A stretch of 62,821 nucleotides of DNA from Alicyclobacillus kakegawensis NBRC 103104 (GTDB lineage: Bacteria; Bacillota; Bacilli; Alicyclobacillales; Alicyclobacillaceae), in the NCBI RefSeq assembly GCF_001552655.1, contig NZ_BCRP01000018.1, positions 1 to 62,821 on the forward strand, written 5' to 3'. Numbering within the stretch: the first letter of the stretch is position 1; each line of letters begins with the position of its first letter. Below are positions 1 through 62,821 of the stretch, one piece after another. The notes under the pieces are model-generated. The model was not told the DNA's origin and made no database searches. It worked only from the letters and a program-made list of their open reading frames with translations. A program made the position numbers and the translations under genes.

Positions 1-17
1 GGGGGGGGGGGGGGGGG
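1..17. other. Homopolymer G run at window edge
   Basis: Seventeen consecutive G residues open the window. They sit directly before an open reading frame and match no regulatory element I know. The simplest reading is an assembly or sequencing artefact at a contig end (inference), so the true upstream sequence of the first gene is unknown. Confidence 0.6.
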
Positions 18-935
18 TATAATTTTCCAACTCCCGATCCTTCCGGTAACCCGGCCGGTCTCAGCCCCGATGCGGTCCACGCGGTGCTGGCGAGCCAATC
101 GCTGACCACCTGCTACCAACCGATTGTTCATCACTCCGCAAACCGTGTATTCGCTCACGAGGCGCTCAGCCGCCCGCGCCATCCCACGGATGGTTCCCTG
201 TTTCCGCCCGACGAATGGTTTTTCGCCGCCCATCGTCACGGTCGAGCCCTGGACGCGGACCTTTTGGCGATGCGCAGCGCGTTGTTATCGGAGCCCCAAC
301 TGGGACAGAACGTTGAGCGGCGTTTGTTTATCAACGTCCTGCCCACAACTCTCCTATCGACTCGTTTTGTCTCCGAATTGGAACACCTGTTATCCCTGAC
401 TGCTCATCCTGCCCACGAGGTGGTCCTCGAGATCACCGAGTCCATCGCGTTTGACCCTGTCCGCCTGGCCAAACAGATTCGGCCGCTGCGCCGCATGGGC
501 GTGAAGATTGCCGTGGATGACGTCGGGGCGGGGCGGACAGAGGTCAACACCCTGGTCGCGCTCGATCCCGATTTTCTCAAGGTGGACCGGTCGCTTGTGC
601 GCGGGCTTGCCCGCTCGCGCACCCGTCAGCGGCTGTTGGCTTCGTTTGTTCGCTTCATGGAGTCCGGCCGCGCTGTCATCGCCGAAGGCGTGGAAGAGCG
701 GGAAGACCTGGTCGCCCTGGCGGAGGCCGGAGTGGAGCTGAGCCAAGGCTTCTACTGGTCGCCGCCGCTCGCCTGTGAGCAGATCCAAGCCTTGATCGCT
801 CACATCGAAAGGGAGCGCCGTCGGCTTGAGCAGGTGGCCAACGCGGCGACGCAGTTGACGGACGCTGAGGTGCTGGAGCAGAGCCGGCGACTGGACGACC
901 TGATCGTTCTGTATCAACGGGCTATGATGGCGTAG
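3..935 (+). CDS. EAL-domain protein (c-di-GMP phosphodiesterase type), 5' end missing
   Basis: The frame is open from the window edge to the stop at 933-935. The first possible start codon is GTG 84, but readable protein continues upstream of it, so the gene is probably cut by the edge. EAL landmarks are in order: YQPIV, HEALSR (the EAL motif), LFINVLP (metal-site Asn), VLEITES (Glu), VDDVGAGR (the DDFGTG equivalent, altered), FLKVDRS (Lys), IAEGVEE (Glu) and SQGFYWSPP. The known role of the family is hydrolysis of c-di-GMP to pGpG in the cytoplasm. Most catalytic positions are kept, so activity is plausible, although DDVGAG departs from consensus. Any sensory domain would lie outside the window. 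A FapA-like gene follows 46 bp downstream, which may mean a shared surface or motility context. Confidence 0.85.
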   Translation, partial: GGGGGYNFPTPDPSGNPAGLSPDAVHAVLASQSLTTCYQPIVHHSANRVFAHEALSRPRHPTDGSLFPPDEWFFAAHRHGRALDADLLAMRSALLSEPQLGQNVERRLFINVLPTTLLSTRFVSELEHLLSLTAHPAHEVVLEITESIAFDPVRLAKQIRPLRRMGVKIAVDDVGAGRTEVNTLVALDPDFLKVDRSLVRGLARSRTRQRLLASFVRFMESGRAVIAEGVEEREDLVALAEAGVELSQGFYWSPPLACEQIQALIAHIERERRRLEQVANAATQLTDAEVLEQSRRLDDLIVLYQRAMMA

Positions 936-981
936 CTGTGCAAGGCGTGACACCACGTAGCTCGCCTATGGGGGAAGGGAT

Positions 982-2890
982 ATGCAAACCTTGAGACAAA
1001 GAATCATCCGCACGGGTCGTTCACTATTGACACACATAGGCACCGCACGCCACAGGGCGCATCCCCAACCGCCGCAGCCAGGCCCGGTACAAGGCGCGCC
1101 TCCGCCGCCCGCCTGGCGGGCGGGGCATACCCTCGCTGAGGCCGAGACCGCCCCGGAGTCTTCACGACCCCGTCACGGCCGTGTGTCTGTGGCCGGGCGG
1201 CGCATTGTGGTCGAAGACCCCGATGAGAGCGGCGACTTTGCCATCCTGAAGGTGCCGGAACACCCGCTGTTGTCGGTGCTGGTGGATGGGAGCCCCGTGG
1301 TGGGCGACGTCGTTGTCCACCAATCTCAGCGCATTGAGTTGGTCACCCGCCGCCAGCCGGGGCGGCGCAGCTACCGCTTGAGTATCACCCCTGACAATCT
1401 GGCCGTGATTGTCAAAGCGGAGGTGGAGCCCGGTCTGTGTTTGCACATTCCCCATCAGCCGCCGCAACACATTGTACAGTTGGTGGTCGAGGAGCGGCCG
1501 GTCTCACCCACACCGGACCATCCGGACGTTATACGGCAAATGATCGACAAGAAGGGTCTGCAGGGCGACATCGATGAACAGGCGATATTGGAGATCACCT
1601 CGGCGGCGGCGTCGACGGAGCGCGTCATCCTGCGCGGTCGTCCCGCCCAGTTGGAACAGCCCGCCCGCTACGAAGCCGTCACCCTTCCCGTCGAATATGA
1701 TGTGCTCCTCCGGCGCAAGCGCCTGCAGACGGTGCCGGCCGGCGCCACCCTAGCCCACTTGGTGCCCGGTGTTCCCGGCGTGCCCGGGCGCGACGTGTTC
1801 GGCCGTGTCATTCCGGCCCACGTGCCTACCCGCCTCCCGGCTCTCGGCCAGAATGTCGTGGAGGTCGGCGGGAGGGTCGTGGCTGTGGCAAGCGGCCGCC
1901 CGGTGGTGGATACAGAGCGCATCGATGTCATACCCGAACTGACGCTCGAACACGACATTGGCCGCAACGACGGCGTGATTGAGTTCGATGGGCATGTCAC
2001 CATCCATGGCTCCGTGTTGGAGGGCAGCATCCTGCGGGTGCGCGGCCAGCTCGTGGTGCATGGCGATGTCGTCGCATCCACGGCCCACGCGGGGGAGGGG
2101 GTGTGGGGTGCGCGGCAGCATCGTGAACGCCGATGTGGCGGCCGGATTTAGTGCCGACCATGCGAGCGAATTGGCGGCCAAGGTCCGCCGCCTGCAGGAG
2201 GCGTTCGCGCCCTTTCACGGAAACTACTTGACACTGCTGCAGGACCCTCGCGTCAACGGTACGAACTTGCAACTGCTCGGCCACATTTTGTTGACCCAGA
2301 AGCACGCGCAGCTGATGCAGGTGTTGGAAGAGGTTGCGGCGGATAAGGGGTGTGCGCTTGGAGAATATCCGGCCGCTTACCGCCGTTTGGCCGATCTTGT
2401 GGCCCAGCACTGGACCGGCATCGCTCGCACCCGCTTGGGACCCGCGGACGTGGAAAAACTGGCTGTTACCCTGGCCGAGTGTGAGCGGGCCCTGTGCGTT
2501 CAGCAGGACGCTGAGCCCGCCCCGGTGGTCGCCGACAGCCTGTCGGTCAGCCGTGTATCGGCCACCGGCACCGTCACTGTGCGCGGAGCGGGCGTGTACG
2601 CGAGCGAAGTCGAGGCCCAATCCATTCTCGTGCGGGGCATTGTGCGCGGTGGGAGGCTGGTTGCGCAAACCGCTGTGAAGGCCGGGGAGATTGGGACCCC
2701 CACCGGATTGGACGGAGCGGTGGAGGTGAAGCAGGCCGACGGCCGGATTGCCTGCCGCATCCGCCACCCCAACGTCCGTTTTTGCATCGGGGGAGCGGTG
2801 CATCGCAACCTCCTGCCCGAGTTTGGGATCGCGTATCACGGTGAAAAGTCGCTGGCGGAGGTGGCCGAACGGCAAGCCGTCGGACCCTGA
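982..2890 (+). pseudogene. FapA/DUF342-family protein, split by a one-base frameshift
   Basis: ATG 982 follows a GGGGGAAGGG ribosome binding site. Frame 1 runs to 2151 and encodes the N-terminal DUF342 region and the start of the beta-helix; the rest of the family domain continues in another frame to the stop at 2888-2890. The natural join is at the GGGG run at 2105-2108. Removing one G turns the local reading into GVWVRGSIVNADVAAG, which continues the repeat smoothly and would give about 635 residues, a normal length for this family. FapA proteins are annotated as flagellar-assembly or polymer-forming-like cytoplasmic proteins of poorly known function. A coiled-coil-like helical stretch (about residues 390-480 of the repaired protein) precedes the final beta-helical strands. 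The shift may be real decay or a homopolymer sequencing error; the rest of both halves is undamaged, which favours error or very recent mutation. Confidence 0.75.
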
Positions 2891-2903
2891 GTCTGTCCGT
2901 CTT

Positions 2904-2923
2904 CGCCGGCCTATCTGCCGGCG
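2904..2923. terminator. Hairpin between convergent fapA-like gene and thiC
   Basis: A perfect 7-bp stem, CGCCGGC at 2904-2910 and GCCGGCG at 2917-2923, with a 6-base loop, lies in the 43-bp gap between two convergent genes. It has no T tract on either side, so it is at best a weak bidirectional terminator. Confidence 0.4.
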
Positions 2924-2933
2924 GACATCCTGT

Positions 2934-4966
<2,033 letters not shown>

Positions 4967-4991
4967 GCTATGTGTAATTGTCGCCATCAGT

Positions 4992-5348
4992 CTAGCATGT
5001 GTGGCTAGATGGGGCAATGGGTTGACCCTCGCGACCACCCTTCCACCACGCCACGGCCCCCAGCGCGAGCGGCGCGATGGACCACAGTCCCGTCAAAAGG
5101 TCGGCGAACACCACGCCGGCCCACGCGCCCACCAGCGCAGCCAACAAGAACAGTGCGCAGCCCAGCCAGCGGCGAAACAGGGCGGTCACACCCCCGGCCA
5201 GGCAAAGCAGGGCAAACACCATGCCTGCGCCGCCATCGCCTTCCAACTGCGGAATCTGCTGCTGTACTCCAACCTCAGCGAGAGCCATCGCCTGCCAACC
5301 ACTCACTACCGCGACAACAGCGGATATAATCGGAAGCACAAATCTCAT
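4992..5348 (-). CDS. Small four-helix membrane protein of unknown function
   Basis: 118 residues from ATG 5348, preceded by AGGAGGT with 8-base spacing; the upstream in-frame ATG at 5369 has no such site. The sequence shows about four hydrophobic segments: FVLPIISAVVAVVSGW, the stretch around GMVFALLCLAGGV, LGCALFLLAALVGAWAGVV and the WSIAPLALGAVAWW end. The C-terminus is a short polar tail. I do not recognise the family. It lies upstream of the thiC riboswitch on the same strand, with the riboswitch leader starting just after its stop, so it is probably a separate transcript. Confidence 0.6.
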   Translation of the reverse strand: MRFVLPIISAVVAVVSGWQAMALAEVGVQQQIPQLEGDGGAGMVFALLCLAGGVTALFRRWLGCALFLLAALVGAWAGVVFADLLTGLWSIAPLALGAVAWWKGGREGQPIAPSSHTC

Positions 5349-5530
5349 GAGCGAAACCTCCTGCCACACAGCCTGAATAGGGGTCCATCTCTATCACTCT
5401 ATGACGGGTGCGGCGGCAAGATGCCTTGGCCGCTTACGCGTCCGTACTTTCTTCTATATGAAACGCGGCATAGACACTCAATAGGTTGGTGCTGATAATG
5501 CTGATAATATAGATCCATTTTTCCGCGGGT

Positions 5531-5567
5531 TCCGGATTCGACGAGGGAAGGTCTCGTGAACTCCGGA
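5531..5567 (+). repeat. Imperfect dyad in leader of the first TTT operon
   Basis: TCCGGATTCGACGAG (5531-5545) pairs imperfectly with CTCGTGAACTCCGGA (5553-5567), 10 of 15 positions in two blocks. It lies about 25 bases upstream of the TTG start at 5591. It could be an operator or a leader hairpin. A short tandem TGCTGATAA duplication lies just upstream, near 5492-5509. Confidence 0.4.
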
Positions 5568-5590
5568 TCGCGATACAGGAGGAGAGTGGT

Positions 5591-6637
5591 TTGAGTTTGG
5601 ATCAGGTCAAACAGTCAAAATGGGGTCGGGGGCGCAAGGTGATGGCTGTCGTCGGACTCGCGGGCATGCTGACCACTGCCGCGGGGTGTGGCTCCATGGC
5701 CTCAGGCAACCCAAATTCAACAAAAAAGACAGAAGGTTCAACGTATCCCCAACACACCATAACATTCATTGTCCCGTATGCCCCAGGCGGGGATTTTGAC
5801 ACCACAGCAAGGCTCCTTGCACCTTATCTGACAAAGTATCTCCCTCATCACCCAGCGGTGATTGTCAAGAATGTTCCAGGCGGGAACAGTGTAATTGGGG
5901 ACATGCAAGTGATAAATGCCAAACCGGATGGATACACCATCGGATATTTCACACTCCCCGGGATCGCGCTCGGACCGCTGATCGGGCAGGGGAACTATGA
6001 CCTCACGAAGGTGTCTTGGATTGGGCAGGTATTCGCGATGCCTTATGTGGCTGCGGTTTCGAAGGATTCCGGCTTGAACAGCCTGAAGGACGTACAAAAA
6101 GATCCGCACCTGAAAGTGGGGACGACGGGCATTACGACGACAGCGGGGTTGATCAGCTTCATCACCCTGAAGTCCTTGGGCGTGCAGAACTCCACGACGA
6201 TACCGAGCGGCGGAAGTTCACAAAGTGTACTCGCTGCCTCTCAAGGCACGGTCGATTTTGTTCAATTTCCGTATCCAGCATTGCGCCAAGAGATATCCGC
6301 CGGGCTGTTAAAACCCTTGTGGGTCAACGCGTCGCAAAGGTTACCGGGCTTGCCCAATGTCCCGACCATAGGTCAGTTGGGGCATCCGGAGCTGGCGACG
6401 GTCGCGAGACTGGCAGGTGTGGTGGGCACAGCCCCAGGAGTCTCCCAGGAGAATTTGGCTGTCTTGCGGAGTGCGTTCAAGAAGGCGGTTCAGGATCAGG
6501 GGTTCGTTTCGAAAATGAAGGCGGCCAACGAGTCGACGCAATATTTGAACGGGCAGGACACCCTGATGGCGGTCCAAAGGGACATAAAGCTGATGCGAAA
6601 ATATGCTCCTGAGATTAAGGACGAAATCAGTCACTGA
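5591..6637 (+). CDS. tctC: Tripartite tricarboxylate transporter receptor lipoprotein (TctC/Bug family), copy 1
   Basis: TTG 5591 is preceded by AGGAGGAG. The 348-residue product has a basic N-terminus, a hydrophobic segment and a lipobox ending at Cys (TTAAGC near residue 33), so it should be a surface-anchored lipoprotein. Family landmarks are ITFIVPYAPGGDFDTTARL, VIVKNVPGGNS and AKPDGYTIGYF, typical of Bug/TctC receptors that bind carboxylated ligands (citrate, tricarballylate, phthalate-type acids and others). It begins a tctC-tctA-tctB operon: TctA follows 18 bp downstream. The ligand cannot be read from sequence; neighbouring aromatic-acid-type enzymes suggest an aromatic or dicarboxylic acid. 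Confidence 0.92.
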   Translation: MSLDQVKQSKWGRGRKVMAVVGLAGMLTTAAGCGSMASGNPNSTKKTEGSTYPQHTITFIVPYAPGGDFDTTARLLAPYLTKYLPHHPAVIVKNVPGGNSVIGDMQVINAKPDGYTIGYFTLPGIALGPLIGQGNYDLTKVSWIGQVFAMPYVAAVSKDSGLNSLKDVQKDPHLKVGTTGITTTAGLISFITLKSLGVQNSTTIPSGGSSQSVLAASQGTVDFVQFPYPALRQEISAGLLKPLWVNASQRLPGLPNVPTIGQLGHPELATVARLAGVVGTAPGVSQENLAVLRSAFKKAVQDQGFVSKMKAANESTQYLNGQDTLMAVQRDIKLMRKYAPEIKDEISH

Positions 6638-6655
6638 CGGAAAGGAGTGCTCCCT

Positions 6656-8185
6656 GTGTTTGCCCATCTTATACCTGCCGTCGGGGCATTCTTCGCTTGG
6701 CCAGCGCCCTTGTTTTTGGTGATTGGGGTGCTTGTGGGCATGTTGTTCGGCATCCTTCCGGGCTTGGGCGGACCTCAGGTTTTGGCATTGCTGACGCCCA
6801 TAACCTACAAAATGGACCACACGTCAGCGATTGTCATGATGATTGGGGCGATGAGTGCGATTCCGTTATCCGGTTCTCTCACTGCGATTCTGCTCAACCT
6901 TCCTGGCCATGCCCCGAGTGTTGCGTCCAGTTTTGACGGGTATCCGCTGACGCGTCAAGGCCGCGGCGGGTACGCAGTCGGTGCTTCCGCGATGAGTGCC
7001 ATCTTGGCCGCGGTCATTGGTGCTATCGTGCTCACGCTGATTCTACCGCTGGGCGAGCGGGTGGTGCTGGCCTTTTCGTATCCCGAGTTTTTTATGATGG
7101 CCTTGGCAGGTCTCAGCATGGTAGCCGTGATCTCCCAAAAGGGGTCAATCTGGAAAGGCATGATAACGGTTGCACTCGGTCTGATGATCGCGTTCATCGG
7201 ATCGGATCCGGTGACAGGAACGGTCCGGTTCACGTTCGGCAACCTATATTTGTACAACGGCATCGATATCGTTCCCGCTTTGATTGGGCTGTTTGCCATC
7301 AGTCAAGCCATCGACATGACCCTGAAGGGCGACAGGTTGGTCGAAACGGAAAAGATCGGAAATCGGCTCAGCGGCGTGTGGGCCGGAATGAAATCGGTCT
7401 TTCAGCACTTCGGTGCGTTTTTCCGGGGCAATCTGGTCGGGACGCTGATGGGGATGATCCCGGGAGTGGGCGGTTCGATTACGACCATTATCGCCTATGG
7501 CCAGACGGTGCAGTTCAGCAAGCACCCGGAACGTTACGGGACGGGAGAAATCGGCGGCGTCATTGCGCCCGAGGCAGCGAACAACTCCAAGGATGCAAGC
7601 GGATTCATCCCGACGCTGCTATTTGGCATCCCGAGCCATGTGGAGATGGCCGTGCTCCTGGGGACGCTGACCGTTTTGGGCATTGATCCCGGTCCCCGGC
7701 TTGTGCAGACGGATCCAGACCGGGTGCTGACGGTCATTTATGCCTTGGTGGCCGGAAATATTCTCACCGCCGCCATCGTTTTGGCTGTCGGAGGTTATCT
7801 GACCCGGCTCGTGTTGGTGCCCAGGCCCGTTCTTGGCCCCATCATCATGGCGCTGTCGGTTGTGGGAGCCTTCGCGTTGAACGGGTTGATCGGTGACGTG
7901 ATTGTCGCACTGGTGTTCGGTGTGCTGGGTTTCATCATGGACCGGTTCGAATTTCCCAAAATCAACCTCGTTATCCCCTTGATGGTCGGTAGCCTGATGG
8001 AAACGTCATTCCACCAGACCCTGCTGGCGATGGGGTGGCGGGGCTTCTTCACTCGCCCCATCTCCGTCGGGCTGCTGTGCGTCGTTTTGATTGTACTCCT
8101 CTTTTCGATTCGGCATGGCCGCTCGAACAAGCAAATGAGTGCCAGGAAGGTGGATACCGTCAGTGAAGTTCACAACATCGATTGA
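6656..8185 (+). CDS. tctA: Tripartite tricarboxylate transporter large permease TctA, copy 1
   Basis: About 509 residues with some 11-12 hydrophobic segments. The family signature is clear: GILPGLGGPQVLALLTPITY near the N-terminus, LLNLPGHAPSVASSFDGYP, and a second conserved GMIPGVGGSI with APEAANNSKDASGFIPTL. GTG 6656 is preferred because AAAGGAG lies 8-9 bases upstream; the GTG at 6647 overlaps that site. TctA is the large membrane subunit of the secondary (sodium- or proton-driven) carrier. The C-terminal 23 bases overlap the predicted start region of tctB. Confidence 0.93.
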   Translation: MFAHLIPAVGAFFAWPAPLFLVIGVLVGMLFGILPGLGGPQVLALLTPITYKMDHTSAIVMMIGAMSAIPLSGSLTAILLNLPGHAPSVASSFDGYPLTRQGRGGYAVGASAMSAILAAVIGAIVLTLILPLGERVVLAFSYPEFFMMALAGLSMVAVISQKGSIWKGMITVALGLMIAFIGSDPVTGTVRFTFGNLYLYNGIDIVPALIGLFAISQAIDMTLKGDRLVETEKIGNRLSGVWAGMKSVFQHFGAFFRGNLVGTLMGMIPGVGGSITTIIAYGQTVQFSKHPERYGTGEIGGVIAPEAANNSKDASGFIPTLLFGIPSHVEMAVLLGTLTVLGIDPGPRLVQTDPDRVLTVIYALVAGNILTAAIVLAVGGYLTRLVLVPRPVLGPIIMALSVVGAFALNGLIGDVIVALVFGVLGFIMDRFEFPKINLVIPLMVGSLMETSFHQTLLAMGWRGFFTRPISVGLLCVVLIVLLFSIRHGRSNKQMSARKVDTVSEVHNID

Positions 8186-8660
8186 TACCATAATCGTTGA
8201 TCTCACGCTGCTGGCCGTATTCATCGTGTTTGCCGCGGTAGGGGGGACGTACCAGCCCATGGCGCGCGAACTCCCCTTGCCCATCGCGATTGCGGGGTGC
8301 ATTTTGGTCTTTGTCTTGTTTCTCTCCGACCTATTTCCGCGTCTCCGTCAAGTCCTGGGCTTCGTGCATCGCCAGGGGACCGGTTCCAGCCTATCCGTGT
8401 CTACGGCTGCGCCTGCTCGGGAAACCCCCGGCCTGCCAGCCCGGGAATGGCTGCGGCTGCTGCGGTGGATTTGTTGGCTGACCGCGTTTGCGATTGGCAT
8501 ACAGATCATAGGCTATTTGGCTGCCAGCGGGGTGTTCGTGTTTCTGGTCACCTGGCTGGAGGGACGTATGCATAGGTGGCAGGCCCTACTATCCGCAATC
8601 GGAACATGTGCTTTCTTCTACATCGTGTTCCATTTGTTTCTGTCGGTTACCTTCACGTAA
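8163..8660 (+). CDS. tctB: Tripartite tricarboxylate transporter small permease TctB, copy 1
   Basis: 165 residues from GTG 8163, with AAGGTGG 9 bases upstream; an alternative in-frame GTG is at 8139. Four hydrophobic segments are visible: DLTLLAVFIVFAAVGGTY, IAIAGCILVFVLFLSDL, RWICWLTAFAIGIQIIGYL and the C-terminal ACFFYIVFHLFLSVTFT-like stretch, with a variable cytoplasmic loop of about 50 residues between the second and third. This matches the TctB small-subunit layout. The start overlaps the end of tctA, indicating translational coupling. Confidence 0.85.
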   Translation: MKFTTSIDTIIVDLTLLAVFIVFAAVGGTYQPMARELPLPIAIAGCILVFVLFLSDLFPRLRQVLGFVHRQGTGSSLSVSTAAPARETPGLPAREWLRLLRWICWLTAFAIGIQIIGYLAASGVFVFLVTWLEGRMHRWQALLSAIGTCAFFYIVFHLFLSVTFT

Positions 8661-8840
8661 TCCAGCGGATGCGCGACCCAATACCACCCGGGTGCGAAGG
8701 ATGCCGGCCCCTCAAAACCTCGTCCAGCCACATCCGGAGATGGAGGTGGTCGGGCGCCCATGCGGCCAAATCAGGGGCCGACGTCGTTCAACTTCTGGTT
8801 ACGGCATTGGGCCAAAAGTGGGGGGTGAGGCCGCCCCGCC

Positions 8841-9440
8841 CTATCCAGCCAGGGACGTGAATACGAGTCCGTTGTACAGGTGCAGCCCCAGCAACTGGTC
8901 GAACACGCCAAACGTTATCGCGCCCATCACGATGGCGGAAGCAATGGCCAGTTTCCAGTTTCGCTGACCCTTCTGCAAGATGAAGTAGAGTAAGAAGAAC
9001 AGAGGAATGCTGACGAGGAATCCGAGTACAAGCAAGCCCCCCACAAGCCCAGCGGACCAGAGAATGGCCGCCCATTGGCGGACATCCTCTCTTCGTTGCA
9101 TCTCCGCCGCTTGGGAAGCAGGCGGTGGAGGGGAGTCTATTGGAGCGACGGGTTCACTCACCTCGGCTGTGGGCGAATTCGTCCGGGCATCGACTTGTCT
9201 CGCCAAGACGGCCACCCGGTCGTCGGCTGCTGGCTGCGCCTTCCGCTGGTGCGTGAATGGACGCAAAGCAGGCACAAAATTCCCAATCACCTGGACCAAT
9301 CCCACCACCAGGGCGGCTGTGCCCACGACCATCGGAATCAGTCGTCCTGCCGGTGGATAATTCATGGAGACACGAATATACCACACTGCAACCGCCACCC
9401 AGGCGAAATCGATGAACAGCTCTCCGCGCCAGATCTTCAT
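8841..9440 (-). CDS. tctB: Tripartite tricarboxylate transporter small permease TctB, copy 2
   Basis: 199 residues; ATG 9440 has AAAGGAGG 8 bases upstream. The N-terminus (GELFIDFAWVAVAVWYIRVS) and the GRLIPMVVGTAALVVGLVQV segment are typical of TctB, followed by a long Pro/Ala-rich loop of about 70 residues and two more membrane segments. It overlaps the upstream tctA copy by 4 bases (ATGA), so the two are coupled. It faces tctB copy 1 across a 180-bp gap in which I see no other gene. Confidence 0.88.
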   Translation of the reverse strand: MKIWRGELFIDFAWVAVAVWYIRVSMNYPPAGRLIPMVVGTAALVVGLVQVIGNFVPALRPFTHQRKAQPAADDRVAVLARQVDARTNSPTAEVSEPVAPIDSPPPPASQAAEMQRREDVRQWAAILWSAGLVGGLLVLGFLVSIPLFFLLYFILQKGQRNWKLAIASAIVMGAITFGVFDQLLGLHLYNGLVFTSLAG

Positions 9441-10954
9441 AGACTGGCCTCCTTTGGCTCTTGAGTCGGAACGCGTTTTTTGAAGCGGCGAACGTAGGGG
9501 CCGATGACCAATGCCAGAATAATGGCGACCATGAGGTCGGTCAGTGGACGTTCAAACATCCTCCATCCCTGCAATTGTTGCACCAGGTAGAGATTCTTCT
9601 CGGCCACAGATCCAAGGATGTAGCCAATCATCGCGGCGGGAATCGAGTATTGGAACCGCTTCATCATCAGTCCAACCAATCCGAAGCCCAGCATGACGAC
9701 AATCTGGCCGACGTCCCGTTCTGCAGCGTACACCCCCAGCGCGCCGAGCGCTAGAATAAAGGGCACGATAATCCGACTGGGCAGCTGACTCAGTCTCGCG
9801 AGATAAGGAGCCATAGCTAGGCCCATTGCGCTTGAAAGCAGGCTTCCTATCGCGATGACCAGAGCCATCGCGAAGACCGCGTCCAGATGCTGGTTCAACA
9901 TGGAGGGGCCCGGTACCACTCCTAAAATCGTAAATCCACTCATCAGAACGGCCATTCCGACGCCCCCCGGGACGCCCAGCGCCACTGTCGGAATGAGGTT
10001 GCCTGCCTCCTTGGAAATCGATGACGATTCCGGGGCGATAATCCCTTCGGGGATGCCTGTTCCGAATTTCTCCGGGTGTTTGGAAGTCTTGACCGCTTGC
10101 CCGTACGAGATAAAGTTGGCCGCTACCCCGCCAATACCGGGAACCACCCCGAGCAGGGTGCCGAGAATGGCGGAGCGTACCATCAGCCAGGAGTGTCGGA
10201 ACACATCGCGAATCCCATCGGTGACTCGAGCGCCGGGGGCGTTCCCCTTGAATCCAATCTTGGTGGATTGGGTCGTCACCCTGTTTTTTGCGTACAGAGA
10301 AAACATCTCCGCGAACGCGAACAACCCCAGTGCAACCGCCGTAATGCTGCAACCGTTGTAAAGTGACAGCAGGTTGAACGTGAACCGCTGTACGCCAGTA
10401 ATCGGATCGTAGCCGACGAACGATACCATCAAACCAAACAGCCCGGAGAGCAAACCTTTGGTCAGCGATCCGGACCGCATCTGTCCAATCAGGATAATGG
10501 CCAAAACGGCCAGCATCAGATAGTCGGACGGCTGAAACAATTGAATCAGCTGATACATCAACGGGATGACCGCCATCAACAGAAGCACGCCAATCCAGCC
10601 CCCGATTGTCGTGGAAACGGCGGAGACCCCCAGGGCCCTGGCTGCTTTCCCTTGGCGGGTCATTGCGTATCCGTCAAAGGTGGTGGCGGCGGATTCGGGA
10701 GCGCCCGGAGTGTTCAACAGAATAGCTGTGATAGAACCACTGAAGTAAATACCTGTGTGCGCGGCCAACAGCAGGCTAAGCGCTGGAATCACAGGCATTC
10801 CATAGATAAAAGGAAGAAGCATGGTGAGCAAAACGGCTCCGCCCAAGCCCGGGATGGTCCCAATCAACGTGCCGAGCAGTGAGCCGAGCAACAAGAGCAG
10901 CAGTCCATGCACCGTCAGGAGTGAAGAGAAACCAGCCAACACAGCCGAAAACAC
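9437..10954 (-). CDS. tctA: Tripartite tricarboxylate transporter large permease TctA, copy 2
   Basis: 505 residues from GTG 10954 (AGGAGGT 6 bases upstream). TctA signatures are present: GTIPGLGGAVLLTMLLPFIY, LLNTPGAPESAATTFDGYAM, GVVPGIGGVAANFISYGQA and APESSSISKEAGNLIPTVAL. It has about 11 membrane segments. The product is clearly paralogous to copy 1 but diverged throughout, so the two carriers probably have different ligands rather than being a recent duplication. Confidence 0.93.
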   Translation of the reverse strand: MFSAVLAGFSSLLTVHGLLLLLLGSLLGTLIGTIPGLGGAVLLTMLLPFIYGMPVIPALSLLLAAHTGIYFSGSITAILLNTPGAPESAATTFDGYAMTRQGKAARALGVSAVSTTIGGWIGVLLLMAVIPLMYQLIQLFQPSDYLMLAVLAIILIGQMRSGSLTKGLLSGLFGLMVSFVGYDPITGVQRFTFNLLSLYNGCSITAVALGLFAFAEMFSLYAKNRVTTQSTKIGFKGNAPGARVTDGIRDVFRHSWLMVRSAILGTLLGVVPGIGGVAANFISYGQAVKTSKHPEKFGTGIPEGIIAPESSSISKEAGNLIPTVALGVPGGVGMAVLMSGFTILGVVPGPSMLNQHLDAVFAMALVIAIGSLLSSAMGLAMAPYLARLSQLPSRIIVPFILALGALGVYAAERDVGQIVVMLGFGLVGLMMKRFQYSIPAAMIGYILGSVAEKNLYLVQQLQGWRMFERPLTDLMVAIILALVIGPYVRRFKKRVPTQEPKEASL

Positions 10955-10988
10955 AGGGACACCTCCTCGGAGACTGCCGGAAAAAGAC

Positions 10989-12089
10989 TTACTTGGCCTG
11001 CAGCAGTGGTTTTAAATGGCTCGTATTGGCCACGGCGTTGTCCGCGATGTTCGTTAACTCGCTCCCTGACAGGTAACCTACGTAAAGGTTTTCTTTCTTT
11101 GCCTGGGCAATGAACGACGGATCGGACAATGCCTTCTGAAATGCCTTCCGCAGCGCCGCTACACGATCCGCTGGGATGCCGGGAGGCGCGATGAACGCGT
11201 GGCCCAGATCCATGATCTTTGCCATTTCTTTCAGGGCGTTGATCTTGTCTTGGTTCAGTCCGGCTTGTTGCGCCAGCTCGATGACCGTGGGCACGTTGGG
11301 CAACTTCTTGAAGCGCTCTGTCGACTGTAAGAGTATAACCTTGGCTTGATCAGGTATCTCCGCGATGTCGGAGGCCGACAGTGAAATGGTGTCGCCGTTG
11401 CCGCTCAAGAACGAAGCCTTTTCATCCTTGCTGCCACTGAATGCCGCGACCATCGTGTAGGGAATGTTGAACGCATTGAGTGTGATGACTGCCGCATTGT
11501 AGTCGGAACTTCCCTTGCCAGTTGCCAGGGCCTTAATCGTCTTCTGGGCATGTTCTAAGTCGGTAAAAGACTTGTATGGGCCGTTCGTGTGAACGCCGAG
11601 GATATGCGGGTCGTCGTCCGGTCGTCCAATCCACGTGAGTTTCGTGACATCGAAATTCACGCCCGGGGTGTTGTCGATTTGGTCGAATACATCGCCACCG
11701 GCGTTTGTATCACCAATTGTGAGACCATCAGGTTTTGCGCTGTAGATCTGATTGGTACCTACAATTCCCCCTCCCCCCGGGACGTTTACGACTTCAACTT
11801 TGCCGAGGCCAAGATACTCTTGCAGGTAGGGAGCAATCAGCCGGGCCCATTGATCGTAGCCGCCCCCCGGACCGTACGGAACCAGAATCTGCATCGTCTT
11901 GTCTTTGAAAAAAGCTGAAGCCGATGTCGCTGACTCGGTGTGGGATGTCGACACGTTCTTTTGACTTCCTGTAGCGCCTTCACCTGTTGCTCCGGAGTTG
12001 GAGGTCTTGCCACTGGTGCCACAGCCCACAGCGAGAACAGAAAGCGCTACCACTGAGGCCGAAATGATCAACCACTTGTGATTGTTCAT
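10989..12089 (-). CDS. tctC: Tripartite tricarboxylate transporter receptor lipoprotein (TctC/Bug family), copy 2
   Basis: 366 residues; ATG 12089 has AAGGAGAGG 8 bases upstream. Signal sequence with lipobox LAVGC (Cys about residue 23) and a Ser/Thr/Gly-rich linker, then MQILVPYGPGGGYDQWARL, VVNVPGGGGIVG and AKPDGLTIGDTN, the usual Bug-family core. It is the first gene of the minus-strand tctC-tctA-tctB operon. The upstream region carries a spaced inverted repeat shared with the divergent MFS gene. Confidence 0.92.
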   Translation of the reverse strand: MNNHKWLIISASVVALSVLAVGCGTSGKTSNSGATGEGATGSQKNVSTSHTESATSASAFFKDKTMQILVPYGPGGGYDQWARLIAPYLQEYLGLGKVEVVNVPGGGGIVGTNQIYSAKPDGLTIGDTNAGGDVFDQIDNTPGVNFDVTKLTWIGRPDDDPHILGVHTNGPYKSFTDLEHAQKTIKALATGKGSSDYNAAVITLNAFNIPYTMVAAFSGSKDEKASFLSGNGDTISLSASDIAEIPDQAKVILLQSTERFKKLPNVPTVIELAQQAGLNQDKINALKEMAKIMDLGHAFIAPPGIPADRVAALRKAFQKALSDPSFIAQAKKENLYVGYLSGSELTNIADNAVANTSHLKPLLQAK

Positions 12090-12501
12090 GGGATCCTCTC
12101 CTTTGCAAATAAGGAATCATAGTTATGAATGGCTTATTCTGCCTTGTGGTGAAATACAACGATGTTTTGAATCTTTGAATAAGCAATTCATGGCTCAGTA
12201 TAGGGCAGTGAGATAGCGCGAGAAGATAGCATTTTCTTGCATATGGAACACAACTTGTTGGGGACATCCACCACAGATGGGAAGCCCGTCGTTCTTGAAG
12301 AGTGAACAACAGGCAAGCGGTTCGCGAGGGTGGCGTGGAAACGTTTCATATGCAAGAATCCCCATCCTGCGCAGCCACCTTCAGGCCACTATACTGAAGC
12401 AGGCATATCTGAATGGGCTTACAAGGAGGTGGACAACAGCCGCCGATCGATTCCGGTAGGCGTGGGGAGCTGTGCGGAACGACGAGAGGAGGTGCACACG
12501 T
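12090..12501. other. Divergent control region between tctC copy 2 and the MFS gene
   Basis: No gene is seen in these 412 bp. The region must hold promoters for both directions. Its main visible structure is the 15-bp inverted repeat annotated separately. AT-rich tracts near 12110-12180 are plausible promoter sequence for the minus-strand operon, but no clear -35/-10 pair could be assigned. Confidence 0.5.
12234..12358. promoter_or_regulatory. Spaced 15-bp inverted repeat, candidate operator pair
   Basis: TTCTTGCATATGGAA at 12234-12248 and TTTCATATGCAAGAA at 12344-12358 are inverted copies matching at 14 of 15 positions, centre to centre 110 bp. Each arm contains CATATG. They lie between divergent transport genes, the place expected for a shared regulator site. 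Function is inference. Confidence 0.5.
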
Positions 12502-13752
12502 ATGCAGGAGGTGGCTGCGTCGTACTTGTCCGAGGACAACCTGCGTGAGGCGCATTTGCGGTTGGGTGTATTGAGTGCCGGCCATGCCATCACGCATATG
12601 CCGGGCGCCGCATTGCCCTTGATCTACCCATTGTTAATGAAATCCATGGGATTTGGATACGTGGATCTGGGCACGATGCTGACCATCACGCGAGTGATTG
12701 GGGGCCTGTTGCAAGGTGCCGGGGGTTTCCTGACCAAATACATGTCAGGTAGAAATATCATTGCCTATGAGAATATTGGCGTCGGTTTGGGGATAGGGCT
12801 CTGTGGGTTCGTTCACAACTATGCCGAGCTGACAACAGTCGTCGCATTGGGCCAAGTGGCGGCCAGCCCCCACCATCCTGTAGCCAGCTCCATGCTCAGC
12901 AAGTGGTTCAGCCGAGAACGGAGGGGTGTGGCCCAAGCGACTCACTTTGCGGTAGCCAACATAGCCACCGTCGTGTCGCCGCTTATCGCCACCGCATTGA
13001 TTCCACTGATTGGATGGAGGAACACCCTGTATGGGTTGAGCTTGCCTGCATTCGCGGTGGCCGTGCTGTTGTTTATGTGCCTGCCTCCGGAAATGGTGGC
13101 GGCTCCTCAATCCAAACGTGGCGCGGTGCGTTCTCGAGACGGATTTTTTTCTCCATTGAAGAATCCGCGGGTGCGGAGGCTTATCGTCACGGCGTCCGTG
13201 ACGGCGGGGGGGAAGGGGCTCGGCATTCTACAGACGTTTCTACCTCTGTTCCTGCTCAATCAGATGCACTTCAGCAAGGGATTCACCGGCATCCTGTTCA
13301 CCCTGTTCACGGTCACCAGCGTGGTCGGTCCGGTGCTGGCGGGGCGTCTCTCGGACAAGCTGAACCGCTCCAAGGTGCTCAGTTTTTGGCTATTCGGCGC
13401 CGCGTCTCTTGGCATTTGTTTAGCTTTCATGGCGGCTTTCAACGTTTGGCTGTTGGCTGTCTTGCTGGTTACCTTCGGCATATTCGTGTATGGTTACAGC
13501 CCAATCGAGCAGACCCTGGTTTCAGACATTACGTCTCAGGCAGAGCACGCGAACACCTACAGCTTGTTTTTCGGGATCACATATGGTGCTTCAGCACTGT
13601 GGCCTTTGGTCTTATCCCTTGTGGTCGAGCGTTTGGGATTCACTCCCTTCTTTCTGGTGGTCGCGGCGTCGTACGTGGTCGGTGGACTGATTTACGTCAC
13701 GGGGAATTGGTCGGCACCAACGGCTTCAAATACGGGCACGCAAACGATGTGA
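12502..13752 (+). CDS. MFS transporter
   Basis: 416 residues from ATG 12502, which has GAGAGGAGG 10 bases upstream; an upstream GTG at 12472 lacks a site. Twelve hydrophobic segments are readable, with loop motifs such as KWFSRERRGVAQA between helices 4 and 5 and GRLSDKLNRSKVL after helix 8. It is a major facilitator carrier of the cytoplasmic membrane. Substrate is not recognisable; its position between a TTT operon and the cupin/Rieske cluster suggests an organic acid. It ends against a convergent aldolase-like gene. Confidence 0.85.
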   Translation: MQEVAASYLSEDNLREAHLRLGVLSAGHAITHMPGAALPLIYPLLMKSMGFGYVDLGTMLTITRVIGGLLQGAGGFLTKYMSGRNIIAYENIGVGLGIGLCGFVHNYAELTTVVALGQVAASPHHPVASSMLSKWFSRERRGVAQATHFAVANIATVVSPLIATALIPLIGWRNTLYGLSLPAFAVAVLLFMCLPPEMVAAPQSKRGAVRSRDGFFSPLKNPRVRRLIVTASVTAGGKGLGILQTFLPLFLLNQMHFSKGFTGILFTLFTVTSVVGPVLAGRLSDKLNRSKVLSFWLFGAASLGICLAFMAAFNVWLLAVLLVTFGIFVYGYSPIEQTLVSDITSQAEHANTYSLFFGITYGASALWPLVLSLVVERLGFTPFFLVVAASYVVGGLIYVTGNWSAPTASNTGTQTM

Positions 13753-13757
13753 ATCCT

Positions 13758-13833
13758 GCAAACGCACCTGACGGTGGAATGGGTTCCATAGGGGGCAAAG
13801 CGGCCCCTTCCCCGATTCCCGAGGTGCGTTTGC
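13758..13833. terminator. Long inverted repeat between convergent genes
   Basis: GCAAACGCACCT (13758-13769) and AGGTGCGTTTGC (13822-13833) are perfect 12-bp inverted copies enclosing an inner GGGGC/GCCCC hairpin. They fill the space between the MFS gene and the convergent aldolase-like gene, so a bidirectional terminator is likely, although no T run follows. Confidence 0.5.
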
Positions 13834-13864
13834 TGTAAAGCGGGCATGCTTCTGCGGAACGGCT

Positions 13865-14563
13865 CTACAGGATGCCGATGAATCTTCCCTCACGCGCGGC
13901 TTTCTCGTAATAATACGTCCACGTTTTTTGGATATTTTTAGCAGTCCACAGACTCGGGCCGATGCGATCAATTTCGTCATCCCGCAAATGAGCGTTGGGA
14001 TTGAGAAGATGGGTGAAAACCTGTCGTTGAGAATTGATTTCCATATATTTTGCGAGCACCAATACTTCTTCTAGGGAATTCCCGGTTGTCACCACGCCAT
14101 GGCCGCGCAATAGCAAGACTTTGTGCGGGCCGAGACAACGGGCAACTTCACGCCCCCGTTCCGCGTGGCTGATGGAATCGGGATCTTCATAGATGGGAAT
14201 GTGCTTGCCCAGCACGCACGTGACAGAACTGACCGGTCTCGGGCCAATACCCGTCACGCTGAGGATGGTGCTCCAGTGACCGTGAAAGTGCGCGACCGCA
14301 TGGACATCCGGTCGAAGTCGATAGATTTCCGAGTGAAGATAGACCTCATTGGGCGGTTCTTGATCACCCTGCTTCAATTTTCCGTCCCAATCCACGAGAA
14401 TGAGATCCTTGACCGTGACGGTAGCGCGAGCGGCTTGTCGGCCGTGGGTCCAAAAGCCATCTTCTGCACGAACGCTCACGTGGCCGTTCATGTCGAAAAG
14501 ATCCAGCGCCTCGAAGAGTCGAACGGCCACAGCTAGTCGAGCCTGCCTGTCCATCGTCATCAT
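13865..14563 (-). CDS. Class II aldolase/adducin-family protein
   Basis: 232 residues; ATG 14563 has GGAGGT 7 bases upstream, which rules out the GTG inside that site. Metal-site features of the fuculose-phosphate aldolase family are visible: FDMNGHVSVR, a Glu before LHSEIY, the HxH of AHFHGHW, and LRGHGVV near residue 155. Members cleave sugar phosphates or decarboxylate/dehydrate short hydroxy acids with a bound zinc or other divalent ion. The enzyme is probably cytoplasmic. It is transcribed away from the cupin genes across a 534-bp gap, likely part of the same catabolic island. Confidence 0.85.
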   Translation of the reverse strand: MMTMDRQARLAVAVRLFEALDLFDMNGHVSVRAEDGFWTHGRQAARATVTVKDLILVDWDGKLKQGDQEPPNEVYLHSEIYRLRPDVHAVAHFHGHWSTILSVTGIGPRPVSSVTCVLGKHIPIYEDPDSISHAERGREVARCLGPHKVLLLRGHGVVTTGNSLEEVLVLAKYMEINSQRQVFTHLLNPNAHLRDDEIDRIGPSLWTAKNIQKTWTYYYEKAAREGRFIGIL

Positions 14564-15097
14564 CAGTCGCACCTCCGCGCCTTCCGGCTTTGTCCGTATG
14601 GTCTCCGGACGAATGAGACGCCACGAGACGATTCAAGAGAGCGCGGTTGCACGCTACCGCGCCGCTGAACTCATCTCATCCGTCGAAGGTTTCCCCCTGC
14701 AGTTCGATTGTAGGGTGGCCTCGCCTCAGAAGGATATGCCCCGTTCTATATACAAGAAAGTGAAATCTCGTCTGGACGCTCATCGACAGCCTTTCGACAG
14801 GCACGTACATATCGCCTAGCGAGCGCTTGGCGAGTTCACTCCCTACAATACGGAGTCTTTCCCTCCGTCCAACCGCCGTCCTGAGGTACGAGACCGAAGT
14901 TTATCATGCGGGCGTTCCGTATAGAAGAAATCGATTTATCTAACGATTCGATTCCGGATATATATTATCCCCAAGAAAGATAGTAAGGGCTCCATTCCCA
15001 GACGAGACGAAGATGGCCAGTGCATCCGGATGGTATTGGGGACAGCGGTTCACTGACCTGCACGTTTCACGGAAAAGAGTGATAGGGAGGGATCTAA
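14564..15097. other. Divergent control region upstream of the cupin operon
   Basis: No convincing gene in 534 bp. Visible structures are a hairpin with stem CGCCTAGC (14813-14820) and GCTTGGCG (14825-14832), 7 of 8 paired, and a small dyad AATCGA-N13-TCGATT (14929-14953) just before an AT-rich TATATATTAT stretch (14959-14968) that could be a -10 element. IclR-type regulators bind such dyads, and an iclR gene lies 4 kb downstream, but the link is inference. Confidence 0.45.
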
Positions 15098-15634
15098 GTG
15101 GGGGGCGAGTCGCACTATCACAGCAAGAAAGACCGGGTGTTCGTACGAGCAATTCAGGGTGAATACAGCCTGAAGCAGGAGCTGGAGCGCCTACGGTCTC
15201 TGCCCCGTGTCCGGCGCGGTGACGAAATCAAGTTTATGGATGGGCCACAGACGTTCAGTAAGCACTACATGGAACCCGTCGACGGACTGGGGCAAACGCT
15301 GCATATCCACGTGGAGGAATATGCGCCCGGAGGAAAGTCGCAGAAACATGGGCATGTGAACGAAGCAGCGTTCTACATTCTCGACGGCAGCGGATACGAG
15401 ATCCACGACGGGGTTCGCTACAACTGGCGGGCGGGCGATGTGGCCATCGTGCACAACAACTGCGTCCATCAGCACAATAACGCAGACCCTTTCAAGCCGG
15501 CTCGTGCACTGGTCATCAAGACAAAGCCCATGTACATGTTCATGAACATGTTGTTTCAGAAAACGGTCATTCCGCGTCCGACAGAGCCGACTGAACACGG
15601 TGCTGGCTTCGTGCCGCGGGAAGACGAGGTGTAA
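15098..15634 (+). CDS. Cupin-domain protein 1
   Basis: 178 residues from GTG 15098 (AGGGAGG 7 bases upstream). A single conserved cupin barrel is centred on residues 75-150. Motif 1 reads GGKSQKHGHVNEAAFYILDG, with HGH and Glu; motif 2 reads GDVAIVHNNCVHQHNN. All metal ligands (two His, Glu, His) are present. Such proteins are small metal-dependent dioxygenases, isomerases or binding proteins; the substrate cannot be read. It starts a run of plus-strand genes with a second cupin 54 bp downstream. Confidence 0.82.
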   Translation: MGGESHYHSKKDRVFVRAIQGEYSLKQELERLRSLPRVRRGDEIKFMDGPQTFSKHYMEPVDGLGQTLHIHVEEYAPGGKSQKHGHVNEAAFYILDGSGYEIHDGVRYNWRAGDVAIVHNNCVHQHNNADPFKPARALVIKTKPMYMFMNMLFQKTVIPRPTEPTEHGAGFVPREDEV

Positions 15635-15688
15635 CGTACTTCTGCTCCCGACAGGGACAGCACAGGCAATGGAACGGGAGGGACAAAC

Positions 15689-16285
15689 ATGGCTTGGGGC
15701 GAGTCGAAGGTGTGGAACCAGGGTGACCTCACCCTGCGGTTCTATCAGGATACGCTGGATGATGCGGCAGAACGACCACAGCGTGATCAAATGCGGAAAA
15801 AGATCATTCATCCCTGGGAGATGCCGTGGGAACTGGCGCCACAGGGCATCCTCAAACACATGATTAACGAACAAATGAACACCCGGATGGAGACTGTGGA
15901 CGCCTACATGCAGGTGATTCCACCCGGCAGTCGGTCCGGGAAACACCGTCATCTCGCGGAAGAATGCCTGTACGTGTTGGAAGGTCGGGGATACGACCTT
16001 CACCAGGACTGTGACGTGGAGATTACAGATACGTATCATTGGAAGTCGCAGGATGAGGTGAAGCGGTTCGAGTGGAAGGCGGGCGATGTCATCTACATTC
16101 CTCCGAATACGATTCACCAGCACTTCAACTCAGATCCCGAAAAGCCCGCGCGGCTGATTTCTGCGGTCAACCGCATCTACAAATATTCGGGGTTGAACGA
16201 CCTGGAGCAGCTGGAAAACGCTCCTGAGTATGTGCCCAATCAACGCATCCATGCGGAGTGGGTAACGAAGGCGCTCCGGCGTTGA
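15689..16285 (+). CDS. Cupin-domain protein 2
   Basis: 198 residues from ATG 15689; GGGAGGG lies about 7 bases upstream. Cupin motif 1 is IPPGSRSGKHRHLAEECLY (HRH plus Glu) and motif 2 is GDVIYIPPNTIHQHFNSD, so the full metal site is present. It is more like the bicupin at 21.3 kb and cupin 1 than like common cupins in having HQHFN or HQHNN in motif 2. About 30 N-terminal residues and a C-terminal tail (EYVPNQRIHAEW) extend beyond the barrel. Probably co-transcribed with cupin 1. Confidence 0.82.
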   Translation: MAWGESKVWNQGDLTLRFYQDTLDDAAERPQRDQMRKKIIHPWEMPWELAPQGILKHMINEQMNTRMETVDAYMQVIPPGSRSGKHRHLAEECLYVLEGRGYDLHQDCDVEITDTYHWKSQDEVKRFEWKAGDVIYIPPNTIHQHFNSDPEKPARLISAVNRIYKYSGLNDLEQLENAPEYVPNQRIHAEWVTKALRR

Positions 16286-16337
16286 CCCATAAGTCATGGG
16301 TGGAAGTGGGAATGAACAACAGGCAGGAGTGATGGGT

Positions 16338-16556
16338 GTGAATTCCGACCAGCAAAATTCCAGGCAGGTTATAGCGATTTTCGGCTATCGCGAGGATGGA
16401 AGATGGCACGCACAAGAGTTGCGGAAACACGGCATTACCGTCATCTTCGGAATTCGAGAGGATCGAGACGAATGGGAAGTCGCCCGCCGTGATGGCGAGA
16501 ACGTACGAAGCCCAGAAGAGGCTGCATGCTTGGCCGATATCATTCAAGTCTGGTAG
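16338..16556 (+). CDS. 72-residue protein resembling the N-terminus of ketol-acid reductoisomerase
   Basis: GTG 16338 has AGGAG 8 bases upstream; ATG 16332 is too close to it. The product reads VIAIFGYREDGRWHAQELR, then VIFGIREDRDEW, then SPEEAACLADIIQ, which follows the order of KARI (IlvC) residues from the first beta strand of the NADPH-binding Rossmann fold through the ADVI strand. It stops where KARI would continue into VLLPDE. The GYGSQG cofactor loop is GYREDG here. No KARI-like sequence follows in other frames, so it is either a remnant or a small stand-alone protein. It sits between cupin 2 and a decarboxylase-like gene on the same strand. Confidence 0.55.
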   Translation: MNSDQQNSRQVIAIFGYREDGRWHAQELRKHGITVIFGIREDRDEWEVARRDGENVRSPEEAACLADIIQVW

Positions 16557-16616
16557 ATCCGCCCGCACAGGAAGGCGGATGTGGTGACAGGGCTGACACG
16601 TTTCTAGGAGGGCTCT

Positions 16617-17609
16617 ATGGGAAAGTTGCAGTTATCGTTTGCCTGCTGGAATTATGACCGGGTGGCAGCGCTTTTTGATGGATCCGTCACTGTACAAGGG
16701 GTGGACCTGAATCCTTTGTCGATGGAGGTTGAGGAGACGTTCTGGCGTATGATGCGGCACCAGGAATTCGACGTGGCAGAACTGTCTCTCTCTTCCTATT
16801 TAATCGCTCGTGACCGGGGGTTTCCGCGTTTTACGGCCATCCCAGTATTTCCGTCGCGGGCGTTTCGCCATGGGTGCATCTTTATCCATAAACGAGCGGG
16901 AATTTCCCGGCCGCAAGACCTGCGGGGGAAGCGTATCGGGCTCCCGGAGTACCAACTAACCGCGTGTTTGTGGATTCGCGGCATTCTTCAGCACGAGTAT
17001 GGTGTACATCCGAGCGACGTGGAGTGGTATGTGGGCGGCGAGGAGACTCCGGGGCGTGTTGAGAAGGTCCCGTTGGATCTCCCGAAAGATGTCCATGTTC
17101 ATGCGATTGGGCCGAATGAAACCTTGAACCGGATGTTGGATGCCGGAGAATTGGATGCGTTTATAGGTCCTCGCGCACCGTCCGCGTTTTTGAACGGGTC
17201 TCCGAACGTGGCTCGGCTCTTCCCAGACTATGAACAGCAAGAACGCCGCTATTTCGAGAGAACCAAGATATTCCCCATAATGCATGTCATTGTAATACGA
17301 GACGACGTGTTGCAGCAACACCCATGGCTGGCCATGAACTTGTACAAAGCATTCGTGGCGGCCAAACAGGCAGTGTACGACGGGTTTCGGCAGACGGCTG
17401 CGCTGAAGGTCACACTACCGTGGTTGACCGCCGAAGTGGAACGGACCGAATCCATTATGGGAAAAGATTTTTGGCCCTACGGGGTGGCGGCAAACCGGGC
17501 GACCCTCGAAGCCGCCGTTGCGTACTCGTATGAACAAGGGATGATTCGCCAACCGTTATCAGTTGAGGAATTATTTGCGCCTGCAACGCTGGAATCTTAC
17601 ATCATCTAG
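16617..17609 (+). CDS. 4,5-dihydroxyphthalate decarboxylase-like protein (Pht5 family)
   Basis: 330 residues, the family length; ATG 16617 has TAGGAGGG 6-7 bases upstream. Features are LSFACWNYDRV at the start, EVEETFWRMM, FDVAELSLSSYL, PVFPSRAFRHGCIF and LRGKRIGLPEY. The fold is related to type 2 periplasmic binding proteins, but there is no signal peptide, in agreement with an intracellular enzyme. In phthalate catabolism the family removes CO2 from 4,5-dihydroxyphthalate to give protocatechuate. Here the presence of a Rieske oxygenase 3 kb downstream supports an aromatic-acid role, but some family members have other or unknown functions. Confidence 0.75.
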   Translation: MGKLQLSFACWNYDRVAALFDGSVTVQGVDLNPLSMEVEETFWRMMRHQEFDVAELSLSSYLIARDRGFPRFTAIPVFPSRAFRHGCIFIHKRAGISRPQDLRGKRIGLPEYQLTACLWIRGILQHEYGVHPSDVEWYVGGEETPGRVEKVPLDLPKDVHVHAIGPNETLNRMLDAGELDAFIGPRAPSAFLNGSPNVARLFPDYEQQERRYFERTKIFPIMHVIVIRDDVLQQHPWLAMNLYKAFVAAKQAVYDGFRQTAALKVTLPWLTAEVERTESIMGKDFWPYGVAANRATLEAAVAYSYEQGMIRQPLSVEELFAPATLESYII

Positions 17610-17735
17610 CGGATCTAGCGGGCGATTCATCTCTTCTATAGAAAAAAGAAAAAGAAAAACACGGAGTAATTTCCGGACGTTACGTGACGAGGATTTGAGT
17701 CACGTGCGAATCGAACGCGGGGAAGGTGCACATTC

Positions 17736-18866
17736 ATGGTGAACCAGGTCTTGGCGGCCGTAGCATGGGCTCCTAAACAAACACAGCTGAGAGAATTTCT
17801 ACGGCCCGAAGTACCGCAGGATGGCGGCGTGTTGCAGGTGGAAACGGTCGGCGTCTGCGGGACTGATGTGGCCAACTACGCGACCGTGCGGGAACCGCGC
17901 ATCCTCGGGCATCATGTTGTCGGGTTTGTGTCCGGACTTGGCGCTGAGGCTTCGCGGCGATGGGGGCTCCATGAGGGAGACCGAGTGGCCATGGAGGAGT
18001 ACATTCCGTGCGGGCAATGCAAGGAGTGCCGGCGGGGGAGGTACCGTGCCTGCCCCTTCACCGATTCACGCCGCGGCGGGCTGCGCTACGGAAACACGCC
18101 CATTGATGTGCCGCCGGCGTTGTGGGGAGGGTTTGCAGAATACCTCTACCTTCATCCCAATGCGGTCTTGCACCGCATGCCCGCACACGTCCCGTCTGTG
18201 GAAGCTGCGATGACATTGCCGATAGCGAATGGTTTCGAGTGGATGGATGTGGAGTGTGGCGTGAGGTTCGGTCAGACAGTGGTCATCCAGGGGCCTGGGC
18301 AGCAGGGGTTAGCCTGTCTGTTGGCCGCAAAATCCTTGGGGGCAAGTGTGATGGTTGTCGGCCGGCAAAGCAGTCGCCATCGACTTGAATTGGCTCGCCA
18401 GCTCGGCGCGGACGCCATCGTCAATGTGACGCATGAGGATTTGTCCCAGAAGGTGCTCGATTTTACGGGAGGAGACCTCGCAGATGTGGTCATTGATGTG
18501 ACGTCGGGTGGATCCGACCCGGTCAAGCAATCCTTCGACATCGTGAGGCGCGGTGGGACCGTCGCGTTGGCCGCTTACAAACACCAAACAATTCCAGCTT
18601 GGGACGTCGATCAAGTGGTGGCGAAGTCGGTAACCGTGAAAGGGTTGCGTGGTCATAGCCACCGGTCTGTCGAAATGGCTATCGACTGCATCGCGGATGG
18701 TAGGTTTCCCATACATCTGTTGAACTCTCACCACTTCAGCCTCCAGGATACGGATTTGGCGCTCCGGACGGCTGGGGGTGAGGGTGAACCGAATCCCCTA
18801 TTGGTGGCCGTATCTCCCGGCTTGGCGCAGGTGAAGAAAGGAAGGCACTCGAATCCTTCATCGTGA
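17736..18866 (+). CDS. Zinc-dependent alcohol dehydrogenase (MDR superfamily)
   Basis: 376 residues from ATG 17736 (GGAAGGTG 9 bases upstream). Catalytic zinc site: VCGTD Cys and ILGHHVVG, where the usual GHE is GHH. The structural zinc loop is CGQCKECRRGRYRAC (C-x2-C-x2-C-x7-C). The cofactor site is GPGQQGLACLLAAKSLGA. The enzyme should oxidise an alcohol or diol with NAD(P)+ in the cytoplasm. It lies between the decarboxylase-like gene and the iclR gene on the same strand; its substrate is not evident. Confidence 0.88.
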   Translation: MVNQVLAAVAWAPKQTQLREFLRPEVPQDGGVLQVETVGVCGTDVANYATVREPRILGHHVVGFVSGLGAEASRRWGLHEGDRVAMEEYIPCGQCKECRRGRYRACPFTDSRRGGLRYGNTPIDVPPALWGGFAEYLYLHPNAVLHRMPAHVPSVEAAMTLPIANGFEWMDVECGVRFGQTVVIQGPGQQGLACLLAAKSLGASVMVVGRQSSRHRLELARQLGADAIVNVTHEDLSQKVLDFTGGDLADVVIDVTSGGSDPVKQSFDIVRRGGTVALAAYKHQTIPAWDVDQVVAKSVTVKGLRGHSHRSVEMAIDCIADGRFPIHLLNSHHFSLQDTDLALRTAGGEGEPNPLLVAVSPGLAQVKKGRHSNPSS

Positions 18867-19008
18867 CTTTCCACAAGCGGTCCGGACGACAACGACCTGC
18901 CGCTGTGATATTGTGATATATAATACTTGCTACAAATATCGAAAATAGCAGTCGGTAAAATGGCAGCGCCGTGTCCCGGATCACGTGAGTGTTTAGGAGG
19001 TACATGAA

Positions 19009-19776
19009 GTGGCTCGAGCAGCGGCACATCTGTCATCGGTTCACAACGCTATCCGAATTCTTCAAGAATTTTCAGATGAAAAGCCGGAGTTGGGGATCAG
19101 CGAACTGAGCGCCCGTCTCGGCATCGCCAAGAGCACCGTATACCGGCTTTTGCACACGCTCAGCGAAATGCGATTGGTGGATCAGGATGCACGCTCCCAC
19201 AAATACCGTCTGGGGCTCGGGCTGTTCGTGCTGGGTTCCATCCCTTACCGGCGGATGGAGATCCGTGTCAAATCGTTTCCTTTGCTGATTGATCTCATGC
19301 ATCGGGTGCGCCGGGTGGTGCGGCTGGCCGTTTACGACCAGGGGGCGGTCGTGTATCTGTGCAAGTTGCCAGAGGACAAGGAGACCACCAAGTTCAGCAG
19401 CATCGGCAAGCGAGTGGCGTGCCACAGCACCGCGGTCGGCAAGCTGTTGCTCGCTTATCAAGACGAGGAGGAAATCGCACGGGTTCTTCGGAGACCGTTG
19501 AAAGCGTATACAAGGCGGACCATCGTGAACCCAGAGATAATCCGGGAACAGCTGCTGGCAATACGTAAAAACGGGTATGCCACCACGTATGAAGAATCCA
19601 CGAAGGGAGCTTGTTCCGTCGCAGTGCCAGTGGCGACGGAGGAGGGACGAGTGATTGCGGCGCTCAGTGTCACTGCGGGGAAATCCGAGTTCTTCCCCAA
19701 TCAGGTTCAGGAATATGTGCGCGAAATGCGTGTCTACAGTCGGTTGATCACGGAACAGCTCGACGGCGACGGATGA
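19009..19776 (+). CDS. IclR-family transcriptional regulator
   Basis: 255 residues from GTG 19009, with AGGAGGT 7 bases upstream. An N-terminal winged helix-turn-helix (residues 10-70: GISELSARLGIAKSTVYRLL) is followed by the IclR effector domain with CHSTAVGKLLLAY and ACSVAVPVATEEGRVIAAL. IclR proteins bind small carboxylic or aromatic acids and control nearby catabolic operons. AT-rich sequence with TATAAT at 18919-18924 lies 85 bases upstream. Probable targets are the flanking oxygenase and cupin genes (inference). Confidence 0.93.
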   Translation: MARAAAHLSSVHNAIRILQEFSDEKPELGISELSARLGIAKSTVYRLLHTLSEMRLVDQDARSHKYRLGLGLFVLGSIPYRRMEIRVKSFPLLIDLMHRVRRVVRLAVYDQGAVVYLCKLPEDKETTKFSSIGKRVACHSTAVGKLLLAYQDEEEIARVLRRPLKAYTRRTIVNPEIIREQLLAIRKNGYATTYEESTKGACSVAVPVATEEGRVIAALSVTAGKSEFFPNQVQEYVREMRVYSRLITEQLDGDG

Positions 19777-19953
19777 TATCCACCGCATACCGTTCACCGG
19801 TTTCAGCTGCCCGTCTGGAGGCCTAGGCGCCCGTATGGACGCACGCAAAAAATTTTCTATTAGTGTTCCACAGACCAGAAACCACGGTCCGTTCTCTCGG
19901 CACCCATCCCTATAATGACTCTTGACACAAGAATGGAAGGGGATGTGAGGGCG

Positions 19954-21225
19954 ATGCTGAAGCGAGAGGACAACGAACGCATTACACGAACCGGTCCGGG
20001 CACACCCATGGGAGAAGTGTTCAGAAGGTATTGGATCCCGGCGCTTTTGTCCGAAGAACTGCCGGAGCCTGACTGTCCCCCGGTTCGCGTCCGGCTGCTC
20101 GGGGAAGACTTGGTTGCATTCCGCGACAGTGATGGCCGCGTGGGGCTTCTGGACGCCTACTGCCCACACCGGCGGGCGCACCTGTTCTGGGGGCGCAATG
20201 AGGAATGCGGTCTTCGCTGCGTCTATCACGGGTGGAAATTTGACGTGACCGGGCAGTGTGTGGATATGCCCAACGAGCCACCGGAGAGCAACTTTAAACA
20301 CAAGGTCAAGACGGTCGCCTATCCCTGCTGGGAGGGAGGCGGCGTCATCTGGACGTACATGGGACCACGCGACGAGCAGCCTCCCTATCCAGATTACGAA
20401 TGGATTCGCGCGCCGGAAACCCATCGATTCGTCAGCAAGACATTTGAGGATTGCAATTACTTGCAGGCGCTCGAAGGCGGCATCGATACATCGCATTCTT
20501 CCTTCGCACACAATAATAACCTGCAGGACAAGAAGGCCTTACGCACCCGCGCCACTGCGCCCAAACTCGAAGTGCATAAACGGCCTTATGGATTCACGTA
20601 CGTAGGCATCCGCGACCTAGGGAGCGATGGAAACTACGTCCGAGCCTATCAATTTATTATGCCGGCGCAGCAGATGCGGGGATATATGACGAATTGGAGC
20701 ACCGGCGAACCCGAGCGATACCCGTCGGTGAACGGCCACATTTGGGTTCCCGTGGACGACGAGCACTGCTGCGTCTACAACTGGTTTTATTCCGCCGACC
20801 CACAGCGGCCGTTGCCCCGGAAATACTGCTTGGAACACGAGGCCTTGTTCGGGCGTGGGCCGGAGGATATGTTGCCTGGCTACCGGTTGAAGAGGAACAA
20901 ATCGAACGACTACCTGATTGACCGTGAGGTGCAGCGCACGAAAACGTTCACTGGCATCTCCGGAATCAACACTCAGGACTTTGCCTTGCAGGAGACAATG
21001 CTTCCCATTGTCGACCGTTCAAAGGAGCGCCTGGGTTCTGCCGACGCTGCCATCATTGTGGCCAGGCAGTTGCTGCTGGAGGCGACTCGCGAAGTGGAGT
21101 CCGGCAAGCCGCCACGCGGGGTCGATCCGCGCACGTACCGCAACGTGCGGGGTTGCGACCGCATTCTGCCCAAGGGTGTTCCCTGGCAGGAAGGCTTGAA
21201 AGAAGAACTGGCGGCAAAATTTTGA
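19954..21225 (+). CDS. Rieske non-heme iron oxygenase, alpha subunit type
   Basis: 423 residues from ATG 19954, chosen because the family typically begins with MLxREDNE followed by GPGTPMGE; upstream in-frame codons at 19915 and 19945 are less likely. Rieske cluster ligands are CPHRRAH and CVYHGW (CxH-x17-CxxH). The mononuclear iron site is LEGGIDTSHSSFAHNN, with Asp and two His. This matches phthalate 4,5-dioxygenase/aromatic O-demethylase-type single-subunit oxygenases, which hydroxylate or demethylate aromatic acids using O2. No ferredoxin or reductase gene is in the window, so electrons must come from elsewhere. A bicupin gene follows 29 bp downstream. Confidence 0.9.
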   Translation: MLKREDNERITRTGPGTPMGEVFRRYWIPALLSEELPEPDCPPVRVRLLGEDLVAFRDSDGRVGLLDAYCPHRRAHLFWGRNEECGLRCVYHGWKFDVTGQCVDMPNEPPESNFKHKVKTVAYPCWEGGGVIWTYMGPRDEQPPYPDYEWIRAPETHRFVSKTFEDCNYLQALEGGIDTSHSSFAHNNNLQDKKALRTRATAPKLEVHKRPYGFTYVGIRDLGSDGNYVRAYQFIMPAQQMRGYMTNWSTGEPERYPSVNGHIWVPVDDEHCCVYNWFYSADPQRPLPRKYCLEHEALFGRGPEDMLPGYRLKRNKSNDYLIDREVQRTKTFTGISGINTQDFALQETMLPIVDRSKERLGSADAAIIVARQLLLEATREVESGKPPRGVDPRTYRNVRGCDRILPKGVPWQEGLKEELAAKF

Positions 21226-21254
21226 CTGGGCGTACATGCATGGAGGTGAATGGG

Positions 21255-22370
21255 ATGGCCAAGGTGTCGGAGGAGTTGGCGAAACGGTTTGCCACAGAAA
21301 AGGACTCCAGGTATGAGGCCTGGGTGCGGGAGGAAGGGTTGGACATCATCGCGGCCCACTATGTACCGGATTTGCACACCGTGGAGGTCAAGCCGTGGCC
21401 GCGGCGGGGCGGTGCGGGTGTTTTCATCAATCACGAGTCTTCGCGGACATCCAATGATTGCTACGTATGCGATATTCCGCCCGGCGGGAAGTTGGCGCCA
21501 CAGCGCCAGTTGTACGAAGAAATGATCTACGTGCTCGACGGTCATGGTTCGACATCGGTGTGGAATGACGCCGGGGCCAGGGTGACGTTCGAGTGGCAGG
21601 CTGGGTCGCTGTTCGCCATTCCCCTCAACTGCTGGCACCAGCATTTCAACAGCTCCGGGTTGGAAAAAGTACGCTTTCTCGCGGTGACGAATGCCCCCAT
21701 GGTCATCAACCTGTACGGAGAGACAGACTTCGTGTTCAACACTGCGTATGATTTCCGCAGCCGGTTCCGCGGGGAGCCCGACTACTTTGCCGACGAGGGC
21801 ACACAGAAAGGGTTTCTACTGGAAACCAACTTTGTGGCAGATACCCGCTCCCTGCCGCTCATCAGCGCCAAAGAACGTGGGGCGGGCGGCGGTCACATAC
21901 GTTTCAATTTAGCCAAGGGTTCCATGAACAGCCACATCTCCGAATTTCCGGTCGGGACCTACAAGAAGGCGCATCTGCATGGCCCGGGCGCGCACGTTAT
22001 CATTCTCAGCGGCGAGGGGTTCAGTTTCATGTGGCCGGAGAACTCGCCGTTGCGGCGATACGACTGGAAAGAAGGCAGCATGATTGTGCCACCGGATCGC
22101 TGGTACCATCAGCATTTTAATACGGGGGCGACACCGGCACGATACCTGGCTTTGAAATATGAGGGCACCGCGATTCGCAACGAGCAGGGAGTGCCCAAGG
22201 CCTGGATCAGCAAACGCCTGGGCGGCGATCAAATTGATTACGCCGACGAGGATCCGCAGGTTCGCAGGGTGTTTGAAAGCGAACTGGCCAAACACGGCCT
22301 GCAGTCGCAGATGCAGCCGGTGTACGAGGCTGAACTCGCTCAGCTCGAAAAGGACGGCTTAAGTCGATGA
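21255..22370 (+). CDS. Bicupin protein (two cupin barrels)
   Basis: 371 residues from ATG 21255 with GGAGGTG 6 bases upstream. Barrel 1 (about residues 60-170) has LAPQRQLYEEMIYVLDGHG in place of an HxH motif 1, though its second motif (CWHQHFNSS) is kept. Barrel 2 (about 235-330) has an intact KKAHLHGPG motif and YHQHFNTG. So only barrel 2 seems to have a full metal site. Bicupins include gentisate and 1-hydroxy-2-naphthoate dioxygenases; this one is similar in layout but I cannot assign a substrate. It lies directly after the Rieske gene and overlaps the next gene by 4 bases. Confidence 0.82.
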   Translation: MAKVSEELAKRFATEKDSRYEAWVREEGLDIIAAHYVPDLHTVEVKPWPRRGGAGVFINHESSRTSNDCYVCDIPPGGKLAPQRQLYEEMIYVLDGHGSTSVWNDAGARVTFEWQAGSLFAIPLNCWHQHFNSSGLEKVRFLAVTNAPMVINLYGETDFVFNTAYDFRSRFRGEPDYFADEGTQKGFLLETNFVADTRSLPLISAKERGAGGGHIRFNLAKGSMNSHISEFPVGTYKKAHLHGPGAHVIILSGEGFSFMWPENSPLRRYDWKEGSMIVPPDRWYHQHFNTGATPARYLALKYEGTAIRNEQGVPKAWISKRLGGDQIDYADEDPQVRRVFESELAKHGLQSQMQPVYEAELAQLEKDGLSR

Positions 22371-23968
22371 ATGTGGAACCGGTTCGATTTCCTGACGTGC
22401 GGGGTCTTCCGATGTTGTGGATGCATGAGACCGGTGACGACCACTTTCACGACGATGAGGACTGGTCTCCAGAGACGGATGGCCTGTGGTTGTCCGACCA
22501 TTTTGAACTGATGAGCGTGGGCATGGATATCGGATCCGCCTCCACACAGGTGGCATTTTCTCGATTGACGCTGCATCGGTTGGGGAGTGACCTGTCCAGC
22601 CGATACCAGGTGGTGGAGCGGGAGTCGGTCTACCGCTCCTCCATCTGGCTGACCCCGTATTCTGGACCCCATCGAATCGACGAGGCGAAGCTCGAAGAAT
22701 ACATTGCTGAGGCTTACCGGGAAGCCGGCATTCCGCACGCGAGTGTGGATACAGGGGCGGTCATTCTGACGGGAGAGGCGATTCGACGGGAAAACGCGGA
22801 GGCGATTGCCCACATGCTGGCCCGCCAGGGCGGGCGGTTTGTCTGTGCTATCGCCGGGCATAACATGGAAGCCTCTCTGGCCGCGCATGGCTCGGGCACC
22901 GTGCGTCTTTCGCACCAACAACGATCCCGCTTGTTGAACGTGGACATCGGCGGGGGAACCACGAAGCTTTCCGTGGTCGAGTCCGGACGCGTCGTCGAAA
23001 CGGCCGCGTTGCATATCGGGGGCCGCTTGATGGCGACCGACGCATCGGGAAGGCTGACGCGACTGGAGCCGGCCGGACAAAGGATTGCAGAAGGGCTTGG
23101 CATTCACCTGGAGATTGGGCAGGCGGTCTCGCAAGCCGTCAAGGACAAGATTTCCGCATGGCTTGCCGTGCAGTTGTCCCGGGCCTTGGCACCGGAGCCG
23201 CTCCCGGACACCGTAAAAGAGTTGTACATCACTCCCCCTCTCAAGCGGCGCGGGCCCTACGATGGCGTCGTGTTCTCGGGCGGCGTGGGGGAATACGTGT
23301 ACGGCCTCACTGACCAGGACTTTGGCGACCTCGGTCGCTTTCTGGGAGTGGCCGTGCGCCGGCAGTTTGAACGTGGGCAGTTTGGGCCGGTGCTCCGCGC
23401 CGGAGAATGTCTGCGCGCCACGGTCGTGGGTGCGTCCGAATACAGCGTGCAGGTGAGTGGCAACACGATTTTTCTGTCGAGCCCGCGAGTGTTACCGGTG
23501 CGGAACGTGCCAGTCCTGCATCCACCGTGTGATTTGGACTCCGCTATCAATCCGGTGGCCATGGGAAAACAGATCCTGGATCACTTTCACCGGTTCGACT
23601 TGGAAGAAGGAAATTCCGATGTGGCGCTGTCGTTCCACTTTGGTGGCCTCCCGACGTATGACCGCATGCACGCCCTATGCGAAGGGTTGTGCCATGGACT
23701 TCCGACTTCGTTTCGCGGGCGACGGCAGGTGACCATGCTGTTTGACAGCGACATCGCCAAAACCGTGGGTCACCTTCTCCAGGAGGAATTCGGCGTGAAG
23801 TGTCCGCTGTTAATCCTGGACGGCATTCACCTGCACGATTTTGATTACGTGGACATTGGCCGAAAAATAGAACCGGCCGGTGTCGTTCCCGTCACGGTGA
23901 AATCGCTGGTGTTTCAATTGCGGGATGGCTGGGATCACGCATCATCCACGCATCCGCCGGTGCAGTGA
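22367..23968 (+). CDS. EutA-like ATPase (ethanolamine ammonia-lyase reactivating factor family)
   Basis: 533 residues; ATG 22367 overlaps the bicupin stop (ATGA). An acidic N-terminus (GDDHFHDDEDW) is followed by an actin/Hsp70-like ATPase core: SVGMDIGSASTQVAFSRL (phosphate 1), LLNVDIGGGTTKLSVV (phosphate 2) and VVFSGGVGEYVYG (adenosine site). This order and the EGLGI segment match EutA, which removes damaged cobalamin from ethanolamine ammonia-lyase. However, no eutB or eutC is in the window. Coupling to the bicupin suggests a different client, or a chaperone-like role for a metalloenzyme (inference). A Ni/Co transporter gene follows 74 bp downstream. Confidence 0.8.
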   Translation: MNVEPVRFPDVRGLPMLWMHETGDDHFHDDEDWSPETDGLWLSDHFELMSVGMDIGSASTQVAFSRLTLHRLGSDLSSRYQVVERESVYRSSIWLTPYSGPHRIDEAKLEEYIAEAYREAGIPHASVDTGAVILTGEAIRRENAEAIAHMLARQGGRFVCAIAGHNMEASLAAHGSGTVRLSHQQRSRLLNVDIGGGTTKLSVVESGRVVETAALHIGGRLMATDASGRLTRLEPAGQRIAEGLGIHLEIGQAVSQAVKDKISAWLAVQLSRALAPEPLPDTVKELYITPPLKRRGPYDGVVFSGGVGEYVYGLTDQDFGDLGRFLGVAVRRQFERGQFGPVLRAGECLRATVVGASEYSVQVSGNTIFLSSPRVLPVRNVPVLHPPCDLDSAINPVAMGKQILDHFHRFDLEEGNSDVALSFHFGGLPTYDRMHALCEGLCHGLPTSFRGRRQVTMLFDSDIAKTVGHLLQEEFGVKCPLLILDGIHLHDFDYVDIGRKIEPAGVVPVTVKSLVFQLRDGWDHASSTHPPVQ

Positions 23969-24042
23969 GAGTCGGAGTTTTTTGAGAGCGTATTGAATAT
24001 TTCCCATACACACATGTGGAGGCAGCGGAAAGGAGTCTATCC

Positions 24043-25053
24043 ATGAATCCACGCCGATGGTTGCGATACGCTGTGCTGATTGGGGGATTGCATGCGCTGG
24101 GCGTCACGTTGCTCGTGGTCGCTGCCCACCGTCACCCCGGCCTCATCGGGATGGCTTTTTTGGCCTACACGTTCGGATTGAGGCATGCCTTTGACGTCGA
24201 CCACATTGCCGCTATCGACAACACGGTGCGAAAGCTCGTGCAACAACGAGCGGATCCAATTGGCGTGGGATTCTTTTTTTCCTTGGGACACTCGACTGTG
24301 GTGGCCTGCATGACGGTGTTCACAGTGCTATCCGTGCACGTGGTAGAACGACGCCTGCCCCAGCTGCAGACCGTCGGAGGTATGGTGGGAACGGTCGTGT
24401 CTGGGGTATTCTTGCTGATCATCGGTGTGGTGAATTTGTTCATCCTGTTTGATGTCTATCGGTTGTTTTCCCAGATGCGCACGTGCGGGCATCTGGAACA
24501 GCACGTGGAAGAATTGTTGCTGTCGCGCGGACTGGTGGCGCGCCTGGCGCGTCCCTTGCTGCGGCTGGTGACGAAAAGCTCACACATTTATCCGATTGGG
24601 CTTCTGTTCGGTTTGGGCTTTGATACGGCCAGCGAGGTCGCCTTACTGGCGATGTCCGCCATGGCGGTGAAAAATGCCGTTCCCCTCCCGGGCGTTTTAG
24701 CGTTGCCCGTGCTGTTCGCGGCCAGCATGAGCCTGATGGATACCGCGGATGGAGTCTTTATGACGACCGCCTATAAGTGGGCTTTGTCCACCCCGCTCCG
24801 GAAGGTGTACTACAATCTTTCCGTAACCGGTCTGGGCGTGGCGGCGGCGCTGTTGATTGGCGTGATTGAGCTGGCCCAGGCGCTGGTTTCACAACTCGGT
24901 TTGCACAGCGCGCTCTGGGACTGGGTTCAACAGCTGGATTTGGGACGGCTGGGCTTTCTTCTGGTCGCCCTGTTCATCCTGGTGTGGGCGATGTCGTTCG
25001 GGTTCTGGAAGCTGTTTCGTGTCGAGGAGAGATGGAGCAAGGCGACACCGTGA
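24043..25053 (+). CDS. NiCoT-family nickel/cobalt transporter
   Basis: 336 residues from ATG 24043 with GGAAAGGAG 7 bases upstream. The NiCoT signature in helix 2 is RHAFDVDHIAAIDN (HxxxDH core), and LGFDTASEVALL matches the second signature; about eight membrane segments are visible. The protein takes up Ni2+ or Co2+ across the cytoplasmic membrane. Placement after the EutA-like gene suggests metal supply to the cupins or to a cobalamin enzyme; which ion it prefers cannot be told from sequence. Confidence 0.93.
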   Translation: MNPRRWLRYAVLIGGLHALGVTLLVVAAHRHPGLIGMAFLAYTFGLRHAFDVDHIAAIDNTVRKLVQQRADPIGVGFFFSLGHSTVVACMTVFTVLSVHVVERRLPQLQTVGGMVGTVVSGVFLLIIGVVNLFILFDVYRLFSQMRTCGHLEQHVEELLLSRGLVARLARPLLRLVTKSSHIYPIGLLFGLGFDTASEVALLAMSAMAVKNAVPLPGVLALPVLFAASMSLMDTADGVFMTTAYKWALSTPLRKVYYNLSVTGLGVAAALLIGVIELAQALVSQLGLHSALWDWVQQLDLGRLGFLLVALFILVWAMSFGFWKLFRVEERWSKATP

Positions 25054-25103
25054 GGTGGAAAACGGTCGCGCCTGTTTTATCCCGTTCTTCTGCTGTCCCG
25101 TTC

Positions 25104-26786
25104 TCACCGTTCTTTGGCTGCGCCAAAGATCATCGAATCTGTCAGCATCTCCACCGGCGCCCGGTCGTCGGTCAGCACCATGCCGCCCGCTGTGTCTTTT
25201 TCGCTGAGCGGCACCAGCCGCCGCGGCCAATCCGCCGCCACCGAGGCCAGCGCGCTGCCGCGCGGAATTCGCGCCAGTCCCGCTGTCGAAACCGGGTCCT
25301 CGCTGGCCAGCAGGATGTAGTTGTACAGTCCGCGCGCCTTAATACAGTACACGTAGGGGTACACCACCTGCAGCGTCCGCTCCATCGACAGCAGCAGCCG
25401 CGAGCGTGGGCTCGTCGCATTGACGTTCATCGCCACCAGCCCGCCTGGCGTCAAGCGGGACTTCAGCTCCTGAAAAAACTGCACCGTCGTCAGTTCGTAC
25501 GGGATGTAGATTTGGTTCGTATATGCGTCGACAATCGCGATGTCGTACGTCCGCGCCGGGGCCTGCCGGACGAACACGCGCGCGTCCTGGTTGACAAACC
25601 GGGCGTCGCCGGGCTTGACCCCAAAGTAGCGGAAGTCCAATGGAATCACGTCGCCGTCGATTTCCACACCCGTGACCCGCAAGTCCGGCCGCTGTGGCCG
25701 CACGTACTTGGCCAGCAGGTGGGGAATCGTGCCACCGGCGGATCCCAGCACCACCACCCGCGATGCCCCTTTGCGCAGGTACGGCAGCGCCAGGTAGTCG
25801 TCGTAGTAGTCGCCGGTTTTGAGCGCGTCGCCCGGCCGGCGCAGCGACTGCACACCGCCGCCCTCGTTGTAGATCAGCGCGATCGATCCGTCCGTCTCCC
25901 GCACCACCTGCACATACTGGTACAGGGTGTCCCGGCTCCACAACACGTGCCCGTACGGACTCGCCGGTCCGGGCAGCGCCCCGGACGCCACGGGCGGCAT
26001 CACCAGCACCAAGACCAGTGACGCGCCGATGCGCAGCATGTCCGCCTGCACCAATCCCCACAGGCTCGCCGCCATCAGCACCGCCGCCCAAAAGAAGATG
26101 GTCTCCCGCACGCCCCAAAACGGGATGGTGACAAACGCCGTGCCAAACGTCCCCACTAAACTCCCCAGCGTCGAGAACGCGTACAAGTTGCCTGCCACGC
26201 GCCCCACGTCGAGTGCCTGGCCGGGGGAAGGTAACGCATTGTCCCACCCCGCGTTCTGGTCGGCCTGCGCGCCCGCGCCGGGGCCTGCGTCGGCTCTCGC
26301 GCCCGTCGCCAGGCGAATGGTGAATGGGCTGACCATCGCCAGCAAAAACACCGGCGGCGCGAACACGAGCAAGATGGCGATGAACGAGATGACAATCGTG
26401 GCAATCGGCGTGTTCAGGATGCCGTGTGACAATCCGCGAAAGATCAGCTGCCCCCACAAGGGCAGTGTCGCCATCCACAGCCCCGCCGCCAGCGACAATC
26501 CCATCAACAGACGCACCCGCGGCCACCTGTCGGCCACGCGTCCGCCCACCACGTACCCAACCGACAGCGCCAGCAATATCAGGCCAATCACGTTGGCCCA
26601 GACAATCATCGACGTGCCGAAGTACGGCGCCAAAAACCGCGACGCCGCCAGTTCCAACGCCATGACGGAGGCTCCGGTCACCACCACGTACACGTACAGG
26701 TAGCGGATGAAACGCCGTCCCTCCCGCACACCGTTTCGCCCGTTCGCATCCGTTCGTATCCCTTCCGTTACCCGAGGCTTGTCCAA
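25104..26786 (-). CDS. Membrane-fused spermidine synthase-like protein
   Basis: 560 residues from TTG 26786, preceded by AGAGGAG at 8-base spacing; the open frame upstream runs through the divergent coiled-coil gene and is not coding. The N-terminal half has 7-8 membrane segments beginning YLYVYVVVTGASVMALELA. The C-terminal half is a SAM-type methyltransferase/spermidine synthase fold: VVVLGSAGGTIPHLLAKY, VTGVEIDGDVI, YDIAIVDAYTNQIYIP and LTPGGLVAMNVNA. Such fusions are common in bacteria but their reaction is mostly unproven; the aminopropyltransferase active site is not clearly complete. It converges with the NiCoT gene. Confidence 0.82.
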   Translation of the reverse strand: MDKPRVTEGIRTDANGRNGVREGRRFIRYLYVYVVVTGASVMALELAASRFLAPYFGTSMIVWANVIGLILLALSVGYVVGGRVADRWPRVRLLMGLSLAAGLWMATLPLWGQLIFRGLSHGILNTPIATIVISFIAILLVFAPPVFLLAMVSPFTIRLATGARADAGPGAGAQADQNAGWDNALPSPGQALDVGRVAGNLYAFSTLGSLVGTFGTAFVTIPFWGVRETIFFWAAVLMAASLWGLVQADMLRIGASLVLVLVMPPVASGALPGPASPYGHVLWSRDTLYQYVQVVRETDGSIALIYNEGGGVQSLRRPGDALKTGDYYDDYLALPYLRKGASRVVVLGSAGGTIPHLLAKYVRPQRPDLRVTGVEIDGDVIPLDFRYFGVKPGDARFVNQDARVFVRQAPARTYDIAIVDAYTNQIYIPYELTTVQFFQELKSRLTPGGLVAMNVNATSPRSRLLLSMERTLQVVYPYVYCIKARGLYNYILLASEDPVSTAGLARIPRGSALASVAADWPRRLVPLSEKDTAGGMVLTDDRAPVEMLTDSMIFGAAKER

Positions 26787-26817
26787 CCAGCGTGCTCCTC
26801 TCTTCTCGACGAGATGT

Positions 26818-26885
26818 CGGACACTCTTCCACGTATACTTAGTATATACGCAATCGCCGAAGAGAAACGGAAAGTTGCAGCAGGG
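26818..26885. repeat. ~70-bp dispersed repeat, copy 1
   Basis: This segment matches 27361-27432 at about 88-90% with one 4-base indel. Both share CTCTTCCAYGTATACTT, TATACGCAATCG and AGAGAAACGGAAAGTT. Copy 1 contains the dyad TATAC-TTA-GTATA. It lies in the gap between the divergent spermidine-synthase-like and coiled-coil genes, so it may contain their promoters. Confidence 0.85.
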
Positions 26886-26973
26886 CTCTCGTCTCATCGC
26901 AACGGAAATCCTATTGTGAAACTTCCTCCATCTTTGTCGATCCCGGCAGGATCCTGGGCCCACCCGGCGAATC

Positions 26974-27324
26974 ATGAAGCCATGCAATCGGAAACGGGGG
27001 TCAGATGCATTGGAGAAACCTCGGTGGGAAGAGCGCCTGGAACGCATGGAGTCGATGACGGAAGAACTAATACGTATCGTCGCCAATACCAACACGCAGG
27101 TGGCCTTACTGGCCAAAAAAGTGGACGACCTTGTCGTGCGGGTGGACAAACTCAGCGTCAGCGTGGACAACCTGATCGCGCGTGTAGACGCCCTCGAACT
27201 CCGTCTGGAAGCCGTTGAACGACATGTCAGCCGGATTCCGCTCTTGGAGCGCCGCCAGGACAAAGCGGCGGCCCGGCTTGACGCGATTGAGGCCTGCCTA
27301 GAGCTGCGCGCAGAAAACCAGTAA
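26974..27324 (+). CDS. Small coiled-coil protein
   Basis: Up to 116 residues. From about residue 20 onward it is almost entirely a heptad-patterned helix (VDDLVVRVDKLSVSVDNLIA, ALELRLEAVERHV and RLDAIEACLEL), with regular Val/Leu at a and d positions and no membrane segment. The start is uncertain: ATG 26974 has no ribosome binding site, and TTG 27010 or ATG 27047 are alternatives. I do not recognise a named family; it is likely an oligomeric cytoplasmic protein. It is enclosed by two copies of a ~70-bp repeat. Confidence 0.65.
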   Translation: MKPCNRKRGSDALEKPRWEERLERMESMTEELIRIVANTNTQVALLAKKVDDLVVRVDKLSVSVDNLIARVDALELRLEAVERHVSRIPLLERRQDKAAARLDAIEACLELRAENQ

Positions 27325-27656
27325 CCTTCAGCCAGAAACCTCTCCTCTCCAACATGACGCCGGACCCTCTTCCATGTATACTTGATATGTATATACGCAA
27401 TCGCTCAAGAGAAACGGAAAGTTCTAGAAGGGGCGTTTTCATCAGCCTGCCGGACGATTCCAGCTTGATTTCCAGTTGGGACGCCCTTTTGTTTTCACTT
27501 GTCCGTCCCTTGGGCCAAAAGACGGCCCGGTCGGCCGTTCTAAGTCCCGCGGCCGGGGCGCGGCCACATTTCTAATCGCTGACTTATCATTCCCAGACCA
27601 AACACTGCCAGTTCCACGCGTCACGCGCCGGGCTGGGGAGTGGAGGAGGTCGCAGC
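27325..27656. other. Intergenic region upstream of ppc
   Basis: 332 bp with no convincing gene. It holds repeat copy 2 (27361-27432) and a GC-rich stretch before ppc. The ppc promoter may lie in the AT-rich repeat (TTGATA and TATAC elements are present) or further down; I could not assign it. Confidence 0.5.
27361..27432. repeat. ~70-bp dispersed repeat, copy 2
   Basis: Second copy of the repeat at 26818-26885, in the same orientation and 543 bp away. Its dyad is TATAC-TTGATAT-GTATA, four bases wider than in copy 1. Together the copies flank the coiled-coil gene. Confidence 0.85.
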
Positions 27657-30401
27657 GTGTCCAACGAAGCACCCTTGCACCGCGATATTCGACTCTTAGG
27701 CAACCTGCTCGGCGAGGTCGTCACCCAGCAGTGCGGCCAGGAGGTGTTCGACTGGGTCGAGCGCATCCGCGCCGCCGCCAAGGAGTTTCGCCAATCCGAG
27801 GAGGATGAAAGCGCCGCCTCGTTCGCCCGTCTGATTGAACAAGTGCCCAAGGCTCAGCGCCGCTACGTGATTCGCGCGTTCTCCCTGTACTTCGAGCTGG
27901 TCAACATCGCGGAGCAGAACCACCGCATCCGCCGCCGCCGCGAGTATGAGCACGCGCAGGGCGAGAAGGTCGGCCGCGCCACCATCCAAAGCGCCCTGCA
28001 CACGCTGAAAGAAGCCGGCTACACTGCGGACGATGTGGCCGATTTGCTGCAGCGCCTGGGATTGGAACTGGTGCTCACCGCCCACCCCACCGAGGCCACG
28101 CGCCGCACTGTGCTGGACAAGCACCAGCAGATTGCCTTCATCCTGCAAAAGCTGGATGATCCTTTGCTCACCCCGCGCGAGCTGCGCCAACTGGAGAAGT
28201 CGCTGCGCGCCCAGATTGTCGGCCTGTGGCAGACCAGTCCCGTGCGCAAGCAGCGCATCACCGTGCTGGACGAGGTGCGCAACGGCCTGTACTTTCTGGA
28301 TCAAATCCTGTTCGACGTATTGCCGCATGTGCACATGCAGCTGGAGGAGCAGCTGGCCGAGCACTACCCAGACCGGCGCTGGCGTGTGCCGTCCTTCATT
28401 CGCTTCGGCAGTTGGATGGGCGGGGACCGAGACGGCAATCCGTTCGTCACCGCGGACATCACGTTCCAGACCCTGGTCCTGCACTTTGATCTGGCCATGC
28501 GCAAGTATCAGGAGCGCCTCGTACAGCTGGGCCGGGAGCTCAGCCAATCGCTGGAGCTGACCGGCGCCAGCCCGGAATTGTTGGCTTCCCTTCCCGTGGC
28601 CGATCCGCCCGATGAACCTTATCGGGAGAAGATCTCGCAAATCCAGCGCCGCCTGGAGGCGACCAAGGCGCGGTTTCACGGATCGGCCGCGGAGGTGGAC
28701 GCGTCCGCCGCACAACCGTACGCCAGCCCAGACGAGTTCCTGGCCGATTTGCGCCTGATGGAGTCGTCGCTGTTGGCCCACCGCGGCGAGGACATCGTCG
28801 CCGTGCACGTGCGGCCGCTCTTGCGCCAGGTCGAGTTGTTCGGGTTTCACATGGCCACCCTCGACATCCGCCAGCACAGCGAGGTGCACGAAAACGCAGT
28901 GCACGAGCTGTTCCAGGTGGCGCACCTGGGCGACTACCGGGGCCTCCCAGAAGCGGACAAGGTGGACAAGCTGACCGAGCTCCTGGCGGATGCGCGCCCT
29001 CTGGTCAGCCCCTATCAGGACCTCTCCGAGGCGACCGCCGAGACACTGAAAGTGTTCCACGTCGTCCGCCGGGCCAAAGACCTGTTCGGCGAGGCGTGCA
29101 TCCAGGATTACCTAATCTCCATGGCCGCTGACGTAAGCGACGTGTTGGAGGTGCTCATTCTCGCCAAGGAAGCCGGTCTGTTCCGCTGGAAGCCGGACGG
29201 CAGCGTCGTCAGCCGGCTCAACGTCGTGCCCTTGTTCGAGACGATTGAGGACCTGCGCGGCGCACCGCAGATTGTCGAGCGGTTGTTCACCCATCCGGTC
29301 TATCGACAGCAGCTGGCCGCCCGCGGCGGCGAGCAGGAGATCATGCTCGGGTACTCGGACAGCAATAAAGACGGCGGGTATCTCACGTCCAACTGGGAGC
29401 TGTACAAGTCGCAAAAGGCGCTGCTGCAAACGGCCGAGCGCCACGGCGTGCGGCTGAAGTTTTTCCACGGCCGCGGCGGCGCGTTGGGGCGCGGGGGCGG
29501 ACCCTTGGAGCGCAGCATCCTCGCTCAGCCGCCCGAGGCCTTGCGTGGCAAAGTGAAGATCACCGAACAAGGCGAAATCATCTCGCAGCGCTACGGTCAC
29601 CCGGACATCGCCCGGCGTTCCCTCGAAGCGGCGGTCTCCGCCATATTGGTCGGCGCCGCCAACGTGCAGACCGAAGCTATGCAGGCCACAGAGCGCGATT
29701 GGTCCGCCTGTGTCGAAGGGCTTTCGGAAGCCTCGCGCCAGGCGTACGTGCGCTTTGTCTACGGCCAGCCGGAGTTTCTCACCTACTTCCAGCAGGCCAC
29801 ACCGATAGAGGAGATAGGGCGGTTGAACATCGGATCGCGCCCGAGCAAGCGCAGGAGCAGCGCCCGCATACAGGACCTGCGGGCCATTCCCTGGGTGTTC
29901 TCGTGGACGCAGAACCGGCACCTCCTGCCCGCTTGGTACGGCTTTGGCAGCGCCGTCGGCGCTGTTGTCGAAAGCCGTCCCGAGACTCTCCAGGCCTTGC
30001 GCCGCATGTACCGGCACTGGCCGTTTTTCAAGGCCCTGATAGACAACCTGCAAATGGCCCTGGCCAAAGCGGACATGCGCATCGCGCCCGAGTATGTGCG
30101 GCTGGTGGAGGACGCGTCCATCGGCCAGCGCATCTTTGCCGGCATCCGCGAGGAGTACGACCGCACCCGCAGGGTGGTGCTTGACATCATTGAGCGCGAC
30201 GATGTGCTCGCCGACTTCCGCGTCATCCGCGAGTCCATCAACTTGCGCAATCCGTATGTAGATCCCTTGTCCTTCTTCCAGGTCCTGCTGCTGCGCGATC
30301 TCCGCCAGCAGCGCGCCCGCGGCGAGGACGCCCCCGAGCTGGAACGGGAGGTGCTGTTCACCATCAACGGCATCGCCTCCGGCTTGCGCAACACGGGTTG
30401 A
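27657..30401 (+). CDS. ppc: Phosphoenolpyruvate carboxylase
   Basis: 914 residues from GTG 27657 (GGAGGAGGT 7 bases upstream). Catalytic landmarks are in order: VLTAHPTEATRRTVLDKH, SWMGGDRDGNPFVT, HMATLDIRQHSEVHE, MLGYSDSNKDGGY and FFHGRGGALGRGGGP, ending with LRNTG. The enzyme adds bicarbonate to PEP to make oxaloacetate and replenish the TCA cycle in the cytoplasm. Length and all active-site segments are complete. It is a single-gene unit followed by a strong hairpin. Confidence 0.97.
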   Translation: MSNEAPLHRDIRLLGNLLGEVVTQQCGQEVFDWVERIRAAAKEFRQSEEDESAASFARLIEQVPKAQRRYVIRAFSLYFELVNIAEQNHRIRRRREYEHAQGEKVGRATIQSALHTLKEAGYTADDVADLLQRLGLELVLTAHPTEATRRTVLDKHQQIAFILQKLDDPLLTPRELRQLEKSLRAQIVGLWQTSPVRKQRITVLDEVRNGLYFLDQILFDVLPHVHMQLEEQLAEHYPDRRWRVPSFIRFGSWMGGDRDGNPFVTADITFQTLVLHFDLAMRKYQERLVQLGRELSQSLELTGASPELLASLPVADPPDEPYREKISQIQRRLEATKARFHGSAAEVDASAAQPYASPDEFLADLRLMESSLLAHRGEDIVAVHVRPLLRQVELFGFHMATLDIRQHSEVHENAVHELFQVAHLGDYRGLPEADKVDKLTELLADARPLVSPYQDLSEATAETLKVFHVVRRAKDLFGEACIQDYLISMAADVSDVLEVLILAKEAGLFRWKPDGSVVSRLNVVPLFETIEDLRGAPQIVERLFTHPVYRQQLAARGGEQEIMLGYSDSNKDGGYLTSNWELYKSQKALLQTAERHGVRLKFFHGRGGALGRGGGPLERSILAQPPEALRGKVKITEQGEIISQRYGHPDIARRSLEAAVSAILVGAANVQTEAMQATERDWSACVEGLSEASRQAYVRFVYGQPEFLTYFQQATPIEEIGRLNIGSRPSKRRSSARIQDLRAIPWVFSWTQNRHLLPAWYGFGSAVGAVVESRPETLQALRRMYRHWPFFKALIDNLQMALAKADMRIAPEYVRLVEDASIGQRIFAGIREEYDRTRRVVLDIIERDDVLADFRVIRESINLRNPYVDPLSFFQVLLLRDLRQQRARGEDAPELEREVLFTINGIASGLRNTG

Positions 30402-30837
30402 CACAGCCCTTGAACGCACGCCACTCATCCGCTCACCGGCCGCCGGTCTCGTGCCCCGGCGGCCGGTGGTCGGTGGTCAGCACGCCCGCCCAGAGGGGCG
30501 GCCCGGCTATTGGCACCAACCCGGATGAGATGCTGCTCGGCGCGGCTGCCACCTGTTATATGATGACCCTGGCCCTGGCCTTTTGCACTTGCCAGCCGGA
30601 AGGTACCATACATCGACCTGAGTGTGTCGTCCACCGCTGCCTTCAACGAGGAAGGCGGTTTGCACTGCGAGCGCAATTGAGCACCGTCCGTACGTCGTGC
30701 TCCCGGCCACCGCGAGCGACGCGGACATGGAGAGGGTGCGGGATTTGGTCCGCCTCGTCGAGTCTCGCTGCACGGTGACAAGGGCGCTCAAGGGACACGT
30801 GGAGGTTGTGGTCGAAGCGAGGGTTGCAAGGGAGTAG
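30398..30837 (+). pseudogene. Degraded OsmC-family gene with two frameshifts
   Basis: Three frames together rebuild one OsmC/Ohr-type protein of about 145 residues. The first (30398 to ~30590) gives GTNPDEMLLGAAATCYMMTL, the family core with its Cys. The second (~30591-30675) gives VPYIDLSVSSTAAFNEEGGL. The third (~30676-30837) gives IEHRPYVVLPATASDADMER and the C-terminal LVESRCTVTRAL with the second conserved Cys. One surplus base near 30590 and one A near 30675 explain both shifts. OsmC proteins reduce organic hydroperoxides. The motifs are otherwise intact, so either recent inactivation or base-calling errors are possible. Confidence 0.7.
30434..30468 (+). terminator. 13-bp perfect hairpin just after ppc
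   Basis: CACCGGCCGCCGG (30434-30446) and CCGGCGGCCGGTG (30456-30468) form a perfect stem with a 9-base loop 33 bases after the ppc stop. No T run follows, so termination efficiency is uncertain. It also overlaps the 5' part of the broken osmC gene. Confidence 0.45.
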
Positions 30838-31342
30838 CATTTGTGCGTATAAGGGAAACGTGTCGTATGAATAAATATACAAAAAGATAATAAGTAGGGA
30901 CCAGGGAGAATAATCTAGACACATGTCGAACCTGCACATGGGTGTCGAGAAAATGGATTGGGTCGAAGGAAGGGTCTCCACACAGTCAAGACGATTGGGC
31001 CTGTTGGCTGACATCATTGCTGTCATGTATGCTATGAGGATTTGTTCCGTGTTTACGGCGCTCACTGTTGGCGGGTCCCTCATTTGCCCTGGGAATTGTG
31101 CGCGTGTTCTTCGGGATCTTCGAAGGAATCTTTGCGTCGGCGTTCGGTCAGCCGATTGAAGACCACATGCCTCCGGAAGGCGGGGAAGGCATTCGAAGTC
31201 ATGCTGGCGAGCAACACTCTGGATACGGCCCCGGCCCCGCTGGTGCAGATGCCTACATGAGCCACCAAATGAATTGAATGAACGGGAGGGACTACGAGAG
31301 AACATAAACACGGTCGAAAACGTGTTCACAGGTCAAGATGAG
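30838..31342. other. Region without a convincing gene
   Basis: 505 bp between the broken osmC and the sigma-54 regulator. A frame from 31068 to 31277 reads GIVRVFFGIFEGIFASAFGQ with a Gly-rich tail, but its TTG start has no ribosome binding site and other frames are equally open, so I do not call it. A small hairpin (ACACG / CGTGT, about 31306-31325) precedes the regulator's stop on the minus strand and may be its terminator. Confidence 0.45.
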
Positions 31343-33127
31343 TCATTCGGAATCAGGTAGTTGCACAATCCCCATCGACTGATATTTGGATAATTTGCGG
31401 GATATTGTAGACGGATCGACTTCGAGAAGTCGTGCCACTTGTTGTAGTGTAGAACACTTTTGAACCGCTATTTTAAGTAACTCCGATTCGACGATTTGAA
31501 CCGCGCGTTTTAGGGGCACAATGTTTCTTACTGTGATATCGTCCCCAGAAGAATGGGTGTCAATGCTCGTACTTGAATGTGCGCTGGCCCCTGAAAGGAT
31601 ATAGCTTGGTATGTGTCTGGGCTGAATCTCACTGTCTTCAGTGGTAACAATCATACGTTCAATCACGTTTTGCAGTTCTCGCACGTTTCCCGGCCAATTG
31701 TATCGTTCAAAGACCTGAATCACTTCATTGGAGATGGTTATCCGTTTGTGGAATTGGCGTGAGTATAAATCCGAAAAGTGTTGGACCAAAGGAAAAATGT
31801 CCTCTACTCTGTCCCGCAATGGAGGTATAGAAATCGGGATGACGTTGAGTCTATAGTATAAGTCCTTGCGGAAGAGGCCTTCCTGAATCCTGCGCTCTAA
31901 GTTTTGGTTTGTTGCCGCGATGATGCGGACATCAATCAGTCTCGGACTTGAACCTCCGATACGTCTGACCTCCCCGTCTTGCAGTACCCTTAAAAGTTTC
32001 GCCTGCAGACTCAGAGGCATGTCACCAATTTCGTCGAGAAACAGGGTCCCTTTGTGCGCCAATTCGAACAATCCGGCCTTTCCGTGCCTGTTTGCTCCGG
32101 TAAATGTACCTTGCTCATAACCGAACAGTTCACTTTCTAAAAGGCTTTCCGGTATGGCCGCACAATTGACTTTAATAAATGGATTCGAAGATCGCGGGCT
32201 GTATTGATGGATAAAATTTGCGATTACTTCCTTTCCGACTCCAGATTCTCCTGTGATTAACACAGTGGAGTCAACCATCGCAACTTTCACGAGGGTGCTA
32301 CTCAAATCTGACATCACCTTGCTATGAAATACCAACTTGTGTTGTCGATTGCGTTCCTTGTTCTGAGCTTCGTACAATTGCTGTCTATAGCCCTCGATCA
32401 GGGCTTTCATTTGCTTGAGTTCCTCTTCTAATTCATGGATTTCAGTTATGTCTCTCGATGCATTGACTACCCGTGTGATTTTGCCATGAACATCTCGGAT
32501 AGGAGTGCTGACGACCATTAGGCGGCGACCGGTCTTTGTCTGCTGAATCACCTGCACTTTTTCTCCCCGTTCTAATGCGAGTCTCGTCGCCGATGGGCGA
32601 TAAACACCTTCCCTTTCGAGTTCATACACTGTCCTTCCGACCAACTCTTCCGGTTTTTTTCCCCATAAAATTTCACAGGCGTTACTGGCGCGAAGTGTTC
32701 GCCCTTCACCGTCTGAAACATACAGAACGTCATACGAGTTATCGAATATCGTCTGCAGATCATGGATAGTTGTTTGGTAGGACTGTAATTCATCATGAAA
32801 AACCGAACGGTAAACCGAATAATCACCAAAAACAGCCATGATCCCAAATAATTCTCCCGCAAGGCGGACGGGAGCACCGGATAGGACATATTTGGAATCT
32901 CCGACAGAGAAAGTATGACCAACAATCGTTTTTGACTGCAGAAGGTCCATCCAGTATTGGGAAGATAAGAAGGAGGACCGGACTTCTTCATACACCCTGC
33001 GGCCGGACTCATTTGCGAACAGGAGTTCTCCTGTAGGGGAAAGCAAGCATCCCGAAAACGGAAGAGCGTTTAAAACAAGGTTGATAATCTCGGTTTCATG
33101 GATTGGACGCTTGAACTGCTCTCCCAT
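31343..33127 (-). CDS. Sigma-54-dependent enhancer-binding regulator with PAS sensor
   Basis: 594 residues from ATG 33127 (AGGGGGG 7 bases upstream). Residues about 1-115 and 116-240 look like PAS-type sensor modules (LSPTGELLFANESGRRVYEE; TIFDNSYDVLYVSDGEGRT). A short coiled segment leads to the AAA+ domain (about 280-510): Walker A GESGVGKE, the sigma-54 contact loop GTFTGA (a variant of GAFTGA), Walker B GTLFLDEIGDM and an R-finger region. The C-terminus is a Fis-type HTH (LQQVARLLEVDPSTISRKL). It should activate the divergent MFS-asparaginase operon from a -24/-12 promoter upon sensing a small molecule through the PAS domains. Confidence 0.95.
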   Translation of the reverse strand: MGEQFKRPIHETEIINLVLNALPFSGCLLSPTGELLFANESGRRVYEEVRSSFLSSQYWMDLLQSKTIVGHTFSVGDSKYVLSGAPVRLAGELFGIMAVFGDYSVYRSVFHDELQSYQTTIHDLQTIFDNSYDVLYVSDGEGRTLRASNACEILWGKKPEELVGRTVYELEREGVYRPSATRLALERGEKVQVIQQTKTGRRLMVVSTPIRDVHGKITRVVNASRDITEIHELEEELKQMKALIEGYRQQLYEAQNKERNRQHKLVFHSKVMSDLSSTLVKVAMVDSTVLITGESGVGKEVIANFIHQYSPRSSNPFIKVNCAAIPESLLESELFGYEQGTFTGANRHGKAGLFELAHKGTLFLDEIGDMPLSLQAKLLRVLQDGEVRRIGGSSPRLIDVRIIAATNQNLERRIQEGLFRKDLYYRLNVIPISIPPLRDRVEDIFPLVQHFSDLYSRQFHKRITISNEVIQVFERYNWPGNVRELQNVIERMIVTTEDSEIQPRHIPSYILSGASAHSSTSIDTHSSGDDITVRNIVPLKRAVQIVESELLKIAVQKCSTLQQVARLLEVDPSTISRKLSKYQSMGIVQLPDSE

Positions 33128-33235
33128 CAACATTCCCCCCTTGATGCAATATTTTATCTTTATCATCGCATGTAAATTGCCAAAGTGCAATGCAAATGTG
33201 CAAGAATAATCGCCTGTATCAGTTTCACATCCAAG

Positions 33236-33318
33236 GTTGTCTGCAAAATTCTTTGATAGCCCGGCTGTTTAGGCAACAAGGTAAGCGTCTTTCTGTTGGC
33301 ACAGAAATTGCAGACAAC
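33236..33318. promoter_or_regulatory. 11-bp inverted repeat around the sigma-54 promoter
   Basis: GTTGTCTGCAA (33236-33246) and TTGCAGACAAC (33308-33318) are perfect inverted copies. The right arm overlaps the -12 element. Enhancer-binding proteins use upstream dyads, but this spacing and overlap are unusual; it could be a repressor site instead. Confidence 0.5.
33296..33312 (+). promoter_or_regulatory. Sigma-54 (-24/-12) promoter
   Basis: TTGGCACAGAAATTGCA matches the RpoN consensus TGGCAC-N5-TTGCA with the required GG-N10-GC spacing. It faces the MFS operon start 155 bases away and lies next to a sigma-54 activator gene. Confidence 0.85.
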
Positions 33319-33467
33319 ATAGAAGCGAAAGCGCTTGTTTGGGGGTGAAGGCTGCGCAGGATTATATCAATGGAAGGCTGCGGAATGTTCGTTCTGCTGT
33401 AGTAGGAAAGTTATCGAAGAAAGAAGAGAGAAAGAAGCGACTATAGCCAAGAGAGGTGAAAATTGAA

Positions 33468-34790
33468 ATGGCCACATCCGTGAAAGGAATTCGACTAATT
33501 AGGCAGGTCACCCTGACCAGCAAACAAGTGACGTATGCATTGGTCTGTTCATTTCTAGCCTGGATGTTTTCGGTTTACGACTACATCTTGTTTGGAACTC
33601 TTCTACCTGTTATAGCGCAGAGTTTTCATTGGTCGACCGTTCTCAGTTTGCAGATTGCCACATGGGTATCTGTAGGAACATTTATCCTGTCCTTCCTCGT
33701 AGGACCCATGACTGACTATCTTGGCAGAAAAAATACGCTCATGATCACGACGTTTGGAGCTGCCATCAGCTCGGGGCTGACCGCCCTTACGATGAATCCG
33801 ATTTATCTCATTTTTATCCGTGCCCTGTCCGGCTTGGGCTACTCTGAGCAGGCGGTCAATACGACCTATCTGACGGAGATTATGGGGCCTGGGCGGCGAG
33901 GTTTCCTCTACAGCTTTGTACAAGGGGGATGGCCGATTGGTGTGCTGTTTGCGTCCTTGATGACCGCTGTGCTTGAGCCGCACGTTGGTTGGCGAGGCAC
34001 GTTCCTGGTGGCAACGTTTCCTGCAATCGTGATTGTAATTCTGTGGTCGAAGCTTCAGGAGTCGCCCAGGTTTGAACAAATGAAGCAGGTCAGACAGCTG
34101 CTTCGGAAAAATCGTGTCGAAGAAGCTCACGAGTTGGCCAAGGTCTATGAGATAGACTCCGAGAAGATGACAAAGACCTCTCTTCTACAGATGTTTGACC
34201 GCGACACGCGCAAGCACACACTTTTCCTTTGTATCGCTTACCTGCTCAACTGGATGGCCATACAGGTGTTTTCGGTCCTGTCCACCACGGTTTTGGTCGA
34301 AGGCAAGGGAATCTCCTTTACGAGCTCTTTGTTCATGCTCATCTTGTCCAACGCCGTTGCTTACATCGGATACGTGACTCACGGATATGTTGGAGACAAG
34401 ATTGGCCGGCGCGAAACCATCATCATGTCCTGGGTGCTAGGGTCTCTTTTCTACGCCATCATGCTGTTCCTGGCCCATGGCTTCTTGGCCGTAATCGTAA
34501 CTTACACTTTAGGATTGTTTTTCTTGATTGGTTCCTATTCTGCGGTGATGTCGTATATCAGCGAATCCTTTCCCACCCGCATGCGAGGGACGGCCGCCTC
34601 AGTGGTCAACTCGATGGGACCTCTAGGGGGGATCGTGGGCTCAGCCGTCTTTGCTGCGGTCACGGGTACGGCAGGGGTGACTTCTGGAGCCTTGGTGGCT
34701 GGCGCATTACCAATGCTGCTCTCCGGTGTATTGATGATAGGCGCTCGCCGAATCCGGCCTGGCCAAGTTCTTGAGTCCATATCCAAATGA
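33468..34790 (+). CDS. MFS metabolite transporter
   Basis: 440 residues from ATG 33468; GAGGTG lies 9 bases upstream. Twelve membrane segments are visible, with the sugar/organic-acid carrier motif GPMTDYLGRKNTLM after helix 2 and GDKIGRRETIIM in the second half. It is the first gene behind the sigma-54 promoter, so it probably imports the compound degraded by the following asparaginase-like and imidase-like enzymes. Substrate itself is not readable. Confidence 0.88.
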   Translation: MATSVKGIRLIRQVTLTSKQVTYALVCSFLAWMFSVYDYILFGTLLPVIAQSFHWSTVLSLQIATWVSVGTFILSFLVGPMTDYLGRKNTLMITTFGAAISSGLTALTMNPIYLIFIRALSGLGYSEQAVNTTYLTEIMGPGRRGFLYSFVQGGWPIGVLFASLMTAVLEPHVGWRGTFLVATFPAIVIVILWSKLQESPRFEQMKQVRQLLRKNRVEEAHELAKVYEIDSEKMTKTSLLQMFDRDTRKHTLFLCIAYLLNWMAIQVFSVLSTTVLVEGKGISFTSSLFMLILSNAVAYIGYVTHGYVGDKIGRRETIIMSWVLGSLFYAIMLFLAHGFLAVIVTYTLGLFFLIGSYSAVMSYISESFPTRMRGTAASVVNSMGPLGGIVGSAVFAAVTGTAGVTSGALVAGALPMLLSGVLMIGARRIRPGQVLESISK

Positions 34791-34831
34791 GGCCATGAGT
34801 TAGACGGGAATAGGAAGGAGAGATTGGTTAA

Positions 34832-35806
34832 GTGACCGGGTATCCCCACGTGCGAATCATTACAACAGGGGGCACGATAGCGTCTCTCCCTCAAGACAAT
34901 GGTGATTTGGCGGCGTCTTTGTCGGGGGAGGAACTTGTTCAAAGGCTGGGAATGGCGTCCGTGCAAGTTGACACGCTAACGACTATGGGGAGCTTTGCCT
35001 TCAATTATGAAACACTTGCATTCATCGGCGAACGTGTGATAGAGGCACTCGAATCACCGGACGTACAGGGTGTCGTCCTGACGCATGGGACGGATACCAT
35101 GGAGGAGACCGCATTCTATTTGTCTCTGACTACTGGCCACTACATGAAACCGGTCGTTTTAACGGGGGCCCAGCTAGACGCTTCCAACCCCCACGGCGAC
35201 GGTCCGAACAATCTTCGGAACGCCGTTTGCATCGCGCAATCCGAGTCAGCGCGCAATATTGGGACTGTCATCGCGTTTGCTGGATTTCTCTATGCCGCCA
35301 GGGAAGTGCGAAAGGTGGACACGAGCGCCTTAGAGGCTTTTGATTCGCCGGGTTGGGGACCGGTGGGCCGCATGGATGGTGATCGTGTAATTGTCCTGAG
35401 ACAGGCGGACCGCAGGCCTGTTTTGAATGTAAAAGTGCCTGTGCCTGTGGCTCTTGTTCGACTTGGAGTGGGGATGACGGGTGCCGAATTTCAGCAGATG
35501 TGCACCGGGTATAAGGGGGTGGTTTTGGAGGCTTTCGGGCGTGGCAACGCACATCCAAGCATTCACAGTGAAATATCTCGGCTCGTACAACAGGGTGTCC
35601 CCGTTATCGTGACTAGCCGTTGCATCCGCGGGGCTGTCCGACCGGTCTACGGTGGTGGGGGAGGAAGAGATCTGGAGCGCGCGGGTGCATGGTTTGCTGG
35701 GGATTTAGCTGGAGAAAAAGCAAGGATTTTACTGGGTCTACTACTAGCTAATAACGTAGGGTGGCAAGAGATGTGGAGATTCGTAGAGGCGTATAGTCGA
35801 CCCTAG
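34832..35806 (+). CDS. L-asparaginase-family amidohydrolase
   Basis: 324 residues from GTG 34832 (AAGGAG 11 bases upstream). The two threonine motifs of type I/II bacterial asparaginases are present: [10 protein letters not shown] near the N-terminus (nucleophile Thr) and [15 protein letters not shown] around residue 85, plus GRGNAHPS in the C-terminal domain. There is no signal peptide, so the enzyme is cytoplasmic. The family hydrolyses Asn and related amides. In this operon, next to an imidase-like hydrolase, it may act on an omega-amide such as a succinamate-type half-amide (inference). Confidence 0.9.
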
Positions 35807-35870
35807 ACAATACGGGTGGTTGGGCTGGGGGTTCGGAAAAGTCTATAAAAACTTTACAGGAGGTTCCGTT

Positions 35871-36755
35871 ATGGCGAAGAAGGAGATTTTGGTGGCTTAC
35901 GGTGTTGACGTCGATGCAGTCGCGGGGTGGCTGGGCTCTTACGCAGGAGAAGATTCTCCAGATGACATTTCCCGTGGAATGTTTGCTGGGGAAGTTGGTG
36001 CACCGCGCCTCTTAAAACTCTTTGATAAATATAACATTAAGACGACATGGTTCATACCGGGGCACTCCATTGAGACATTTCCGGAGCAGATGAAAATGGT
36101 TGTAGAAGCGGGACACGAAGTGGGGGCCCATGGCTATTCTCATGAAAACCCAATAGCCATGACTGAGCGGCAGGAAGAGGAAGTCCTACTTCGGTCGATT
36201 GAATTAATTGAGCAGTTGTCTGGTAAGCGACCGACTGGCTATGTGGCCCCATGGTGGGAATTCTCGAATATTACAAATGAACTTTTGCTTAAACATGGAA
36301 TTAAGTATGACCACAGTCTTATGCATAATGATTTTACTCCATATTACGTACGCGTTGGCGACAAATGGACAAAGATTGATTATTCGAAAGAAGCGTCCGA
36401 GTGGATGAAGCCACTTGAAAGAGGAATAGAGACAGACTTGGTTGAAATCCCGGCGAACTGGTATCTGGATGACCTGCCGCCGATGATGTTCATCAAGAAA
36501 TCACCCAACAGTTTTGGATTCGTAAGCCCAAGGGATATTGAGCAGCTGTGGCGTGACCAGTTTGACTGGGTGTATCGCGAATTTGACTATGCCGTATTTC
36601 CGATGACGATACACCCGGATGTCAGTGGACGTCCCCAAGTCCTTCTGATGCATGAACGCTTGATTGAGTACATTAACCAGCACGAGGGTGTGCGGTGGGT
36701 TACGTTCAATGAGATAGCTGACGACTTTCTGCAGAGGTTTCCACGCAATAAATGA
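35871..36755 (+). CDS. Polysaccharide-deacetylase-fold hydrolase (HpPgdA/imidase-like)
   Basis: 294 residues from ATG 35871 (ACAGGAGGT 6 bases upstream). It has no signal peptide or membrane anchor, unlike cell-wall deacetylases. Metal-site candidates are [10 protein letters not shown] (Asp pair) and [10 protein letters not shown] (His pair), with [11 protein letters not shown] between them; [14 protein letters not shown] is near the C-terminus. This pattern fits the intracellular PuuE/HpPgdA/cyclic imide hydrolase branch rather than chitin deacetylases. With an amidohydrolase upstream, opening of a cyclic imide or ureide ring is a reasonable guess. Base composition here is slightly more AT-rich than the surrounding genes. 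Confidence 0.8.
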
Positions 36756-36757
36756 TT

Positions 36758-36823
36758 CTCTTTGAAACATGGAGAGTGGTGATTGGTGCCCCCAATGTGG
36801 GGGCACCCGCCCGATTCAAAGAG
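36758..36823 (+). repeat. Nested inverted repeats between the deacetylase-like gene and the SDR
   Basis: Inner stem GGTGCCCCCA (36785-36794) / TGGGGGCACC (36798-36807) is perfect, 10 bp with a 3-base loop. Outer arms CTCTTTGAA (36758-36766) / TTCAAAGAG (36815-36823) are also perfect. No T run follows. It may stabilise or partially terminate the message inside the operon. Confidence 0.65.
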
Positions 36824-36841
36824 TGAAGGGAGTATCAAAAC

Positions 36842-37594
36842 GTGCGGTTGATAGGCAAACGAGCCGTTATTACAGGTGGAGGTAGTGGGATTGGTCGTGC
36901 AATAGCACTTAGGATGGCGGCCGAAGGTGCCGATATCGTTGTAAACTGGCTGGGTCAAAGTGAATCCACCATCGACCGTCTACGTGAGGAAATTGAAGGG
37001 CAAGGTCGGCGAGCCCACTTTGTGCAGGGTGACGTCTCCTTGGAACAAACGGCACGCACGGTGATTGAGACCGCAATTGAAAAACTTGGTGGAATCGACA
37101 TCCTTGTCAACAATGCGGGGATATTGACGCAATCACCGATTCATGAGATGAGTGTGGAGATATGGGACCGTATGATTGAGGTAGATTTACGGAGCGTTTT
37201 TCTGACTACCAGATTCGCTGTTCCACACATGATGAAGCAGCGGTACGGTCGCATCATTAGTATTGCATCGCAGTTGGGACAAAAAGGTGGAGTCGATTTA
37301 AGCCATTATGCCGCTGCGAAAGCCGGCGTCATCGGATTCACTAAATCTATAGCTTTGGAATTGGGAAAATACGGAATCACCGCGAATTGTGTGGCGCCAG
37401 GTCCGATTGAAACGGAGCTGATACGTGGATTGGATGACGATTGGAAGCAAGCCAAGCGCAATGAATTGGCTATCCCTCGATTTGGGACAGTTGAGGAAGT
37501 AGCCCCGACCGTAGTTTTCCTCGCGAGTGATCCAGACGGAAGTCTATATACCGGGCAAACTCTTGGTCCAAACTGCGGAGACGTGATGTTATAA
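36842..37594 (+). CDS. Short-chain dehydrogenase/reductase (SDR)
   Basis: 250 residues from GTG 36842 (AAGGGAG 9 bases upstream). Classical SDR features: VITGGGSGIGRAIAL (cofactor site), NNAGILTQ, catalytic Ser in ISIASQLGQ, YAAAKAG (Tyr-x3-Lys) and VAPGPIETEL. It is a cytoplasmic NAD(P)-dependent oxidoreductase. It follows the imidase-like gene after an intercistronic hairpin and is likely part of the same transcript. Substrate unknown. Confidence 0.92.
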   Translation: MRLIGKRAVITGGGSGIGRAIALRMAAEGADIVVNWLGQSESTIDRLREEIEGQGRRAHFVQGDVSLEQTARTVIETAIEKLGGIDILVNNAGILTQSPIHEMSVEIWDRMIEVDLRSVFLTTRFAVPHMMKQRYGRIISIASQLGQKGGVDLSHYAAAKAGVIGFTKSIALELGKYGITANCVAPGPIETELIRGLDDDWKQAKRNELAIPRFGTVEEVAPTVVFLASDPDGSLYTGQTLGPNCGDVML

Positions 37595-37636
37595 ACAGCA
37601 GCAAATCATAAGTTTGTAGGAAGGATTGAATCATCG

Positions 37637-37996
37637 ATGTGTGTGTTATGTGGTGAGTTGATTACTCAGATTCATTGGACGGATAAGTTGTCTGGTGAGG
37701 ATGAGCAATCTACAACCATTGTCGGAGGCGCAAGTCAGCGTACCCGCACGCGAGATCATCATCACCGGGTAAAGATTTTAAACGAGGTTCTTGAATTTTA
37801 CGGATTGAATGTGCGGTACTGGGCGGGAAATCGGTATATGATATCGGATCGTAAGGGTAACTCGGTACTATGCACAAACCTGTCTGAAGTTTGGACAGAA
37901 GCCCAAAACCTTGCTGGACAGCCAGTCGATCCTACCGATTCACGCCTGGTGAACCATCTCAGCCTTATCGGCGACGTCAAGGGGAATATGGGGTAA
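37637..37996 (+). CDS. Small CxxC protein upstream of a CobW-type GTPase
   Basis: 119 residues. The N-terminus MCVLCGELITQIHW carries a CxxC pair, and a His cluster (RDHHHRV) follows about residue 34; the remainder is soluble and unremarkable. Its stop overlaps the start of the next gene (TAATG), a strong sign that it works with the CobW-type GTPase. Cys and His residues suggest metal binding, so it could be a client or partner in metal delivery (inference). Weak AGGAAGG upstream at a long distance. Confidence 0.75.
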   Translation: MCVLCGELITQIHWTDKLSGEDEQSTTIVGGASQRTRTRDHHHRVKILNEVLEFYGLNVRYWAGNRYMISDRKGNSVLCTNLSEVWTEAQNLAGQPVDPTDSRLVNHLSLIGDVKGNMG

Positions 37997-39009
37997 TGAA
38001 GACGGACAAGATTCCTGCTTTTGTGGTCACCGGATTTCTGGGCAGTGGTAAAACGACATTGCTTCAGAAAATGCTGAGACATGGTAGATGGAGAAACTCG
38101 GCTCTCATCGTCAATGAATTTGGTCAGGCTTCGATTGACCATCACCTATTAAACGCTGCCGCTGAAGAACTGTCTCTCATCGGTGGTGGATGCGCTTGTT
38201 GTCAAAAGCGTGAGGACCTTGCGAGAGAATTGTCTAAGTTGATAAACCGCAAAGACTCTCAAATCCTCACCGGTGTAGTCATCGAAACTACAGGCCTTGC
38301 CGATCCGGCCCCCATGGTATTCACAATCCTTACCGATCCTATGTTGCAGCACCATTTTCGTATCGGTGGCATTCTGACAACGGTTGACAGCGTAAATTAT
38401 CCTCGACAAACCGGCAACCATCCGGAACTCTCCAAACAAATTTCTTTGGCAGACGTCATAGTGGTCACGAAACGCGACCTCGTTGATTCTGTGACGGAGG
38501 AACAGGTATTTGGCAGAATCCGTGCGTTGAACCCGACTGCAAAAATCTTTATTTCAGAACACGGAAATATGGATTTTAATGCCTTGTTCGCTGCACTGGA
38601 TTGGTCTGCCGAGACAAGTGGGAATATCCTGCCCCATGCGATTACCGTAGATAAAAAACTTGAAAATTCACATATTTATCAAACTGAAACGCAATCCGTA
38701 TCCATTTCATTTGATGGTCCTATCGACTGGTCAGCGTTCGGAGTATGGATGAGTATGCTCTTGTTCGCTCGCGGAGAACATGTGTTACGGGTAAAAGGAA
38801 TACTCGACGTTGGTAACGATGGACCGGTGGTCTTAAATGGGGTGCAACATATCATCCATCCACCCGAACATTTATCAGATTGGTCAGGCCATGACCGCCA
38901 AACCAGAATCACATTCATTTTAAGGGGGATTCATGCGGAGGAAATGATCAACTCTCTCCATGCCTTCCGTCATTTGCTTGGGGCTCGACCCATCTTACTT
39001 AATGCGTGA
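37996..39009 (+). CDS. CobW/COG0523-family GTPase (metallochaperone type)
   Basis: 337 residues from ATG 37996. P-loop GFLGSGKTTLL near the N-terminus, the metal-binding GGCACC (CxCC) motif about residue 65, ETTGLADPAP (Walker B region) and VTKRDL (guanine specificity). The C-terminal CobW_C region ends in a typical RKTRITFILRG-like segment (DRQTRITFILRG). The family couples GTP hydrolysis to insertion of zinc, cobalt or iron into proteins. It is the last gene of the sigma-54 operon and may metallate one of the hydrolases upstream, which need divalent metal. Confidence 0.92.
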   Translation: MKTDKIPAFVVTGFLGSGKTTLLQKMLRHGRWRNSALIVNEFGQASIDHHLLNAAAEELSLIGGGCACCQKREDLARELSKLINRKDSQILTGVVIETTGLADPAPMVFTILTDPMLQHHFRIGGILTTVDSVNYPRQTGNHPELSKQISLADVIVVTKRDLVDSVTEEQVFGRIRALNPTAKIFISEHGNMDFNALFAALDWSAETSGNILPHAITVDKKLENSHIYQTETQSVSISFDGPIDWSAFGVWMSMLLFARGEHVLRVKGILDVGNDGPVVLNGVQHIIHPPEHLSDWSGHDRQTRITFILRGIHAEEMINSLHAFRHLLGARPILLNA

Positions 39010-39495
39010 AACGCAATGGCTACTCCTAGTCCTGTCCGAATCTTCTTTGACGGACGGGCGAACGGACACTTCGTCGACTAAATCGGGTCGGAGGGATGCG
39101 CACTCCTGGTTTGGACTACATTTCCTGTGCTTATATCACCCTTTCATACGTTGAGCGGTGCGCGCGCGTCTTGGCGAAATGGTGGTCGTGATGCCGCTCA
39201 ACGTATCCATGAAACCCATCCCACCACCCGATTGGACATGTCATCGAAGATAGGAGCTGCCAGGGTAGACACACCCCTTCGATATTGCTCACGAGAATCT
39301 ACGTAGCGGCGTTTACGAATCATCACCATGTCATCGTGTGGCCTACCCGGGTGTGTAGTGTAGAACGTCTTTTGCAACAGTTACTAAAGGCGCGATTATT
39401 AAAACTCCATCAAGCCACATTGACAACGTTATCATTCTGTGCAATCATTAATTTATCAAATGTATTAATTAAATAGAGAAGGGGTGAGGTGATCA
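39010..39495. other. Region between the CobW gene and the sulfatase operon
   Basis: 486 bp without a gene. The marked structure is a perfect 13-bp inverted repeat annotated separately. The last 80 bases (39405-39485) are AT-rich and probably contain the promoter of the sulfatase operon, but I could not fix the -35/-10 boxes. Confidence 0.5.
39146..39206. repeat. Perfect 13-bp inverted repeat
   Basis: ATACGTTGAGCGG (39146-39158) and CCGCTCAACGTAT (39194-39206) enclose 35 bases. It could be an operator pair, the terminator stem of the CobW operon, or a remnant of a small mobile element; no transposase is nearby. Confidence 0.6.
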
Positions 39496-40842
39496 TTGAA
39501 AGTCATCTATTTCGACATCGATAGTCTTCGTCCTGACCATCTGGGCGTGTACGGCTATAAACGTCCGACATCCCCCAATATTGATCAAGTTGCTCGGGAT
39601 GGAATCGTGTTTACCAACTGCTATACGTCAGACAGCCCTTGCATGCCCTCCAGAGCGGCGACGATTAGTGGGCGGTTGGGGACGAGAACAGGTATTGTGA
39701 CACATGGATCACGCGGCGAAACCATGGATCTCAAAGTCGATACCTTACCGAACATCTTGCGCGTCGCAGGGGTCACGACTGCCGCCGTCTCTACCTTTGG
39801 AAGACATCCTTCTCCGTGGTTTTATGTCGGATGGGAAAATTTTTACGATCCAAAAGGTTGGCACTTTCAGGCCACTCCGGCTTGGAAGATCAACGAGATC
39901 GCCTTGGATTGGCTGGATGACCATGCAAAGGACGACTTCTTTCTCTGGGTACAGTACTGGGACGTCCACAGTGTGTACAATCCGCCGGAGTCCTGCGTGG
40001 ACGCAGTAAAATCGGACGATTATCCAGAATACCCGACCAAGGACCAGGTTCACAATCATCGGAACGATGTGTTTTGGCATTCGGCCGGCATGATGGGGAT
40101 TGATTCCTACGAGACGTACAAGCATGTGGTGGACCTGTACGATGCTGAGATTCGATATGTTGATTATCACATCGGTCAGGTCCTGAAGAAACTCGATTCG
40201 TTAGGGATAAGCGAGGACACGGCCATCATCATTTCCGCCGATCATGGTGAGGAACTTGGCGAGCATGGGGTCTACATTGAGCACTGGAGTGTCTATGATG
40301 GCACAAACCGTGTTCCGCTGATCGTGCGTCTTCCGAAAGCTTTGCAGCAATCGGGAGTCAGGCACGACTTGGTCTACCAAATGGATTTGTCCGCAACAAT
40401 ACTGGATTTGTTTGGCGTCCGCGTTCCCGAGAAATGGGATGCGAAATCTCTGCTTTCCGGGGACAGCCGAACGCACCTGGTGTGCGGACATGGGTTGTAC
40501 ACGGCTCAACGAGCCGTCATAACGGAAAATTGGAAATTAATCCGGACCTATCATCCGGGTCAGTGGGATATCCCTAATGTGCAACTTTTTGACCGGAAGC
40601 ATGATGTATTCGAACAGCACTCCGTGGCGCATGAGCACAGGAGTGTGGTGAAGGAGTTAATGGATTACTTGACGGATTGGGAATCGCGCGTCGCCGGCGA
40701 GACGGATCCCATGAAGGTGAACGCGCTGTACGGCCCGCCGGGAATTCAACTCTACGGCCAGCAGGCGATGGAGGCCTATGAGAAGCACCGCCGCGTGATG
40801 GATTTTGTTTTGCCGGATCGCAAGCCTTCCATTGACCCCTGA
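39496..40842 (+). CDS. Cytoplasmic type I (formylglycine) sulfatase 1
   Basis: 448 residues from TTG 39496 (GGGTGAGGTGA just upstream). N-terminal metal-site Asp residues in YFDIDSLRPDHLG, the modification motif CMPSRAATISGR (CxPSR, Cys type) near residue 51, and ADHGEELGEHG near residue 250. There is no signal peptide, so hydrolysis of the sulfate ester should occur inside the cell after import. The Cys must be converted to formylglycine; the FGE gene at 46.3 kb can do this. First gene of the sulfatase-ABC cluster. Confidence 0.92.
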   Translation: MKVIYFDIDSLRPDHLGVYGYKRPTSPNIDQVARDGIVFTNCYTSDSPCMPSRAATISGRLGTRTGIVTHGSRGETMDLKVDTLPNILRVAGVTTAAVSTFGRHPSPWFYVGWENFYDPKGWHFQATPAWKINEIALDWLDDHAKDDFFLWVQYWDVHSVYNPPESCVDAVKSDDYPEYPTKDQVHNHRNDVFWHSAGMMGIDSYETYKHVVDLYDAEIRYVDYHIGQVLKKLDSLGISEDTAIIISADHGEELGEHGVYIEHWSVYDGTNRVPLIVRLPKALQQSGVRHDLVYQMDLSATILDLFGVRVPEKWDAKSLLSGDSRTHLVCGHGLYTAQRAVITENWKLIRTYHPGQWDIPNVQLFDRKHDVFEQHSVAHEHRSVVKELMDYLTDWESRVAGETDPMKVNALYGPPGIQLYGQQAMEAYEKHRRVMDFVLPDRKPSIDP

Positions 40843-40883
40843 TTGGGAATCTCGTGAAGACAGTGTATGGGCGGTGAGAACGA

Positions 40884-41627
40884 TTGCGAAGGGTTTACCC
40901 TGCGATTTCAATTGTCGGCGGAATTGCCTTGTGGTGGGTACTCGCACTCATCCCTGCGTTCAGTAAGGTGTTGCCGACACCCATAGCGGTGCTGCAGGCG
41001 GTTCCCCAGCAACTTCATGCGGGGCTGGGGACGAACATCGGCATGAGCTTGATGCGGGTAGGCATTGGCTTTGCCATAGCGTTGGTTCTTGCGGTTCCCA
41101 TCGGGTTCTTGATGGGGTGGTACCGATGGGCCCAGGGATTGCTTGAACCCTGGATCCAGTTTTTTAGAACCGTGCCTCCCATAGCGTTGATTCCAATGGT
41201 CGTGATTATTTTCGGCATCGGTGAATCGGCGAAGATATTCGTCATCTGGACCGCCGCATTTTTAACCATCGTGATTTCCGTCTATCAGGGCGTGAAGAAC
41301 GTGGACACCACTCTGTTGAAGGCGGCCAGAGTGCTTGGGGCCAATGACTTCAATCTGTTTTGGGATGTGGTCATCCCCGCCTCTTTTCCATACATTCTCG
41401 TCGGCATCCGGCTGGGTCTCGCGAGCGCTTGGAGCACTTTGGTGGCTGCAGAACTTATCGCGAGTCAGCATGGGCTCGGCAGCATGATTGAGCAGGCTGG
41501 GTTGTACTACCAGGTCTCCGTCATTGTCATGGGGATTTTCATCATTGGCATCATCGGGTTTCTCATGGACCGGGGCGTTCTCTGGATGGAAAGGAGGCTG
41601 ACGAGGTGGCAGGAGACATTGAAATAG
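40884..41627 (+). CDS. ABC transporter permease (SsuC/TauC type)
   Basis: 247 residues from TTG 40884 (GGTGAG 5 bases upstream). Six membrane segments and the cytoplasmic EAA-like loop (RVLGANDFNLFWDVVIPAS). The family takes up sulfonates, sulfate esters, nitrate or thiamine precursors. Placement between two sulfatase genes points to sulfate esters. The last 22 bases overlap the ATPase gene. Confidence 0.92.
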   Translation: MRRVYPAISIVGGIALWWVLALIPAFSKVLPTPIAVLQAVPQQLHAGLGTNIGMSLMRVGIGFAIALVLAVPIGFLMGWYRWAQGLLEPWIQFFRTVPPIALIPMVVIIFGIGESAKIFVIWTAAFLTIVISVYQGVKNVDTTLLKAARVLGANDFNLFWDVVIPASFPYILVGIRLGLASAWSTLVAAELIASQHGLGSMIEQAGLYYQVSVIVMGIFIIGIIGFLMDRGVLWMERRLTRWQETLK

Positions 41628-42388
41628 GCTCTCAACATGTCATCAAAGTAGAGAACGTGACGAAGGCATTTGCGACCGGTAAGGGAACCCATGTGGTCTT
41701 AGACAACGTGAATTTGGAGATTAACGAGGGGGACTTCATCTGTGTGGTCGGTCCTTCTGGATGCGGGAAGACCACCCTGCTGAACATTCTTGGCGGGCTG
41801 GAGAGGGCCGACGGAGGAACCGTTTTGCACAGAGGAGTTCCTGTCGAGGGCCCGCATCCCAGTCGCGGTGTCATCTTTCAGCAATACGCACTCTTTCCGT
41901 GGAAGACTGTTCTCGGAAATGTGGAGTTTGGATTAAAACTCAAAGGGATACCCAAACGTGAGAGAACAGAAATAGCGCTTCATTATTTGGATCTAGTTGG
42001 ACTCACAAAGTTTAAAGATGCCTATCCCAAGGAACTGTCCGGGGGCATGAAACAACGCGTGGCCATCGCCAGGGCGTACGCGGTCGATCCCGAGGTCCTG
42101 CTCATGGACGAGCCGTTTGGGGCCTTGGATGCTCAAACCCGCGGCCAATTGCAGGAAGAGCTTCTCAAAACGTGGGAAAAGGAGAAGAAGACTGTCTTCT
42201 TCATTACGCACGACGTGGAAGAAGCGGTCATATTGGCCAACCGCGTCATCATGATGGACGCCCATCCAGGGCGAATCAAGAAGGAGTTGAAGGTTGACTT
42301 ACCATACCCGAGAAATCAGGAAACCAAGCTTCTGGATAGTTTTACACATCTGAAGAACGAAGTGTGGATGAATGTCTACCGTCACTAA
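41606..42388 (+). CDS. ABC transporter ATP-binding protein (SsuB/TauB type)
   Basis: 260 residues from GTG 41606 (AAAGGAGG 9 bases upstream). Walker A GPSGCGKTTLL, Q-loop IFQQYALFPW, signature LSGGMKQRVAIARA, Walker B VLLMDEPFGALD and the switch His in FFITHDVEEA. It powers the importer formed with the adjoining permease and lipoprotein. Overlapping start shows translational coupling with the permease. Confidence 0.95.
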   Translation: MAGDIEIGSQHVIKVENVTKAFATGKGTHVVLDNVNLEINEGDFICVVGPSGCGKTTLLNILGGLERADGGTVLHRGVPVEGPHPSRGVIFQQYALFPWKTVLGNVEFGLKLKGIPKRERTEIALHYLDLVGLTKFKDAYPKELSGGMKQRVAIARAYAVDPEVLLMDEPFGALDAQTRGQLQEELLKTWEKEKKTVFFITHDVEEAVILANRVIMMDAHPGRIKKELKVDLPYPRNQETKLLDSFTHLKNEVWMNVYRH

Positions 42389-42413
42389 TTTCAATTTCAA
42401 GGGGGATTTTTCA

Positions 42414-43439
42414 ATGAAACGTGTGATGCTGGCTGGTGCAATTTCTTTGGCTTCTGTCGTCGCTTTGGCTGGTTGCGGCACGAGCAGTGAGAATTCAACC
42501 AACGCCCAGACTTCGAAAGACAAGGAATCTGGAAAGCTCCCTGTCGTTCGCGTTGCGTACATGCCTGATATCCATGGGGCGGCTCCACTGGCGATTGCCC
42601 AAAAGGAAGGGTACTTCAAGCAACAGGGCATTGATGTGCAGCCTGTGAAATTCACGAGTGGGCCGCCCGAAATCGATGCGATGGCGGCAGGACAAGTTGA
42701 TATCGCGTACATTGGGCCGGGCGCCATCTTCCTGGCCGCAGAAGGCAAGGCCGACATTGTTGCCGTTGATAGCCTGAATGTGGGTGACATGATTTTGGCG
42801 AATCCGAAGTCGGGCATTAAAACGCTGGCGGACCTGAAGGGGCATACCATCGGTGTGCCAAAAGGAACGTCAGGAGAGATGATCCTCAACCTGGCCCTGA
42901 AAAAGGCAGGGTTGACCCCGTCGGATGTCAAAATCGTGAATATGGATGTGTCCAGTGAAGTGAGCGGCTTTGTGGCTGGGCACGTGGATGCTGTGGCCAC
43001 ATGGAATCCTTACACATCCGAGATACAAAAGCAGATGCCGAACACAGTGGTCTTGGCGACGGACAGGACATTCATGCCTGAATTTACGTTTCCGCAGGTA
43101 TGGACAGCCAGCCCAAGTTTTGAGAAGTCTCACAGTGACCTGGTCCAAAAATTTGTCAATGCTTTAGCCGAAGCGAATGACTGGCGAATGAACCATGTCC
43201 AGCAGGCGGTCTCAATGACGGCTTCCTTCACCGGCGCGCCAGCCGCTTCCCTGCAATCCCAAGCAGGCACGACGGATTGGTTGAGTTCCTCCCAAATTCG
43301 GTCCTACATGGTCGACGGGACTGTCGATGGGTGGATGAAAAATTTGGAGGAGCAGTTTGTACAGAGCGGAACCCTGCCTAAGGTGGTTAATCCGTCAACG
43401 TTTGTGAATGAGAAATACTACAAGAACATCTCCAAATGA
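42414..43439 (+). CDS. ABC transporter substrate-binding lipoprotein (SsuA/NrtA type)
   Basis: 341 residues from ATG 42414 (AAGGGGGA 7 bases upstream). Signal sequence with lipobox ALAGC (Cys near residue 22), then VRVAYMPDIHGAAPLAIAQK, YFKQQGIDVQP and GQVDIAYIGPGA, typical of the NMT1/SsuA group. It should capture the organosulfur ligand outside the membrane. The start lies 25 bp after the ATPase stop. Confidence 0.93.
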   Translation: MKRVMLAGAISLASVVALAGCGTSSENSTNAQTSKDKESGKLPVVRVAYMPDIHGAAPLAIAQKEGYFKQQGIDVQPVKFTSGPPEIDAMAAGQVDIAYIGPGAIFLAAEGKADIVAVDSLNVGDMILANPKSGIKTLADLKGHTIGVPKGTSGEMILNLALKKAGLTPSDVKIVNMDVSSEVSGFVAGHVDAVATWNPYTSEIQKQMPNTVVLATDRTFMPEFTFPQVWTASPSFEKSHSDLVQKFVNALAEANDWRMNHVQQAVSMTASFTGAPAASLQSQAGTTDWLSSSQIRSYMVDGTVDGWMKNLEEQFVQSGTLPKVVNPSTFVNEKYYKNISK

Positions 43440-43489
43440 TGGGTTGCTTTGTCTGTGCTGTGCGCATGGTGCAATGATGAAATGGAGAG

Positions 43490-45010
43490 ATGGAAGTGGC
43501 GCAAGTGAGGCCAAACGTCCTGCTGATTACGACTGATCAACAACACGCGAACACGATTCATGCATTGGGGAACTCCGTGATAAAGACCCCGAATCTGGAC
43601 GCCTTAGCCGCACGTGGCGTGAGTTTTGGGAGGACATACGTTACCAATCCGGTATGTTCCCCAAGCCGAGCTTCTATCTTGACAGGTGAATATCCATCGC
43701 GGCACGGATGCTGGAATATTGGTGTGAAATTAGATGAAGGCCGACCGCGCATAAGCGATGCATTCAGCGCGGCGGGGTATCGCACAGCTCTGTTCGGCAA
43801 GACCCACTTCCAGCCTGTCCTGGCAGAGGGGAGTTTTGAGGCGCGCCCGCACACTTTTGATAGAGATTTTTGGCGACATTGGGATGGCCCGTATTACGGC
43901 TTTCAAAAAGTCAAGATGCTCCACGGTCACGCTGACGAGATATCCTCTGCGGGCATGCACTATGGCGTCTGGTTGGAGGATCAAGGCATCGATATTGACA
44001 AGTATTTCGGCCCGAATGGCGGCTATCGCGAGGGGAGGTGGGACCTCCCCGAGGAATTTCACTATACCAGGTGGACGGCTGACCAAACGATAGAGTTCCT
44101 CGAGCAGCACGACACGGATCAGCCATTCTTTGTGTGGTGCAGTTTCCAAGATCCCCACAACGCGTTCTTGGTGCCGGAACCATGGGACCAGATGTACGAT
44201 ATTGAGGATCTGCCCGAGTTTATCCGGCGGCCCGGTGAAATGGACGACAAGACCCTTTTGCACAAGTGCCTCATTGAGGACAGGCTGGATGAAATGGATG
44301 TCGAAATCACCGCCGATCCGAACCATCCAACGAAAGGCATACAGTGTCTTGGGCCGACGACGGACAAAATCGGTGAAACGCGCGCCAAACGGTGGCTGGC
44401 CGCCTATTACGGTATGATCAGTCTGATTGATCATCACATTGGTCGACTGATGCAGACTCTTGATCGACTCGGGCTGACCGAAAATACGGTTGTCATCTTC
44501 ACATCGGATCATGGTGATTATGCGGGTAACCACGGACTGTGGTTAAAAGGCCCGCTTCACTACGAGGACGTGATACGCGTTCCGTTTATCGTAAGCTGGC
44601 CAGGGCACATTCCGCAAAATGTCCAGAGTCAGAGTTTGCAAAGTCTGGTCGATCTCGCACCTACCTTGTGTGACTTGTGCCAAATTGGGAACGCACCTAG
44701 TGTCCAAGGTGTGAGCCAGCTTCACACCTGGATGAACCCGCATGAATCCGTGCGGAACTATTGCCTGATTGAGAATCGTGCCGAACCCGCGTTTTATGTC
44801 AAGACCATCGTTGACGAGCGGTACAAGCTCAACTATTTTCTGGGCCGCAATGAAGGAGAACTGTATGATTTGCAGGAGGATCCGCACGAATTCGTGAATT
44901 TATACAACGATCCGGCTTACACCGATGTTGTATTGCGAATGATGAAGGCCATGATAGACATGTATGGACAGCTCGAAGGACCGTATCCGCCCCGCTTGAG
45001 TTTCGCGTAG
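43490..45010 (+). CDS. Cytoplasmic type I (formylglycine) sulfatase 2
   Basis: 506 residues from ATG 43490 (GGAGAG very close; GTG 43496 is an alternative). NVLLITTDQQ metal site, modification motif VCSPSRASILTGE (CxPSR), and FTSDHGDYAGNHGLWLKGP with the metal-site Asp-His and active-site Lys. There is no signal peptide. The sequence is longer than and distinct from sulfatase 1 and resembles arylsulfatase/choline-sulfatase-like members, so the two probably act on different or successive ester groups. Confidence 0.92.
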   Translation: MEVAQVRPNVLLITTDQQHANTIHALGNSVIKTPNLDALAARGVSFGRTYVTNPVCSPSRASILTGEYPSRHGCWNIGVKLDEGRPRISDAFSAAGYRTALFGKTHFQPVLAEGSFEARPHTFDRDFWRHWDGPYYGFQKVKMLHGHADEISSAGMHYGVWLEDQGIDIDKYFGPNGGYREGRWDLPEEFHYTRWTADQTIEFLEQHDTDQPFFVWCSFQDPHNAFLVPEPWDQMYDIEDLPEFIRRPGEMDDKTLLHKCLIEDRLDEMDVEITADPNHPTKGIQCLGPTTDKIGETRAKRWLAAYYGMISLIDHHIGRLMQTLDRLGLTENTVVIFTSDHGDYAGNHGLWLKGPLHYEDVIRVPFIVSWPGHIPQNVQSQSLQSLVDLAPTLCDLCQIGNAPSVQGVSQLHTWMNPHESVRNYCLIENRAEPAFYVKTIVDERYKLNYFLGRNEGELYDLQEDPHEFVNLYNDPAYTDVVLRMMKAMIDMYGQLEGPYPPRLSFA

Positions 45011-45055
45011 AACCACCCGGGGAGCTGCCTTCACAGACAAGAGGTGACCCTTGCG

Positions 45056-46234
45056 ATGATTGGCCAGAATGTAAACCGTACAAAGCACCTGAATCGCTAC
45101 TTGGTTTTAAAAACGGTTTATCAGTACGGGCCAATCAGTCGCTTGGCGATTTCGAAGATCACCCATTTGGCAGCGGCAACCATCTCCAACATCACATCCG
45201 AGCTCATCTCCGACGGAATTCTCGTTGAAACGGATCGGGTGGCTTCTCAAAGCAGAGTGGGCAGAAGAGAGATCTTGATTGATGTGAACGCGGATGGCCG
45301 ATACGTCATCGGCGTTCACATCGGGAGAAAGATTCTTAGCTGCAGTGTGATTAATTTGAAGGGTGAGATCCTGCAAAGAGAAGACCATCTCTCGGAAGAC
45401 CAGTCTGTCGATGAGACCGTAGCGCTGATTGAGGCGTTCGTTCGCAAGCTAACCGTAAACCAGGAAAAAGTGTTGGGAATTGCCCTGGGAGTCAATGGAT
45501 GGGTGGATTTCTTTTCTGGCACTGTGAATCGGCGCCCTAATGAGCGCTGGGCCAATGTACCCTTGGTGGAATTTGTTCAGAGACGAACGGGCGCGCGCGT
45601 GGTGATGGACAACAACGTAGTGGGGATGTCACTGGCGGAAAAACTCATGGGTCTCGGGAAACCGTTGAACAATATGCTTTTCCTGTACGCCGATGTGGGT
45701 GTGGGCGCTGGGTTGATAAGCAATGGCGTTCCCTATCGGTTTGGTCCTGTGAATGTGGGGCACATTTCCATTCGCCAGGACTCCGATGAATGCTGGTGCG
45801 GAAGCGTTGGATGCGTGGAGCTGTTCGCGGGCACCGATAACATTCTAAGAAAAGTGAAATCATTGTATCCCCATTATTTCGCGAACGGGGACATAGATAT
45901 ATCTGACTTGATTGCGCTTGAAAACGTCCCCGAAATCCGGGAGGTGTTCCAAGAAGTCGGAGCCTCCCTGGGTATCGGCTTAACCAACACGATGAACGTG
46001 TTGTCTGTACCGCATGTGATTGCCTGTGGCCGGATATTTGACAGTGAAGTCGTGTGGAATGAACTGAAACATGTCCTAACCAAGAGAGTCATTACCGGGC
46101 CTGTCACAATCCAGAAGTCCGCATACGGTGTGCATGAGATTGGCGTGCTGGGAGCAGGCAGTTTGGGCATCTACCACTTCATGCTGGTTGGCGGATTGCC
46201 AGATCTGGAACGGGAACTCATGCCATACATCTAG
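45056..46234 (+). CDS. ROK-family transcriptional regulator
   Basis: 392 residues from ATG 45056 (AGAGGTG 9 bases upstream). An N-terminal MarR-like HTH (GPISRLAISKITHLAAATIS) is followed by a ROK domain with VIGVHIGRK, LYADVGVGAGLISNG and the zinc motif CWCGSVGCVE. ROK regulators usually repress sugar-use genes and release DNA on binding a sugar or sugar derivative. That suggests the sulfated substrate of this cluster is a carbohydrate-like ester (inference). Confidence 0.93.
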   Translation: MIGQNVNRTKHLNRYLVLKTVYQYGPISRLAISKITHLAAATISNITSELISDGILVETDRVASQSRVGRREILIDVNADGRYVIGVHIGRKILSCSVINLKGEILQREDHLSEDQSVDETVALIEAFVRKLTVNQEKVLGIALGVNGWVDFFSGTVNRRPNERWANVPLVEFVQRRTGARVVMDNNVVGMSLAEKLMGLGKPLNNMLFLYADVGVGAGLISNGVPYRFGPVNVGHISIRQDSDECWCGSVGCVELFAGTDNILRKVKSLYPHYFANGDIDISDLIALENVPEIREVFQEVGASLGIGLTNTMNVLSVPHVIACGRIFDSEVVWNELKHVLTKRVITGPVTIQKSAYGVHEIGVLGAGSLGIYHFMLVGGLPDLERELMPYI

Positions 46235-46302
46235 GCGGTATTTCTCGATGGACTTATCACCTCCAGTACGTGCCTGATGATTTCAAACGGGGGGATCTGC
46301 GA

Positions 46303-47256
46303 ATGAAAAACCTCCAAACTCATTCGTGTTGCACTCCGGGCCGAAAGGGGTCATCGGGTCGCGTCCAGTTTCCACATGGCGGTGAGACGAAAGACGTCAC
46401 TTCTGACATGATCTATCTACCAGGTGGAGACTTCCTGATGGGGACCGACTCCAACGAGGGCTTTCCCGATGACGGGGAAGGTCCGGTCCACAAAGTGACC
46501 TTGAAACCATTCTACATTGACGCTTGTACAGTCACGAACGCCGAGTTTCAATTGTTTGTGCAAGAGACCGGCTATGTCACGGATGCGGAGAAGTTTGGCT
46601 GGTCCTTTGTTTTCCACAGTTTGGTTTCCGAACAGGTCGCCAAGACCGTCACGCAAGTCGTTCCCACAGCGCCTTGGTGGTATGTGGTGGAGGGCGCTGA
46701 TTGGCAACATCCTGAGGGCCCCGATTCGGACATCTCAAACCGGCTGGATCACCCCGTGGTCCACGTGTCGTGGAACGACGCAGTTGCTTATTGCGCATGG
46801 GCCGGAAAAAGGTTGCCGACCGAGGCGGAGTGGGAATACGCGGCAAGGGGCGGATTGGTTCAAAAACGTTACCCCTGGGGGGACTCGTTGCTCTCAGAGG
46901 ATGGAGAGCACCAGTGTAATATATGGCAGGGGGAATTTCCATACCGGAACACCGCGGAGGACGGGTTTGTCAGTACAGCACCCGCAAAGAGTTTTCGACC
47001 CAATGGTTTTGGCTTGTACAACGTATCAGGAAATGTATGGGAATGGTGCGCGGATTGGTTTAGTCCGAATTATTACATGAACAGCCCAACTGTCGATCCG
47101 AAGGGGCCCCCGATAGGACAAAACCGAGTCATTCGAGGCGGTTCGTATCTGTGTCATGAATCCTATTGCAATCGTTATCGTGTTGCCGCCAGGAGCTCCA
47201 ATACGCCCGACAGTTCCACCGGGCACATGGGATTCCGGTGTGCTGCCGATGCCTGA
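46303..47256 (+). CDS. Formylglycine-generating enzyme (sulfatase-modifying factor)
   Basis: 317 residues from ATG 46303 (GGGGGAT 8 bases upstream). It shows the full FGE-sulfatase fold pattern: MIYLPGGDFLMG, VTNAEFQLFV, HPVVHVSWNDAVAYCAWAG, RLPTEAEWEYAARGG and GNVWEWCADW. The copper-binding active-site pair is present in SYLCHESYCNRYRVAAR, followed by NTPDSSTGHMGFRCA, both diagnostic of genuine FGE. It oxidises the CxPSR cysteine of sulfatases with O2, so it should mature the two sulfatases of this cluster. A Cys pair also occurs near the N-terminus (HSCCTPGRK), as in some actinobacterial FGEs. Confidence 0.95.
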   Translation: MKNLQTHSCCTPGRKGSSGRVQFPHGGETKDVTSDMIYLPGGDFLMGTDSNEGFPDDGEGPVHKVTLKPFYIDACTVTNAEFQLFVQETGYVTDAEKFGWSFVFHSLVSEQVAKTVTQVVPTAPWWYVVEGADWQHPEGPDSDISNRLDHPVVHVSWNDAVAYCAWAGKRLPTEAEWEYAARGGLVQKRYPWGDSLLSEDGEHQCNIWQGEFPYRNTAEDGFVSTAPAKSFRPNGFGLYNVSGNVWEWCADWFSPNYYMNSPTVDPKGPPIGQNRVIRGGSYLCHESYCNRYRVAARSSNTPDSSTGHMGFRCAADA

Positions 47257-47316
47257 TGCAAGTTGTCATCCGCTGCCCGGGCATGTGCAATTGTTGGGGA
47301 TTGAAACCAGACTGCG

Positions 47317-47745
47317 GTGGCGAAGGTGGAAATGATGATCAGCAGGAGGAAATCTACACAAGTTCATCAGGGTTTAGAACGGCCGCCTGTCTTCGTGGAT
47401 GAATCTAAATATGTCCAGCAGCATCTCGCCAACGAACGTACATTTCTGGCGTGGATTCGTACAATCATATCGATTTTAGGCGTTGGTTTCGTAACAACCA
47501 CACTTCATTTTGAATTCGGCAATCGACTACATTCAAACGCTGACCTGCTCATCAAGCTGATAGGCTTATTTACAATTGTATTTGGCTTTGTGGCATCCGT
47601 TTTCGCGGCTGTTTCGTATCTACAGAAGCGAGAGGGGATTAATCATTCTGGGTTTCATTCAACCGGGATCTGTGTCATCTTCGTCGGCTCTTCCGTCGCC
47701 GCAGTTTTGATTGCCATGGCGTGTTATATGGCCCTCGCCTACTAG
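47317..47745 (+). CDS. DUF202-family membrane protein 1
   Basis: Up to 142 residues; the start is uncertain between GTG 47317, ATG 47332 and ATG 47335. The DUF202 hallmark VQQHLANERTFLAWIRT is followed by three membrane segments and the loop LQKREG between segments two and three. Function of the family is unknown. A second, diverged member follows 57 bp downstream, so the pair may form a heteromeric membrane complex. Confidence 0.85.
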   Translation: MAKVEMMISRRKSTQVHQGLERPPVFVDESKYVQQHLANERTFLAWIRTIISILGVGFVTTTLHFEFGNRLHSNADLLIKLIGLFTIVFGFVASVFAAVSYLQKREGINHSGFHSTGICVIFVGSSVAAVLIAMACYMALAY

Positions 47746-47802
47746 CGTTCCGTTAGAACAGTATGGCAGCCCCCGAAAGTACCGGAGGGAACAACGTAGA
47801 AG

Positions 47803-48162
47803 ATGAATGATACTGATGAGAGTAAACGCGTTTTGCAACACCTGGCCAATGAGCGAACGGTGCTGGCTTGGCTGCGCTCAATTCTATCTGTATCCGGTGT
47901 GGGATTTGCGTTAATTACTCTCGCCATCGATACCCATATCTCCAGATGGTATCCAATCCGCATCGTAGCTGAAGGCCTGACGCTATCCGGTGCTTTAGCC
48001 TCCGTGTTGGCCACGGTTCACTACTTCAAGAAAAGGGCGGAGATCAACGTTCATGGTCACCGCACAAGTCTTCATTCCCTCTTTTGGCTGTACGGATTGC
48101 TAGGTCTGATTCTTGTTGTAGCAGTCGGTTTGGGAGTCATGCAGTTTCTGTCCCATGTTTGA
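47803..48162 (+). CDS. DUF202-family membrane protein 2
   Basis: 119 residues from ATG 47803 (GGAGGG about 13 bases upstream). The hallmark LQHLANERTVLAWLRSI and three membrane segments mirror the upstream gene, including the KKRAEINVHG loop. Similarity to copy 1 is strong in the first segment only, so the duplication is old. Confidence 0.85.
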   Translation: MNDTDESKRVLQHLANERTVLAWLRSILSVSGVGFALITLAIDTHISRWYPIRIVAEGLTLSGALASVLATVHYFKKRAEINVHGHRTSLHSLFWLYGLLGLILVVAVGLGVMQFLSHV

Positions 48163-48517
48163 CATAGAAGTTAGGCCTAACCATCGATGATGAAGCTCAA
48201 CATACTCGCAGGTATGGCTTGATTGAAAATTAGCCTTTCTGTAGATTAGTGTTAACTCGGACATGGAGGATGTAGCCATGGTACCACCCAACTTCGATAG
48301 CGGGGGAGATTTCAAGAGCAATTGGGGGCAGGAATGAATCACTCCCGTAGAGCGAGTATGGAGTAACAATGACGGGCCGCTTGCTTCGGCTGGGTTCTTG
48401 CCGGTCGGAAAATGCCGAAAGATTGGTGCTATGGAGTAAAAATGTAGAACATGCAATGGCTTCAGATACTAATGTGGTCGTACCAAGTATGCAAGTGAAT
48501 GATGAGGGGGAAATGTC
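48163..48517. other. Region between DUF202 genes and the glyoxalase-fold gene
   Basis: 355 bp. A perfect 12-bp palindrome GTTAGGCCTAAC (48170-48181) lies 8 bases after the DUF202 stop. A 24-codon frame (about 48263-48337) has GGAGG before an internal ATG, but nothing else supports it. No clear gene or terminator is seen. Confidence 0.45.
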
Positions 48518-48880
48518 ATGAATCGTATAGCCCATTTTGAAATGCAAGTAGCGAATACGGAACAAACAGTCGAGTTTTATAGGAACATCTTCGGGTGGAA
48601 GATTGAAAAACATGGTGATTTAGGCTATTGGCTTATTACCACGGATGAAGAAGGCACCGGCATTACCGGTGGAATTTTGCCCTCCCCTGATGGGCAAGCT
48701 CGTGTAATTAACACAATTGAGGTTGATAACGTGGACGAATATTTAGTGAAAATTACTGCGAATGGCGGTGAGACGGTATACCCAAAAATGCCGATTCCAG
48801 GGAGAGGTTATGTTGCATATTGTCAAGGCCCCGAAAAGCTGATTTTTGGGATATTCCAACGTGATGAGAATGCCAAATGA
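48518..48880 (+). CDS. VOC-family (glyoxalase-fold) protein
   Basis: 120 residues from ATG 48518 (GAGGGGG 7 bases upstream). It is one glyoxalase/bleomycin-resistance fold unit: NRIAHFEMQVANTEQTVEFY and FGWKIEKHG, then a second beta-alpha-beta half with VDEYLVKITANGGETV and the YCQGPEKLIFGIFQ end. First-motif His is present (AHFE). The function is not recognisable; members range from metal-dependent isomerases to binding proteins. It is a single gene. Confidence 0.85.
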   Translation: MNRIAHFEMQVANTEQTVEFYRNIFGWKIEKHGDLGYWLITTDEEGTGITGGILPSPDGQARVINTIEVDNVDEYLVKITANGGETVYPKMPIPGRGYVAYCQGPEKLIFGIFQRDENAK

Positions 48881-49294
48881 CTTTTTCCGGGACGAATGTG
48901 GGATATGGATTCTGTAGATGGGTTAGTTCCTCAGTGAGGGAGATTACTTGTCTGGACGCAGAAATGCAGAAGCGGATACCCCCTTTATGAAGCGGAGAAT
49001 TCTCTGATACACCATTGACGTCGGGATTGGACGCGCGTCGAGGGAAGAAGGCGGGGCAGTCCGATTCCATCTTGCTTATCCATATTGATTGGAATCGTCA
49101 TACATATGACGCGCTGAGCATCCAGCGGGACACGCGGATGTACATGCCGGGCAATGGGTACACGGAGATAACCTCGTCGGGTATGGCCTGCCTGGAACCG
49201 ACTACGGCTGTCAGCAACTCCACCAGGCCGCATTGGTCGGTATTGGCAAGGCGATGCTGGAATATTTTACTTTATACTTGAGGAGGGGTAGCCT
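48881..49294. other. Region with a possible gene remnant upstream of the ttuC-like gene
   Basis: 414 bp without an acceptable gene. From about 49104 to 49319 one frame lacking any start codon reads protein-like: HADVHAGQWVHGDN, then GYGLPGTDYG, then LHQAALVGIGKAMLEYFTLY. It is cut by a TGA on its 5' side and continues into the next gene. It may be the C-terminal remnant of a lost enzyme; I cannot name the family. Confidence 0.3.
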
Positions 49295-50356
49295 GTGCAG
49301 AAGTTTGACATCGCCGTGATACCGGGCGACGGAATCGGTAAGGAAGTGGTTCCGGCGGCCATTCGTGTCCTGGATGCTGCTGCTGAGATCCACGGAGGAT
49401 TGGCGTTCTCTTGGACAGAGTTCCCGTGGAGTTGCGATTATTATCTGGAGCACGGCGAAATGATGCCGGAAACAGGGATTGAGACGCTGAAAAACTTTGA
49501 TCAGATATTCTTGGGTGCGGTTGGCATGCCGAGCGTGGTCCCGGACCACGTGTCCCTATGGGGATTGCTCATCAAAATTCGAAGAGAGCTGCAGCAGACC
49601 GTCAACATACGGCCTGCCAAGCTGTTGCCGGGGTTGCCATCCCCTCTGCGGCACCCGAACGGCTTTGATCTGCTGGTGGTTCGCGAGAACTCCGAGGGTG
49701 AGTACTCCGAGATTGGCGGACGGATCCACGAAGGACAGGACGAGATGGCGATTCAGAACTCGGTCTTCACCCGAAAAGCCACGGAACGGGTGATGCGGTA
49801 CGCATTTGAGTTGGCGTCGAAGCGCAAGCGGCACGTGACATGCGCGACCAAATCGAATGGCATCACGCACACAATGCCGTTTTGGGATCGGGTGTTTGGT
49901 GAGGTGAGCAGGGAGTTTCCCGACATTCAGACCTCGCGCACACACATTGACGCGCTGTCCGCCTTCTTCGTGATGAAACCGGAGACGTTGGATGTCATCG
50001 TGGCTTCGAATCTGTTTGGGGACATTCTGACCGATCTTGGCGGAGCCATCATGGGCAGCATCGGCATCGCGCCCGCCGCGAATTTGAATGTCGAACGGAA
50101 ATACCCGTCGATGTTTGAACCCGTGCATGGTTCGGCGCCGGATATCGCTGGGCAGGGCATAGCGAACCCGTTGGGTCAAATCTGGACGGGGAAGATGATG
50201 CTCGACTTTCTCGGGTACGAAGAGCTGGGTGATCTCGTGCTGAAGGCGATAGAGAAGACGTTGGCGTCCGGCGTAAAGACGCGCGATATTGGCGGCAGGC
50301 ACAGCACGGAGGAGGTCACCCGCGCGGTGTTGGACAACCTGAGGGCACAGGCGTGA
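49295..50356 (+). CDS. Tartrate/D-malate dehydrogenase-like (isopropylmalate dehydrogenase family)
   Basis: 353 residues from GTG 49295 (GAGGAGGGG 6-7 bases upstream). Family features: IAVIPGDGIGKEVVPAA, VRENSEGEYSEIGGR, ATKSNGITHTMPFWD, VASNLFGDILTDLGGA and FEPVHGSAPDIAGQG. The ENSEGEY-type segment is typical of the tartrate dehydrogenase/D-malate decarboxylase branch (TtuC/DmlA) rather than LeuB. It oxidises a hydroxy-dicarboxylic acid with NAD+ and Mg/Mn. It stands alone before a rho-independent terminator and fits with the organic-acid carriers elsewhere in the window. Confidence 0.88.
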   Translation: MQKFDIAVIPGDGIGKEVVPAAIRVLDAAAEIHGGLAFSWTEFPWSCDYYLEHGEMMPETGIETLKNFDQIFLGAVGMPSVVPDHVSLWGLLIKIRRELQQTVNIRPAKLLPGLPSPLRHPNGFDLLVVRENSEGEYSEIGGRIHEGQDEMAIQNSVFTRKATERVMRYAFELASKRKRHVTCATKSNGITHTMPFWDRVFGEVSREFPDIQTSRTHIDALSAFFVMKPETLDVIVASNLFGDILTDLGGAIMGSIGIAPAANLNVERKYPSMFEPVHGSAPDIAGQGIANPLGQIWTGKMMLDFLGYEELGDLVLKAIEKTLASGVKTRDIGGRHSTEEVTRAVLDNLRAQA

Positions 50357-50467
50357 GACCAAATTCATGCAGCGGGTGCCGAGAGGTTGAGTCGAACAGG
50401 GGCAGGAATGTTGCGAAGCAACCACTTGGAATGTGGGATGGGCCCGCCGTACACCGAGTTGCATACT

Positions 50468-50489
50468 GGCGAGCCCTTTCGCCGTTTTT
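50468..50489 (+). terminator. Rho-independent terminator after the ttuC-like gene
   Basis: Stem GGCGA / TCGCC with a 6-base loop followed by GTTTTT, 110 bases after the dehydrogenase stop. Confidence 0.55.
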
Positions 50490-50571
50490 GGAGGGTGTAG
50501 GAGTGCGGAGACAGGAGCGAATACAGACTGTGAACCTCTGGGCGTGATGTGTGGGCTTCGCGTGGGATCAT

Positions 50572-51441
50572 TCACTTCGTTTGAAGTTCATTCCAAATCA
50601 TTTTGGAGATGTCGTCTATGGTGTCGATGCCGTACTGCTCCGTCGGGTTGTTGATGGTGTACACTGCGATGACATAGTTGCGCCCATCTCCGTCCACGTA
50701 ACCTAAACTGTTGATCCGCCAATCGGACCAGGTCTTCGGTGACCATCCATCTTTAATGGCCACTGTCGCGTTGGTGTCGACTCCCGCACTCACTCCCCAT
50801 TGTTGATCCGCTTCCACGTGTTCCATCAGATTAAGTCCGTACTTACGTTCCTCATTGGTTAGGATGTCATTTGGGCAGGCGAATAGCTTCATGGCTTTTA
50901 ACATGTCCGACGCTGTCGTGGTGGTCAATCCCCAGTGGTCATTCGCGGTGGTGTGGGACATTCCCAGCTGATCCATGAACCTCTGCATAGCCGCAGTGCC
51001 GCCGTCATCCTCCCATAAATCGGTGGCGGCATCATTGTCGCTATTTTCAATCATTCGCGTCGATTGTTCTTGCTGCTCCTCTGTTAGATTTCCATCATTC
51101 TCTTTCAACGTCTCCGCCAGGATAAGTACTTTTATGGTGCTTGCGGGACAATATACCGAATTCGGATGGAAACTGTATGTTTTCCCCGTCCTTTTATCGT
51201 AGATCGCGACAGAGACATCGTCGTCACGTGTTTTTATAAATTGGCGAAATTGGGTTCCAAATAGATTCAGACGGTGTTGTGTCGGTTCCGTCGTACGGCT
51301 TACCGGTTTCGTGACCTGACTTGGTCGTTGTGCCGCAGCTTGCCGTGCTCGCATTCCGTACTGCAAAAAAATCAGGATACCAAGGATTCCTGCGATGACT
51401 ACAGAACCAAGAATTTTCCTGACCATATTGGCCCACCCCAT
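50572..51441 (-). CDS. Class A beta-lactamase-fold serine hydrolase
   Basis: 289 residues from ATG 51441 (ATG 51426, preceded by GGGGTGGG, is an alternative start). An N-terminal hydrophobic segment (SVVIAGILGILIFLQYG) is an uncleaved anchor or signal. Active-site motifs: SxxK in YCPASTIKVL, SDN in NSDND, and KDG (VAIKDGW) in place of KTG. I do not see a clear omega-loop Glu, so it may be a carboxypeptidase- or esterase-like relative rather than a real beta-lactamase. It is exported or membrane-tethered. Confidence 0.8.
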   Translation of the reverse strand: MGWANMVRKILGSVVIAGILGILIFLQYGMRARQAAAQRPSQVTKPVSRTTEPTQHRLNLFGTQFRQFIKTRDDDVSVAIYDKRTGKTYSFHPNSVYCPASTIKVLILAETLKENDGNLTEEQQEQSTRMIENSDNDAATDLWEDDGGTAAMQRFMDQLGMSHTTANDHWGLTTTTASDMLKAMKLFACPNDILTNEERKYGLNLMEHVEADQQWGVSAGVDTNATVAIKDGWSPKTWSDWRINSLGYVDGDGRNYVIAVYTINNPTEQYGIDTIDDISKMIWNELQTK

Positions 51442-51673
51442 ACTTTAAGTTAGAGGAAGCGCCTTGAAGGGAAGTTGAATTTCAGGGAACATGGCACATT
51501 TGGCTTGATAATTCAGTGGCGGTGCATGACTCCGGTTGCATTCGTACTTGAGGTGACGACTTGCAAGCGTCGGGAGGCCCCATGCAACTTACAGGCTGTG
51601 TGGGCAGAGGCTGATAACAATAAATTTTCAAAAACGTATTTACAAGGACGCCTGCCCCAATTATAATGAGGCA

Positions 51674-51688
51674 AAGAAAGCGCTATCC
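51674..51688 (+). promoter_or_regulatory. cre-like site
   Basis: AAGAAAGCGCTATCC resembles the catabolite-responsive element consensus TGNAANCGNTNNCA in its centre (AAAGCGCT). CcpA control would fit a sugar operon. The end positions differ, so this is tentative. Confidence 0.35.
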
Positions 51689-51991
51689 TTAATGTCATCC
51701 GTGACGAGGTCGACCGAAAGACTCTCTCGGATGGAGGTTTGCTTATATGTATACATAAAAATATAAAAATAAATATTTTATAGATCTCATTCGCTGTATG
51801 GGATACCAACTCAGGTTTTCGTTGTGCGAACATGCAGATCTATGAACAAGACCAGGGTACAAAGATTTGATAAAGGGGGAAGAAGGAGCAAAATACGACA
51901 AATCTTAGGCTCAAATGAGGTGCAAACTGAGAGTGTAAAGAAGTCATTGGAGGCTGTTTGAAAGAAAAACTTTTGTTTCTCCTACCCTTAT

Positions 51992-52063
51992 TGTAAGCGG
52001 TTTCCTTCAGAAAATATCTCACTGGGACAGTTCGGTGTTTTCGGCTGGGAAAGCGGTTTCCTT
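51992..52063 (+). promoter_or_regulatory. Twin LacI/cre-type operator repeats
   Basis: AAGCGGTTTCCTT occurs at 51995-52007 and again at 52051-52063, 56 bp apart, about five helical turns. The second copy is part of the near-palindrome GGAAAGCGGTTTCC (52048-52061). This is the form of LacI-family operators. The sites lie 140-200 bases upstream of the ABC permease gene; the regulator itself is not in the window. Confidence 0.55.
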
Positions 52064-52197
52064 GTATCCGGCCGACTTCGGATGTTTGACGCATGTACGT
52101 GTCCGGTACGGATCGTATAAGGCCACCTTGACCTGCATGAGACTTCATGCCAAGCGCGTGTTGGACATGAAAGAATAGAATTTAAGACGAAAGGTAT

Positions 52198-53217
52198 GTG
52201 AAGGAGATGACCGGAAAAATTCAGCTACAAACTCTATCGGGGCCGAAGGGATTGAGGTGGAGTCGAACCCTTTTTTCGGTCAAGGAACTCGGCGTAATCG
52301 GGGGCATCGTTCTAGCCGCAGTCATATTTACCGTCTTGAATCCACAGTTTTTATCGATGACGGAGGCCGCCTCCATTATTACAAGCGCGGCGGAGATTGG
52401 CATCATCGCAATTGGCATCACCATCCTCATGATAAGTGGGGAGTTTGACCTCTCAGTCGGTTCCATCTACGCATTGTGTCCCACCATCTGGGCGTATCTC
52501 TTTGTCCAACAACACTGGAACATTTGGCTCAGCCTCGTGTGCGCCCTCATTCCCGCTGCACTGACCGGTTTGGCCAATGGACTCATCGTGACGCGATTCC
52601 ATGTCAACTCATTCATTGTCACGTTGGGCACACAGATGTGGTGGCGCGGCATCGTTCTCGTGGCGACTGGAGGATATCCCATTTCGTACTTCGGCAGTTC
52701 CAAATTGATGCACGTGTTGGGAGGGGAGGTTGCCGGGGGGCTGCACTTTACCGCGGTCTGGTTTGTCGTGGCCGCTGTGCTCGGATGGTTTGTACTCAAC
52801 AAGACGAAATTTGGGAACTGGTGCTTTGCTTCCGGTGGCAAACCGGATGCTGCGCGCGCCATGGGGATTCCGGTGACGCGGGTCAAGGTTGTGAACTTCT
52901 GCATCAGCGCTTTGTTGGCTGGCTTAGTTGGGTGTATGGACCTCGCAAGGCTGAATTCGGTCTCCCCGGCACAGGGTCAAGGCTTAGAACTCACCGTCAT
53001 CGTGGCTGCGGTGATTGGCGGCACGGCACTTGCCGGGGGCATCGGGAGTGTGGTCGGCTCCTGCCTCGGTGCCCTTCTGATGGGCATGATTACGTCGGGG
53101 TTGATCCTCATGGGGGCGCCAAGTTATTGGTACACATCGTTTGTCGGGCTCATCTTAATCATTGCCGTCATGTTCAACGTACGCGTCAGCAGGATCAGCA
53201 AATCTAGAGGTGCGTAA
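52198..53217 (+). CDS. Sugar ABC transporter permease (RbsC-like, CUT2)
   Basis: Up to 339 residues; GTG 52198 has AAAGG only 3 bases away, and ATG 52207 is another possible start. Eight to ten membrane segments with the CUT2 hallmarks MISGEFDLSVGSIYAL, NGLIVTRFHVNSFIVTLGT and VIGGTALAGGIGSVVGSCLG. The permease forms the channel of a ribose/inositol/xylose-type importer together with the next two genes. Confidence 0.93.
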   Translation: MKEMTGKIQLQTLSGPKGLRWSRTLFSVKELGVIGGIVLAAVIFTVLNPQFLSMTEAASIITSAAEIGIIAIGITILMISGEFDLSVGSIYALCPTIWAYLFVQQHWNIWLSLVCALIPAALTGLANGLIVTRFHVNSFIVTLGTQMWWRGIVLVATGGYPISYFGSSKLMHVLGGEVAGGLHFTAVWFVVAAVLGWFVLNKTKFGNWCFASGGKPDAARAMGIPVTRVKVVNFCISALLAGLVGCMDLARLNSVSPAQGQGLELTVIVAAVIGGTALAGGIGSVVGSCLGALLMGMITSGLILMGAPSYWYTSFVGLILIIAVMFNVRVSRISKSRGA

Positions 53218-53225
53218 GGGGGTGC

Positions 53226-53966
53226 GTGAGTGTGGGTGATATCTTGCAACTCTCGAATATCCAGAAGCGGTTTGGGACCGTCCAGGCGCTCAGGGACGTG
53301 AATTTTACCATCGCCCAGGGCGAAATTGTGGCACTCATTGGCGACAACGGGGCCGGGAAATCGACGCTCATCAAGATCATCAGCGGGTATCACGCCCCGT
53401 CTGAAGGCAGGATGGTTTTCGATGGTCGAGAGGTTCACCTGAGATCTCCCAACGAAGCGCGATCTCTGGGTATTGAAACGGTCTATCAGGATCTCGCTTT
53501 GGTTGAGAATTTAAGCCTGTGGAGGAACTTCTTTCTCGGAAAGGAACGAACGAGTGCCGGCTGGTTGAATGTGTTGCGTCGCGAGGAGATGGAAGAGGCT
53601 TGTATGGAAGCCTTGGCCGATATGGGGATTCGATTGCGCTCAACGAGAGAAGAAGTCGGTCACATGTCCGGGGGCGAACGGCAAGCCGTCGCCATTGCGC
53701 GAGCCGCGTATTTTGGGGCCAAACTCCTGATTCTCGATGAACCCACAGCGGCGTTATCCGTCAAGGAAACCGAGCGGGTTTTTGAAATCGTCAAGGAGGT
53801 GAGTCGCAAAGGGGTATCGGTGATTCTCATCATGCACAATCTCGGCCAAGTTTACCAAGTCGCAGATAGATTTGTTGTATTGGAACGCGGCGTCCAGATA
53901 GGCAACTTCACAAGGGACCAAACCACGTTGGACGCCATTACCCAAATGGTGGTCGGGGTGCATTGA
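53226..53966 (+). CDS. Sugar ABC transporter ATPase, single domain
   Basis: 246 residues from GTG 53226 (AAGGGGGTGC 1-5 bases upstream). Walker A GDNGAGKSTLIKII, signature MSGGERQAVAIARA, Walker B LLILDEPTAALS and switch His in IMHNLG. Most CUT2 importers have a duplicated ATPase of about 500 residues (RbsA); this one has only one domain, as in the FrcA type, so it should act as a homodimer. Confidence 0.93.
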   Translation: MSVGDILQLSNIQKRFGTVQALRDVNFTIAQGEIVALIGDNGAGKSTLIKIISGYHAPSEGRMVFDGREVHLRSPNEARSLGIETVYQDLALVENLSLWRNFFLGKERTSAGWLNVLRREEMEEACMEALADMGIRLRSTREEVGHMSGGERQAVAIARAAYFGAKLLILDEPTAALSVKETERVFEIVKEVSRKGVSVILIMHNLGQVYQVADRFVVLERGVQIGNFTRDQTTLDAITQMVVGVH

Positions 53967-53987
53967 AGGGGTTCCGACACTCCAGAC

Positions 53988-54009
53988 AACCACAAGTGTT
54001 CGTGTGGTT
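53988..54009 (+). repeat. Intercistronic hairpin before the sugar-binding gene
   Basis: AACCACA (53988-53994) and TGTGGTT (54003-54009) form a perfect 7-bp stem with an 8-base loop. Hairpins at this place often protect the more abundant binding-protein message. No T run. Confidence 0.5.
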
Positions 54010-54058
54010 ATCGGATGATTGGAACTATATCGATAAAGTTTTGTAAGGGGGCAAATTC

Positions 54059-55105
54059 ATGAGGAGATTATGGAGAAAAGCCATTGCGTCCTCGTTCTGT
54101 GCGTTCGGGGCATTGACGTTCACAGTCGGGTGTTCCACGTCCAGCACGAACTCGGCGAACGCATCCTCCGGCGCCTCGGGGTCAAGCCAATTGTCCAGCG
54201 GTTCAAACGCGGCTCAGCACACGGGGAACTCGAAACTCACGTTCTACGTCATCGCACACAGCGGACCTTCCGATCCGTTCTGGGCCGTGGAACAGAAAGG
54301 GGTGCAGGCGGCGGCGAAAGACCTGGGTGTGAAGGCGATTTTTGAGGGACCACAGACCTTCAGCATTCCGGACGAGGTGAACCTGCTCAATGCAGCGATT
54401 GCGGCAAAACCGGCTGGGATAGCGGTTACCCTGCCGGATCCCAAAGCATTCAATGAATCCATCAAGCAGGCGCAGGCCAATGGAATACCCGTCATTTCGT
54501 TCAATGCGCAGGATTTCTCGAAGAGCGTTCCTGTGAAAGGGTATGTCGGCCAAGATGAAACGCAATCGGGCGACTTCCTCGCGAGTCACGTGCTCAATCA
54601 ACTCCACTCTGGTGATCACACCGTGATTCTCAACAGCCAGCCCGGAGCACTGAATTTGACCTGGCGAGAACGGGGGATTGAGCAGGTGTTAAAACCGAAG
54701 GGGGTCTCGGTAGATGTGCTCAACATCGGGACCGACGCGAACCAAGCCATCTCCATCTTGCAGAGCTACTTTGCCAAACATCCAAACGTCAAACTCATTT
54801 TCAGTTTGGGGCCGCAGGAGACGATACCTGCTGTCCAGTTCCTGAAACAAGCCAATCTGCAAGACAAGGTGAAAATCGCGTCGTTCGACATTGATCCGAA
54901 CACCCTGCACGCCATTCAGCAGGGCATGGACCTGGGGACGGTCGACCAGCAACCCTTTGTCCAGGCTTACATGTCTGTCGTGGAGCTCTACCTGACGGCC
55001 AAATACGGCATGTCGCCCGTGGACGTCAATACGGGGACGTTGTTCGTGACGAAGGACAACGTATCGAAGATGGAGAAGCTGGTTCAATCCGGAATCGGCG
55101 GCTGA
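54059..55105 (+). CDS. Sugar ABC transporter substrate-binding lipoprotein (RbsB-like)
   Basis: 348 residues from ATG 54059 (AAGGGGGC 6 bases upstream). Lipobox FTVGC (Cys near residue 23), a Ser/Asn/Gly linker, then a type 1 periplasmic-binding fold: FYVIAHSGPSDPFWAVEQKG, AKPAGIAVTLPDP, GIPVISFNA and VKIASFDIDP. Asp and Trp/Phe residues at the expected sugar-contacting places are visible. The downstream inositol-type enzymes suggest a cyclitol or sugar ligand. Confidence 0.92.
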   Translation: MRRLWRKAIASSFCAFGALTFTVGCSTSSTNSANASSGASGSSQLSSGSNAAQHTGNSKLTFYVIAHSGPSDPFWAVEQKGVQAAAKDLGVKAIFEGPQTFSIPDEVNLLNAAIAAKPAGIAVTLPDPKAFNESIKQAQANGIPVISFNAQDFSKSVPVKGYVGQDETQSGDFLASHVLNQLHSGDHTVILNSQPGALNLTWRERGIEQVLKPKGVSVDVLNIGTDANQAISILQSYFAKHPNVKLIFSLGPQETIPAVQFLKQANLQDKVKIASFDIDPNTLHAIQQGMDLGTVDQQPFVQAYMSVVELYLTAKYGMSPVDVNTGTLFVTKDNVSKMEKLVQSGIGG

Positions 55106-55118
55106 GGGGGCGCGGCGC

Positions 55119-56165
55119 ATGCGCGAAATCTCGCTTGGAATCATCGGTGTAGGTCGGATTGGAAAGCTGCACGGAGAGAACATTCGCCGACTTGAGGGGG
55201 TGAGAATCAAAACGGTCTCCGACATCTATGTCGATGCGATTCGCACGTGGGCCAAGGATATGGGCATCCCGCACGTCACCGACGATTATCTGGATATCCT
55301 TTCCGATTCCGAGATTGACGCCATTCTCATCTGTGCGCCGACAGACCTGCATACACAGATCATTGAGGAAGCAGCCCGGATTGGGAAACACGTATTCTGC
55401 GAGAAACCGGTCAGCATGGAGCTTGAGAAGACGCGTCGCGCCGTCGACACCGCACAGGCAAACGGCATCTGCTTGCAAATCGGTTTCAACCGCAGGTTTG
55501 ATCATAACTTCAAGCGGCTGAGACAGGCGGTTGTTGACGGGGCTGTGGGCGAAACCCATATCCTGAAAATCACGTCGCGGGACCCTAACCCTCCATCGGC
55601 CGATTATATCAAAACTTCGGGCGGGATTTTTCTCGACATGGCCATCCACGATTTCGATCTCGCGCGCTATCTCGTCGGCGGAGAAGTCGAAGAGGTGTAT
55701 GCCCGGGGAGAGGTCCTTATCGACGATACGTTCCGGGAGCTGGGCGACGTCGACACGGCAGTCACCGTTTTGAAGTTTGACAACGGGGCGATTGGAATCA
55801 TCGACAACAGTCGCAAGGCGGTCTATGGCTATGACCAGCGCGTTGAGGTTTTCGGATCCAAGGGCTGTATGGTGGTGGACAACGACTATCAGAATACAGC
55901 CCAGTTATGGACGGGAGGTGGTGTGTATCGCGATGCGCCCAAATTCTTCTTTCTTGACCGATACAACGAAGCCTATGTCGAAGAAATGAGATCTTTCATT
56001 GACTATATCCGCAACGGTACTCCTCCGCTCGTGACAGGGCACGACGGATTCCAAGCAGAGTGTATCGCGCACGCGGCCATGCGCTCGTTGAAGGAAGAGA
56101 AACCCATCAAGGTTCGGGATATTTATGAACGCATAGGAGGAGAAACGTGGAACCGCTCAAGGTAG
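55119..56165 (+). CDS. Gfo/Idh/MocA-family dehydrogenase 1
   Basis: 348 residues from ATG 55119. Rossmann motif LGIIGVGRIGKLHGENI, catalytic-lysine motif CEKPVSMEL near residue 97, GFNRRFD and GGIFLDMAIHDFDLARYL with the expected Asp/His pair. It most resembles inositol 2-dehydrogenase (IolG) in length and in these motifs. It would oxidise a cyclitol or sugar at a ring hydroxyl using NAD+. The last 19 bases overlap the next dehydrogenase gene. Confidence 0.9.
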   Translation: MREISLGIIGVGRIGKLHGENIRRLEGVRIKTVSDIYVDAIRTWAKDMGIPHVTDDYLDILSDSEIDAILICAPTDLHTQIIEEAARIGKHVFCEKPVSMELEKTRRAVDTAQANGICLQIGFNRRFDHNFKRLRQAVVDGAVGETHILKITSRDPNPPSADYIKTSGGIFLDMAIHDFDLARYLVGGEVEEVYARGEVLIDDTFRELGDVDTAVTVLKFDNGAIGIIDNSRKAVYGYDQRVEVFGSKGCMVVDNDYQNTAQLWTGGGVYRDAPKFFFLDRYNEAYVEEMRSFIDYIRNGTPPLVTGHDGFQAECIAHAAMRSLKEEKPIKVRDIYERIGGETWNRSR

Positions 56166-57151
56166 GCATCATCGGGGCCGGCAGAATGGGAGAACTCCAT
56201 GCACGGAATGTCACAGAAACACCTGGGTGTGTGGTGTCCGCAGCCTGGGATTTAGATGCCGCACGGAGCGCCCGGATTGCCCAAGAGTTACAAAGCCGTG
56301 TGGGTTCGAATCCAGAATCGGTGTTTCAAGAAGCGGATGCCGTCATCGTCACCACTCCTACAAGTACACACCTGGATTACATTGAAATGGCACTCCACTA
56401 CGGGGTCCCGGCCATGGTCGAGAAGCCGCTCACGTTCTCAGCCGGGGATCTCGAAAAGTTGCGGGCGATGAACAACCTGCACCTGATTATGCCCGCATAC
56501 ATGCGGCGCTTCGACCGCGCGTATCGGACGGCGCAACAGTACATTGCCGAGGGGAAAATTGGCCGGGTCCTCAGTGTCATCGCGATTGGCCGGGATCAAA
56601 CCCCTCCGACACCGGAGTTTGTTCCACAATCTGGCGGTCTGTTTTTTGACATGGGCGTACATGACTACGACCTGATTCAGTGGCTGACCGGTCAACGTGT
56701 CGTGCGCGTCCGTTCCATCAGCGGCGGTTTGTGGCGGAACGCTTACATGCAAGCACTTGGCGATCCGGAAGAGGGCGCGGTTCTGCTCAACCTTGACGAG
56801 GGTGCCATCGCCCAGGTTCTCCTCAGCCGATCCGTACGATACGGATACGACATCCGCATGCGGGTTTTCGGAACCGAGGGGTCGCTGGAAATCGGGGAGG
56901 CGCCACGGGACAAGACGACCCGATTCACGGCGGAGGGGATGGTACGGCAAATGCATTCCTTCCCGGATCGGTTTGAAGACGCCTACCGCAGCGAGGTTGC
57001 CGTTTTCCTGGATTGCGTGCGCAAAGGGGCCGCGTTTCCAGTCGACGTGGCGAGTGTGCTGGAGGCGGAACGGGTCGCGTATGCAGCCGCCGAGTCCCAG
57101 AGGCGCAACCATGCGGTGAACATCGCAGAGAGAAGGGAAGGCGTATGCTGA
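56147..57151 (+). CDS. Gfo/Idh/MocA-family dehydrogenase 2
   Basis: 334 residues from GTG 56147 (TAGGAGGAG 6 bases upstream). VGIIGAGRMGELHARNV cofactor motif, VEKPLTFSAGDL catalytic lysine region and GGLFFDMGVHDYDLIQWL with Asp and His. It is IolG/IolX-like but diverged from its neighbours. Its start lies inside the end of dehydrogenase 1 and its end overlaps the start of dehydrogenase 3, so all three are tightly coupled. Confidence 0.9.
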   Translation: MEPLKVGIIGAGRMGELHARNVTETPGCVVSAAWDLDAARSARIAQELQSRVGSNPESVFQEADAVIVTTPTSTHLDYIEMALHYGVPAMVEKPLTFSAGDLEKLRAMNNLHLIMPAYMRRFDRAYRTAQQYIAEGKIGRVLSVIAIGRDQTPPTPEFVPQSGGLFFDMGVHDYDLIQWLTGQRVVRVRSISGGLWRNAYMQALGDPEEGAVLLNLDEGAIAQVLLSRSVRYGYDIRMRVFGTEGSLEIGEAPRDKTTRFTAEGMVRQMHSFPDRFEDAYRSEVAVFLDCVRKGAAFPVDVASVLEAERVAYAAAESQRRNHAVNIAERREGVC

Positions 57152-58155
57152 ATGTTGCGGTTGTCGGAGCCGGGGGGCTGGCCCGCCGTCGCGCGGAGAT
57201 CCTTCAGTCGTTGTCAGGTGTTCGTGTGTCGGCCATGATTGGGAGGTCCCGGCGGGGCGCGGCCGTAGCCGAAGAGTTAGGGGTCCCCTTCACGACCTCG
57301 CTTGTGGATGGCGTGCGGAACGCGGACGCGGTGGTCGTCTCCATATCGACAGACCAACACCTACCGGTCGTGGAGCAACTCTTGTTAGAAGCCAAAAAGC
57401 CGCTGCTGCTTGAAAAACCGCTAGCCAGCAATCTGACGGATTGCATCCAGATGTGCCGTTTGATTGAGGAAGCGGGAGTGCCCGTACACATCGGGTACCA
57501 GCGGCGTTTTCTGCCCGATTATGTGCGCGCCCATACGGTTGTTAGGTCCGGCGATCTCGGTCGGGTATTCGTGTGCCTTAGCACCAGTCGCGACCGCGTT
57601 TGTCCAGACGCAAGGTACATTCGAACGTCGGGTGGCATCTGGCGTGATTTGGTCATCCACGACATTAACCTGATTCGCTGGTTCATGAACGACGAGGTGG
57701 AATGGGTCGAGGGCCTTGGTACGAATGGGGACACGGAGTATCTAAAAGAAATGCAGGACTTCGAGGATGTCCTCGGCGTGATGCAGTTCGCCTCAGGTGG
57801 TTTAGGGTACGTCGGGGCGAGCCGTACCGCCCATCACGGATGTGACATCCGCACAGAGGTGTGGGGGGAGACCGGATCGGTCTTCGTGGAACTGGATGAA
57901 CGTCGTGACCTCGCCCTTCTCTCTAAGCAAGGGATTGTTCGGCAAGGATTTACCGATTATTTGGATGTGTTTGGCCGAGCCTTTGTGGAGGAAGTGAAGG
58001 CCTGGGTGAAGAGTATGGTGGATGGGACACCCGGAATGATAACCGTGCAAGAAGCCCTGAAGGATTCTATCGTGGCCGAGGCCTTCACGTTGTCGGCGAA
58101 CGAAGGGCGCAGGGTCTATGTGGAGGAAGTCCGTCAGACGGCCGCCGTCTCATGA
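57145..58155 (+). CDS. Gfo/Idh/MocA-family dehydrogenase 3
   Basis: 336 residues from ATG 57145 (GAAGGGAAGG upstream), overlapping the previous stop by 7 bases. The cofactor loop is VVGAGGLARRRAEIL, a less usual form; LEKPLASNLTDC carries the catalytic lysine; GGIWRDLVIHDINLIRWF keeps Asp and His. It likely oxidises or epimerises another position or stereoisomer of the same substrate class. Confidence 0.9.
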   Translation: MLNVAVVGAGGLARRRAEILQSLSGVRVSAMIGRSRRGAAVAEELGVPFTTSLVDGVRNADAVVVSISTDQHLPVVEQLLLEAKKPLLLEKPLASNLTDCIQMCRLIEEAGVPVHIGYQRRFLPDYVRAHTVVRSGDLGRVFVCLSTSRDRVCPDARYIRTSGGIWRDLVIHDINLIRWFMNDEVEWVEGLGTNGDTEYLKEMQDFEDVLGVMQFASGGLGYVGASRTAHHGCDIRTEVWGETGSVFVELDERRDLALLSKQGIVRQGFTDYLDVFGRAFVEEVKAWVKSMVDGTPGMITVQEALKDSIVAEAFTLSANEGRRVYVEEVRQTAAVS

Positions 58156-58183
58156 AACCATCTCGGAAATGGGAGGGAGCCTG

Positions 58184-60049
58184 GTGCATACGGTTCGACT
58201 CACCGTCGCGCAAGCCCTTGTGCAGTTTCTCGACAACCAATACGTTTTGGTGGATGGCAAGGAATCCAAGTTTGTCCGCGGCATCATGGGGATCTTTGGC
58301 CATGGCAACGTCACGGGCCTGGGAGAGGCCATCGAAAATCACCGTGGATCTCTCGAATTCATTCAAGGCAAGAATGAACAGGGCATGGCCCACGCCGCCA
58401 TTGCGTTTGCCAAGCAGATGAATCGGCGCGCGATTTACGCCTGCACCTCCTCTATCGGTCCCGGTGCGCTGAACATGGTCACCGCAGCCGGAACGGCGAC
58501 GGTCAACCGGATTCCGGTTCTCTTTCTGCCCGGGGATGTGTTTGCTTGTCGTCAGCCTGATCCGGTGCTCCAGCAGATTGAAACCGCTCACGACTATACC
58601 GTCACGGCAAATGACGCGTTTCGTCCGGTGAGCAAATATTGGGACCGGATCAATCGGCCAGAACAACTGATGCAGGCCCTGCTGAATGCCATGCGCGTCC
58701 TGACGGATCCGGCAGAGACCGGCGCGGTAACCCTCGCCTTGCCGCAGGATGTTCAAGCAGAGGCCTACGATTGGCCGGTGGAATTTTTGGCGAAGCGCGT
58801 GCACGTCATTGACCGCCTGCGCCCCGCCGAGTCTTCCCTGTCCATCGCCGTTGACATGATTTCCAGGAAGCGCAAGCCATTGCTCATCGTGGGCGGGGGT
58901 GTGCGGTACAGTGAAGCCGCGGAGACTGTAGAGGCCTTTGCGAAAGCGTTCCGTATCCCTGTTGCCGAAACGCAGGCGGGAAAGGGTGCCGTCGTCAGCG
59001 ATTTCTCCCTGAATCTCGGCGCCGTAGGGGTGAACGGTTCGGCGGCAGCCAACCGGATCGCTCGCGAGGCTGACTTGGTCATTGGTGTGGGGACCCGGTT
59101 CACGGATTTCACGACTTCCTCCAAGACCGCATTTTCCAATCCCGATGTCCAGTTCCTGTCCATCAACGTCTCGAGAGCGGATGCGTACAAACTGCAGGCT
59201 TTTCCATTGATTGGGGATGCGAAGGCCGCCTTGACCGAGCTGCAGACGGCCTTGGCCGCACGGGGGTACCAATCGGAACATTCACTTTCCGATTTGGCCG
59301 AACTCAAGCAGAAATGGCAAGACGAAGTGACACGCCTTGTTGCGCGGTCACAACCGGAAGGACTGACGCAAACCCAAGTCATTGGCGAGGTGAATCAGTT
59401 TATCGACGAGACCGCCGTCATCGTCTGTGCCGCTGGCAGCCTACCCGGCGACCTTCACCGCCTGTGGCGTACGAAATCGCCGGGAACGTACCACATGGAA
59501 TACGGGTTTTCTTGTATGGGCTACGAGGTCAGTGGTGCGTTCGGCATCAAGCTGGCTGTACCGGATTGCGACGTCTATGCGTTGGTCGGGGACGGCAGCT
59601 ACTTGATGCTGCATTCTGAACTGGTGACCAGCATTCAAGAGGGCAGAAAGATTACCATCATACTCTTTGACAACCATGGATTCCAGTGCATTCACAGCCT
59701 GCAATGCAGCCAAGGAAGCAAGGGCTTCGGCAACGAGTTCCGCTATAAATCCGAGGAGACGCGTCGCTTGACGGGAGAGTATCTGCCGATAGACTTCGCC
59801 GCCCACGCGCGGAGCCTCGGGGCAGCCGCGTTCCAGGTTCAGACTGTCGAAGAGCTGCGGCAGGCCTTGCAGGCAAGCCGAGATACGGATGTGACCACGC
59901 TCATCGATGTCAAGATAGTTCCCCGGTCCGGGAGTGCGGGGTACGATTCCTGGTGGCGGCTCGGTGTGGCGGAAACCTCCTGTGACGAGGATGTGCGGGC
60001 GGCGGCGGTCAGGATGCAGGAGATGGCGAGAAACGCGCGCCCGATTTAG
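58184..60049 (+). CDS. iolD: IolD-like ThDP-dependent trihydroxycyclohexanedione hydrolase
   Basis: 621 residues from GTG 58184 (GGGAGGG 6 bases upstream; family members begin with TIRLTxAQAL, here TVRLTVAQAL). N-terminal FGHGNVTGLGEAIE and the cofactor-activating Glu in KNEQGMAHAAIAF; C-terminal ThDP motif from GDGSYLMLHSE to the Asn of ILFDN. IolD cleaves the diketone ring of the inositol pathway to 5-deoxyglucuronate. All cofactor residues are present; the total is slightly short of Bacillus IolD. It is placed between the dehydrogenases and an IolE-like gene, matching inositol order. Confidence 0.9.
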   Translation: MHTVRLTVAQALVQFLDNQYVLVDGKESKFVRGIMGIFGHGNVTGLGEAIENHRGSLEFIQGKNEQGMAHAAIAFAKQMNRRAIYACTSSIGPGALNMVTAAGTATVNRIPVLFLPGDVFACRQPDPVLQQIETAHDYTVTANDAFRPVSKYWDRINRPEQLMQALLNAMRVLTDPAETGAVTLALPQDVQAEAYDWPVEFLAKRVHVIDRLRPAESSLSIAVDMISRKRKPLLIVGGGVRYSEAAETVEAFAKAFRIPVAETQAGKGAVVSDFSLNLGAVGVNGSAAANRIAREADLVIGVGTRFTDFTTSSKTAFSNPDVQFLSINVSRADAYKLQAFPLIGDAKAALTELQTALAARGYQSEHSLSDLAELKQKWQDEVTRLVARSQPEGLTQTQVIGEVNQFIDETAVIVCAAGSLPGDLHRLWRTKSPGTYHMEYGFSCMGYEVSGAFGIKLAVPDCDVYALVGDGSYLMLHSELVTSIQEGRKITIILFDNHGFQCIHSLQCSQGSKGFGNEFRYKSEETRRLTGEYLPIDFAAHARSLGAAAFQVQTVEELRQALQASRDTDVTTLIDVKIVPRSGSAGYDSWWRLGVAETSCDEDVRAAAVRMQEMARNARPI

Positions 60050-60108
60050 GGGGAGTCCCGCCCCCTTTCCGGACATACAACTGGGAACCAAGGGGATGAG
60101 GAGAAAGC

Positions 60109-61038
60109 ATGGGGACTCGAAAACTGTGGCTTGGCGTGCACCCTATCAATTGGATTGGCGAGGATGTATTGGAACACGGGGATTGGTACACGGCAGAACA
60201 GGTGCTGGACGAGATTCAGAGCCTGGGTTTTCACGGCATCGAAGTGGTGCGGAAATTACCCCGAGACGTGGCCGGTTTGCAGTCCGTTCTACGTCCCCGA
60301 GGACTGCACGTCGTGAGCCAGTGGAAGTCCGTGTACTTTAGCCGCGCGGATTGTGCGGATAAGGATGCGCGACGGAGCGAGTTGGAAGCGTATAAACGCC
60401 ACGCGGACAGGTTGAGCCAGCTTGGTTCGAAAGTCGTCAGCACCGCCGAACTTGGCGGTTCCGTGTTGGATGCGTCCCAGCCCGGCGCAACTGTGACCCC
60501 GTTGGATGACGACGGGTGGGCGCGGCTCATCGAGGGGCTTCACGCGGCTGGGGAGATTTGTCAATCGTTTGGGATGAAGCTGGTATACCACCACCACGCC
60601 GGAACGGTGGTAGAGCGGATGGAGGAGATTGACCGGCTGATGGAATCGACGGATCCCAATCTCGTGTACCTGTTGTACGACACGGGGCATGCGTATAACG
60701 CCGGGATCAACCCGCTCGATTTGTTCCAGAAGTACGCACACCGAGTCGGTTACATTCACCTCAAAGACGTGCGAGAAGAGGTATACCGCGCTGAGCGGAC
60801 AAAAGGATCGCCGTTCAAAGAACGGATTCGGAGAGGTGTGTTCACGACACCCGGGCACGGCTGCATCGACTTCAGACCGATTTTGGAGAGCATCTGTCAG
60901 TCGGGTTTCACCGGCTGGCTGATGATTGAGGGAGAACAGGATCCGGCTCTGTACAATCCGTATGAGTTTGTCGGACATTCCAAGCGGTATTTGGAAGCCC
61001 TGATTCAATCCATAGGGGGTGAATTCCTTTATGACTAA
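60109..61038 (+). CDS. iolE: IolE-like inosose dehydratase (sugar isomerase/TIM barrel)
   Basis: 309 residues from ATG 60109. Features of the IolE/xylose-isomerase-like barrel: LGVHPINWIGED at the start, GFHGIEVVRKL, KLVYHHHAGTVVE (metal/His cluster), YLLYDTGHAYNAG and VGYIHLKDVREE. IolE removes water from inosose to give the dione that is the IolD substrate. A trailing overlap with the transketolase gene (start 61031) points to one operon. Confidence 0.87.
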   Translation: MGTRKLWLGVHPINWIGEDVLEHGDWYTAEQVLDEIQSLGFHGIEVVRKLPRDVAGLQSVLRPRGLHVVSQWKSVYFSRADCADKDARRSELEAYKRHADRLSQLGSKVVSTAELGGSVLDASQPGATVTPLDDDGWARLIEGLHAAGEICQSFGMKLVYHHHAGTVVERMEEIDRLMESTDPNLVYLLYDTGHAYNAGINPLDLFQKYAHRVGYIHLKDVREEVYRAERTKGSPFKERIRRGVFTTPGHGCIDFRPILESICQSGFTGWLMIEGEQDPALYNPYEFVGHSKRYLEALIQSIGGEFLYD

Positions 61039-61888
61039 GGCGGTTACGGACGTGGAGCACATCGAAGAATTGAGAGAACTCGCCCGCACGGCGCGCCAAC
61101 ACATTGTGCGCACCATCCATAAGGCAGGAGCCGGACACCTCGGCGGCCCCTTGTCTGCGGTGGACATTCTGACGGCTTTGTATTTCGACGTCATGAATGT
61201 CAATCCGGACAACCCATCGTGGGAGGATCGGGATCGATTCGTTTTGTCGAAAGGCCACTCGGCGATTGCACTTTACACGGTCCTGGCGATGCGGGGGTTC
61301 TTTCCGGTTGCCGAGCTGGATACGTTCGATGCGATGGATTCCAGGCTCCAGGGCCACCCGGACATGAAGCTGTTGCCGGGGGTTGACATGTCGACCGGAT
61401 CGCTCGGGCAAGGGATCTCCGCCGCGGTGGGGATGGCTCTGGGGGCCAAACTCCAAGGCCGCAAGTTTCGGGTGTTTTGCCTGATTGGTGACGGGGAATC
61501 GCAAGAGGGGCAGGTCTGGGAGGCCGCAGATATCGCCGCCAAGTATGGCCTGGATAATCTCGTTGTCATCATGGACTTCAATAAACTTCAGCAGTTTGGC
61601 TGGGGAAAGGGAAGTCTGCGCGCCAGCCCTGTTGCCAATCCAAAAGAGCGGTGGGCGGCTTTTGGGTGGAACGTCGGTGTCGTGAACGATGGCAACGACA
61701 TCGCCGAGCTGTTGGCCGCGCTGCACACGCCGGCGGCACCGGGACGTCCGTCGATATGGATTGCCCACACGGTGAAGGGCAAAGGGGTTCGCTTTATGGA
61801 AAATGACTATGTCTGGCATGCGAAGGTCCCTTCCCTTCAGGAACTGAATGACGCACTCGTGGAATTGGGGGGAACACCTTGTATCTGA
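61031..61888 (+). CDS. Transketolase, N-terminal subunit
   Basis: 285 residues from ATG 61031 (AGGGGGTG 10 bases upstream). This is the ThDP-pyrophosphate half of a split transketolase: HKAGAGHLGGPLSAVDIL, FVLSKGHSAIALY, TGSLGQGISAAVGMALG and IGDGESQEGQVWEAA with Asn in VIMDFN. Split transketolases occur in dedicated catabolic operons. The C-terminal subunit follows with a 10-base overlap. It would transfer two-carbon ketol units from a keto-sugar. Confidence 0.93.
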   Translation: MTKAVTDVEHIEELRELARTARQHIVRTIHKAGAGHLGGPLSAVDILTALYFDVMNVNPDNPSWEDRDRFVLSKGHSAIALYTVLAMRGFFPVAELDTFDAMDSRLQGHPDMKLLPGVDMSTGSLGQGISAAVGMALGAKLQGRKFRVFCLIGDGESQEGQVWEAADIAAKYGLDNLVVIMDFNKLQQFGWGKGSLRASPVANPKERWAAFGWNVGVVNDGNDIAELLAALHTPAAPGRPSIWIAHTVKGKGVRFMENDYVWHAKVPSLQELNDALVELGGTPCI

Positions 61889-62821
61889 CCGAAGAATGCG
61901 TGGCCATGCGGGACGCTTTTGGGGAGTCGCTGCTTTCTCTATCGCAAGCGGATGAGAGAGTCTATGCGTTAGACGGGGATTTGGCGAACTCAACGAAAGT
62001 GGACCGGGTCGCGCATGAAAACCCGGATAAATTTCTGCAGATGGGGATTGCGGAACAGAACATGGTGGGAGTCGCAGCAGGCTTGGCGGCTGTCGGCCTG
62101 CAGCCGTGGGTGACCAGTTTTGCGGCGTTCACTTCCAGGCGCGCACTGGATCAAGTGCTCGTTTCGGTGGCGCAGCCGCAACTCGACGTCAAGCTCGTGG
62201 GCGCTTACAGCGGGTTGTTGAATGGGAAGACCGGAAAATCGCATCAGGGGCTTGAGGACATCGCCGTGATGCGGGCGGTTCCCAACATGACCATCTTGGC
62301 GCCAGCTGACGCGGTGGAAGTAGGCCTCGTGATGAGATGGGCGAATGAACACCCTGGCCCCGTCTACATCCGATTGGCCCGCGATCCGTCGCCCATTGTA
62401 TTTCCGTCGAGTGCTGCCCATGACGTGGCAAAAGCGGTCTGGCTTTGTGAGGGGACCGACGTGACACTGGTGACGACCGGGATTCAGACGCCCCGGGCGG
62501 TGGCGGCCGCGAACATGGCGCGGCATCAGGGGCTGTCCGTGGGTGTGCTGCATGTGCCGTGTATCAAGCCGTTGGATGTCCCGTCTATCGTTTCTGCGGC
62601 GCAAAAGACGGGCGCGATGGTCACGGCGGAAGAACACAACATTATCGGTGGCCTCGGCAGCGCGGTGGCTGAAGCGGTCGCCGAGACATGGCCGGTGCCG
62701 ATAGTCCGCGTGGGCGTGAAAGACAAAAATTCGGAGTCGGGTCCGAGCGATGCCCTGCTCAAAAAGTATGAGTTGGATGAAGATGCCATGATGCAGGCGA
62801 TACACCGCGCACTACAAATGA
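61879..62821 (+). CDS. Transketolase, C-terminal subunit (3' end outside window)
   Basis: At least 314 residues from TTG 61879 (GGGGGGA 6 bases upstream; ATG 61906 is an alternative start). The frame is open to the last base of the window, which is near the usual length of 310-320 residues. Landmarks: YALDGDLANSTKV, FLQMGIAEQNMVGVAAGLA, SHQGLEDIAVMRAVPN and VTAEEHNIIGGLGSAVAE, typical of the pyrimidine-binding and C-terminal domains of transketolase. It forms the functional heteromer with the preceding gene. Confidence 0.9.
   Translation, partial: MYLTEECVAMRDAFGESLLSLSQADERVYALDGDLANSTKVDRVAHENPDKFLQMGIAEQNMVGVAAGLAAVGLQPWVTSFAAFTSRRALDQVLVSVAQPQLDVKLVGAYSGLLNGKTGKSHQGLEDIAVMRAVPNMTILAPADAVEVGLVMRWANEHPGPVYIRLARDPSPIVFPSSAAHDVAKAVWLCEGTDVTLVTTGIQTPRAVAAANMARHQGLSVGVLHVPCIKPLDVPSIVSAAQKTGAMVTAEEHNIIGGLGSAVAEAVAETWPVPIVRVGVKDKNSESGPSDALLKKYELDEDAMMQAIHRALQM

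Follow-up and report, generated by a model that had tools for sequence, protein, structure and literature searches.

A branch of EutA-like ASKHA ATPases inherited together with a bicupin, with a possible role in the maturation or reactivation of its partner

The EutA-like ATPase encoded in a 62,821-nucleotide stretch of Alicyclobacillus kakegawensis NBRC 103104 (hereafter the window) belongs, as judged by sequence comparison, to a branch that is distinct from the true EutA proteins and that is inherited as a unit with an adjoining bicupin. Very probably, this bicupin is either the target of the ATPase or works together with it, while the more specific reading, i.e., that of a dedicated ASKHA-fold ATPase which matures or reactivates its neighbor, would have roughly even prospects. 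Such a reactivase or metal-insertion role is suggested by the EutA family to which the protein belongs, by its histidine-containing tail and by the nickel-transporter genes among its neighbors. With the pair conserved in three phyla, some cupin enzymes would seem to require an energy-driven partner; we know EutA-type reactivases solely from enzymes that depend on B12, and the general view of cupins is that they take up their metal unaided. The features of the cluster are collected in Table 1.

Table 1. Features of the bicupin/ATPase cluster in the window, in order of position
Feature	Position	Strand	Details
Single-domain cupin A	15098..15634	+	Cupin_2; in 7 Alicyclobacillaceae clusters
Single-domain cupin B	15689..16285	+	Cupin_2; in 7 Alicyclobacillaceae clusters
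NMT1/phosphonate-binding-like protein	16617..17609	+	PF12974, PF09084
Zinc-type alcohol dehydrogenase	17736..18866	+	PF08240, PF00107
IclR-family regulator	19009..19776	+	PF01614, PF09339
Rieske oxygenase, LigXa-like	19915..21225	+	PF00355, PF19301; frequent, not constant neighbor
Bicupin	21255..22370	+	371 aa; Cupin_2 and Cupin_1 matches; stop overlaps ATPase start
C-terminal cupin, predicted metal-site region, HxH...HQH	21972..22115	+	invariant in 19 rows
EutA-like ASKHA ATPase	22367..23968	+	533 aa, ATG start; PF06277 E 3.6e-120
Acidic His-containing N-terminal ATPase tail (HETGDDHFHDDEDW)	22424..22465	+	HxH in 14/19 branch members
Second nucleotide-binding loop DIGGGTTK	22943..22966	+	K200 diagnostic: K 19/19, true EutA N 36/36
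NicO nickel/cobalt transporter	24016..25053	+	PF03824 E 6e-92; TIGR00802 over cut-off

The Pfam family PF06277 (EutA) spans residues 47–517 of the ATPase, covering the whole ASKHA part, with 402.5 bits against a curated cut-off of 27. The protein lies below the cut-off of all four NCBIfam EutA equivalog models (best 337.9 versus 598 bits), and its score for PF01869, representing the BadF/BcrA-type activators, is likewise under the curated cut-off (24.8 versus 31.5 bits). Three segments, D54-I-G-S57, D193-I-G-G-G-T-T-K200 and S304-G-G-V-G-E309, which we take to be the ASKHA phosphate and adenosine motifs, contain the key nucleotide-binding residues; these are shared with EutA and are invariant across the 19 aligned rows of the branch, which bears out an earlier, sequence-only reading of this DNA that had described the ATPase motifs as intact. 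The predicted model of the ATPase is middling (mean pLDDT 64.4, pTM 0.55) and, at that quality, is consistent with an ASKHA fold equipped with these residues. All 50 structural matches listed for this model align inside residues 43–521, the best being a PPX-like protein (Z 13.1, 263 residues, 6.8 Å); among the matches listed, exopolyphosphatases rank top, and FtsA, MreB and the corrinoid reductive activator (PDB 3zyy, Z 9.9, 253 residues, 5.1 Å) rank lower, all of these being presumably of the ASKHA type. A phmmer search of the ATPase against the PDB returned weak matches only (MreB, PilM and EutJ) and no EutA structure, and a profile of the 19 rows returned five weak matches (MreB, PPX/GppA and EutJ).

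A tree of 55 rows, which is midpoint-rooted and contains two rows on long branches, places the 19 bicupin-linked proteins and 36 true EutA proteins in separate sister clades, both at 100/100. The true-EutA rows comprise loci L007–L033, i.e., 27 of the 33 full-length EutA places besides that of the window (the six without a locus were omitted), together with nine others (L066–L072, L083 and L084). The two clades are set apart by fixed residue differences, as window positions 57, 200 and 513 are occupied by Ser, Lys and Ser in all 19 branch rows, whereas true EutA carries Thr (36/36), Asn (36/36) and Thr (35/36) at the same positions. The bicupin-linked clade itself splits into three subclades.

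A further difference from true EutA is the acidic tail ahead of the fold, although five branch members (L063, L064b, L065, L081b and L082a) do not have it in its HxH-containing form. No such acidic His tail was found in the nine true EutA rows examined; in eight of these the candidate starts lie at most 11 residues ahead of the fold, and in the ninth no possible start codon was found there. Between the window and L003 the tail codons exhibit nine synonymous and no nonsynonymous changes over 35 codons, and between the window and L045 they exhibit 17 synonymous and four nonsynonymous changes; since the changes are mostly synonymous, the tail is constrained at the protein level.

The bicupin-linked branch also differs from EutA in its lack of an EutB client. 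No match to EutB (PF06751) was obtained in the window or anywhere in the genome (3.42 Mb, 99.75% complete), while an E. coli control was matched, and a profile search found no second full-length EutA in this genome, the other EutA match being confined to positions 146–207 of 475 with 23.1 bits, under the cut-off. The absence of eutB that had been read from the window therefore holds for the entire genome, and the finding that had been named as counter-evidence, namely eutB elsewhere in the genome with no other eutA, did not materialize. EutB is similarly absent from all 14 distinct genomes with a bicupin-linked ATPase, each searched whole, and from the fetched stretches of four Rhizobiales plasmids. 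By comparison, it is present in six of six actinobacterial genomes carrying true EutA and in the fetched stretches of 34 of the 36 true-EutA loci, one of the two misses (L014) having a shortened stretch. Within the order to which the window belongs, the ATPase was matched in seven of 59 genomes (E <= 1e-20, identity 59–100%), and an even draw of 346 Actinomycetota yielded matches in 11 genomes at 12 places. Six of these places, in five genomes and with 36–50% identity, adjoin a bicupin; the remaining six (identity 32–35%) sit in genomes with EutB. Four related loci were taken from the genome collection, one of them, judged by its genome, being the same record as G319 and another corresponding to G358.

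The claim that the EutA-like gene overlaps the bicupin gene by four bases is confirmed by the ATGA at 22367–22370, which is common to the bicupin stop codon TGA (22368–22370) and the ATPase start codon ATG (from 22367). Furthermore, a homologous bicupin adjoins all 23 branch ATPases identified, whose 18 source genomes or plasmids belong to Alicyclobacillaceae, Actinomycetota and Rhizobiales, with 15 pairs located in 14 genomes and eight on four Rhizobiales plasmids, each of which holds two pairs; the 19-row alignments include the pairs of L081 and L082, whereas L100 and L101 count toward the pairing only. The possibility that such linkage would prove not to be conserved, raised together with the original proposal, is thus contradicted. 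The bicupin lies upstream on the same strand in 22 of the 23 pairs, the two genes being divergent neighbors in Phytohabitans (L005). No bicupin was found in the fetched stretches of the 36 true-EutA loci, 27 of which extend just ~1.5 kb past the gene and two of which represent the same gene. The converse search returned the bicupin in exactly the same seven of 59 genomes of the order as the ATPase, and in the same five of the 346 Actinomycetota as the branch ATPase. One extra actinobacterial cupin match, in G392, is weak and partial (138 of 363 positions, E 1.5e-22), and that genome yielded no ATPase at E 1e-20. A congener, G320, has neither of the two genes. The corresponding Fisher values, 2.9e-9 for the order and 0.002 for six versus six actinobacterial places, ignore common descent and are not usable as probabilities.

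Co-inheritance of the two genes is apparent where subclades coexist: in G435 and on the rhizobial plasmids, which hold two of them, each ATPase lies beside a bicupin of its own subclade. The distances among ATPases and among bicupins correlate with an r of 0.892, the best of 2000 permutations reaching 0.444, although these permutations ignore common descent and are not usable as probabilities; swapping partners within the two-pair replicons drops r to 0.679, 0.782 and 0.782. The bicupin tree is weakly resolved (six of 16 inner branches starred, eight open, and long branches meeting), and co-inheritance is therefore claimed at the level of subclades only.

The pairing in 23 of 23 cases and the co-inheritance would fit equally well with the main rival explanation, according to which ATPase and bicupin form a single obligate two-subunit enzyme that depends on ATP, in which the ASKHA partner phosphorylates or otherwise activates a substrate and the bicupin completes the reaction. 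In acetone carboxylase and in hydantoinase/oxoprolinase, an ASKHA subunit indeed activates the substrate, and the branch-specific K200 in the nucleotide loop could mean altered chemistry. The nearest family by sequence is nevertheless EutA, a reactivating factor, and a two-subunit enzyme would leave the nickel/cobalt-transport neighbors, present in eight of 18 clusters, unexplained. We consider this explanation possible, though rather unlikely.

The bicupin, the proposed client of a maturing or reactivating ATPase, is assigned from its sequence features to the cupin superfamily, with two domains and metal-type histidines in the C-terminal cupin. Cupin_2 matches it in two stretches. ATG 21255, following GGAGGTGA (21242–21249), is a more likely start than the TTG at 21153 of the open reading frame list, and it gives the length in Table 1. 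In a numbering that begins at GTG 21246, H243-x-H245 and H288-Q-H290 of the C-terminal cupin are invariant in 19 of 19 rows. This HxH...H arrangement aligns with that in the C-terminal cupin of gentisate 1,2-dioxygenase (PDB 3bu7; profile E 2.8e-8), a likeness that is remote only. In the N-terminal cupin, 12 of 13 subclade I bicupins have Gln at the two HxH positions, in the form Q-R-Q; this domain retains E91 (same numbering, 19 rows) and aligns with auxin-binding protein 1 by profile. The equivalog for the 5-aminosalicylate 1,2-dioxygenase MabB gives the bicupin 31.3 bits, far under its cut-off of 650, and the predicted bicupin model is poor (mean pLDDT 47.0, from a five-row input alignment) and was hence set aside.

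The sequence-only reading had left the client as a cupin or a Rieske enzyme, of which the former is favored. No relative of the Rieske gene of the window was found in L062–L065, where L063 has a different Rieske type, and in G305 (L047, 11428–11721) the gene is reduced to remnants next to a full-length bicupin and ATPase, while it is intact in L048, a close relative of L047. The Rieske oxygenase was rejected as the partner of the ATPase on account of this absence and these remnants and, with the Rieske gene being the less constant neighbor, the bicupin is taken as the partner. Genes for tripartite carboxylate transporters, Rieske oxygenases, alcohol dehydrogenases and NMT1-like proteins are repeatedly found near the pairs, as are amidohydrolase, RraA-like and alpha/beta-hydrolase genes in the rhizobial and several actinobacterial clusters; this gene content suggests that the cluster serves to break down an aromatic carboxylate or a related one. 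Beside the cluster, positions 5591–12089 of the window hold two sets of genes in opposite orientation, which look like tripartite tricarboxylate transporters and which we take to be TctC/TctA/TctB-like, in part from their similarity to annotated genes of L082.

A role of the ATPase as a regulator or sensor of this pathway, its ATPase or client-handling function having been lost, is improbable: ASKHA folds do sometimes serve in regulators, e.g., in ROK proteins, but the key nucleotide-binding residues are invariant in 19 rows, no DNA-binding domain from Pfam was found in the ATPase at E 0.01, and regulators of other types are present, an IclR-family one in the window and, adjoining the pair, a GntR one in L005.

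Regarding the metal, the NicO protein of the window scores 354.9 for TIGR00802 against a cut-off of 333.05, and does not reach the nickel-specific equivalog NF052500 (358 versus 450). A NicO gene lies within eight of 18 clusters, with nikR alongside in one. All seven pair-bearing Alicyclobacillaceae genomes have NicO within the cluster, at varying positions, adjoining the ATPase gene in three and beside an MFS gene in four. On the plasmid of Phyllobacterium zundukense (L082, 9911–11513), nikR and a HoxN/HupN/NixA-type nickel transporter gene are directly beside the pair; the ATPase there lacks the His tail, so that the nickel genes occur without it in this case. NicO was not found in the other ten clusters, i.e., seven actinobacterial and three Sinorhizobium stretches, one of them spanning just 9 kb, so that a general use of nickel is not implied. 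With 34 of 59 genomes of the order carrying NicO, its presence alone is weak evidence, and it was accordingly not taken as proof of nickel; the position within the cluster and nikR carry the weight. Urease alpha, another possible nickel user, is over the cut-off in four of the seven cluster-bearing genomes of the order, and in the genome of the window a second NicO gene lies ~4 kb from it. In G304 the NicO of the cluster is the sole NicO of the genome, and searches of that genome at E 0.001 came up empty for urease alpha as well as for NiFe-hydrogenase; the hydrogenase matches in the seven cluster-bearing genomes number three, each within positions 1–69 of 508, and are presumably complex I-like. 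No metal or cobalamin riboswitch was detected at the Rfam gathering score in the window and six cluster loci.

These observations point to the use of nickel or cobalt by something in the cluster. The nickel user would be the bicupin, for which nickel is a plausible metal, with the two single-domain cupins, which could be metal users, as further candidates; cupins A and B of the window have 81–94% identical counterparts in the other six Alicyclobacillaceae clusters. That nickel is involved in the lineage of the window is a tentative proposition to which we give somewhat less than an even chance. The least probable explanation, that the ATPase is a reactivase for another B12-dependent enzyme elsewhere in the genome and is linked to the bicupin by co-regulation only, would accord with the B12-dependent client of the EutA family and with the ability of NicO-type transporters to carry cobalt, but is opposed by the same bicupin partner across three phyla, the co-duplication with the bicupin and the fixed residue differences from true EutA.

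If the ATPase matures or reactivates the bicupin, its ATP-driven opening and closing would hold or open the latter, allowing the C-terminal His metal site to be loaded, or to be cleared of an inactive metal and then reloaded. A parallel may be seen in EutA, which frees ethanolamine ammonia-lyase of damaged cobalamin. The metal in Alicyclobacillaceae and Phyllobacterium would be nickel (or cobalt), imported by NicO of the cluster, and the His/Asp tail of the ATPase, where present, may be its landing site, while the bicupin would be an oxygenase operating with the Rieske oxygenase and the tripartite carboxylate transporters in the catabolism of aromatic or related carboxylic acids. The full sequence of events, in which NicO imports Ni2+ that is bound by the tail and then inserted into the bicupin, or exchanged for a wrong metal, at the expense of ATP, is doubtful as a whole; many cupins take up their metal without an ATPase.

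ASKHA metalloenzyme activators act on corrinoid or iron-sulfur proteins, and we know of no cupin client for them. Should the nickel-insertion reading be true, no earlier nucleotide-driven maturase would be known to us for the cupin superfamily, and the EutA family would gain a second class of client. For the bicupin-linked branch, the database name 'ethanolamine ammonia-lyase reactivating factor EutA', which both branch members on the Phyllobacterium plasmid bear (the ATPase of L082 being annotated as such a reactivating factor), is misleading. For the cupin dioxygenase QueD, a nickel quercetinase, Ni2+ was reported as the most likely physiologically relevant cofactor, and its incorporation was attributed by the authors to complex stability, the terms 'chaperone' and 'transporter' being absent from the main text (PMC4416304). 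QueD is compared with the bicupin of the window by cupin type and by a possible use of nickel. The open-licence PMC literature yielded no paper tying the EutA family or ASKHA proteins to a bicupin, cupin or Rieske enzyme, none joining a nickel transporter with a nickel cupin dioxygenase, and none on PF06277. Papers that matched EutA together with a cupin and a dioxygenase dealt with compatible solutes, and one that matched EutA as a reactivating ATPase dealt with the Pelobacter carbinolicus genome.

Among viral contigs, the ATPase was matched by one short fragment and the bicupin by nothing. In L065, a gene for a type I GTP cyclohydrolase, FolE2, is located downstream of the bicupin/ATPase pair (3110–4000), and L064 contains a putative heavy-metal exporter of the ArsP_2 type (2570–3724) on the same stretch as its two pairs. 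Finally, a TPP riboswitch (60.2 bits) was identified on the minus strand of the window at 4866–4976, directly upstream of an open reading frame on the same strand (2934–4865) that is presumably thiC.
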